Position numbers and translations under genes: made by a program
Shown here: positions 1-37,634 of the stretch, piece after piece
Numbering within the stretch: the first letter of the stretch is position 1
Layout: the number at the start of each line of letters is the position of its first letter
Source: Lachnospiraceae bacterium
GTDB taxonomy: Bacteria > Bacillota > Clostridia > Lachnospirales > Lachnospiraceae
DNA: 37,634 nucleotides
Reading direction: 5' to 3'
Assembly (NCBI GenBank): GCA_022510665.1
Contig: JAFLSZ010000009.1
Span: forward strand, 1-37,634
Notes under the pieces: generated by a model
The model's database searches: none
Seen by the model: only the letters and a program-made list of their open reading frames with translations
What the model was told of the DNA's origin: nothing

Positions 1-64
1 CTCGCGTCTAACCGGCTCTAAGAGGTGATTCCGACTCCGCTAAAAACGCGGTCCTACGGACAAA

Positions 65-96
65 TACAAAAATCAGATAGCGTGCAATCTGCGGAA
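65..96 (+). repeat. Promoter-upstream repeat block, copy 1
   Basis: This 32-nt block matches 37575-37606 on the other strand at 29 of 32 positions. The core AGCGTGCAATCTGCGGAA (79-96) is identical. It ends 47 nt upstream of the -35 box of the next promoter, a layout that recurs at the second copy. Its role is unknown; a shared regulator site or a dispersed repeat are both possible. Confidence 0.6.
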
Positions 97-143
97 CTCT
101 TTAAAATGACTGAAAAAATGCAGAAACTCAAGTTTTTAGATTA

Positions 144-172
144 TTGCAATGCCCCCGAAAACATGCTATACT
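144..172 (+). promoter_or_regulatory. Sigma-A promoter of the DUF402 gene
   Basis: TTGCAA (144-149), a 17-nt spacer and TATACT (167-172) form a good housekeeping promoter. Transcription would start near 179, leaving a leader of about 14 nt. This supports the ATG at 193 over any upstream start in the same frame. Confidence 0.8.
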
Positions 173-192
173 GTCTAAAAGGGGGAATCCTT

Positions 193-684
193 ATGAATAC
201 TTCGATTCAGTTATACCGCAGACGGCATATACCGCAGGAATGTATTTTACTAAAAGGGGATCGGATTTTATCGTTAGACGATACCCGGCTTGTCACGGGG
301 TGGAACACCTTAAACCCCCGCACGGACTTCGCCTCCGGTATCTCGGTATATGACTTTGCAAAGCATTGGAAAATCACCCGGCTGCTCCGCGCGGACGGCT
401 CCTTGCTGTACTGGTACTGCGACATTATGAAAATGCATATAGAAAAAGAATCTTCCACTTACACCATGGAAGATTTGCTGATTGATGTCATTCTCTACCC
501 GGACGGTTCCACCCGTGTTTTAGATCTGGACGAAGCGGCGGACGCGTTTGACCGCGGGCTGATTACAGCCGCCGACCTCTCTTTGGCGCTCCGTTCCGCA
601 AACGAACTGCTCAATCTGATTCAAAGCGGCGGATTCGCCGTATATCAAAAGCTGCTAACCGGTTATGAAACTGCCCGCGGCTAG
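193..684 (+). CDS. DUF402 family protein (possible nucleotide phosphatase)
   Basis: The protein has 163 residues and no signal peptide or membrane segment. The pattern resembles the DUF402 domain: an early basic beta segment, a central Trp-Tyr-Cys-Asp stretch (about residues 72-76), and an acidic PDGSTRVLDLDEA segment near residue 105. Some DUF402 proteins are nucleoside tri/diphosphatases (Ntdp of Staphylococcus), others are fused to or act beside RNA-related enzymes. The substrate here cannot be told. The frame is open back to position 25, but the start at 193 is preferred because AAAGGGGG sits 7 nt upstream and the promoter lies within the longer reading. It stands alone and converges on rpiB. 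Confidence 0.7.
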   Translation: MNTSIQLYRRRHIPQECILLKGDRILSLDDTRLVTGWNTLNPRTDFASGISVYDFAKHWKITRLLRADGSLLYWYCDIMKMHIEKESSTYTMEDLLIDVILYPDGSTRVLDLDEAADAFDRGLITAADLSLALRSANELLNLIQSGGFAVYQKLLTGYETARG

Positions 685-692
685 AAGAAAAG

Positions 693-725
693 CGTCCCAA
701 AAGCCGTTTTGTGCCTTTTGGGACG
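693..725. terminator. Bidirectional terminator between the DUF402 gene and rpiB
   Basis: CGTCCCAAAAG (693-703) pairs perfectly with CTTTTGGGACG (715-725) across an 11-nt loop. It lies just after the plus-strand gene and downstream of the minus-strand rpiB. T-rich tracts follow on both sides, better on the minus strand (CTTTTCTTC). Confidence 0.75.
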
Positions 726-772
726 TTCTCATTTGTCTGAGCAGATATTTGCGGCATACGGTGTATGGCACG

Positions 773-1201
773 CTAATCTTCCATCATACCGATACGTCTC
801 GCGTGGCGTTCTTCGCCGGAGAACGGCGTATCTAAAAACTTGTCTACAATCATCAGTGCCAGTCCCGGTCCTACCACTCTGCCGCCCATGGCAAGAATGT
901 TTGCGTCATTATGAAGTCTGGTAGCTTCCGCACTGAATACGTCATGGCAGAGCGCCGCCCGTATTCCCTTTACCTTATTTGCCGTAATGGAAATACCGAT
1001 ACCGGTTCCGCAGATTAAAATGCCCTTCTCGCACTCTCCGTCTGCAACCGCGTGTGCCACCTTCTTTCCGTAAATCGGGTAATCTACCGAAGCCGAAGAA
1101 TATGTGCCGAAATCCTTATACTCCAGCCCTCTTTCGTCCAGATGCTTCTTTACCTCCTGCATCAACTCATAACCGCCCTGGTCACAGCCTAATGCTATCA
1201 T
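773..1201 (-). CDS. rpiB: Ribose-5-phosphate isomerase B
   Basis: This 142-residue cytoplasmic protein would interconvert ribose 5-phosphate and ribulose 5-phosphate in the pentose phosphate pathway. That fits a pentose-using organism. The RpiB/LacAB fold is clear: N-terminal IALGCDQGGYEL, catalytic Cys64 in ICGTGIG, HDVFSAEATRLHNDAN and the C-terminal ERHARRI segment. The length is normal. One oddity is that the phosphate-binding motif is usually Asp-His (GCDH or SDHAG) and here reads Asp7-Gln8. The start overlaps the stop of ywlC by four bases (ATGA), so the two are translationally coupled. A related aldose-6-phosphate isomerase role cannot be excluded. Confidence 0.9.
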   Translation of the reverse strand: MIALGCDQGGYELMQEVKKHLDERGLEYKDFGTYSSASVDYPIYGKKVAHAVADGECEKGILICGTGIGISITANKVKGIRAALCHDVFSAEATRLHNDANILAMGGRVVGPGLALMIVDKFLDTPFSGEERHARRIGMMED

Positions 1202-2274
1202 ATTACTTCCTCCTTTGAATTTACATGAATTATATGGTATCCCGCAGCCTTTAACAGACGGTTCATAATCGCCGTCCCGAGCGGGTTGTCCGCCAGACTT
1301 TCCGAATAAATGACATTGGCTCCGGTTTCGTCAAAGCCCCTAAGGGTATCAAACAGAGCCGATGCAATGGTATTGCCGTCTTCTCTTTCGCCGACACAGA
1401 ATACCATGCCGCCTTTGTAAAGATGGCTCGTCTCCTCCGTTGCCAAAATGCCCGTAATTTTTCCTTCCGCAGCGTTTTTTACCGCTGCCGCGTTGATATA
1501 ACGCACAACATCTTCGCTTTTTCCTTCGATAATATAAAGCGGCGCTTTGGGCGCGTAATGCCGGTACTTCATTCCCGGCGCCCTTGCCACAATCGGTTCG
1601 GACGGACTGTGCGTCAGCAGAGCCTCGTCAAACCGTACTTCTCCTAAGACTTCTGCCAGCATTTCCGCGGTAATATACCCCGGGCGCAGAATCAACGGCA
1701 CTTCGCCGGTCAAATCCACAATGGTTGACTCCAGTCCGATTTCCGTCGCTCCCCCGTCCACAATCATATCAATTTTTCCATTCAAATCCTCAATGACATG
1801 CTCCGCTTTTGTCGTGCTGGGCCTGCCGGAAAGATTGGCGCTTGGGGCTGCCACATAAACTCCTGACATTCTGATTAACGCCGACGCGATTTCATCTGAC
1901 GGCATACGGACCGCAACCGTATCCAGACCGCCTGTCGTTGTCTTTGGCACCTTTTCGCTTTTTTTAAGAATCATCGTAAGAGGCCCCGGCCAGAGCGCCT
2001 CCGCCAGACGGTATGCCGTCTCCGGTACCTCCCCGGCAAGTTCTCCCAGCGCGTTTACATCTGCAATGTGTACAATCAGCGGATTGTCGGAAGGACGGCC
2101 TTTCGCGGCATAAATCCGCGCCGCGGCGGTAGTGTCAAACGCGTTTGCGCCCAGTCCATATACGGTTTCCGTCGGGAACGCCACGAGCTTCCCGTCTTTC
2201 AGATATTCCGCCGCTTTTGCAAGTTCGGACTCCTCAAACCGTTCTCTATCAATTTTAATTATTTCCGTTTTCAT
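1198..2274 (-). CDS. ywlC: L-threonylcarbamoyladenylate synthase (Sua5/YwlC type)
   Basis: This 358-residue enzyme makes threonylcarbamoyl-AMP from threonine, bicarbonate and ATP, the first step of the t6A37 modification of ANN-decoding tRNAs. The YrdC domain covers about residues 12-205, with PTETVYGLGANAF, KGRPSDNPLIVH and SANLSGRPSTT. The C-terminal Sua5 domain (about 230-350) follows the linker APGMKYRHYAPKAP, which is typical of the two-domain form. GGGAGG lies 11 nt upstream of the ATG. It sits 49 nt behind the cwlD-like gene and overlaps rpiB by four bases, so the three are likely one transcript. Confidence 0.93.
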   Translation of the reverse strand: MKTEIIKIDRERFEESELAKAAEYLKDGKLVAFPTETVYGLGANAFDTTAAARIYAAKGRPSDNPLIVHIADVNALGELAGEVPETAYRLAEALWPGPLTMILKKSEKVPKTTTGGLDTVAVRMPSDEIASALIRMSGVYVAAPSANLSGRPSTTKAEHVIEDLNGKIDMIVDGGATEIGLESTIVDLTGEVPLILRPGYITAEMLAEVLGEVRFDEALLTHSPSEPIVARAPGMKYRHYAPKAPLYIIEGKSEDVVRYINAAAVKNAAEGKITGILATEETSHLYKGGMVFCVGEREDGNTIASALFDTLRGFDETGANVIYSESLADNPLGTAIMNRLLKAAGYHIIHVNSKEEVI

Positions 2275-2323
2275 CCGGGTCTTAACCTCCCTTTCACTGC
2301 TTTTGCATTTCTATCCGGTCGTT

Positions 2324-3070
2324 TTACTGTTTCCCGTCTCCGGACAGGTATCTGAGAATGCCGAGATGCAGTGCCTCTGCTACTTTATTCTGATATTCCT
2401 CCGAGGCAAGCAAAGCCTCCTCGGAAGGGTTGGAAAGAAATCCGCACTCCGCGATTACAATCGTACACGGCGCTTTCCGCAGCAGATAATAATCCGTGTT
2501 TGCTTTTGCCTGCCGGTTATTGCCGTCGCCAAGCATCTCCGGAAACGCCTTTTGCAGAATCTGCGCGAGTTTTCCGCTTTCTTCCGAACCTTTATAATAA
2601 AAAACCTGCGCTCCCTTACACTCCGGTGAAGGGTAGCTGTTTTGGTGAATACTGACGGTCAGAGCCGGCTCCGCCTCCGTAATCACACGGATACGGCCCT
2701 GCATATCTTCTCTCTTTTTATTTTGCGCGCCTTCGGAATAAAGTCCCGTATCCTCCGTCCGCGTCATCACAACCTGAATACCGCTCTGCTCCAAAAGCGT
2801 CTGCAGACGAAGCGCAACCTCAAGGTTAATATCCTTTTCCAGTATTCCTGTTGTACCTACTTTCCCCGGGTCCACGCCGCCGTGTCCCGCATCAATTACC
2901 ACCACGGTTTCTTTTTTTTCATCTTTTTCCGAAAACACCGATGCCAGCCGTTCCCCCGCTTTACTTTTTGCAAACAGCAGTACGAGGCAGAGCAGCAATA
3001 ACATCAATATGTGTTTATAGCGGCGCCAGTATTGCAGCGCCCTTTTAACGTATTCCCATTCTTTTTGCAT
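2324..3070 (-). CDS. cwlD: N-acetylmuramoyl-L-alanine amidase, CwlD type
   Basis: This is a 248-residue, membrane-anchored Amidase_3 enzyme that cuts the lactyl-amide bond of peptidoglycan. A single N-terminal hydrophobic segment (about 20-34) places the catalytic domain outside. Zinc ligands are visible: His63 in IDAGHGG, Glu78 in ILEKDIN and His142 in SIHQNSY. The catalytic Glu208 is in IAECGFLSNP. Size and lack of wall-binding repeats match CwlD, which helps make muramic-delta-lactam in spore cortex. A vegetative amidase is the alternative. The gene follows the GH18 gene by 44 nt; an 8-bp hairpin (3081-3104) lies in that gap. Confidence 0.85.
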   Translation of the reverse strand: MQKEWEYVKRALQYWRRYKHILMLLLLCLVLLFAKSKAGERLASVFSEKDEKKETVVVIDAGHGGVDPGKVGTTGILEKDINLEVALRLQTLLEQSGIQVVMTRTEDTGLYSEGAQNKKREDMQGRIRVITEAEPALTVSIHQNSYPSPECKGAQVFYYKGSEESGKLAQILQKAFPEMLGDGNNRQAKANTDYYLLRKAPCTIVIAECGFLSNPSEEALLASEEYQNKVAEALHLGILRYLSGDGKQ

Positions 3071-3114
3071 TCCGCACCTTATACTTCTGCTTTCAAAGAA
3101 GTATATGCGGACTT

Positions 3115-4845
3115 CTACTCTCCAAGAACCTCCCGGTCAAATAATGTCCATATCTCCGGCTTTTCAAACCCAAGCCTCCATGCGGCCGTTCCCGCTAAAC
3201 CGGCAGATTTGATATAGGAGAGCTTTTCTTTCAGTGAATCGGTTTCTTCCAGCCAGATTTTATAGGTTGCCGACCCTTTCTTGTACTCCGCATAATACTG
3301 CCGCACGGTCTCATCCCACTCCGCGGTGACACCGTTTCTTTCCAATTCCGCTTCCGCTGCCGCCATCGCAAGCGCCTCGGAAGTCAGCTTCTTTACGCCG
3401 CTTTCCTCGCTCTCCATCCACAGTCTTGTATAGAACGGCACCGCCATAATTACCTGTTCTTTCGGCACCATCGTTACAATGCTGTCCACCGCCGAGGTCA
3501 GATACCCATAGGACGCAACCGAGCCGGCATTCTCCGCACCCGCGTAGTGTTCGTCATATGCCATAATTACAACATAATCTACGACTACTCCCTGCGAACT
3601 CCAGTCATAATACGCCGCATGGGAAGACGGCACATAGTTATCGACAGACAGTACAATCCCGTTGATACGGCATTTTACCGAAAGTTCCCGCAAAAACTGG
3701 ATAAAATGCGGTCCTGTTGCAAGCGAAATCATCTCAAAATCAATATTCAAGCCGTCCAAATCATAGCGGATTGCTTCGGCAATCAGGTTGTTGATCAGAC
3801 GCTCTCTTGCCTCTGTGGAAGAAAGCACCGCAAACGAGTTTTCCGTTGGGTCATCAATTCCTTCCGTTTTAAAATTATCGACCAAAGCCCATACTTCTAA
3901 TCCGTATTCCTTTGCCTTTTTCACATAGCTTTCATCGGCAAGCGAAGAAAGATTCCCCTTTGCGTCCGCAAGGCGGAACCATGTCGGCGAAATCACGGTC
4001 AGAACTTCGTTATCCTTTACTAAGCTTTCCAGCCCCGCGTTTGCCTGTGCATTCGTCACCTGATGCCAGCCAAGCACTACTTTCTTTTCCGATGTGATAT
4101 GCGAATACACCGGCTCCTTATAATCAGAAGAATACGGTGCATAATAAGTCTCCGTCAAATCTCTCTTTTTTACAAAACCATACACTCCGTCCTCTGTCAT
4201 AACTTTTACAAAACTGTTTCCTCCGTCCCCGCCGCCGCTTACGTACCAAACCCGGTTTTTTTCCGGCAAATCACGTAAAATACGGCTCTTAATATCCGCC
4301 GTCTCCCGCAGTACGGCTCCCTTTTTCGCATCAAGTGAAAGCATCTCCTTTGAGCCGGTAAGAATCAGAACACGCGCCGGCTGCTCAAAAAACGTATACC
4401 TCATATCCGAAAAAAGTGCCGCAAACTCCAGCGATACATACGGAACTCCTGCTTTTTGCAGCAGCGCCGCCGATTTCAACTCCACCTTTACCCTGTTGCC
4501 GTAATACGCCGCCTCGCCCGCATAGGCACGGATAATCTCCGTCGGCGTCGTAAACGAAAGCACCTTTTCCGTCTCATCATAATAAAAATCCTTATTGATA
4601 TGGGAACGCACGGTTTCAAGATCAAGATAGATTCCGCTGTTTAAAAGCAGTGCTTTCTTTTCATAATCTTCCTGCCAGAACATAACATGCGCTTCCCCTT
4701 CTGCCACAGGATAAACTTCCGCCGGAGTCACATGCTCTTTGTTCGACGTATATTTTTTAATCAGTGCGGCGCCAAGAAGCACCGCAATTAAAAGCAGTGC
4801 CGCAAACGCACCTATTACCGTAATTCCTGTCTTTTTCACAAACAT
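3115..4845 (-). CDS. Membrane-anchored GH18 protein (SleL/YaaH-like)
   Basis: The protein has 576 residues from the chosen ATG. A transmembrane anchor covers about 4-31, a copper-amine-oxidase-N-like segment about 50-165 and an SH3-like segment about 170-230. A GH18 barrel runs from about 255 to 575. The family motif DGLNIDFE carries the catalytic Glu371, and VIMAYDEHY follows as expected. GH18 enzymes of this class cut N-acetylglucosamine bonds in peptidoglycan, often spore cortex. Together with the CwlD-like neighbour this suggests wall or spore remodelling. The start at 4845 has GGAAAAGAGGAA just upstream and lies below a good promoter. A longer reading from a TTG at 4935 would start upstream of that promoter. 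Confidence 0.85.
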   Translation of the reverse strand: MFVKKTGITVIGAFAALLLIAVLLGAALIKKYTSNKEHVTPAEVYPVAEGEAHVMFWQEDYEKKALLLNSGIYLDLETVRSHINKDFYYDETEKVLSFTTPTEIIRAYAGEAAYYGNRVKVELKSAALLQKAGVPYVSLEFAALFSDMRYTFFEQPARVLILTGSKEMLSLDAKKGAVLRETADIKSRILRDLPEKNRVWYVSGGGDGGNSFVKVMTEDGVYGFVKKRDLTETYYAPYSSDYKEPVYSHITSEKKVVLGWHQVTNAQANAGLESLVKDNEVLTVISPTWFRLADAKGNLSSLADESYVKKAKEYGLEVWALVDNFKTEGIDDPTENSFAVLSSTEARERLINNLIAEAIRYDLDGLNIDFEMISLATGPHFIQFLRELSVKCRINGIVLSVDNYVPSSHAAYYDWSSQGVVVDYVVIMAYDEHYAGAENAGSVASYGYLTSAVDSIVTMVPKEQVIMAVPFYTRLWMESEESGVKKLTSEALAMAAAEAELERNGVTAEWDETVRQYYAEYKKGSATYKIWLEETDSLKEKLSYIKSAGLAGTAAWRLGFEKPEIWTLFDREVLGE

Positions 4846-4900
4846 TTCCTCTTTTCCGTAACCGGCTGTAAACAGCTTCCTTTTTATGCATTCTCTTTTT

Positions 4901-4929
4901 AGTATATACAAGATACCAAAAATAATCAA
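4901..4929 (-). promoter_or_regulatory. Promoter of the GH18-cwlD-ywlC-rpiB run
   Basis: On the minus strand, TTGATT (4924-4929), a 17-nt spacer and TATACT (4901-4906) form a sigma-A promoter about 50 nt upstream of the GH18 start. It likely drives all four genes down to the terminator at 693-725. Confidence 0.7.
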
Positions 4930-4979
4930 CCCCAATTTGCCGCCGCAGACCGTCTTATTGTGTCTTTTCCGTGTTTTGA

Positions 4980-5096
4980 TTCAGGTGTCAAAAAAGTGCT
5001 TTGCACTGACCGAACACAATATGTTGTTTTGCAAGCTTGCTTGCAAACACACATATTTGTGTCGGTTAAGCCCCAAAGGGGCATTTGACACCTGAA
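4980..5096. repeat. 117-bp palindromic intergenic element
   Basis: Perfect 13-bp ends TTCAGGTGTCAAA (4980-4992) and TTTGACACCTGAA (5084-5096) enclose further inverted arms: ACCGAACACAATATG with CATATTTGTGTCGGT (5009-5023, 5052-5066), and a GCAAGC/GCTTGC centre. Two small hairpins sit inside the ends, GTGCTTTGCAC (4996-5006) and GCCCCAAAGGGGC (5070-5082). No protein is encoded. A partial relative is at 7777-7820. It looks like a MITE or REP-type element and lies between the kinase and the GH18 promoter. Confidence 0.75.
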
Positions 5097-5327
5097 GGTT
5101 TTGAGAGAACAGGAACGCGGCGTCCGTTTTCGCGGCGGCAATCCGGGGTGCTGCCCCGTGCATTCACGCTTTTCGCGTCAGATTTTTACGTCAAAAAATA
5201 TAAGGAGGCAAAACTTGTGATATGCAGAACACGCCTCCGGTCTGGCGGCATACACCGCCGGGCAGCAAAAAAAGCAAACAATATTCCGGCTGTCGGACGT
5301 CCGGCCGCAGTAAAAAACCTGCCGTAT
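5097..5327. other. Intergenic stretch with several small hairpins
   Basis: No credible gene is present. On the minus strand, downstream of the kinase gene, there are GC-rich hairpins including a CGGACGTCCG palindrome, GGCGG/CCGCC, GGGGC/GCCCC, and GGAGGC with GCCTCC followed by a T-rich run. The last may end the kinase transcript, but its loop is long. A plus-strand AAGGAGG at about 5202 precedes a GTG at 5216, whose frame runs through the kinase gene antisense and looks fortuitous. Confidence 0.4.
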
Positions 5328-6641
5328 TTACCGGAAAAGCTTCCGGATAAACTCTTCTGTTTTCGGGTCCGGATACAGCACGTCACGCAGAGGCGGAAGG
5401 TACAGCACCTTATGCAGTCTCAAAGGAATTTCCTCCGCCTCTCCTCCTGCTACCAGCGCGGTGACGCCGTGCCGTAACAGTTCCTTCGGAAGACGGTTTA
5501 AAAACTCCTCCCAGTCGCACAGACGCCACGGATACAGGTCTCCGAGAACAAAGCGGCTGCCGCATCGAAAAAACTCATTCTCAAACCTCTCAAAACAGCT
5601 GCCGAAATTGATTACCAACACCGAAAAACCCTGTGCCGCACAGCTTCCGATTACGGAAGGAGAGTCCCCCGTAACATACCGTATCCCCCGCAGGGTAAAC
5701 TCCTCCGGTATTTCTTTTTTTCCGCCGAACAGGCTTTTAAAAAGTTTTTGAAACACAAAGCGTCCCGACAAATCAATGCAGGCAATCCGACCTTTTTCTT
5801 TCTCACTGAAATGTCCCGCAAGCAGCGTGCAGACGGCAGCGGTATCCGTGCCCTCGTGTACTCCGGTTACGCCGATACAGTACGTTCCGTTTTCTTTTGC
5901 ACCTGCTTTCTTTGCGTTCCCGCCGGCCTTTTGCTTCCCGTAACAAAGCCTTTGCAAATCTTCTTTTAATTCGCTTACGCTCTGATAACGCTCCGACGGC
6001 AGCGGACGCACGCACCGTTGATAAATCTCATTTAACTCCTTCCCTTTTTTCTTTCCTTTTCCCAGCATAACACCTATGATACAGCCGATTCCATATACGT
6101 CGGAATACTCTCTTGCCTCCCCGCGGTATTGTTCCGGAGCCGCGAATCCGTCCGTTCCAAACACAACTCTCTGAGGGCCTTGTTTGTCCGTCGCGCCGCC
6201 GAAATCAATTAAAGAAAGTCTGTCCCCGTTTATCATCAGATTTTCCGGTTTTACATCCAAATAAAGGATTCCTTTCCGGTGAAGATATTCAATAATTTCA
6301 CAAAGCTGAATGGAATAATGCGAAATGAAAGAGGTTGGAAGGCATTTCTGCCTGATAAGAACTTCATTCAAAGGCTCCCCGCCCATATCTTCTTCAATGA
6401 TGTAAGAAGCGTCATCGTCTTCCTCAATGTCATAAATACAGGGAATCGCCGCGTGACGCAGCTGTTTTAATATGTGTGCTTCTTTCAGGCGCTCCCGGTA
6501 AAACGGCCTTTTTTTACAGAGACGTTTAATCACGCGCCGCTCGCCAAGCACTTTGTGTTCCGCAAGAAACACCTCGCCGCCGCTGCCGTTTGCGAGCAGC
6601 CGCAGAATACGGTATTTCCCGAACAATAATTCTTCTTGCAT
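5328..6641 (-). CDS. Ser/Thr protein kinase fused to a degenerate P-loop domain
   Basis: The protein has 437 residues and no membrane segment. Residues 8-232 form a protein kinase domain: glycine loop LANGSGGEVF, Lys39, catalytic loop YLDVKPEN with Asp129 and Asn134, and IDFGG with Asp146. The usual His-Arg before the catalytic Asp is Tyr-Leu, so it is a non-RD kinase. After a Lys/Gly/Ala-rich linker (about 235-252) comes a MinD/CpsD-like segment, IGVTGVHEGTDTAAV, that resembles a Walker A loop but lacks its Lys. It lacks the PASTA repeats and membrane anchor of PknB. The combination suggests a cytoplasmic regulator, but target and trigger are unknown. AAAGGAG precedes the ATG. Confidence 0.8.
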   Translation of the reverse strand: MQEELLFGKYRILRLLANGSGGEVFLAEHKVLGERRVIKRLCKKRPFYRERLKEAHILKQLRHAAIPCIYDIEEDDDASYIIEEDMGGEPLNEVLIRQKCLPTSFISHYSIQLCEIIEYLHRKGILYLDVKPENLMINGDRLSLIDFGGATDKQGPQRVVFGTDGFAAPEQYRGEAREYSDVYGIGCIIGVMLGKGKKKGKELNEIYQRCVRPLPSERYQSVSELKEDLQRLCYGKQKAGGNAKKAGAKENGTYCIGVTGVHEGTDTAAVCTLLAGHFSEKEKGRIACIDLSGRFVFQKLFKSLFGGKKEIPEEFTLRGIRYVTGDSPSVIGSCAAQGFSVLVINFGSCFERFENEFFRCGSRFVLGDLYPWRLCDWEEFLNRLPKELLRHGVTALVAGGEAEEIPLRLHKVLYLPPLRDVLYPDPKTEEFIRKLFR

Positions 6642-6733
6642 TTTCTCCTTTCTGCCCGCCGTACGCGGACGAATTTGTTCTTAAATTTGTCCTTTTGTCT
6701 GTTCGGATTGCCGGTGGTTTTCCACCTGCTTTT

Positions 6734-6763
6734 ATTATAACCCCCTGCCCCTTCCCCCCGCAA
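6734..6763 (-). promoter_or_regulatory. Promoter of the kinase gene
   Basis: TTGCGG (6758-6763) and a perfect TATAAT (6734-6739) on the minus strand are 18 nt apart. The spacer is unusually rich in G runs. The leader would be about 85 nt and contains the GGTGG/CCACC hairpin. Confidence 0.6.
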
Positions 6764-6878
6764 GCTTTTTTTCCTCTGCATATTCCACAAACTTTCGGCA
6801 AAAATTTGTATAGTATCACCAATGCCAAACACCGAACTTTCGTATGCCTTCTTTATACAAACTTCACAATTTATGTTA

Positions 6879-6907
6879 TTGACTTTCGTGGAAATTTCCT
6901 ATATACT
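6879..6907 (+). promoter_or_regulatory. Promoter of mecA
   Basis: TTGACT (6879-6884), a 17-nt spacer and TATACT (6902-6907) form a near-consensus sigma-A promoter. Transcription should start near 6914, about 26 nt before the mecA ATG, with AGAAGGGGG in between. Confidence 0.85.
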
Positions 6908-6939
6908 TTGTATAACACGAAGAAGGGGGTGCATACTCT

Positions 6940-7683
6940 ATGACAATCGAACGTTTAAGTGATACACAGATTCGTTGTACGCTGAATAAGCAGGATTTAC
7001 AGGAGCGTCAGTTACAGTTGAGTGAATTGTTTTACGGCAGCGAAAAAGCAAAAGAGTTATTTCATGATTTAATGCAGATGGCATCCTACGAATGTGGTTT
7101 TGACACTGAGGATTTACCTCTTATGATTGAAGCGATTCCGGTGGATGCCGACTGCCTTGTGCTTGTTGTCACCAAGGTAGAAGATTCCGATGAACTGGAT
7201 TCCAGATTTTCAAACTTTACTCCGTTTACGGAAAAAAATAACCAGCCTGAGAAACCGGCTATGCCTGCATTAGCAGATGAGATATTAAATTATTTTTCAC
7301 AATTTAAAGAACTGTTGAGTAAAAAGGCGAGTGAACTCTCTTCCAAAACAGAAGCAGCAGAAGAAGATGATTCAAAGACGCCCGCTTCTCTGGTAAAGAT
7401 GTACCGCTTTGATTCCTTACAGGCTCTCAGCCGTTTTGCGTCAATCATCGCCGCACATTACTGCGGCAGTGTCAAGCTCTATAAAAACGCTTCGGGAGGG
7501 GCCTACTATCTGCTTTTGGATATGCTGGGACATACTGCCGAGGAGTTTAATAAGCTGTGCAACATTGCCTCGGAATACGGAAACTCCGTACCGGCAAACA
7601 ATGCTTCGCTGCTTTATTATCAGGAACACTTTAACCTCATTGACGGAGAAAACCTTTTAGAAACGCTGGCAAGATTAAGTTAA
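6940..7683 (+). CDS. mecA: Adaptor protein MecA
   Basis: This 247-residue cytoplasmic adaptor delivers proteins to the ClpC/ClpP protease. The N-terminal substrate-binding domain (about 1-88) has the family signature MTIERLSDTQIRCTL, the ELFYGSEKAKELFHDLM segment and LPLMIEAIP. An acidic, poorly ordered linker (about 90-148) leads to the C-terminal ClpC-binding domain (about 150-247), with LVKMYRFDSLQALSRFA and YYLLLD. Length and layout are normal. It is a single-gene transcript with its own promoter and terminator, separate from the xylan genes. In Bacilli MecA controls ComK; no competence gene is in this window. Confidence 0.93.
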   Translation: MTIERLSDTQIRCTLNKQDLQERQLQLSELFYGSEKAKELFHDLMQMASYECGFDTEDLPLMIEAIPVDADCLVLVVTKVEDSDELDSRFSNFTPFTEKNNQPEKPAMPALADEILNYFSQFKELLSKKASELSSKTEAAEEDDSKTPASLVKMYRFDSLQALSRFASIIAAHYCGSVKLYKNASGGAYYLLLDMLGHTAEEFNKLCNIASEYGNSVPANNASLLYYQEHFNLIDGENLLETLARLS

Positions 7684-7720
7684 GATTTAACCTTTGTTTT
7701 GAACTTAATGTAATGTAGAA

Positions 7721-7765
7721 AAAAGTTGCATGGAACTATCGTTTTGACAATTCCATGCAACTTTT
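7721..7765. terminator. Bidirectional terminator between mecA and the GH3 gene
   Basis: AAAAGTTGCATGGAA (7721-7735) and TTCCATGCAACTTTT (7751-7765) form a perfect 15-bp stem. A run of six T on the minus strand makes it a good end for the long GH3-terminated operon, and the plus strand has CTTTTATAT for mecA. Confidence 0.85.
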
Positions 7766-7767
7766 AT

Positions 7768-7842
7768 ATCATAGGGTTCAGATGTCAAAAGCCCTTTCGG
7801 GAGCTGACTGCACAAGTATAATTGCTTTGCATTTCCTATGAT
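7768..7842. repeat. Degenerate copy of the palindromic intergenic element
   Basis: ATCATAGG (7768-7775) and CCTATGAT (7835-7842) are inverted ends. Inside, TTCAGATGTCAAAAGCCC and the following bases to 7820 align with the minus strand of the 4980-5096 element from 5096 to about 5051. The right half is lost or replaced by AATTGCTTTGCATTTCCT, which recurs with one change at 27457-27474. Confidence 0.55.
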
Positions 7843-7853
7843 GTTAAATCATA

Positions 7854-10007
7854 TTATAACTGCTCCGTCTTCGCACAGGTTACACAAAAATTCTGCGGTT
7901 TCTTTCCGGTCAGCAGGACACTTCTGTCATCCGGCTGGGAAGCGCCTACAAATACTTCGTATTCTCCCGCATTCAGCATAAGCTTTGCGTCCATATCATA
8001 AAGCGCAAATGCCGCATCATTCAGAACAATTTCTACGGTTTCGCTTTTTCCTGCTGCCACTCTTACTTTCTTTAAGCCTTTCAGCGAAAAATTCGGTGCG
8101 CCTGCAACATCTTTTGCCTTTACATAAACCTGTACGGTTTCTGCGCCGTCATACGCGCCGTTATTCGTCACTGTTGCAGTTACCGTTACGCTGCCGCCTT
8201 TTGCGATTTCTTTCGCGGAAAGCGCCGCGCTGTTTATCGAAAAGTCAGTATAGCCCAGTCCGTAACCGAACGGATACAACGGCTCCTTCTCCATATAACG
8301 GTAGGTTCTGCCCTTCATGTTGTAATCCGTAAACGCCGGAAGCTCCTCCGAAGTACGGTAGAACGTAACCGGAAGCTTTCCTTCCGGAGAGAACTCTCCG
8401 AACAACATCTGTGCCACGGCACGTCCTCCCTGCGCTCCCGGATACCATGCCTGTACAATCGCAGGAATATGCTCTTCCGCCCATGGGAACGCGAGAGCAC
8501 TGCCGGATAAAATCACCAGCACAACCGGCTTTCCGCTTGCGTATATTTCCTGCAGCACCGTATTTTGCAGTCCCGGAAGATCCAGATTCGGCTTGTCGCC
8601 GCTGGCAAACTCGTTACCCTGGTCGCCCTCTTCTCCTTCCAGTCCGGCATCCAGACCCATTACTGCAATGACAACATCCGACTCGTCACATACCGCGCGT
8701 ACTTCCGCGATACGGTCATTTTCTATGCCAAGACCGGATACCTTGTTCCGGAACAGGTGGCACCCTTCGGAATAACGTACCGTAACATCATCTCCGAGAT
8801 ACTCCGAAATTCCTTCCAGTACGGTGACATACTCCGACGCGGTTCCTTCGTAATTGCCGATTAACGCTTTCCGGTTGTTTGCATTCGGTCCGATGACGCC
8901 AACCGTCTTTAACTTCTTTTTATCAAGCGGAAGCGTTTTGTTCTCATTTTTAAGCAGGCACAGAGTCTTCTTCGCAACCTCGAGGTTAAACGCTTTCTGC
9001 TCCTTGCTGTCTACCGCGGAATAATCAATCGTATTGTACGGTACATGCTCCGGCGCATCGAAAATACCAAGACGCATCTTCGTCACATACAGACGCTCTA
9101 CCGCACGTGTCAGCGTTTCTTCGCTTACCAGTCCCTGCTTTACCGCCTCTAACAGATAAACATAAATATTACCGCAGTTCAAATCACAGCCGCTGTTCAT
9201 TGCAAGCGCTACCGACTCAACCGGCGTGCTTGTCAGGGCATGACCCGTATGAAAATCCTTAATTGCCCAGCAGTCGCTGGTAACATGTCCGTCAAAGCCC
9301 CATTCATCCCGCAGAATATCCTGTAACAGCGTCTTGCTGCCGCAGCATGCTTCCCCGTTGGTACGGTTATATGCACCCATTACGGTTTCTACCTTCGCCT
9401 CCTGCACGCACGCCTTAAACGCCGGCAGATAAGTCTCGTATAAATCCTGCTTCGTAACCTCTGCATTAAAACTATGGCGTATATCTTCCGGACCGGAATG
9501 TACCGCAAAATGCTTTGCACAGGCAGCAACCTTTAAATATTTCTCATCTTTTCCCTGCATTCCCTCAATAAAACGTACCGCAAGGCGGGAGGTCAGATAC
9601 GGATCCTCTCCGTAGGTCTCATGCCCTCTTCCCCAGCGCGGGTCGCGGAAAATATTCACGTTCGGCGCCCAGAATGTCAGACCCTTATAAATATCGGTGT
9701 CGCCGTATTTCTGCTGCATATTGAACTTTGCACGTCCCTCGGTGGAAATATGGTCGCCGAGTTCTTCCATCATCTCCTCATCAAAAGCAGCAGCAAGGCC
9801 GATTGCCTGCGGAAACACCGTAGCAACGCCGGCTCTCGCGACGCCGTGGAGCGCCTCGTTCCACCAGTTATATGCCTTGATTCCTAACCGCTCGATTGCT
9901 TTCGCACCGTGCAGCGTCTGAAAAACTTTCTCCTCTAATGTCATTTCTGCGACAAGCGCCTTTGCTCTCTCCTTAAACGAAAGCGTTTCATCCTGATACT
10001 TTTTCAT
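7854..10007 (-). CDS. GH3 beta-xylosidase, cytoplasmic
   Basis: This is a 717-residue glycoside hydrolase family 3 enzyme without a signal peptide. The N-terminal barrel carries YNWWNEALHGVARAG (46-60), typical of beta-xylosidases and arabinosidases rather than beta-glucosidases. KHFAVHSGPEDIRH follows, and the nucleophile Asp245 is in VTSDCWAI. The second domain contains the ENKTLPLDK segment and about residue 460 EGEEGDQGNE. A fibronectin-III-like domain ends the protein. The likely job is releasing xylose, or arabinose side groups, from imported xylo-oligosaccharides. It is the last gene of the large operon, 16 nt behind the GH10 xylanase, and precedes the terminator at 7721-7765. Confidence 0.9.
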   Translation of the reverse strand: MKKYQDETLSFKERAKALVAEMTLEEKVFQTLHGAKAIERLGIKAYNWWNEALHGVARAGVATVFPQAIGLAAAFDEEMMEELGDHISTEGRAKFNMQQKYGDTDIYKGLTFWAPNVNIFRDPRWGRGHETYGEDPYLTSRLAVRFIEGMQGKDEKYLKVAACAKHFAVHSGPEDIRHSFNAEVTKQDLYETYLPAFKACVQEAKVETVMGAYNRTNGEACCGSKTLLQDILRDEWGFDGHVTSDCWAIKDFHTGHALTSTPVESVALAMNSGCDLNCGNIYVYLLEAVKQGLVSEETLTRAVERLYVTKMRLGIFDAPEHVPYNTIDYSAVDSKEQKAFNLEVAKKTLCLLKNENKTLPLDKKKLKTVGVIGPNANNRKALIGNYEGTASEYVTVLEGISEYLGDDVTVRYSEGCHLFRNKVSGLGIENDRIAEVRAVCDESDVVIAVMGLDAGLEGEEGDQGNEFASGDKPNLDLPGLQNTVLQEIYASGKPVVLVILSGSALAFPWAEEHIPAIVQAWYPGAQGGRAVAQMLFGEFSPEGKLPVTFYRTSEELPAFTDYNMKGRTYRYMEKEPLYPFGYGLGYTDFSINSAALSAKEIAKGGSVTVTATVTNNGAYDGAETVQVYVKAKDVAGAPNFSLKGLKKVRVAAGKSETVEIVLNDAAFALYDMDAKLMLNAGEYEVFVGASQPDDRSVLLTGKKPQNFCVTCAKTEQL

Positions 10008-10023
10008 AGCAAATCTCTTCTCC

Positions 10024-10989
10024 TTAAAAATTCATAATTCGATAGAATGCTTCCTTCGGCTCGTGTTTATCATCAAACAGAAGCGGCCAGTTCTTCCTTC
10101 CGAACACCGGGAAATTATTTAACCAGCTCACCTCGTCTGACGCTCCCCAGAGGGTTACCGCATCGATATGTTTGTGATACTCACGGAATATCTTAAAGCA
10201 CTGGTCATAATAATCCGCCTGCTTCTTTAACAGCTCCGGATCCAGAGACGGGAACTGAGGTTCCTTTTCCTTATAAAGCGACACATCCATCTCGGAGATA
10301 CGAATCATAAGACCGGTCGAAGCATAGGTCTCAATCGAGCGCTTTATTTCGTCAATACTCGGATGGTAGATAGAAGCATGAAACTGCATTCCCATACCGG
10401 AAATCGGAACGCCCTCCGCCAGCAGCTCTTTTAAAAGACGCATAATCTTTTCGCGCTTTTCCGGAACACAGTCATTATAATCATTATAATACAGTGCCGT
10501 ATTCGGAAGCACCTCTTTTATTACACGGAACACCTTAGGAATATAGTCATCACCCAAAACCGCCTTCCATTTGGTATCGCGCAGATATGTATCCTTCTTG
10601 TCTTCGATTGCCTCATTTACCGCGTCAAAGGTGGCAAGTTCGCCAAAATGCTCCTTTACCTTTTCCACATGCGCTTTTAACGTTGCAAGCAGGCCTTCCT
10701 CATCCGTATTCTCAAAGATAAATCCCGGCGTCTGATTATGCCAAACAAACGTATGACCGTGGAGCGCTATATCGTTCTCTTTCGCAAACGAAGCAATCTT
10801 GTCCGCCGGCTCAAAAGAATACTCCCCCGGTTTTCTGCAAAGACTGGAATATTTCATTTCGTTTTCGCAGGTAATGCTGTTAAAATGCTTCTTTAGGAGG
10901 TCTGCATGCGTATCAATTGTACGCCAGCTAACCTCTGTTCCGATCTTAAAATACGGCTGATACTTCTCTTTTAAACTCTCTGTCTGCAT
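10024..10989 (-). CDS. GH10 endo-beta-1,4-xylanase, intracellular
   Basis: This 321-residue single-domain GH10 enzyme has no signal peptide and no carbohydrate module, so it acts in the cytoplasm on imported xylo-oligosaccharides. All core residues are present: TCENEMK (40-46), HGHTFVWH (77-84), acid/base Glu126 in FDAVNEAIED, nucleophile Glu233 in RISEMDVS and LWGASDEVSWL. AAAGGAAGG lies about 8 nt before the ATG. It sits between the GH10-like lipoprotein gene (23-nt gap) and the GH3 gene (16-nt gap). The intact motifs make it a direct internal reference for the altered ones in the neighbouring paralogue. Confidence 0.93.
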   Translation of the reverse strand: MQTESLKEKYQPYFKIGTEVSWRTIDTHADLLKKHFNSITCENEMKYSSLCRKPGEYSFEPADKIASFAKENDIALHGHTFVWHNQTPGFIFENTDEEGLLATLKAHVEKVKEHFGELATFDAVNEAIEDKKDTYLRDTKWKAVLGDDYIPKVFRVIKEVLPNTALYYNDYNDCVPEKREKIMRLLKELLAEGVPISGMGMQFHASIYHPSIDEIKRSIETYASTGLMIRISEMDVSLYKEKEPQFPSLDPELLKKQADYYDQCFKIFREYHKHIDAVTLWGASDEVSWLNNFPVFGRKNWPLLFDDKHEPKEAFYRIMNF

Positions 10990-11012
10990 AAATTTTACCT
11001 TCCTTTAAAACA

Positions 11013-12350
11013 TTAATATAATTTAATGGTTTCATCTAACAATACTCCAAAGAACGCATCTTTAGGATTTAACCCCGCATCAAAGAGTACCGGATAATTT
11101 GTTTCCGGAACCGTAACTACCGTCTCGCCCGTTTCCTCATCAACCGACTCCGTAGGCTGATTTAACCATGAAACATCATCTGTCAGTCCATATATCGTCA
11201 CGTTTGCAATATCATAAGTATTTTGGTCCTCTACACGGACAAGCCAGTTAAAAATATTTTTATAGCGTTTCGCCAAAGTTGTTAAAATCTCTTCTTCGGT
11301 TCGCTCTAAATCGTTTTTCTGTGTTGCCGCCATATTAATATCCAACTGTGATATGTGGACTTCTATGCCAAAATTGGAGGCCGCATTAAACACATCGTCA
11401 ATTGTCATCGTATTAGGTGACTGGTAATTCCAGTGTCCCTGTACCGCGAAACCGTCAATTAAATTCTTTTCCTTTAACATATTTACAAGTGCTATTGAAG
11501 ACAATCGCAGTGTCGGAGAATCAAACTCATTTTCATTGTAAAAAAGCTTCTGCGTACTGTCCGCATACTTTCGCGCAAACTCATACGCCTTTACTATATA
11601 ATCATCTCCCATTGTTTCATACCAGCCGGAAGATACACGATACCTCAAAGGGTGTCCTTCCGAGACTGCAATTGCTTCCTCCAATACATCCCAACAGCTC
11701 ACAACTCCCGGATAATTCGTGTTGCAATGTTCTATAATATCTTTTATGTAATTTTCCATACGGGTTTCCATAACATCAGCGGAAGCGTATGAAGTTGTTT
11801 CCTCTCCTGTTGACTCGGAAAAATCAGAAGTAAAGAACCATGCCGGTGTCTCATGTGTGATAAGTGTCGAACCACGCACCGTCATATTGTTTTCCTGTGC
11901 AAATTGTAAAATAACATCAGCGCCCGAAAAATCAAGCACAGCCCTGTCCCTGTTTCCGCTTGCCGTCGTTGCTTCGTAATCTAATATATCGCTCGGGTTT
12001 AATTCATTCATACAGGTTAAACTGTTGAACTGTTCTTTAATCAACGCCTGTTTTTTTTCATCTTTAATTTCGTCCTGCGTTACCGCAACGCCAAACTGAA
12101 AATAATCCTGGTATGTTTCATATAAACTCGGAAACTTTCCGGTTTCATTATATTGTTCTATAAAGTTTTTCTTATTTGAGTTTGAATTATCCTCACTCGG
12201 AACCGGCGTCGGTGTCACGGACGGCGTCGATATTCGTATCGGTCTTGGTGTAATCGACGGTACGGGACCAACTTCCACTGTTCCCGCGCATCCGCCGGAC
12301 AGCATTATCATTGTGGCAGTCAATATGCCAAACAATATCTTTTTTTTCAT
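11013..12350 (-). CDS. GH10-like surface lipoprotein with lost catalytic residues
   Basis: The protein has 445 residues: a signal peptide with Cys21 in MLSGGC, a Pro/Thr/Ser/Asn linker (about 25-55) and a GH10-like domain (about 60-445). Aligned with its neighbour, key sites have changed. The nucleophile Glu is Gln335 (HISQLDI, codon CAG). The Asn before the acid/base is Glu224 (WDVLEEA, acid/base Glu225 kept). TCENEMK became TCMNELN, HGHTFVWH became RGSTLITH, and the late Trp in LWG is Tyr. Retaining hydrolysis should therefore fail. I infer a xylan-binding or sensing surface protein; unusual residual chemistry is possible. The ATG at 12350 has AAAGGGGG 7 nt upstream and gives a proper signal peptide. 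Confidence 0.85.
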   Translation of the reverse strand: MKKKILFGILTATMIMLSGGCAGTVEVGPVPSITPRPIRISTPSVTPTPVPSEDNSNSNKKNFIEQYNETGKFPSLYETYQDYFQFGVAVTQDEIKDEKKQALIKEQFNSLTCMNELNPSDILDYEATTASGNRDRAVLDFSGADVILQFAQENNMTVRGSTLITHETPAWFFTSDFSESTGEETTSYASADVMETRMENYIKDIIEHCNTNYPGVVSCWDVLEEAIAVSEGHPLRYRVSSGWYETMGDDYIVKAYEFARKYADSTQKLFYNENEFDSPTLRLSSIALVNMLKEKNLIDGFAVQGHWNYQSPNTMTIDDVFNAASNFGIEVHISQLDINMAATQKNDLERTEEEILTTLAKRYKNIFNWLVRVEDQNTYDIANVTIYGLTDDVSWLNQPTESVDEETGETVVTVPETNYPVLFDAGLNPKDAFFGVLLDETIKLY

Positions 12351-12436
12351 CTGTAAGCCCCCTTTCATTACCTCTTCGTTACATCTTCACTACATTTTTC
12401 TGTCCCAAACCCTTTGTCCGTTTTATTAAAGTTTAC

Positions 12437-12464
12437 GTAAAGGGGCGGTTGCCCGCCCCTTTAC
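12437..12464 (-). terminator. Stem-loop after the solute-binding lipoprotein gene
   Basis: GTAAAGGGGCGG (12437-12448) pairs with CCGCCCCTTTAC (12453-12464) around a TTGC loop. The tract after it on the minus strand is only moderately T-rich (AAACTTTAATAAAAC). It may partly terminate or protect the upstream message, which would let the solute-binding protein be made in excess over the enzymes behind it. Confidence 0.6.
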
Positions 12465-12509
12465 AGAAACTATGCACTCTTTGAAAAGTCGCAACTAAAG
12501 TCGTATATA

Positions 12510-13928
12510 CTACTTGTTCGCCTCGTTGATAGCATCATTCCAAGAATTTTGAATTTCTTCAATCTTCTCTGCCGGTGTCTGAGATCTAAATGGATAAGAG
12601 TAGAATAAAGCTCCGGTATCCAAATTGTAAACAAGGGACATATGCAGTACTAAACCTACACCCGGCTCCCAGAAAGTAGCAATCGACTCATCTACTGCTC
12701 TCTCGTCGCGGAAGTTGTTGTAGTACAGATCCTTCCAGTCACCCTCATCTTCATAACCCGGAGTCGGATTCGTCCAAAGGTTATAAGCGAACGCAATCTT
12801 GGAAGCGGTCTCTGCATCATAGCAGGACGGGATAATTACTACGTTATCAGAGTAATAGGTGTGATAAGTATCGGAACCGTCCGGCTTCGGGCAGCAAACA
12901 AAACCGAAGTCGTCTTCCATGTCTTTCCACATCTGACCTGCCATATAGGTCTCGTTAAACTGCATTGCAAACCAAGCATCAGAGAAAGCAGCCTTGAACC
13001 AATCCCACTGAGCGCCTTCCGGTGCCGGCATCTCGTAACCTGCATCACCAAGCTCCTTTAAGAAGTTCAGTGCGTTCAGAACTTCCTGAGAATTGGAATT
13101 GTTGACAAACTTACCGTTCTCTACCTTAACAAGCTCTACGCCCGTAGAAGTAATAAACTGCTTACAGATATCCGGTCCGAAGTTTGCCATTGCATAAGTA
13201 TCCGGAACACCGTCTGCGTTTGTATCACGGGTCAGCTGTCCGCAGATTTCCTTAAACTTGGACCATGTCCACTGGCCGCTCTTCTGTAACTCATACGGAA
13301 GATTCGGGTCAAGACCTGCTTCTTCGAAGAGTCTCTTGTTCCAGTAAAGTCCGCCTCTTGCCTCCGGCTTACCAACAGCGAGACCGTAAACGGCACTTCC
13401 CTTTGTCATAAGCTCAATTACCGTCTGATTCCACTTCTCATCGGAGAGATCAAACTCTGCCAGCGTAGACAGGTCATAGAACAGACCGTTGCTCATCGGC
13501 TTTGCAACAAAGGACGCATCCAGAACGAATACCTGTGCTGCCGGAGCGTTCGCTAAGATAGAGGTCGTACAAGTATCGGTCATACCACCCCAGTCTGCAA
13601 CTGCGGTCTGACGCATCTTGAAATTGTAATCCGCCATAATCTTCTCGCGATAAGCCTTTGTAGCCTCTTCCTGAGCATTTGAAGGTTCCGGCTCTTCCTC
13701 CGGGCTCCAGTGGTCACCGATAATGATTTCCATACCGCCAAGATCTCTTGCCGGAATCGGAGTTGCGGTCGGCTTTGTTGTACCAGCCGGCTGGGTCGGT
13801 GCAGTGGTAGCAGAGTTGGTCGGTGTGCCGGTCGGATCCGTACTGGTCTCCTTTTTGCCACAAGCGGCCAGACTACCAAGAACTGTTGTTGCAGCAAGGA
13901 ACGCTGCAGCATACTTTTTAATTCTCAT
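12510..13928 (-). CDS. Sugar ABC transporter solute-binding lipoprotein
   Basis: This 472-residue lipoprotein has a signal peptide ending in LAAC (Cys23) and a Thr/Pro/Ala-rich tether (about 28-60). The remainder is a large extracellular solute-binding domain of the family-1 type, with WNKRLFEEAGL and WTWSKFKEICGQLTRDTNADGVPD, the latter a common metal-loop-like motif in such proteins. The permeases at 14116-16024 lie directly upstream, so this is their receptor. Context points to xylo-oligosaccharides or acidic xylo-oligosaccharides as ligand. The start is fixed by AGGAGG about 9 nt upstream and by the signal peptide; the frame is open further to 14039. No ATPase gene is nearby. Confidence 0.9.
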   Translation of the reverse strand: MRIKKYAAAFLAATTVLGSLAACGKKETSTDPTGTPTNSATTAPTQPAGTTKPTATPIPARDLGGMEIIIGDHWSPEEEPEPSNAQEEATKAYREKIMADYNFKMRQTAVADWGGMTDTCTTSILANAPAAQVFVLDASFVAKPMSNGLFYDLSTLAEFDLSDEKWNQTVIELMTKGSAVYGLAVGKPEARGGLYWNKRLFEEAGLDPNLPYELQKSGQWTWSKFKEICGQLTRDTNADGVPDTYAMANFGPDICKQFITSTGVELVKVENGKFVNNSNSQEVLNALNFLKELGDAGYEMPAPEGAQWDWFKAAFSDAWFAMQFNETYMAGQMWKDMEDDFGFVCCPKPDGSDTYHTYYSDNVVIIPSCYDAETASKIAFAYNLWTNPTPGYEDEGDWKDLYYNNFRDERAVDESIATFWEPGVGLVLHMSLVYNLDTGALFYSYPFRSQTPAEKIEEIQNSWNDAINEANK

Positions 13929-13996
13929 ACCAAAATTCCTCCTTTTTAATTTGGGTTTGGCATCCCATTCGACTTTATGTGTCGACTCCTCTTTTA

Positions 13997-14019
13997 TAGT
14001 AAACGCATCTGCGTCACTA
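13997..14019. promoter_or_regulatory. Imperfect palindrome in the leader of the solute-binding gene
   Basis: TAGTAAACGCATCTGCGTCACTA combines ACGCA-TC-TGCGT with outer TAGT/ACTA arms, about 70-90 nt upstream of the start at 13928. It could be an operator or a leader hairpin. A minus-strand TATAGT lies near 14056 but has no convincing -35 box. Confidence 0.35.
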
Positions 14020-14115
14020 TCATAAAATATATCACCCACACTACGTTTTTACTATTATACTACATTTTAACACAAAATGCTAGACATTTCTACCCTTTCT
14101 TTAAAATTTCTTCAT

Positions 14116-15114
14116 TTACATCTTAATTCCTGTCTGGCTCAGGCTTTCTACGAACCCTTTCTGCGCGAACAGATACAAAAGTATCAACGGCGCAATCGCC
14201 ATCAGGACACCGGTAGAAATCATCTGCTGCAAGAACGCCTCTGCCGCAAATGTACCCCAGCCCTGCCGCTGTACATAATTGTCCAAACGTCCCGCAATTG
14301 AATTGAGTCCCTTTGTCAAAACTTGCTTGTCTCCGAGGAACAACTTTGTATAAAAAGAATCCGTCCACTGCCATACAAAGGCAAACAGGAAACAGGAAGT
14401 AATCATGGCCTTCGCGTCCGGAAGCATAATGCGGACAAACGTCTGGAAATTGCCGCAGCCGTCTACATAAGCCGCTTCCTCAAGTTCTTTCGGAACTCCG
14501 CGGAAGTACTGACGGAGCATATAAATATACAATCCGTTTTTCAGACCCATACAAGTCATACACATCAGCACATACGGCGTCATGGAACCAATGAGGTTCA
14601 ACTTACGTTTGAGAACCAAATTAAAAATGCCGAATACATCAAACGAACTGAAATTTAAATACAGGGAAGTCAGAATCGTCTGCGGCGGTACAATAATCAC
14701 AAGGATTACGCAGGCAAACCAAAGATTCTTAAACGGGAATCTGAATCTGGCAAACCCATATCCTACCAGTGTACAGGCTATTACCTGAAGGCAGCTGATT
14801 AAAAGGGCAATCCACAAAGAATTCCACATACACTTCCAGTAATTGATAAGCTCGTCTATCAACCGGTAGTTTCCAAGCGTAAAATTACGCGGAATAGCAA
14901 TAACCGTCGCATCATACAAGTCGTCCTGCTTCATAAAGCTGACCGAAAGTTTGTTTATAAGCGGCTGTAAAATCAGGAAGCACAAGCCGAACAGAAGCAG
15001 TGCCCTGATAACACGGTATGTATACTTCCAAATCGTCTTTTCCAGAAGATAACCGTGTGTCTTTTTATTCCGTTCCCAGAAATCACTTTTCTTTACTGTC
15101 TTTGTTTTACTCAT
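14116..15114 (-). CDS. Carbohydrate ABC permease, MalG type (importer 2)
   Basis: This 332-residue inner-membrane permease has a basic cytoplasmic N-terminus (about 1-30) and about six hydrophobic segments. The EAA loop EEAAYVDGCGNFQTFVRIMLP contacts the shared ATPase. It forms the heterodimeric channel with the product of 15107-16024; the two genes overlap by eight bases. The solute-binding lipoprotein gene follows after a gap of about 190 nt. The N-terminal tail is somewhat longer than usual for MalG-type proteins. Confidence 0.92.
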   Translation of the reverse strand: MSKTKTVKKSDFWERNKKTHGYLLEKTIWKYTYRVIRALLLFGLCFLILQPLINKLSVSFMKQDDLYDATVIAIPRNFTLGNYRLIDELINYWKCMWNSLWIALLISCLQVIACTLVGYGFARFRFPFKNLWFACVILVIIVPPQTILTSLYLNFSSFDVFGIFNLVLKRKLNLIGSMTPYVLMCMTCMGLKNGLYIYMLRQYFRGVPKELEEAAYVDGCGNFQTFVRIMLPDAKAMITSCFLFAFVWQWTDSFYTKLFLGDKQVLTKGLNSIAGRLDNYVQRQGWGTFAAEAFLQQMISTGVLMAIAPLILLYLFAQKGFVESLSQTGIKM

Positions 15115-16024
15115 AATAGTACACCTTCTTCGAAATAATAGCCGCCAGAATGCCTAATATTACGGCAACAATCATAAAGTAAATCCATGCCATGGCGGAA
15201 CCCATGCCGTAATCCATTCCCGGGGTTATTTTTTTAGTGATAAAATCCATGACTTCATTATCTGTCCGCATAAAGAAGTCAACTACTGAGTAAACCAAAT
15301 TCACGAGTATCATGGAACTTACCAGCGGGAATGTAATCTTCCAAAAACTTTCCCAAGCGGTACAGCCTTCCATCTTTGCCGCCTCATACATACTCGGTGA
15401 AACTGTCTGCAGTCCGGATAAGAAGATAACAATCTGGATACCCGATGCAAGCGCAACATCATAAACTACATCAATAATCTCAAATACCGGCTCCATAATC
15501 TTTTGACTGACACCGGAAGACCTCAGTATTTCCTCCAGAGCCCCGGTGATATCCGCACCGGAAGACTCCGCAATAACGTCTTTCATTCCCGACATTAGGA
15601 TATTGTTCGTTTCCAAACCGATCAAAACACCGGAAGAAAGAATTACCGGCAGAAAGAAGATTGCACGTACAAAACCTCTTCCCTTAAACTCCTGATTTAA
15701 CAACAGCGCGATAAAGAAGCTGAATACCAGAATCGCCGGAACCTGAAGCGCCATTTTGGAAAGCGTATTCATTAACAAATCCTTATACTGCGGTACAACT
15801 AAAAGTGCACGATAATAGTTTGTATCCTTCAAACTGGTAATAAGAGTTGCATCAAACGTTGACGCACTATTTGTACTTACACTTACATTACAAAGACTCA
15901 GGTATAAGGTCTCCGCCATCGGTTTCAACATAAATGCAACAAATCCGATAATAAAAGGACTGATAAACAGATAACCTGCAATTGCATTACGCCTTCGTAA
16001 GTTTCTTGGTTTTCTTGCTTTCAC
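15107..16024 (-). CDS. Carbohydrate ABC permease, MalF type (importer 2)
   Basis: This 305-residue permease has about six membrane segments, an EAA loop YEAAKMEGCTAWESFWKITFP, and an enlarged region between the early segments. It pairs with the MalG-type neighbour. It starts at a GTG that directly abuts the TAA of the DUF5696 gene, and its ribosome site is inside that gene, so translation is probably coupled. This tight link ties the DUF5696 protein to importer 2. Confidence 0.92.
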   Translation of the reverse strand: MKARKPRNLRRRNAIAGYLFISPFIIGFVAFMLKPMAETLYLSLCNVSVSTNSASTFDATLITSLKDTNYYRALLVVPQYKDLLMNTLSKMALQVPAILVFSFFIALLLNQEFKGRGFVRAIFFLPVILSSGVLIGLETNNILMSGMKDVIAESSGADITGALEEILRSSGVSQKIMEPVFEIIDVVYDVALASGIQIVIFLSGLQTVSPSMYEAAKMEGCTAWESFWKITFPLVSSMILVNLVYSVVDFFMRTDNEVMDFITKKITPGMDYGMGSAMAWIYFMIVAVILGILAAIISKKVYYYE

Positions 16025-18565
16025 TTAATCCCCGCTCCTTTCTACCAGATAATCTCTTGCCGGAACCGTTAAAGCACCGTCTGTATAGGTTTCATCATTA
16101 TAGTTTACATAAACCACCGTTCCGTTCTCATACGTCGTGGCGGTAACGCCCTTAGCAAGTACGGCATGGCCGGTAATGTACTGGTTATTAAGACCTGCCA
16201 TCTCCTCTTGGTAGCGGAGGCAGTAATTCTTCGCCCACTCTTTCCATCTGTCATAATCGGCAGCGAAGTACTCCATATACTCCGTATCGCTCAAAGCATC
16301 TCCGGAAGCTTTCATAAAGGTGAAGTAAAGGCCGGCGCCTGCTTCGGCACATCTTAATACGGAATCAACGACATCGCCGGAAAGGTTTACGGACTCTCCC
16401 GTATAGTTTACGAGTCCGTGCAGTACGATTTCATAGAACGGAATCGTATAGTCCAAAATCTGATACGGCTTTCCTAACAGCTCAATATCCGTAATAATAT
16501 CCGCGTACGGAACCGCGTAATCATTTCCGCCGGAAAGCATAATCTTAGTACCGTCAGACTTAATTGCCGCGAGCGCATCCGCCTGCATCTTCATAACCTG
16601 TTCACGGGTTACGATACGCTTCGGATTGTAATCGGCACTCAGCAGATATCCGACATCTTCAAAGCCGACGCCTGCCTTATACTTGGAAGCCTCTTTGGCG
16701 AGGTTCTCCATCAGTTTAATGCAGACACTAGGACGAAGCAGATAGTAGGAATCCATACGAGTCTCTTCCATCGCGCCGAAGAAAATAGCTGAGAATACGG
16801 AAAGCTCCGTTACCTCACGGCTTACATACTTTGCGGAATCCCTCGAACTGATAAAACCGTCCCAAATATCGCTGTTGTATGCATTCTCCACACGGCCGCT
16901 CAGATAGATGTCGATATTATTGGAATTAGCGTAACTCATTAATGCGTTGAGCGCTTTCTTTCCTCCCATACCACTGTTCAGGTCAATATCCTTCGGAATG
17001 GAATGGTTTACTCCTCCGTTCATCCAGCCGGTGTAGCGTACCGACAAATTCTTATAGCCGTCTGCGGTCATTTCTTCCAACATGGCCTTTGCTTCGGCAA
17101 AGGTGGTAAGAACATCCGGACGTTTTACCGGAACACCGAGAACCGGTTTAATACGGTCGATTGCACCGATAATTTCAACGGCCGTCGGAAGCTCCGTATC
17201 CGCGACTTTCTGAAGCTGCGGATACCTTTCCTGTAAGTATTCGCGGTACACCTCCGCCATATTTACATAGTCCGTACCTTCCAAAAACGTATAGCTCTGT
17301 ATAATGCTTCCTTCCGGAACCTTTTTTTCAAAGCCCATAATCGTACGGTCGGACTTCGCGGAAATATCCATCGTATCACTGTGAATAATTTCATAGGTTA
17401 CATACGCGTTGTTGTAACTGTTACGTCTGCCGCTTACATCCGCCTGAATGGCAGCAATCGTACCGTACTCTTCCATAATCGATACAAAAGAGCTGTCGCC
17501 GTTGGCGATGCCGTACACAGGGAAAGGAGCACGGGTCTCATTTACAATCGAATCACGTTTCTGGGCGTAATCCCAACCGTAAACGTCTGAGTAATATGCA
17601 GACTGTTCCGATTTTCCGTTATTAAAGTTAATAACCGCACCCGAACCTTCCGGAACGAACAGATAACCTTCATCTTCAGTGCTTCCCGCCCCGAAATAAG
17701 GCAGCACGGAAATCTTTGTCAGCGGGTAATCATCCTTATACTCGATTTCACTATTCGGAAGCTCTACTACCAGCTTATTTCCGTCCAAACGGTAAACAAC
17801 GGTCACGTTAATAATCGCCTTATCCTTGTTGGAATTGATATTGTAACGTTCTATGTCCTGTTCGTAATCCGCTACGGTGTACCCTACGGACTCGAAAAGT
17901 TCCTGCAGTGCTTCCTTCATGTAATCCTTCGTATTATCACGCAATACATATACACGCTCATTTTCGAGGTCCGGATACATGGAAAGCAATTCACTCTTAT
18001 CATCCGTTGCAAACAGATTATTGATATCATACCGGCGGTAGTTGTTCTCAACTCTCTTCTGCTGCGAACGGTCCATCTTCTCGTAAAACTCCATCATACG
18101 GGATTCCGGAACTGCAATCGGTATATAGAATACCTTTGAAACTTTACCGATGGTATACATTACCTGAATTTCATTATCCGAGCTTTCTATTTCGTAAAGC
18201 TCTGTCGAAATACTGAACTCATAATTATTGAGCAACGTATTTACACCGTTTTCGGTACTGTACTCTACTATCAGCGTAGACTGCATTTTTCTTTTCTCTG
18301 CGGCATCCGCGCCCGGATCATTTGCAGCATTCACCGGATTGGAGTACCAAACCTTACCGGTGTTTTTCTGCGTCAAAGTAAAATACGTTGTCGCAGGGTC
18401 AAACTCAAACTTTAAATCATCATTTTCCAGTATGTATTCCTTACCTTCATACAGCTCGGCTTTATAAGCGCGAATTTCAATATCCTTTTCTTCCGCCTCT
18501 TTGCTACAGCCGCAAAGGACACCTGCCAAAAGAAGGAACACTAACCATTTACCGATTCGTTTCAC
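16025..18565 (-). CDS. DUF5696 lipoprotein (possible uncharacterised glycosidase)
   Basis: The protein has 846 residues and starts at GTG with a lipoprotein signal ending LCGC (Cys20). A long beta-rich region (about 40-470) is followed by a barrel-like region (about 480-790) with motifs such as VRYTGWMNGGVNHSIP, GVGFEDVGYLLSADY and FYEIVLHGLVNYTGE. A short beta domain with TTYENGTVVYVNYNDE ends it, as seen at the ends of many glycosidases. I recognise it as DUF5696, a family I recall beside sugar importers and YIP1 proteins in Lachnospiraceae and Paenibacillus. Function is unknown to me. I infer an extracellular, membrane-attached barrel enzyme or sugar-binding protein. The gene is coupled to a permease gene on its downstream side. 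Confidence 0.75.
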   Translation of the reverse strand: MKRIGKWLVFLLLAGVLCGCSKEAEEKDIEIRAYKAELYEGKEYILENDDLKFEFDPATTYFTLTQKNTGKVWYSNPVNAANDPGADAAEKRKMQSTLIVEYSTENGVNTLLNNYEFSISTELYEIESSDNEIQVMYTIGKVSKVFYIPIAVPESRMMEFYEKMDRSQQKRVENNYRRYDINNLFATDDKSELLSMYPDLENERVYVLRDNTKDYMKEALQELFESVGYTVADYEQDIERYNINSNKDKAIINVTVVYRLDGNKLVVELPNSEIEYKDDYPLTKISVLPYFGAGSTEDEGYLFVPEGSGAVINFNNGKSEQSAYYSDVYGWDYAQKRDSIVNETRAPFPVYGIANGDSSFVSIMEEYGTIAAIQADVSGRRNSYNNAYVTYEIIHSDTMDISAKSDRTIMGFEKKVPEGSIIQSYTFLEGTDYVNMAEVYREYLQERYPQLQKVADTELPTAVEIIGAIDRIKPVLGVPVKRPDVLTTFAEAKAMLEEMTADGYKNLSVRYTGWMNGGVNHSIPKDIDLNSGMGGKKALNALMSYANSNNIDIYLSGRVENAYNSDIWDGFISSRDSAKYVSREVTELSVFSAIFFGAMEETRMDSYYLLRPSVCIKLMENLAKEASKYKAGVGFEDVGYLLSADYNPKRIVTREQVMKMQADALAAIKSDGTKIMLSGGNDYAVPYADIITDIELLGKPYQILDYTIPFYEIVLHGLVNYTGESVNLSGDVVDSVLRCAEAGAGLYFTFMKASGDALSDTEYMEYFAADYDRWKEWAKNYCLRYQEEMAGLNNQYITGHAVLAKGVTATTYENGTVVYVNYNDETYTDGALTVPARDYLVERSGD
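16035..16041 (-). promoter_or_regulatory. Ribosome site that sets the GTG start of the permease
   Basis: AAAGGAG lies within the last codons of the DUF5696 gene, about 10 nt before the GTG at 16024. The upstream stop TAA (16025-16027) touches this start codon. Confidence 0.75.
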
Positions 18566-18573
18566 TTGCTTTT

Positions 18574-18580
18574 CCTCCTT
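18574..18580 (-). promoter_or_regulatory. Ribosome site that sets the GTG start of the DUF5696 gene
   Basis: AAGGAGG lies 8 nt before the GTG at 18565. The open frame continues to 18634, but those extra residues have no ribosome site and would spoil the signal peptide. Confidence 0.8.
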
Positions 18581-18584
18581 TCGG

Positions 18585-19253
18585 TTAATACACTCGGAAT
18601 ACAATTTCTTTGTAAATAGATACAAAATATGCAATACCGTCCGTAATCAAGCTGAAAAACAACATAAGCAGGAATACGATAATCATCATGCCGGCAACGG
18701 ATGCAATAATCGCGAAAATCGCCTTTCCAAGGGAATAGTCATGGATTTGCATTACCGATGCCAGTATCAGGAAACCGCACCAAACCAACGCCAGATTTTC
18801 AAAATAACCAAGGAACGCGCCTTCTTCTCTCGTCAGAACATTGCTCACAATAGTTACAATGTTCTCAATCAGAATATATGGTGTCAGCGCATATGCGGTG
18901 CCGATATAAATGTCCGTAAAACGTCCTTTTCCGTCAAACAGCGTAGTCAGGCACCAGTTCGCCGCACAGTAAATAATAAGCGGTCCCAAAATACCAAGTA
19001 TCTGTCTCCAGATGTTTATTTTATCCCAAAGCACCTGATTAAATATAATGCTGGTATAACGCAGGCTCCAGAGATTTGTCATAAATGTCAGGGCAACCAA
19101 AATATGTGCAGCGGCAAGAGAACCTCTTTTTTCATGAGTCAAATCCCAGAAACCGTCAAACGGATGCGTAATCACATATAAGGAATAGCGAAGTGATTTC
19201 AGTAACTTCTGAGCCGCCTGCTTATTTACCTTTTCGGCTAAGTTTAAGTTCAT
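18585..19253 (-). CDS. YIP1 family membrane protein
   Basis: The protein has 222 residues. A polar amphipathic N-terminus with LRYSLYVITHPFDGFWDLTHEKRGS (given here only as a landmark near residues 22-46) precedes about five to six hydrophobic segments, as in YIP1/YckC-like proteins. It has no enzymatic motif. Members of this family are recurrent partners of DUF5696 and sugar importer genes as far as I recall, but no role is established. The start at 19253 is chosen because GAGG lies 9 nt upstream; ATG at 19259 is a close alternative. The gene overlaps the end of the NHL/TPR gene by 32 bases and precedes the DUF5696 gene by 19. Confidence 0.8.
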   Translation of the reverse strand: MNLNLAEKVNKQAAQKLLKSLRYSLYVITHPFDGFWDLTHEKRGSLAAAHILVALTFMTNLWSLRYTSIIFNQVLWDKINIWRQILGILGPLIIYCAANWCLTTLFDGKGRFTDIYIGTAYALTPYILIENIVTIVSNVLTREEGAFLGYFENLALVWCGFLILASVMQIHDYSLGKAIFAIIASVAGMMIIVFLLMLFFSLITDGIAYFVSIYKEIVFRVY

Positions 19254-20745
19254 GTTCATGTTCCTCAAGCGCCTCCCTCTTTACTTTTTTCACTGTTTTG
19301 ACTATCGACGGTACGATAATCAGAACAATCAGCACGGCAATAACATAGCCTATGTTATTTTCAACCCAGTCCTCCCGGTAATACTTCCATGCACGCGAAT
19401 AGTTTCTCGTATAATACTTTACTTTGAAATACTGCATCGCTCCCGTATAATCTTTCTGACGAAGAAGCGATCTGCCGATTCCGTTAAAAGCAAGGTCGTA
19501 ATTCGCGTTCATTTTTAATACTTCTTCCCAGTACTCCGCGGACTCTTCATACTTGCCGAGTTTGTACAGTTCCAATGCGTCCCGGATTAACATACCGTAG
19601 TCTGTCAGCTGGAACCTTGTAATGCCGCCGGAAGCGGAATCCAGTACATATAAGTCCTCTCCCATATGGTCAAGGGCAACCGGATTCTGGAAGTAGCCCA
19701 GCATATTTCCCGGACCGCCGAACGCGTACAGGAGATTTCCCTGTTCGTCATAAGCGAAAATACGTCCTCTGATACGGTCTATCGCGAAATACATCTCATT
19801 GTCAAACGCGGTAATATCAACCAGACGGGACGGGCCGTTCATACCGGCTACGTTATCCCACTGCGCGTCACCTACCGGAGGTATTACACCGTTTCGAATC
19901 AGAATGTCACTTCCGAGCGAATTCAGCTTACGAATCGGTTTCGCGTCTCCGTTCATAACCGCCCATTCTTCAAACACTGCGGTCGTACAGTACACAAAAC
20001 CGTTACCGTCTATGTAAAGATTGTTGTACTCCGTCGGTGTAAAGCTGTCCATACGGTTCCGCTGTTCCTGTGTGGAAAGCAGTCTCTTAATATAGTCCGC
20101 CATTTTAAATACTACTTGGTTCGCTCCGATATAACCGATAAACTCACCGTCTGCCTCAAACTCCATAAAGCCTTTGTTGACGTTTCTTACCAAAACAAAC
20201 GCACGACCTGCACGGTCAGCCACAATCTTGGTCGGCAGAAAGCTTAACGTCTGATCCACCGTTGCGTCACTCGGCTGTGTGATAAGCTTAACCAAATTTA
20301 AATCGTTATCAAGATGCACTACTCTCTGGTTTTCGGTGTCCGCAATATAGAAATCGCCGTTTACCGCTACGAAAACATCATTCGGTGTATTGAACGTAGT
20401 CACTTCTGCGTCACCGTAAAACTCAGCAATCTCGCGGACAATCGACATTTCCTTGCCCTGCACCTGAATCTCGACAATGCGGTTGTTTCCGGTATCTACA
20501 ACATATATCCTATCGCCACGGATATACATTCCCTGAGGAGCCCTGAACTCTTTGGTTCCGAGCTGCTCGCCCGTGATAAAATGCGTTGGGGTATACGCGT
20601 CCGGAGACTCACATTCATTCTCCCAGACATCATAATTATACGTATAGGTACTAACTTCCGTCGCCTCGGCAACTCCGGCAGGATAAATCGTGAAAACTGC
20701 CATTATACAAAGGAGAGCCGCAGCAAATTTTCTTTTCAGCTTCAT
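19222..20745 (-). CDS. Secreted NHL beta-propeller/TPR protein with C-terminal anchor
   Basis: The protein has 507 residues. A signal peptide (about 1-29) leads to a beta-propeller of NHL-type repeats (about 65-375), visible as GDRIYVVDTGNNRIVEI, NGDFYIADTENQRVVHLD and EDLYVLDSASGGITRF. Two TPR-like helical repeats (about 385-450) contain YKLGKYEESAEYWEEVL and LLRQKDYTGAMQYF. A membrane segment (about 465-482) and a basic cytoplasmic tail end the chain. The propeller should face outward, where it could bind protein or glycan partners. It begins 12 nt after a permease gene with AGGAGG before the ATG. Its function is not known; a scaffold for the YIP1 and DUF5696 proteins is an inference. Confidence 0.85.
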   Translation of the reverse strand: MKLKRKFAAALLCIMAVFTIYPAGVAEATEVSTYTYNYDVWENECESPDAYTPTHFITGEQLGTKEFRAPQGMYIRGDRIYVVDTGNNRIVEIQVQGKEMSIVREIAEFYGDAEVTTFNTPNDVFVAVNGDFYIADTENQRVVHLDNDLNLVKLITQPSDATVDQTLSFLPTKIVADRAGRAFVLVRNVNKGFMEFEADGEFIGYIGANQVVFKMADYIKRLLSTQEQRNRMDSFTPTEYNNLYIDGNGFVYCTTAVFEEWAVMNGDAKPIRKLNSLGSDILIRNGVIPPVGDAQWDNVAGMNGPSRLVDITAFDNEMYFAIDRIRGRIFAYDEQGNLLYAFGGPGNMLGYFQNPVALDHMGEDLYVLDSASGGITRFQLTDYGMLIRDALELYKLGKYEESAEYWEEVLKMNANYDLAFNGIGRSLLRQKDYTGAMQYFKVKYYTRNYSRAWKYYREDWVENNIGYVIAVLIVLIIVPSIVKTVKKVKREALEEHEHELKLSRKGK

Positions 20746-20757
20746 AGTCCTCTCCTC

Positions 20758-21615
20758 CTAATCTTTAATACCCGAACTTGCCATTGTCTCAAGAATGTTA
20801 CTCTCCGAGAAAATGAAGATACCGATCGGGACAATCATCATTACCAAAGTTACCGCCGCACCTGCACCGGCACGTGCAACACCGCCGGCAACAATCTGCT
20901 GCAGCGCATACGGCAGGGTCTTTAATTCTTCGGAATAAATGTATGTAGACTGCGGGTTATTCCAAAGACCCTGTACGGAGAAAATAATCAGCGTCAACCA
21001 TGCCGGTTTTACGTTCGGCATTACGATTTTCGCGAAAATTCCCCATTCCTTCGCGCCGTCCACCTTTGCGGCATCTAACAGTGCATCCGGAATACCTTCC
21101 ATGAACTGCTTCATAAGGAAGATTCCCATCGGCGCCGCGAACGCCGGAACAAACGCCGCGAGGTAACTGTCTACCCAGCCTATCTTTGCCATTATCAAAT
21201 AGCTCGGAATGGAAGTTACATAACCGTTGAACATAAGCGCCGTGGTAATCAGGGTGAAAAACTTTCTTCCGCCCGGAAAATCATATTTTGCAAGCACATA
21301 TGCACCCATGGAAGCTATTAAGAGCTGGCCTGCCGTACCAACCGCCGTAATAAATACGGTATTGAATATGTATCTTGTAAACGGCACCCAGGACTGTCCC
21401 ATTGTAACAAACAAATCCGAGAAGTTATCCAACGTAGGATTTCTTACAAGAATTGTAGGCGGGAACTTATAAATTTCATCTAGTGGCTTAAATGCATGAC
21501 ATACGGCATAAATCAACGGGATTACCATGATTGCGCCAAACATGATTAAGACCAAATATACTGCGACATCGCCCACGCGGGAACGATTCGGCTGTCTTCG
21601 TTTTAATATACTCAT
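20758..21615 (-). CDS. Carbohydrate ABC permease, MalG type (importer 1)
   Basis: This 285-residue permease has about six membrane segments and the EAA loop LLDAAKVDGAKEWGIFAKIVMP. It pairs with the MalF-type protein encoded upstream. The start at 21615 has AAGGAGAG about 7 nt upstream; the longer frame to 21660 adds a charged tail without a ribosome site. The C-terminus SNILETMASSGIKD is typical of the family and resembles the end of the importer 2 MalG protein. Confidence 0.92.
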   Translation of the reverse strand: MSILKRRQPNRSRVGDVAVYLVLIMFGAIMVIPLIYAVCHAFKPLDEIYKFPPTILVRNPTLDNFSDLFVTMGQSWVPFTRYIFNTVFITAVGTAGQLLIASMGAYVLAKYDFPGGRKFFTLITTALMFNGYVTSIPSYLIMAKIGWVDSYLAAFVPAFAAPMGIFLMKQFMEGIPDALLDAAKVDGAKEWGIFAKIVMPNVKPAWLTLIIFSVQGLWNNPQSTYIYSEELKTLPYALQQIVAGGVARAGAGAAVTLVMMIVPIGIFIFSESNILETMASSGIKD

Positions 21616-21683
21616 CGCTTCTCTCCTTCTCTCTTTTTGCATTGCCTGCCGGGCAGGCATAACTCTTTGTATTAAAAATCAAA

Positions 21684-22619
21684 TCAGTTTGTTCCGACTC
21701 TGCGCAACAACGCCTGAACCAATTTATTACAAAGGAGCATCGCAAGGAAGAGAATGGTTGCTACCGCGGATGCGTAACCCATTTCAAAACGGAGGCTTCC
21801 GTAGTCCTTCAGGTGGGATACTACCGTATGCACCGCGTAGTCCGTACTCGGGAAACCACAAAGCTGTTCCGGCACGTCCGCTACGTTGAACGCGGACGTA
21901 ATGGAGCTGATAGCACCGAACAAGAGCATTGGCTTCATACTCGGAAGTGTAATATACCAAAGTTCCTGCCAGCGGTTCTTAATACCATCCACATACGCTG
22001 CCTCGTACTGAGCACGGTCAACGCCCTGCAGACCTGCGACGAATGCAAGGAACCCACTGCCCAAACTCATCCATAAGGAAACGATAATAACCACCGTCAT
22101 CATATACTGCGGATTGGATAACCACAGCACCGGCGACATACCGAATTCCTGTAAAAGAGAATTGACCCATCCGTAAGAGTCGTTTGAGAAAATCATCTGC
22201 CAAATCGTAAATGCGGCACCGGATATCGACGGAGCGTAAAAGCACACAATTGCGATTGCCTTTAAGTACCGCGGCAGCTCATTAATCAGCCACGCGAACA
22301 AAAACGATGCGATGTAACCTACCGGACCGATAATACCCGCGAGAACAAACGTATTCTTTGCCGCGATTAGGAAGACATCATCTGCCAGTATAAGGTTTTT
22401 ATAGTTCGTTAACCCGATAAACCTTGCCGGTTCCAAAACATTGTAATACGTAAAACTTAATACAAGCGACATACAAATCGGAAGTATAAAGAATACGGTG
22501 AACAAAATCGCATAAGGCAGAATGAACAGGTAGCAGTTCTTTGAAGACTTCGCCTTTTTCCATGCAATTGTTATATCTCTTTTTTTCTTGCGAAAATACA
22601 ATGATAAAATATTGCCCAT
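21684..22619 (-). CDS. Carbohydrate ABC permease, MalF type (importer 1)
   Basis: This 311-residue permease has a basic N-terminus (about 1-27), about six membrane segments and the EAA loop YEAAYVDGIKNRWQELWYITLP. It forms the channel with the next gene product. AAAGGAGG lies 5 nt before the ATG, and only 13 nt separate it from the large solute-binding gene. Importer 1 and importer 2 are different in sequence, so this is not a recent tandem duplication. Confidence 0.92.
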   Translation of the reverse strand: MGNILSLYFRKKKRDITIAWKKAKSSKNCYLFILPYAILFTVFFILPICMSLVLSFTYYNVLEPARFIGLTNYKNLILADDVFLIAAKNTFVLAGIIGPVGYIASFLFAWLINELPRYLKAIAIVCFYAPSISGAAFTIWQMIFSNDSYGWVNSLLQEFGMSPVLWLSNPQYMMTVVIIVSLWMSLGSGFLAFVAGLQGVDRAQYEAAYVDGIKNRWQELWYITLPSMKPMLLFGAISSITSAFNVADVPEQLCGFPSTDYAVHTVVSHLKDYGSLRFEMGYASAVATILFLAMLLCNKLVQALLRRVGTN

Positions 22620-22632
22620 GTCATCCTCCTTT

Positions 22633-25551
22633 CTAGTCTACTTCCAAACCAAACTCAAGACGCTTCTTCTCTATCTCGTCGTTAATCGTATCAACATAGT
22701 CGAGAAGTGTCTCTCGCGGGTCTTCCTGCTCGTTAATAACCTTACGGGTTGCGTTGGTAATATGACGTCCTACATAATATCCGCCCGCAACTTCCGGAAT
22801 CTTCACGGTGTAGCTCCACTGTTCTTTTAATACCTTCATCTCACTCGAACTCCATGCAAGCTCTTCAAAGGAAATCTTGTTTGCGGTCTGGTATCTTGCA
22901 GAGGAACCTAACACTGCCTCCATCTCACGTCCGAATCTCGTTTGTGTAGTGGAATCACCCCACCAGCGAATGAATTCCCAGCACTTCTGCTTGAACTCTT
23001 CGGAAGCGTCATCCTGACGAAGCAGCATGGTACATGTACCCCATGACGAACACGAACGGTTAAGCGTTCCGTCTTCCTGTTCCGTACCCGGAATCAGCGC
23101 GAATTCCCAAAGGCCACGGATTTCCGGAGCGGTAACAGCCAAGGTGTTGTAGGTATCGTAGTCCTGAATACCGATCGGCATCTCACCGGAACGGAAACGG
23201 TTTACGAAGTCATACACCGTAGGCAGGCCGTAGTGTGTATAGAATCTCGTATAAGTTTCAAACGCCTTAATACCGGCCTCTCCCGCAATCATTGTCTTCG
23301 TCTGCTTGTCATTGTACATAGAACCGCCGTTCTGGTACAGCAGCGCGAAGAAACTGGATAAATCCGGGCTGGCGGTCGTACCGAACTTACGCTCCGTGGA
23401 CGGAACCGCCACCTCTAAGTTGTTCTGCTGAAGCGTCGGAAGCATATCAATTAATTCGTCCCATGTCTGCGGCGCAGCAATTCCGACTTCCTGCATAATG
23501 TCGGTACGGTAGAACATTACGTTGTAAACCTGCGTCTGCGGAAGCCCGTATAAGCCGCCGTCATACCAGTACGGTGCATGGGAACTGTCAGAATACTGGG
23601 CCAACAATTCTTCCCAGCCCTCAAACTGCGTTAAATCTTCTACCGCGTTACGCAGCGCGTAGTTGACCGGTTCGCCCTGTGCCATGGAAATAACGATATC
23701 CGGACCGGTACCCGCGATTGTTGCACTCATTACCATGCCCGCCTGTACCAGTTTTAAGTTGACCGGAATGCCGGTATCCGGAACAAACGTATCGTCAATC
23801 ATCGACTTTAATACGGTACTCTGGTCACGGCCGGTCGTAATCCATACGGTCAGCGCTTCCGTATTCTCGTAAACATCACCCAGGGAGTTGTAATCTACGG
23901 TAAAGGAAGCTATAAACGAACGAACTTCGTGTACCATCTTTGCCCAGAAAGAGGCTTTTACCTTTGTCGGTTTCGCATTCACGCCGGTAATGGTAATGTA
24001 GTCGATATCAAGCGGCGACTCCGACAGTGAATTGATTGAAGTACCAAGGCTACTGATATTTCCTTTGAAACCTCCAAACTGCTGTGTAATCTTATCAGGT
24101 CTTTTTACAAACTTCTCCATCTGCTTTGCCAGTGTCTGAACCGTAGCAATCGCGCCGGATTTTTCTCCGGTATAGGCAACATAGTCGTCAAGCTGCTTAT
24201 ACAGACGCTTATATTCCAGCTCCATTCCGGCAATTACTTCCGGATACACCTGAGGAAGCTTGTAATCGCGGTATTTATCCGGCGAAGCACCGGTCAATAC
24301 CAAAACCGTACGGTACATCTCGTTTAAGCGTATTACGGAATCCTGCAGTGCGCTTAAAATCGTACCCATTTCGCCGAGCGTAACTTCCATACGAATCGTA
24401 TGTTTTCCTTTTTCTAAATAGAAGTTATACGGCGTACCTTCCGCATCGGCAAGCGTTATATTATTCCAGTCCGTACTGTAAGCAAACGAAACGGAAGACA
24501 TTTCTTCAAACGGAACCTTGCCGTCTATGTAGATGATACGGTTGGAAACCATACCTCTGTTATAGTTCTGACGTGCCTTAACGGTAATGTTGTAATAACC
24601 GTCCTCCGGCACTTCAAACTCCCAGTCAATCCAGTCTCCGGCAACTTTCCACAAATTACCGCCGCCATAGTTTAACTTTGTCGAAGTTACGCTGTACGGA
24701 ACCGTGTTCGGCGAGGAACGGTCGGAACGTGCGTACAAAGACGGCGCCGAACGTGCCACGGAATCTTCGCCCTGTACCTCTTGGAAGTAATCCGCTCCGC
24801 CGGAAACATTCGGATTTGCCGCAGCATATTCCGCATAGGTATCCAGTTTGGTAACCGACTGTAAAGAAAGCTTGCGGATTGCAATCGGCTCATTTATGCC
24901 TTGCAGGGCAATCGTATTGGTTCCCGCCTCAAAATAATACTCATACGGGTCCGTATAGTAACCCATATAATCGGAAAAATAAGCAAAGCACCAATCCGGC
25001 TTTTCTACCTGCACCGGAGGACGGTCATTGCCCCGATTATCGGTTATAATCGCATCCCTGTCCGCCCAGCGTCTTGTAAACGTAAGAGCATCCGTACCGG
25101 AGAACGGAAGCACGCCGTTAATATAGAAGCTGCGCTCCATACTTACACCTCTGGACTGCACCGGATAATACTCCATATATACACGGTACATACCGCTCTC
25201 CGGCACGTTTACCGTCCATTCGGTATATCCGTCATCCCCCTGATAGAGCACCTTTGCTTCGCCCTCGTAATCCGTCTTAACCTCAGTATCTTTCGCAGTT
25301 GAAGTGTTATATTTGGTAACATCCACTACGATTTCATCAACCTGAGGTCTTGCCGAATCTTCATGCGCGTTCAAGTATACGGTATATGTATCATCACGAC
25401 CGAACTCTCCAGCAGTGCTTTCTAGATTCGTCCCTTCATACTTTTCTCTGAAGCTTTTGTCTTTGTTGCCCAATACTTTGACTAATACAATCACAGCAAT
25501 CACGGCAACTACTCCGGCCACAGTAAGGAATATTCTCTTTCCTTTTGACAT
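22633..25551 (-). CDS. Membrane-anchored solute-binding protein with two CBM-like domains
   Basis: The protein has 972 residues, about twice the normal size of a solute-binding protein. A hydrophobic anchor (about 7-27) has no lipobox Cys. Two beta-sandwich domains resembling CBM6/CBM35 follow (about 50-235 and 255-395), each with the pattern of a Trp-rich surface, 'vpesGmYrVyMeY' or 'vpedGYYNITVKA', and a late 'ieagtntI' type strand. A mostly helical part (about 395-560) leads to a family-1 solute-binding domain (about 567-970). As first gene of the operon it is the receptor of importer 1. The CBM-like part may hold polymer near the importer; the ligand is inferred, not shown. The start has AAAGGAG about 6 nt upstream. 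Confidence 0.85.
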   Translation of the reverse strand: MSKGKRIFLTVAGVVAVIAVIVLVKVLGNKDKSFREKYEGTNLESTAGEFGRDDTYTVYLNAHEDSARPQVDEIVVDVTKYNTSTAKDTEVKTDYEGEAKVLYQGDDGYTEWTVNVPESGMYRVYMEYYPVQSRGVSMERSFYINGVLPFSGTDALTFTRRWADRDAIITDNRGNDRPPVQVEKPDWCFAYFSDYMGYYTDPYEYYFEAGTNTIALQGINEPIAIRKLSLQSVTKLDTYAEYAAANPNVSGGADYFQEVQGEDSVARSAPSLYARSDRSSPNTVPYSVTSTKLNYGGGNLWKVAGDWIDWEFEVPEDGYYNITVKARQNYNRGMVSNRIIYIDGKVPFEEMSSVSFAYSTDWNNITLADAEGTPYNFYLEKGKHTIRMEVTLGEMGTILSALQDSVIRLNEMYRTVLVLTGASPDKYRDYKLPQVYPEVIAGMELEYKRLYKQLDDYVAYTGEKSGAIATVQTLAKQMEKFVKRPDKITQQFGGFKGNISSLGTSINSLSESPLDIDYITITGVNAKPTKVKASFWAKMVHEVRSFIASFTVDYNSLGDVYENTEALTVWITTGRDQSTVLKSMIDDTFVPDTGIPVNLKLVQAGMVMSATIAGTGPDIVISMAQGEPVNYALRNAVEDLTQFEGWEELLAQYSDSSHAPYWYDGGLYGLPQTQVYNVMFYRTDIMQEVGIAAPQTWDELIDMLPTLQQNNLEVAVPSTERKFGTTASPDLSSFFALLYQNGGSMYNDKQTKTMIAGEAGIKAFETYTRFYTHYGLPTVYDFVNRFRSGEMPIGIQDYDTYNTLAVTAPEIRGLWEFALIPGTEQEDGTLNRSCSSWGTCTMLLRQDDASEEFKQKCWEFIRWWGDSTTQTRFGREMEAVLGSSARYQTANKISFEELAWSSSEMKVLKEQWSYTVKIPEVAGGYYVGRHITNATRKVINEQEDPRETLLDYVDTINDEIEKKRLEFGLEVD

Positions 25552-25841
25552 AGTCTTCTCCTTTCCTGTGCATATTCCCTTTGCACATTCGGTCTGTCGT
25601 AACGACAAACCAAAGCCGGCGCGCACCTTTCCTTCCAAAAGCTGATTTCCTGTTCCTCCTTTGGCTTATATCGAATGCGTATCGGCTTTATCCTTTGGTA
25701 AAAATCACCAAAGGTTTTCTTTTCCCGTATTTGTACATAATCACCAAAAACGGCGGTTCCGGGAAAAGATTTTTTGTATCGTACAGTGCCATTATAGTCG
25801 TTTTTGACATTTTTATGACCGGCACTCCACAACCTAAGTTA
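25552..25841 (-). promoter_or_regulatory. Structured leader of about 285 nt before the xylan operon
   Basis: On the minus strand this untranslated leader contains a perfect hairpin CCTTTGGT/ACCAAAGG (25692-25714), a 9-10 bp hairpin GGTCTGTCGT/ACGACAAACC (25591-25611) and a GTGCA/TGCAC pair (25568-25586) near the ribosome site. The minus-strand decamer TTTGGTGATT appears twice, at about 25740-25749 and 25702-25711 by eye. It matches no riboswitch class I recognise. Small frames across it have no ribosome site. Confidence 0.5.
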
Positions 25842-25870
25842 ATTATATTATACTATTTGTATAATTTCAA
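25842..25870 (-). promoter_or_regulatory. Promoter of the 12-gene xylan operon
   Basis: TTGAAA (25865-25870), a 17-nt spacer and a perfect TATAAT (25842-25847) on the minus strand sit in AT-rich DNA. It is the only strong promoter found upstream of the run that ends at 7854. Confidence 0.75.
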
Positions 25871-26174
25871 GTATAATTCGAAGATTTGAGGAAGTTTTTT
25901 TATGCACATTATCCTCTGCCGCAAAAACCGTCTCAAACATAATTTCTCTTTTTTTTGTTACTTTTTACTTTTTCCGCTGCAGAAACCGCGTTTTTTAACG
26001 TTTTACCCTCATCGGCGCTCATGGAAGGAATCCTTCCCGGCAGGCGGCAGCACCTTTTCTCGCAAAGACATCTTGACCTTTTATAATAAAAATGATATGA
26101 TAGTGTTAGGAATTGTCTTCTGGCAATTCGGATTACACTTTACTTTATTGTATTTTTAAGGAGGACTAAAAAAA
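25871..26174. other. Divergent intergenic region upstream of the CBM22 lipoprotein gene
   Basis: This stretch separates the operon promoter from the plus-strand lipoprotein gene. It holds the plus-strand promoter at 26073-26101, a GGAAGG/CCTTCC palindrome at about 26022-26036 and a GAATTG/CAATTC leader hairpin near 26110-26131. An 85-codon frame (25902-26159) has no ribosome site and looks random. Confidence 0.5.
26073..26101 (+). promoter_or_regulatory. Promoter of the CBM22-like lipoprotein gene
   Basis: TTGACC (26073-26078), a 17-nt spacer and TATGAT (26096-26101) form a good promoter. Transcription would begin near 26108, with AAGGAGG 10 nt before the ATG at 26175. Confidence 0.8.
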
Positions 26175-27362
26175 ATGAGAAAGAAATGGAAAAGTTGCCT
26201 TGCACTTTCTGTTGCCGCTTCCATGTTAATTGCATTCGCGGCCTGCGGAAAGAAGGAAACAGACGCTGACCCGACCACAACGCCGGAAGCAACCGCGACC
26301 GTAGCTCCGACCGAGGCAGGCGAGCCGACTCCGGAACCGACGCCGGAAGCGACCCCGACCACAGCTCCGACCCCAACCGTAGCTCCGACCGAGGCTCCGT
26401 CGAATGTTACTGCTGACGGAAAGATTATTATTCACGACATCACTTTTGAGTCAAAAAGAGACTCCCTCTACTTTGGTCAGAGAGGCAATGCCGCTACATT
26501 CTGGGGAACCATTGGCTGCAACAGCGACGGCTCTCTTCAGGTTAACGGCCGTTCCGCGGCTTGGCACGGTGTTTCTATCGGATTTACCGATGCCACCTAT
26601 ACGGCTCATGACGTTATCGGCAAAGAAGTTTATGTTTCCTTTGACGCATATCAGGAAACAGGCGCACCGATCGGATTCTCCTGTACGTTACAGGTAAATA
26701 AGCCGGACGGTTCCACAACCTGGCCGGAGCGTGTTTCCACCGATGCCCTTCCGAGCGGCGAATGGGTACATATGGAAGGTATGATTCCGATATACGCAAA
26801 CGCTTCCGCTCCGTCCCTCAACTTTGAGACGATGGGAGAAGGCACCGAGAACGTTGAATTTTTCATTGACAACGTGCTTGTTACCTATGACCCGAACAGT
26901 TCCGTTGCTCCGAATCCGGACTTCGAGCCGGCAGCAAAGGTTGCATTCGAGAATGTATCTCTTGATTTCTCGGACAACAATGCTTACTTCGGTGCAAGAG
27001 GCGATTCCGTTCCGACCGTTGTAGACGGTGCTTTATATGTATCCGGCCGTACTTCCAGCTGGAACGGCGCACAGGTTGACTACTCCGCTTACGACCTTGC
27101 AGGCAAGACCATCACGGTTTCCTACAAGGCAAAACATGACGAAGCGGGCGATATCGAAATCAACGTTACCATGCAGGAGAGTGACGGTACAGACACTACC
27201 TACAACCGCGTTGCAAGCTCCGGTTCTGTTGCTCCGGGCGAGTGGGTAACCGTTACCGGTTCTTATACCATAATGGATACCACGGTTGCTCCGACTCTCT
27301 ACTTTGAGGCAACGGATACCGCGTCCTTCTACGTTGATGACGTAACGATTACCGTAGAATAA
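26175..27362 (+). CDS. Lipoprotein with two CBM22-like xylan-binding domains
   Basis: This 395-residue lipoprotein has Cys24 in FAAC and a Pro/Thr/Glu/Ala-rich tether (about 28-80). Two related beta-sandwich domains (about 85-240 and 250-395) follow. Both carry the CBM22/CBM4_9 signature: an early 'Y-FG-RG' (LYFGQRG, AYFGARG), then 'v-GR-W-G' (VNGRSAAWHG, VSGRTSSWNG), then 'sGewV-megmi/tgsy' and a C-terminal 'FYVDDVTI' strand. No catalytic domain is present. CBM22 modules usually bind xylan, so this is likely a surface xylan-binding protein working with the divergent operon. The tether DNA has an in-frame 20-nt repeat (26298-26317 and 26376-26395). Confidence 0.85.
   Translation: MRKKWKSCLALSVAASMLIAFAACGKKETDADPTTTPEATATVAPTEAGEPTPEPTPEATPTTAPTPTVAPTEAPSNVTADGKIIIHDITFESKRDSLYFGQRGNAATFWGTIGCNSDGSLQVNGRSAAWHGVSIGFTDATYTAHDVIGKEVYVSFDAYQETGAPIGFSCTLQVNKPDGSTTWPERVSTDALPSGEWVHMEGMIPIYANASAPSLNFETMGEGTENVEFFIDNVLVTYDPNSSVAPNPDFEPAAKVAFENVSLDFSDNNAYFGARGDSVPTVVDGALYVSGRTSSWNGAQVDYSAYDLAGKTITVSYKAKHDEAGDIEINVTMQESDGTDTTYNRVASSGSVAPGEWVTVTGSYTIMDTTVAPTLYFEATDTASFYVDDVTITVE
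26298..26395 (+). repeat. In-gene tether repeat
   Basis: ACCGTAGCTCCGACCGAGGC occurs at 26298-26317 and 26376-26395, 78 bases (26 codons) apart. CGCCGGAAGC recurs at 26281 and 26341. Such repeats in a Pro/Thr tether can vary in number and change the distance of the binding domains from the membrane. Confidence 0.7.
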
Positions 27363-27394
27363 TCGGTAAAACAAATCGTTTTATTACGAATATT

Positions 27395-27429
27395 AAAAAG
27401 TCCCGCAGGAGTTTCCTGCGGGACTTTTT
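27395..27429. terminator. Bidirectional terminator
   Basis: AAAAAGTCCCGCAGGA (27395-27410) and TCCTGCGGGACTTTTT (27414-27429) form a perfect 16-bp stem with a GTT loop and T runs on both strands. It ends the CBM22 lipoprotein gene and the adhE-kinase transcript. Confidence 0.92.
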
Positions 27430-27433
27430 GACG

Positions 27434-27474
27434 TATGCGCACGGCGCATACACCGAAATTGCTTTGTATTTCCT
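27434..27474. repeat. Small hairpin plus shared AATTGCTTTG motif
   Basis: TATGCGC-ACG-GCGCATA (27434-27450) is followed by AATTGCTTTGTATTTCCT (27457-27474). That 18-mer differs by one base from 7820-7837, at the edge of the degenerate palindromic element. It suggests a third relic of the same repeat family beside a terminator. Confidence 0.4.
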
Positions 27475-27484
27475 TTTTTACTTC

Positions 27485-28237
27485 TTATTCATAATCTACT
27501 ACGTTTGCCCATGACAGAAGGAGCTGGCGCTCCTCCGCTTTTCCTTTGACGGACTGGGACGCCGCTACAATCGGCAGCCAGCGCTCGATATACTGTCTTG
27601 CGGTATCGCTCATTTTGCAGAACAGCTCCATATACTGCTTTGCGCCGTCGTTATCTCCTGCGAGACAGAACAAAAGATAGGTTCTTGCCACATCGGCGGA
27701 AGCGTTTCCCTGGGTTGCGTGCGCCCAGTCAATAATATATGCCTTGCCGTCTTCGTCGGAGACAATGATATTGGACGGATTAAAATCTCCGTGGCACACC
27801 TTTGTATGCTTAGGCATACCCTCTAAGCGGGTGTGCAGCTCATAGCGGGTGGTTGCGTCAAGCTCCGCCTCAGAAATCTTGCGGTTCATCTTATCCTTTA
27901 ACTTCGTAAGCCCCGGCGCGCGCATCTCATGCACCTGCATCTGCAGCTCTACCAGATACTTCAGATACTCTCCCTTTTTCTCCGGATTTTCCTGCATTAA
28001 CTGCGCAAGGGTTTTTCCCTTAATGTATTCGGAAACAATCGCCCACTTACCGTCAATCTTCGTTACTTCTAAAATTTTAGGAATCGGCAGTCCGGTTTCT
28101 TCCACACGCGCCTGATTTAACGCCTCGTTTAATACGTCCGCCTTGGAATAATCCTCATCAAACACTTTAATGACGCGGTTTTCATCCCGATAAACGGTTT
28201 TCGATGTTCTTACTGCAATCACGTTATCCAGCTTCAT
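27485..28237 (-). CDS. APH-fold small-molecule kinase
   Basis: This 250-residue cytoplasmic protein has the aminoglycoside/choline kinase fold: Lys24 in RVIKVF, hinge VSEYIKGKTL, catalytic HGDFNPSN (Asp151, Asn156) and IIDWAHA (Asp170). The family phosphorylates hydroxyls of diverse small molecules, and substrates cannot be read from sequence. It follows adhE by 15 nt, and its ribosome site overlaps the adhE stop codon, so both are co-transcribed and perhaps share Rex control. A resistance role is unlikely from this context; a metabolite, sugar or choline-like substrate is equally possible. Confidence 0.85.
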   Translation of the reverse strand: MKLDNVIAVRTSKTVYRDENRVIKVFDEDYSKADVLNEALNQARVEETGLPIPKILEVTKIDGKWAIVSEYIKGKTLAQLMQENPEKKGEYLKYLVELQMQVHEMRAPGLTKLKDKMNRKISEAELDATTRYELHTRLEGMPKHTKVCHGDFNPSNIIVSDEDGKAYIIDWAHATQGNASADVARTYLLFCLAGDNDGAKQYMELFCKMSDTARQYIERWLPIVAASQSVKGKAEERQLLLSWANVVDYE

Positions 28238-28252
28238 AGTTTTTGCCCTCCT

Positions 28253-30871
28253 TTACACCGTCTCGTGCTTACCGTAATAAGCATTCAGGTACATCTGCTT
28301 AATTTCGCTCATCAACGGATATCTCGGATTTGCACCCGTACACTGATCGTCGAATGCCTGCTCGGTCATCTCGTCCAGTCTCGCGAGGAAATCCGCTTCA
28401 TCCGGCACATACTCCCGAATTGTCTTCTTAATACCTATCTTCTCTTTCAGTTCGTCAATGGCTGCAATAAGTTTCTCTAACTTCTCGCTGTCACTCTTTC
28501 CTTTAATTCCGAGGAAATCCGCAATTTCCGCATAGCGTTCCAGCGTATGCGGATGGTCATACTGGGAAAACGTTCCCATCTTCACCGGCGCCTCACTCGC
28601 GTTAAAGCGAATTACTTCGTCAATCATCAGCGCGTTTGCCACGCCGTGCGGCAGATGATGGAACGCACCGAGCTTGTGCGCCATAGAGTGGCATACGCCG
28701 AGGAACGCGTTGGCAAACGCCATACCCGCCATTGTCGCGGCATTTGCCATCTTCTCTCTTGCCTTCGGATCGTTTGCACCGTTTTCATAGGCTCTCGGCA
28801 GATATTCAAAAATAACCTTTAACGCACCGAGCGCCAGACCGTCCGTATAATCCGTAGCCATAATGGAAGCATATGCCTCCAGCGCATGCGTCACCGCGTC
28901 GATACCGGAAGCAGCCGTTAAACTCTTAGGCGCGCTCATATGCAGGTCCGCATCGATAATCGCCATATTCGGGAGCAGCTCATAATCCGCGAGCGGATAC
29001 TTTACTCCCGTGGTTTCGTCCGTAATAACCGCAAACGGCGTTACCTCAGAACCCGTACCTGCGGAAGTCGGAATTGCTATAAAATATGCCTTTTCTCCCA
29101 TCTTAGGGAAAGTATAAATTCTCTTGCGGATATCAATAAAGCGCATCGCCATATCCATAAAATCTACTTCCGGATGCTCATAAAGAACCCACATAATCTT
29201 CGCCGCGTCCATAGCGGAACCGCCGCCGAGCGCGATAATCACATCCGGTTCAAATGCCGTCATCTGTGCCGCGCCTGCTTTCGCGCACGCAAGGGTCGGG
29301 TCCGGCTCAACCTGATAAAACTCCGCGTGGGTAATTCCCATCTCGTCTAACTTTGCGGTAATCGGCTTCGTATATCCGTTCTGATACAGGAACGTATCGG
29401 TTACGATAAATGCTTTTTTCTTATTCATTACCGTTCCGAGTTCGTCTAACGCAACCGGAAGGCAGCCCTTCTTCATATAAATCTTCTGCGGGGTACGGAA
29501 CCACAACATGTTTTCCCTTCTTTCTGCAACCGTTTTGATATTCAGCAAATGTCTTACGCCTACATTTTCCGAAACGGAATTACCGCCCCATGAACCGCAT
29601 CCAAGGGTAAGGGAAGGCGCAAGATTAAAGTTGTAAAGTCCGCCGATACCGCCGTGGGAAGACGGCGTGTTGACTAAGATACGACAGGTTTTCATACGCT
29701 CGCCGAACGCCGCAATCTTCTCCTGCCCCGTCACAGTGTTTAAATAAATCGAAGAAGTATGACCGTATCCTCCGTCTTCTACAAGGCGCTCCGCCTTCGC
29801 GAAGGCCTCATCCAGATTTTTCGCATGGTACATCGCAAGCACCGGAGACAGTTTCTCATGTGCAAATTCCTCCGAAAGCTCCACGCTCTCTACTTCGCCG
29901 ATTAAAATTTTGGTTCCTTCCGGTACGGCTACGCCCGCAAGCTCCGCAATCTTAGTCGCTTTCTGACCTACAATCTTCGCGTTTAACGCACCGTTGATAA
30001 TCATTGTCTTTCTTACTTTATCAAGCTCCCCGCCCTTTAAGAAATAGCAGCCGCGTTTCGCGAACTCGTCCTTTACCGCCTTATACACCTTATCCAATAC
30101 GATAACCGACTGTTCGGAAGCACAAATCATACCGTTATCAAACGTCTTGGAATGAATAATCGAATTGACCGCAAGCAGAATATCCGCCGTATCGTCAATA
30201 ATTGCCGGCGTATTTCCCGCACCTACGCCAAGTGCCGGTTTTCCGCTGGAATACGCTGCCTTTACCATACCCGGACCACCCGTCGCAAGAATGATATCAC
30301 ACTCTTTCATTACAAGGTTTGTCATTTCAAGGGAAGGCACGTCAATCCACGCGATAATATCCTCCGGTGCTCCCGCTGCTACCGCCGCTTCCAGCACAAT
30401 CTTCGATGCTTCAATCGTAGAATTCTTCGCACGCGGATGCGGGCTGATAATAATACCGTTTCTTGTTTTCAGACAAATTAAAGTCTTAAAAATCGCCGTG
30501 GAGGTCGGGTTCGTTGTCGGAATTACCGCCGCAACCACGCCGATAGGCTCCGCGATTTTTTTGATACCGAACGCACTGTCTTCGTCAATGATGCCGCAGG
30601 TCTTCGTCGCTTTGTATTCGTTGTAAATATACTCCGCCGCGTAGTGATTCTTGATTACCTTGTCCTCTACCACGCCCATGCCGGTTTCCTCTACCGCCAT
30701 CTTCGCGAGCGGGATTCTGGCTTTATCCGCAGCCGTTGCCGCGGCAAGGAAAATTTTGTCCACCTGCTCCTGCGTGTATTCGGCAAACTTTTTCTGAGCC
30801 GCTCTTACTCTTGCAATCGCGGCTTCCAATGCCTTTACGCTGTCTACCACTTCATAACTCTTACTTTTCAT
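28253..30871 (-). CDS. adhE: Bifunctional acetaldehyde-CoA/alcohol dehydrogenase
   Basis: This 872-residue fermentation enzyme reduces acetyl-CoA through acetaldehyde to ethanol with two NADH. The N-terminal aldehyde dehydrogenase half (about 1-440) has catalytic Cys250 in MICASEQS and GVGAGNTP. The C-terminal iron alcohol dehydrogenase half (about 450-870) has GGGSAMDAAK, SAGTGSEVTPFAV, DAVTHALEAYAS and CHSMAHKLGAFHHLPHG, with the metal His residues. AdhE forms spirosomes. The start at 30871 has TAGGAGA about 8 nt upstream; the frame is open to 30916. A Rex box overlaps its promoter, so it should be induced by a high NADH/NAD ratio. Confidence 0.96.
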   Translation of the reverse strand: MKSKSYEVVDSVKALEAAIARVRAAQKKFAEYTQEQVDKIFLAAATAADKARIPLAKMAVEETGMGVVEDKVIKNHYAAEYIYNEYKATKTCGIIDEDSAFGIKKIAEPIGVVAAVIPTTNPTSTAIFKTLICLKTRNGIIISPHPRAKNSTIEASKIVLEAAVAAGAPEDIIAWIDVPSLEMTNLVMKECDIILATGGPGMVKAAYSSGKPALGVGAGNTPAIIDDTADILLAVNSIIHSKTFDNGMICASEQSVIVLDKVYKAVKDEFAKRGCYFLKGGELDKVRKTMIINGALNAKIVGQKATKIAELAGVAVPEGTKILIGEVESVELSEEFAHEKLSPVLAMYHAKNLDEAFAKAERLVEDGGYGHTSSIYLNTVTGQEKIAAFGERMKTCRILVNTPSSHGGIGGLYNFNLAPSLTLGCGSWGGNSVSENVGVRHLLNIKTVAERRENMLWFRTPQKIYMKKGCLPVALDELGTVMNKKKAFIVTDTFLYQNGYTKPITAKLDEMGITHAEFYQVEPDPTLACAKAGAAQMTAFEPDVIIALGGGSAMDAAKIMWVLYEHPEVDFMDMAMRFIDIRKRIYTFPKMGEKAYFIAIPTSAGTGSEVTPFAVITDETTGVKYPLADYELLPNMAIIDADLHMSAPKSLTAASGIDAVTHALEAYASIMATDYTDGLALGALKVIFEYLPRAYENGANDPKAREKMANAATMAGMAFANAFLGVCHSMAHKLGAFHHLPHGVANALMIDEVIRFNASEAPVKMGTFSQYDHPHTLERYAEIADFLGIKGKSDSEKLEKLIAAIDELKEKIGIKKTIREYVPDEADFLARLDEMTEQAFDDQCTGANPRYPLMSEIKQMYLNAYYGKHETV

Positions 30872-30930
30872 AATGCGATCTCCTATCTTTGACATATTCC
30901 GTTTCTTTCCATGCACTTACGATACATTTC

Positions 30931-30946
30931 TGTTAAAAATTTAACA
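30931..30946. promoter_or_regulatory. Rex operator of adhE
   Basis: TGTTAAAAATTTAACA is a perfect 16-bp inverted repeat (TGTTAA-N4-TTAACA), the core of the clostridial Rex consensus TTGTTAA-N4-TTAACAA. It overlaps the -10 box of adhE. Bound Rex, favoured at low NADH, should block RNA polymerase. Confidence 0.85.
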
Positions 30947-30966
30947 CAAGCGCACGCAATTGTCAA
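30938..30966 (-). promoter_or_regulatory. Promoter of adhE
   Basis: A perfect TTGACA (30961-30966), a 17-nt spacer and TAAATT (30938-30943) on the minus strand. The weak -10 box is embedded in the Rex operator. The leader would be about 60 nt. Confidence 0.8.
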
Positions 30967-31023
30967 TAGAAAAACCTTCGTCTTTTCTTCCAAACTATTT
31001 TCTCCCACCCTATTATAATATGT

Positions 31024-32568
31024 CTATTCTGCCTTATAACTTATTCCGTCAAACCATGCGGTGTTACCGCTCTCTTCCCCGTTCGCAGTCGCGTACATGC
31101 CAATCGTACAGCCGACAAAACCGCCCGCCGACTCCGTACTTAAAAACTTGGTGGACAGATCGGACACAAGTACCTGTTCTCCGTTTCCGGCATCATACGA
31201 AAACGCTGCCGTCTGCCCCTTCTGGCATATCGTAAACGTAATCTTATCCGCCGTTACTTCCTGCTCCGCGAGCGTAACGATTCCGGTATCCGCCGCTTTC
31301 TTTACGACACGCACTTTCTTCTTTCCGTCGAACTGTCCGTAAAGAATCGCCGCCGACGCGCTTTCGCTCTGTAACAGAGCAAGTCCCGCCGCCTCATTCT
31401 CTTTCTCCGGTACAACCTTTACCGTCGTCTTCGCGGTAAAATGATAGGATGTCTGCCGGATGCCGAGATATGCCGCCGGTTCGCACTCCGCCAGCGTGTA
31501 CGGCAGAAGTTTCAGGCGGTAGCCCTCACCGTCTTTTACCGCGGTTCCTTCTTCCGGATTCCGCAGCATTACCATGGAGAACGGAATGCCGTTCTTGTCA
31601 ATTCCGCTTGTAACCGGACTTCCGTCGGTGCTTTCCGCTCCTTTTTCCTCCAACGGCACGCTCACAACATCTTCCAGCATACCGATGCCTGCGTTAAATA
31701 CCGGCCAGCCGTCTTCCCACGTTACCTTTGCAAGAAATGTCTCACGCCCGAGATTCGTATGCCACTCGCACGGTCTGGATGCCAGCATTACCGCATACCA
31801 GTTTCCGTCCCGGTCGGAAACCAAATCCGCATGGCCCACATAACGAATCGGATAGTCCTTTCCGAGATGACGGTGCGTGAATATCGGATTCATCAGGTTT
31901 CCTTCATACGGTCCGTAGATTTCTTTACTTCTCGCAACACATACCGCGTGTGCCGGACCGGTGCCGCCTTCCGCGTGCATAATATAATACCATCCGTCCT
32001 TCTTATAAAGGTGCGGACCTTCCGGCCATTCGGCCTTTCTCATCGCGCCGTTCCAGACGAGCTTATACTCGCCTAACAGACACCAGTTCTCCAAATCCAC
32101 TTCCTGTATGTATATGTACCAGTCGCCGTTATGCCCTACGCCTTCCGGGTTCGGTCTTGTGCCGATGTAGTAGCACTTTCCGTCATCATCAAAAAACAGA
32201 CTCGGGTCAATGCCGTCTGCACCCGCGATATAATGCGGCTCCGACCACGGCCCTGCAGGGTCTTTTGCGGTTACAATAAAATTTCCGCCGTAGCTTACAT
32301 TCGTGGTAATCATGTAGTACGTTCCCTCATGGTAACGGATTGTCGGCGCAAAAATTCCCTGAGACAGTCTGCTTTTTCCGCACGGTACCTGGGAAGCCCT
32401 GTCAAGTATGTTGCCGATTTGATGCCAGTGCTTTAAATCCGTGCTTTCAAAAATCGGAACCCCCGGAAAATAACAAAAACTCGAATTTACCAGATAAAAC
32501 TTATCCCCCACTGCGCAAACGGACGGATCCGGGTAAAAGCCCGGCAAAATAGGATTTTTAATTTCCAT
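31024..32568 (-). CDS. GH43 beta-xylosidase/arabinofuranosidase, cytoplasmic
   Basis: This 514-residue enzyme has no signal peptide. The five-bladed GH43 domain (about 1-310) has the base Asp14 in GFYPDPS, the pKa-tuning Asp121 in DGIDPSLFF and the acid Glu183 in WPEGPHLYK. A C-terminal beta-sandwich (about 320-514) shows the lamin-G-like pattern 'rqTSyhFtAkTtV...EAAGLALLQ' typical of the xylosidase subgroup, where it helps form the active site. It would cut xylose or arabinofuranose from imported oligosaccharides, beside the GH3 enzyme. It has its own promoter, and no clear terminator separates it from adhE. Confidence 0.9.
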   Translation of the reverse strand: MEIKNPILPGFYPDPSVCAVGDKFYLVNSSFCYFPGVPIFESTDLKHWHQIGNILDRASQVPCGKSRLSQGIFAPTIRYHEGTYYMITTNVSYGGNFIVTAKDPAGPWSEPHYIAGADGIDPSLFFDDDGKCYYIGTRPNPEGVGHNGDWYIYIQEVDLENWCLLGEYKLVWNGAMRKAEWPEGPHLYKKDGWYYIMHAEGGTGPAHAVCVARSKEIYGPYEGNLMNPIFTHRHLGKDYPIRYVGHADLVSDRDGNWYAVMLASRPCEWHTNLGRETFLAKVTWEDGWPVFNAGIGMLEDVVSVPLEEKGAESTDGSPVTSGIDKNGIPFSMVMLRNPEEGTAVKDGEGYRLKLLPYTLAECEPAAYLGIRQTSYHFTAKTTVKVVPEKENEAAGLALLQSESASAAILYGQFDGKKKVRVVKKAADTGIVTLAEQEVTADKITFTICQKGQTAAFSYDAGNGEQVLVSDLSTKFLSTESAGGFVGCTIGMYATANGEESGNTAWFDGISYKAE

Positions 32569-32623
32569 TATTTTTTCTCCTTTTCTTAATTTAATCTACT
32601 TTTTTGTTCCTTTAAGTTTATTA

Positions 32624-32652
32624 AGTGTAGCACATTCACGAAAAATGCGCAA
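32624..32652 (-). promoter_or_regulatory. Promoter of the GH43 gene
   Basis: TTGCGC (32647-32652), a 17-nt spacer and TACACT (32624-32629) on the minus strand, immediately after the CE15 gene. AAGGAG precedes the ATG. Read-through from the upstream operon is also possible because no terminator is seen. Confidence 0.6.
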
Positions 32653-32661
32653 TGAGTTTGA

Positions 32662-34251
32662 CTAACGAAAACTTAACTTCTGCTCAAACTCCGAATCGGC
32701 GTTCTGCGAAAGTGCATACAGACTCGTTGTCAAATCGTTCAAATCCGAAGCGGGTTCTTTTCCGTAAAGATGATAATCGCAGTAATCCAGCAAATATACC
32801 AAATCCTGATCCGTTACCATATGTCCGGTTTCATGCAGACAGACGGCAAGATGATCGGAAATTCCCATGGTATCGAACAAGTCTTTTGACGCAAGATACG
32901 TCATCCACATGGAAGGCGCGTTCACCCAGTCCTCATCACAGTAAGAACCGGAAATGAAAAGGTAACGGCCGCCTCTGCCGCATAACGCCGCCAGCATATA
33001 CTGCTCTAACGGCATCACCGTCTCGTCCTTAAACACTTGGAAATTGTCGTTAAACCAATGTCTTTCACTGTTTCCGCGAAGACTGGATAACGGTTCGTTC
33101 TGTCCAAACTTATACGCGTCCCCGCGCCCGATTGCGGTATAATCATATACGGTTCCTTCGGATATATAACGGTACATCGCCAGACCGCCCGCCCCCGAGC
33201 AGGACGGCGCCGTTATTTTAATACGTTCCTCAAACGCCCCGGTTACCGCAGTCGCCTTTCCGTAACGGGACACACCGGTCAGCAGAAAATCGGTAGTTGT
33301 AAGTCCAAGTTCCGCCGCCGCGCCGTTTTCCAGCGCGTCAATTGCTTTGGAAATGCCCCAGCCCCACGCGGCCAGCACTCCGGTCTGTTCCGTCCACTTC
33401 GCGCCGTACGGATACAAGTCATAAAATGCGCCGACTCTCATCATCTGGTCCGCCGCAAGTTCCGTCGGATTTATTGACAACACCGCGTAACCACGCCCGT
33501 TTACATAAGCATTTTGGAAAATGCCTCCGAAAACAAACAATACCGGTGCCTCATCATATACCTTCGTTGTCGGCAGAGAGAAATTTACGTTATAGGAAGC
33601 GGACTTTCCCTCATGCGTTACCGTTACGCGCATAACATTTCCCTGTATGCTGTAAGTTACCTCTTCCTCCGACGCGTCCGGCATCGGCCCGTACATATAA
33701 TACTCATACATATGCCTGATTTCTTCCAAACGCCTGTCAAATTCCTCCGGTGACGACGCCGTGCTTCCGTCCAAAAAAGTATACGGATTCGGCATCTCTA
33801 TCGCCTCGGTAAAGCTTGACGGCTCCGGAATACCGTCTCTGTTTAAAAGTCCCGCAACAGCCGCCCTAAGCTCCTGTAACATATCATTATATTCCTGCTG
33901 CGTTACCAGGCTGTTTTCCCCTTTGGCTATCAGCGCATCCGCTTTATTAAACATTGCCTGTAACTCGCCACCGTTTCGGTAGTCTTCCAGATTGCTGTAC
34001 TGCTCTTTCATCAGCTTAAGCTGGCCAAGCAATAATTGCGGACTTCCTGCCGCCGCAGGCTTTTTTGTCGGCTCCGTCACATCCTCCGGGCCGGGCGTAA
34101 CCGAAGGTTCCGCTTCCGGCGGCTGCGTCGCCTCATTCCTGAGGGAAGCCGTCGGGTTTTCCTCCGTTTTTTGTTCTCTCCCGCAGCCCGCAATACACGA
34201 CAGCACACACGCCGCCGCACATAACACTGCCAATACCGCTCTTTGTTTCAT
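32662..34251 (-). CDS. CE15 glucuronoyl esterase lipoprotein
   Basis: This 529-residue lipoprotein has Cys23 in SCIAGC, an acidic Pro/Thr/Ala tether (about 28-68) and a helical, FIVAR-like segment (about 72-140). The CE15 alpha/beta-hydrolase domain (about 150-510) has nucleophile Ser328 in TGVSRYGKA, then SCSGAGGLAMYR, ERHWFNDNF and the likely catalytic His in HETGH (His477). Glucuronoyl esterases cut the ester between 4-O-methyl-glucuronate of xylan and lignin alcohols. That fits the GH67 and uxuA genes upstream (34-nt gap). It is one of few exported enzymes in the window that look active. The start at 34251 has AAAGGAA upstream. Confidence 0.87.
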   Translation of the reverse strand: MKQRAVLAVLCAAACVLSCIAGCGREQKTEENPTASLRNEATQPPEAEPSVTPGPEDVTEPTKKPAAAGSPQLLLGQLKLMKEQYSNLEDYRNGGELQAMFNKADALIAKGENSLVTQQEYNDMLQELRAAVAGLLNRDGIPEPSSFTEAIEMPNPYTFLDGSTASSPEEFDRRLEEIRHMYEYYMYGPMPDASEEEVTYSIQGNVMRVTVTHEGKSASYNVNFSLPTTKVYDEAPVLFVFGGIFQNAYVNGRGYAVLSINPTELAADQMMRVGAFYDLYPYGAKWTEQTGVLAAWGWGISKAIDALENGAAAELGLTTTDFLLTGVSRYGKATAVTGAFEERIKITAPSCSGAGGLAMYRYISEGTVYDYTAIGRGDAYKFGQNEPLSSLRGNSERHWFNDNFQVFKDETVMPLEQYMLAALCGRGGRYLFISGSYCDEDWVNAPSMWMTYLASKDLFDTMGISDHLAVCLHETGHMVTDQDLVYLLDYCDYHLYGKEPASDLNDLTTSLYALSQNADSEFEQKLSFR

Positions 34252-34285
34252 CTTCTTTTCCTTTCCGCCGTTTCGGAAACACACT

Positions 34286-35359
34286 TTACTTTGCCGCTTT
34301 TCCGATTGCTTCCCAAAGCCCTTCGATATAAACGGCTCCTAACGCACGGTCATATAAGCCGTAGCCCGGTCTTGCGGTTTCTCCCCAGATCATTCTGCCG
34401 TGATCCGGACGGATTACGCCGTCAAATCCCATTTCCCGCAGCGCCTTTACAATTTCATACATATCAAAACTTCCTTCCGAGGAAAGATGCGCGCTCTCAT
34501 GGAACTCATCGTCCGTTTCAAACTTCACGTTGCGGATATGAGCGAAATGAATCCGCTCCGCAATCTTCGGATTCCGGATAATCTTTACCAAGTCGTTTTC
34601 CCTGCTGCTTCCGAGAGAACCGGTGCAGAGCGTAAAACCGTGGAGCGTACTCGGATGAAGCGCCGCTACCTTTAAAAGGGCCTCTTCGCTTGTCACGATA
34701 CGCGGCAGTCCGAAAATATCCCATGCCGGGTCATCCGGATGCACCGCCATTTTAATTCCGTACTTTTCACAGGTCGGCATAATGCGCTCAATAAAGTAAC
34801 CGTAATTCTCCAAAAGCTGTTCGTGGGTCATCCCCTTATACTTTTCAAACAACGCCTTAATCTCATCCTTGCGGTTCGGCTCCCAACCCGGCATAACAAA
34901 ACCGCCGCTTTCTTTTTCGATACGCTCAAACATTTCATCCGGGTCGATACCCTCAATCATTTTTCCGTCATAGGCAAGCACGGTAGAACCGTCTGCCAGC
35001 GGCTTCGCGAGATCCGTCCTCGTCCAGTCGAACACCGGCATGAAATTGTAACAAACCAGTTGAATCCCTGCCCTGCCGACACTCTCCAAAGAAGTGATGT
35101 AATTCTCAATCAGCTTATCTCTTGTCGGCGCACCGAGCTTGATATCCTCATGGATGTTGATGCTTTCCACACCGAGAAGCTTTAATCCCGCCGCTTCTAC
35201 TTCTTCTTTTAACTTTAACACTTCTTCATACGGCCACGGCTCTCCCGCCGGAATGTCATGCAGCGCCGAAATTACGCCGGTCACCCCCGGTATCTGGCGA
35301 ATCTGCTGCAATGTCACGCTGTCGTTCTTGCTCCCGTACCAACGCAATGTCATATCCAT
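34286..35359 (-). CDS. uxuA: Mannonate dehydratase
   Basis: This 357-residue cytoplasmic enzyme converts D-mannonate to 2-keto-3-deoxygluconate in the hexuronate pathway. The UxuA barrel is clear: MTLRWYGSKNDSVTLQQIRQ (1-20 region), GVISALHDIPAGEPWP, ESINIHEDIKLG, CYNFMPVFDWTRTDL, GIKMAVHPDDPAWDIFG, FTLCTGSLG, HFAHIRNVK and RPDHGR, with the metal-binding His/Cys/Asp set. It lies 43 nt behind the GH67 gene and takes the carbon of released glucuronate after isomerisation and reduction by UxaC and UxuB, which are not in this window. AGGAGG precedes the chosen ATG. Confidence 0.95.
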   Translation of the reverse strand: MDMTLRWYGSKNDSVTLQQIRQIPGVTGVISALHDIPAGEPWPYEEVLKLKEEVEAAGLKLLGVESINIHEDIKLGAPTRDKLIENYITSLESVGRAGIQLVCYNFMPVFDWTRTDLAKPLADGSTVLAYDGKMIEGIDPDEMFERIEKESGGFVMPGWEPNRKDEIKALFEKYKGMTHEQLLENYGYFIERIMPTCEKYGIKMAVHPDDPAWDIFGLPRIVTSEEALLKVAALHPSTLHGFTLCTGSLGSSRENDLVKIIRNPKIAERIHFAHIRNVKFETDDEFHESAHLSSEGSFDMYEIVKALREMGFDGVIRPDHGRMIWGETARPGYGLYDRALGAVYIEGLWEAIGKAAK

Positions 35360-35402
35360 ATTGTTTTCCTCCTGAAACAAAAGTTCTGCTTAATAAGTCT
35401 GC

Positions 35403-37466
35403 TTAATAAATTTCCCTGCCATGGGCGTCCGGAACGCCGGACTTACGATAGAAATAGGAATTTACAATATCTCTCCAATCTTTCGCATGGTCCGCCTGCA
35501 TTTTAAACCGCGCCTCCGACCGGCGGTAGATTTCCTCCGGAATGTACTCCTTCAGGCCACGGAACGTTTCCAAAAACTGTTCCGCCTGCTCGGCGCCTTC
35601 AAAATGCGTATCGTAAATATGCTGGATTAAGGTCTTTCCGGTCTTTAATACATAATCGTAACGAATGTAATGGAAGAACAAAAGAAGCTCTTCCGGGCAC
35701 TCCGCCACGTTTTCGTAACGCTTAAAGTTTTCCTCGCGATACTGTGTCGTATACCCCGTTCCTTTTGTTGTACGGTCAACACCAAGTCCGTGACAGTCCG
35801 CGCGGTGATAGGTTCCCCAACGGTCATATTCGTATCCGTCCACATTCGGGCCGTAGTGATGACTTGGATTTACCATCCAGCCGATTCCGAGAGGCGATGT
35901 ATACTTTTCATAGACCTCTCTGGAACAAAGCGCCATATCGGTCAATGCCTTCACCGCCTTAGGCTCCTTTGTAACCGCCATCCGAATCCATTCCTCCGCA
36001 ATTTCTTTCGCCGTAAGGGAAGTCTGGAACGCAAGCCTTCCGAAGCCGTACCAGTTCAGTCCCGCGAAATCGTGTCCGGTCCAGTTTTCGTCATTTCCGG
36101 TATTCGTAACCGCTGCCATGCCGCAGACGCTCCGGGAATAAGTCCTGCCGCTTACAATATCCGCCACCGTATCGTTTTCCGGTTTGCAGTATGTCTTAAA
36201 GTCAAGCACTTCTTTCCACATCGGAATCAAATAGCAGAAATGCCTCTGCTGCCCCGTGTACTCCTGAGCCGCCTGTACCTCCAAAATCTGGTTGGTATGC
36301 TCTAAACCGCCGAGAAGCGGGGAAACAGGTTCACGAATCTGGAAATCCATCGGGCCGTTTTTAATCTGCAGTACCACATTGTCCGCAAACTGCCCGTCCA
36401 ACGGCTTAAAGTGGTCATACCCCGCCCGCGCGCGGTCGGTCTTTTTATCACGCCAGTCCTGTGTGCAATTATAAACAAAACAGCGCCAGATAATCGTTCC
36501 GCCATACGGAGCAACCGCTTCGGCAAGCATATTTGCACCTTCTGCCTGGGTTCTGCCGTAGGTATGCGGCCCCGGTCTGCCCTCCGAATCCGCCTTTACC
36601 AAAAATCCGCCAAGCTCCGGGATTGCCGTAAAGACGCGCCGCATGGTTTCTTTCCACCACGCCCTTACTTCCTCATTGAGCGGGTCGGAACAAGCAAGCC
36701 CCGCCAGCTGCATAGGCGCCGCAAAATTTAAGGACAAATACAGGGTCACGCCGTACTCGGCAAAAATCTCCGACATCCGAATCAATTCTTTTTCATAGCG
36801 CGGGGTGATTAATTCCGTCGCCGCCTGCCTTACATTTACATTGTTGATGACCGCCGCGTTAATTCCCACGGATGCGCAAAGTCTCGCGTACTCTCTCGTC
36901 CTCTCATTTACTACAATCTCATCGCGTACAAAGAAGAAAGAATTACCCGAATATCCGCGTTCAATGCTGCCGTCCATATTGTCCCAGTGGTTCATCATAC
37001 GAAGCGGATTGTCCGGAATAACCGTCTTATCTTCGCCTGCCGCGCTTCCTTTTACAATCTCCGTGCGGATTACGTCAAACACGCCGTATAAAACTCCCCG
37101 TCCGGTTCCGGCAATCACATAAAGCACCGCCTCATCCGAAACAATCCGGTATCCCTCACAATACTTTTTTTCAAACTCCGGCAGACAAAGAAGCACTATC
37201 CCCTCTGCTTGTCCCGTCAGATGCTTTAACTCGTCCATGCCCGGCTCATAATCCGTAAAAAGCGGCATCGGAGCCGTATGGGCTTCTATTTCTTTTCCAA
37301 ACAATTCCTTTCCCGCGCGGACAATTTCTTTTACCGCGGTCTGCACCGTCTTCGGCTGCTTCTCCCGGTCCGTTTCCGCAGACATAAGCGTAACCCTGCT
37401 CCAGAGAAGCGGGTTTGTAAGCGCTTTCATTTTATATGAAAGCCATGCGTTGGTGTATTCTGCCAT
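35403..37466 (-). CDS. aguA: GH67 alpha-glucuronidase, cytoplasmic
   Basis: This 687-residue enzyme releases (4-O-methyl-)glucuronic acid from the non-reducing end xylose of short aldouronic acids. GH67 features are an N-terminal domain (about 1-145), the barrel starting PLRMMNHWDNMDGSIERGYSG (family landmark at about 154-174), general acid Glu295 in KADSEGRPGPHTYGR, and the carboxylates Asp357 (PLDGQF) and Glu379 (QIREPV). A C-terminal helical domain follows. No signal peptide is present. The start at 37466 has AGGAGG 8 nt upstream; the frame runs on to 37562 across the promoter. It is the first gene of the GH67-uxuA-CE15 run. Confidence 0.95.
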   Translation of the reverse strand: MAEYTNAWLSYKMKALTNPLLWSRVTLMSAETDREKQPKTVQTAVKEIVRAGKELFGKEIEAHTAPMPLFTDYEPGMDELKHLTGQAEGIVLLCLPEFEKKYCEGYRIVSDEAVLYVIAGTGRGVLYGVFDVIRTEIVKGSAAGEDKTVIPDNPLRMMNHWDNMDGSIERGYSGNSFFFVRDEIVVNERTREYARLCASVGINAAVINNVNVRQAATELITPRYEKELIRMSEIFAEYGVTLYLSLNFAAPMQLAGLACSDPLNEEVRAWWKETMRRVFTAIPELGGFLVKADSEGRPGPHTYGRTQAEGANMLAEAVAPYGGTIIWRCFVYNCTQDWRDKKTDRARAGYDHFKPLDGQFADNVVLQIKNGPMDFQIREPVSPLLGGLEHTNQILEVQAAQEYTGQQRHFCYLIPMWKEVLDFKTYCKPENDTVADIVSGRTYSRSVCGMAAVTNTGNDENWTGHDFAGLNWYGFGRLAFQTSLTAKEIAEEWIRMAVTKEPKAVKALTDMALCSREVYEKYTSPLGIGWMVNPSHHYGPNVDGYEYDRWGTYHRADCHGLGVDRTTKGTGYTTQYREENFKRYENVAECPEELLLFFHYIRYDYVLKTGKTLIQHIYDTHFEGAEQAEQFLETFRGLKEYIPEEIYRRSEARFKMQADHAKDWRDIVNSYFYRKSGVPDAHGREIY

Positions 37467-37496
37467 TGCCTTACCTCCTCCATATTTGCTATTTCC

Positions 37497-37525
37497 AGTA
37501 TACCCCATCTTACGGCATTTTGCAA
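37497..37525 (-). promoter_or_regulatory. Promoter of the GH67-uxuA-CE15 operon
   Basis: TTGCAA (37520-37525), 17 nt and TATACT (37497-37502) on the minus strand. Both boxes and the spacer length are identical to the promoter at 144-172. A GAAAC(A)CAAGT box (37540-37550) lies just upstream, matching 123-133 at 10 of 11 positions. Confidence 0.8.
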
Positions 37526-37574
37526 CGCTATTTTCCGTTACTTGTGTTTCCGAATTTTGCATACTTTTTTATAT

Positions 37575-37606
37575 TCCGCAGATTGCACGCTGTCTTATTT
37601 TTGCAT
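37575..37606 (-). repeat. Promoter-upstream repeat block, copy 2
   Basis: On the minus strand this block matches 65-96 at 29 of 32 positions and ends 49 nt before the -35 box (47 nt in copy 1). The identical core is AGCGTGCAATCTGCGGAA. See the finding on paired promoter regions. Confidence 0.6.
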
Positions 37607-37634
37607 GCGCAACGCTGCACCGGACTTCCTCTAA

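Follow-up and report, generated by a model that had tools for sequence, protein, structure and literature searches.

A GH10-type lipoprotein beside an ABC-importer SBP in gut Lachnospiraceae is predicted to be a catalytically inactive, maintained pseudoenzyme

The exported GH10-type lipoprotein (here pseudo-GH10) encoded in the window, that is, the whole stretch of 37,634 nucleotides from a Lachnospiraceae bacterium that was analysed, is on the evidence of its sequence almost certainly catalytically dead. Its most likely role, to which we assign a probability of about one half, would be to capture xylan fragments or oligosaccharides for the neighboring solute-binding protein (SBP) of an ABC importer. 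The genes and the stem-loop of the locus that bear on this reading are the following.

7854..10007, (-) strand: GH3 glycosidase closing the cluster (Pfam, synteny)
10024..10989, (-) strand: intact cytoplasmic GH10 with E126 and E233, the next gene downstream (Pfam, alignment)
11013..12350, (-) strand: pseudo-GH10 lipoprotein of 445 residues (ORF, Pfam)
12437..12464, (-) strand: GC-rich stem-loop of 12 pairs in the spacer between the SBP and pseudo-GH10 genes
12510..13964, (-) strand: SBP lipoprotein of the ABC importer, directly upstream in transcription (Pfam SBP_bac_1)
14116..16024, (-) strand: two ABC permeases of the same importer (Pfam BPD_transp_1, synteny)
16025..20745, (-) strand: DUF5696, Yip1 and NHL/TPR proteins of the same operon (family scans, synteny)
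16025-18634, (-) strand: within these, the DUF5696 protein (637 bits), which like the Yip1 and NHL/TPR proteins is encoded between two groups of ABC permeases

The open reading frame of pseudo-GH10 spans 11013-12368 on the (-) strand, and a start at 12350 gives the 445-residue protein, which consists of a signal peptide with a lipobox (MLSGGC, the GGC ending in Cys21), a Pro/Thr-rich linker up to about residue 60 and a (β/α)8 barrel at approximately residues 65-440. The match to PF00331 (215 bits against a cut-off of 22.1; residues 82-442 of the 451-residue form) covers profile positions 2-308 of 311 and thus the whole domain, while in NCBIfam no model scored above threshold and a xylanase/feruloyl esterase model matched below it. 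An AlphaFold2 model built from ten orthologues has a mean pLDDT of 80.5, with values below 50 (in segments of at least 3 residues) confined to residues 1-59. In VIA-align the model superposes on CbXyn10C (5ofk) over 330 residues with a Z score of 41.4 and an rmsd of 2.1, from which the GH10 fold is predicted to be intact, with a (β/α)8 barrel that matches solved GH10 structures.

The active site has been altered to a much greater extent. The motifs TCMNELN, RGSTLITH, E224-E225, HISQLD and TIYG of pseudo-GH10 align unambiguously with TCENEMK, HGHTFVWH, N-E, RISEMD and TLWG of the adjacent GH10, and two positions are central:

11346..11348, (-) strand: Gln335 (codon CAG) at the GH10 nucleophile position (codon read, alignment)
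11676..11681, (-) strand: Glu224-Glu225 (alignment; coordinates by codon arithmetic from 12350)

Glu225 is the kept acid/base position, and Glu224 stands where Asn is invariant. The original prediction had named the Gln335 codon, the retained Glu225 with its changed predecessor and the alteration of all three -1 motifs (TCENEMK, HGHTFVWH and LWG), and each of these was verified by the codon read or the alignment. The sugar-binding subsites were located by sequence alignment to a set of 15 contact residues, in TmxB numbering, from a docking study of a Thermotoga GH10 that gives the residues of subsites -2 to +2 (PMC6163442). Seven of the 15 contacts are kept, namely N115, E225, Y271, N272, Q304, H306 and W395, which correspond to N68, E153, Y196, the S197 equivalent (here Asn), Q228, H230 and W308 of TmxB. 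At the -1 subsite H104 (S161), W108 (T165), N152 (E224) and the nucleophile E259 (Q335) are gone, and at the -2 subsite E67 (M114), K71 (N118), Q111 (E167) and W300 (Y387) are gone and the N68 contact is retained; the E67 position is variable among active GH10s as well. Pseudo-GH10 therefore lacks the nucleophile Glu on β7, the Asn-Glu acid/base motif and the -1 and -2 residues that mark an active xylanase. Both catalytic Glu residues are present in all 148 other distinct GH10 sequences that were compared, including the seven others of the same genome, so the loss lies far beyond chance. Taken together with the lost nucleophile and -1/-2 residues, this makes xylanase activity by the GH10 mechanism very unlikely, and the predicted catalytic death is upheld by the loss of eight of the 15 contacts, the nucleophile among them.

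An orthologue of pseudo-GH10 is found in all ten sampled genomes of the genus, a group of uncultured gut Lachnospiraceae, and in each it has an intact frame and lipobox and directly follows the gene for the importer SBP. The other nine orthologues share 41-49% identity with the window protein along the full length and keep just 1-4 of the 15 subsite contacts. The equivalents of H104, W108, K71, Q111, N152 and W300 are lost in all ten, the W300 position being Glu or Asp in eight orthologues and Tyr387 in the window protein. The catalytic pair itself varies: the nucleophile position holds Gln in the window protein, Asn in G302, Gly in G306 and Glu in the other seven, the acid/base is lost in eight of the ten, and elsewhere in the clade the N-E motif is replaced by D-D, S-D, D-N and similar pairs. 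One member, G301, has Glu at both catalytic positions and little of the surrounding pocket. The pair thus appears to decay by differing substitutions that affect the acid/base, the nucleophile or both, with Gln as one of several end points. A count of homologues sharing the nucleophile Gln, which the original prediction had called for, gave none; a shared Gln as the hallmark of the group is therefore ruled out, the residue being private to the window species among the homologues, and the diagnostic feature in the alignment is rather the loss of the surrounding pocket. No member of the clade was found outside the genus in samples, as distinct from censuses, of the family (299 genomes), order (392) and class (391, a set partly overlapping in genomes), and the non-genus loci among the best 80 contig matches keep both catalytic Glu residues.

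In addition to what has been lost, three loops that lie on the barrel's substrate face have been elongated:

11763..11831, (-) strand: longer β3-α3 loop, between F173 and R197 (loop length comparison)
11265..11345, (-) strand: longer β7 loop (loop length comparison)
11085..11177, (-) strand: longer β8 loop, D391 to F423 (loop length comparison, model)

The β3 loop has 23-33 residues in the clade and 10-22 in active GH10s. The β7 loop has 27 residues in all ten members against an active median of 19, and is not unique, since a few active sequences, the intracellular GH10 among them, also have a long one. The β8 loop, partly modelled as a hairpin, has 31 residues in all ten, compared with a median of 12 and a maximum of 25 in active proteins. 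The fixed lengths of the β7 and β8 loops argue for a new constraint on the substrate face. In three sister pairs the dN/dS of the gene is 0.08-0.14, rough values since dS exceeds 1, and by this estimate the clade is under purifying selection, even as its protein sequence evolves faster than those of most operon neighbors. An intact fold and frame, maintained and not decaying, had been part of the original prediction and is borne out by the superposition on 5ofk, the ten orthologues and these dN/dS values. As a separate observation, in the G303/G299 and G301/G300 operons (L073, L075, L076 and L077) dS is 0.2-0.5 for the SBP and permeases and 0.8-1.9 for the adjacent pseudo-GH10 and GH3, which suggests that the importer block has been exchanged between species or that its codons are strongly constrained.

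The origin of the protein can be followed in a maximum-likelihood tree built from 65 GH10 domains, in which the ten pseudo-GH10s are monophyletic (100/100) on a long stem and the fork that unites them with L085, L086 and L012 has a support of 99/96. L085 and L086, both Oscillospiraceae MAGs, encode lipoprotein GH10s with intact WDVVNEA and QVTELD motifs in the same operon slot. The gene order of L086 is that of the genus (permease-permease-NHL/TPR-Yip1-DUF5696-permease-permease-SBP-GH10), and the short contig of L085 shows permease-SBP-GH10. The more distant G352 has an N-terminally extended lipoprotein with an intact GH10 domain right after the nearest relative of the SBP. The active same-slot proteins (L085, L086 and, with an extra N-terminal region, L159) share with pseudo-GH10 the position after the SBP, the lipoprotein N-terminus and the GH10 domain, whereas both catalytic Glu residues and the -1 motifs are intact in them and, in L085 and L086, the elongated loops are missing. 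Since these sister proteins occupy the same slot with both catalytic Glu residues, the most parsimonious explanation is that the importer operon once encoded an active membrane-bound xylanase, which was converted in place to a maintained pseudoenzyme. The intracellular GH10 had been regarded as a paralogue lying next to pseudo-GH10; its adjacency and intactness hold, but it is ruled out as a recent duplicate, being 31% identical and placed on a different branch of the tree. A separate GH10 group of the same genome and genus (L003, L057, L051 and L059-L061) retains both catalytic Glu residues, but the -1 His is replaced by Tyr (GMQGY/GMQAY) and the -2 Trp by Phe (TLFG), the group possibly representing a GH10 subtype of another specificity.

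The placement of pseudo-GH10 inside an import operon, likewise predicted, holds with the SBP and permeases upstream and the synteny in ten of ten genomes. The only PDB relative of the SBP by sequence is an arabino-oligosaccharide-binding protein (6rjy), a weak match at E 1.5e-6. The DUF5696/Yip1/NHL-TPR gene order is conserved in the genus and in L086, and no mention of DUF5696 was found in the open-access papers searched. Downstream, the intracellular GH10 adjoins pseudo-GH10 in the window and in G306 only, the next recognised gene in the other eight genomes being the GH3, which is conserved in the genus at 84-89% identity. The locus as a whole holds a glucuronoxylan set of importer, GH3, GH10, GH43, CE15-type esterase, GH67 and UxuA. 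All ten genomes of the genus contain the spacer stem-loop, and L086 has a shorter one; in its alignment all cells pair, four pairs are changed on both sides and none of 500 shuffles scored as high, and an Rfam search over 7600-26300 gave no match, the stem-loop included. The element may set the transcript level of the SBP apart from that of the downstream gene. Further upstream, 22633-25638 on the (-) strand encodes a 1001-residue protein with an SBP domain confined to its C-terminal part (636-902) and, close to the N-terminus, a stretch weakly resembling Golvesin_C.

In the capture role proposed here, the ancestor of the genus would have had an active lipoprotein GH10 beside the importer SBP, which lost the catalytic machinery, gained the elongated substrate-face loops and has been retained since. 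Anchored in the membrane and presumably exposed at its outer face, pseudo-GH10 would hold xylan fragments there by means of the remaining aglycone and -1 contacts (Y271, N272, Q304, H306 and W395) together with the new loops, and would hand them over to the adjoining SBP. Cutting would be left to other, active exported GH10s of the cell; none of the genome's other GH10s has lost its catalytic residues, and several start with lipoprotein-like or plain signal-like sequences, so this task appears to be covered. The capture role is also supported by the continuation of the operon into the glucuronoxylan set and by the precedent of BACOVA_03431. The -1 and -2 glycone contacts are normally the strongest xylan contacts of a GH10. 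As these are largely gone in the window protein and almost wholly in the other nine, binding through the classical cleft is doubtful and the ligand could have changed, and with the glycone contacts lost, more so in the relatives, retention of xylan binding as such is uncertain.

The loss of the glycone contacts throughout the clade fits the strongest rival, a tentative one, in which the barrel no longer binds sugar and has become a protein-docking subunit for the SBP, the permeases, the DUF5696 protein or an active xylanase. The identical β7 and β8 loop lengths in all ten members, despite an overall identity of just 41-49% between the window protein and the other nine, and the invariable location beside the SBP gene, would be in keeping with such a role. 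However, the window protein, which branches first in the clade, retains several aglycone and -1 contacts, and the dS between G303 and G299 of 0.20-0.25 for the SBP and permeases, as opposed to 1.15 for pseudo-GH10, gives no sign that pseudo-GH10 and the SBP are tightly co-inherited. A related and likewise tentative reading makes the GH10 barrel a dedicated accessory receptor of a Gram-positive gut ABC importer, with the β3, β7 and β8 loops forming a new docking or ligand site; if true, the importer would possess, in addition to its SBP, another binding protein that derives from an enzyme.

It is unlikely that pseudo-GH10 is an enzyme of altered reaction, with new acidic residues at the barrel mouth forming another active site. 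The Glu at the nucleophile position in seven of ten members, the acidic residues at the W300 position in eight, the D-D at the N-E position and the two catalytic-position Glu residues of G301 would speak for it, but in the window protein these positions are occupied by Gln335 and Tyr387, and no catalytic arrangement is common to all members, although a maintained enzyme should have one. The sensing role that the original prediction had envisaged as an alternative to binding, with the lipoprotein reporting xylan to a regulator, is highly improbable and found no support: membrane anchoring and operon context, and nothing further, point that way, but family scans of the main ORFs of the window revealed no histidine kinase, response regulator or anti-sigma factor, and the Ser/Thr kinase encoded at 5328-6641 is located past MecA, in a longer gene order kept across the genus. 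Hardly credible is a decaying, functionless gene, for which the missing catalytic residues and a protein evolution faster than in most of the operon could be cited, as against the complete frame, lipobox and constant slot in ten of ten species, a dN/dS well below 1 and the fixed loop lengths.

The capture reading has a close parallel in BACOVA_03431 of Bacteroides ovatus, a GH10-like surface lipoprotein reported in 2015 by Rogowski et al. to be inactive and xylan-binding, its inactivity resulting from the loss of the nucleophile and from disruption of the -2 subsite; those authors were aware of no other natural inactive GH10 (PMC4491172). A distinct functional class, as originally suggested, is therefore not new. 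Both proteins are GH10-type lipoproteins of xylan import loci with the nucleophile lost (Q335 here) and the -2 subsite disrupted (the E67, K71, Q111 and W300 contacts here). In contrast, BACOVA_03431 belongs to a Bacteroidetes PUL with SusC/SusD and pseudo-GH10 to a Firmicutes ABC importer; moreover, in a comparison made with BACOVA_03431 by description only, pseudo-GH10 has an active relative in the same slot to which its loss is traced back, the loss is fixed across ten species, and the loops are elongated. The tree and the operon slot suggest that pseudo-GH10 arose separately, out of active lipoproteins of Firmicutes. A search of the open literature returned as other inactive GH10s BACOVA_03431 and papers restating it. 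The concept of an inactive GH10 binding lipoprotein thus appears to be already known, with pseudo-GH10 as a Firmicutes counterpart tied to an ABC importer, and the clade would apparently represent a second lineage of naturally inactive GH10s. As the ten losses form a graded series and relatives in the same slot are still active, the conversion of an enzyme to a binding protein would be traceable residue by residue, and annotation by family profile would call all ten proteins xylanases and so overstate the xylan-degrading capacity of rumen and gut genomes.

Among solved structures the closest, tied in Z score with others, is the engineered inactive xylanase CbXyn10C E140Q/E248Q with xyloheptaose (5ofk), whose nucleophile Gln aligns with Gln335; there only two Glu residues were altered, by design, whereas in pseudo-GH10 most glycone contacts are naturally gone. 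A glycoside hydrolase fold repurposed after the loss of catalysis is likewise seen in the pseudoglycosidases YKL-39 (GH18) and klotho (GH1-like; reviewed in PMC7828330) and in the GH28 pseudoenzymes of beetles (PMC6549527), which differ from pseudo-GH10 in family and host and have no link to an ABC importer.
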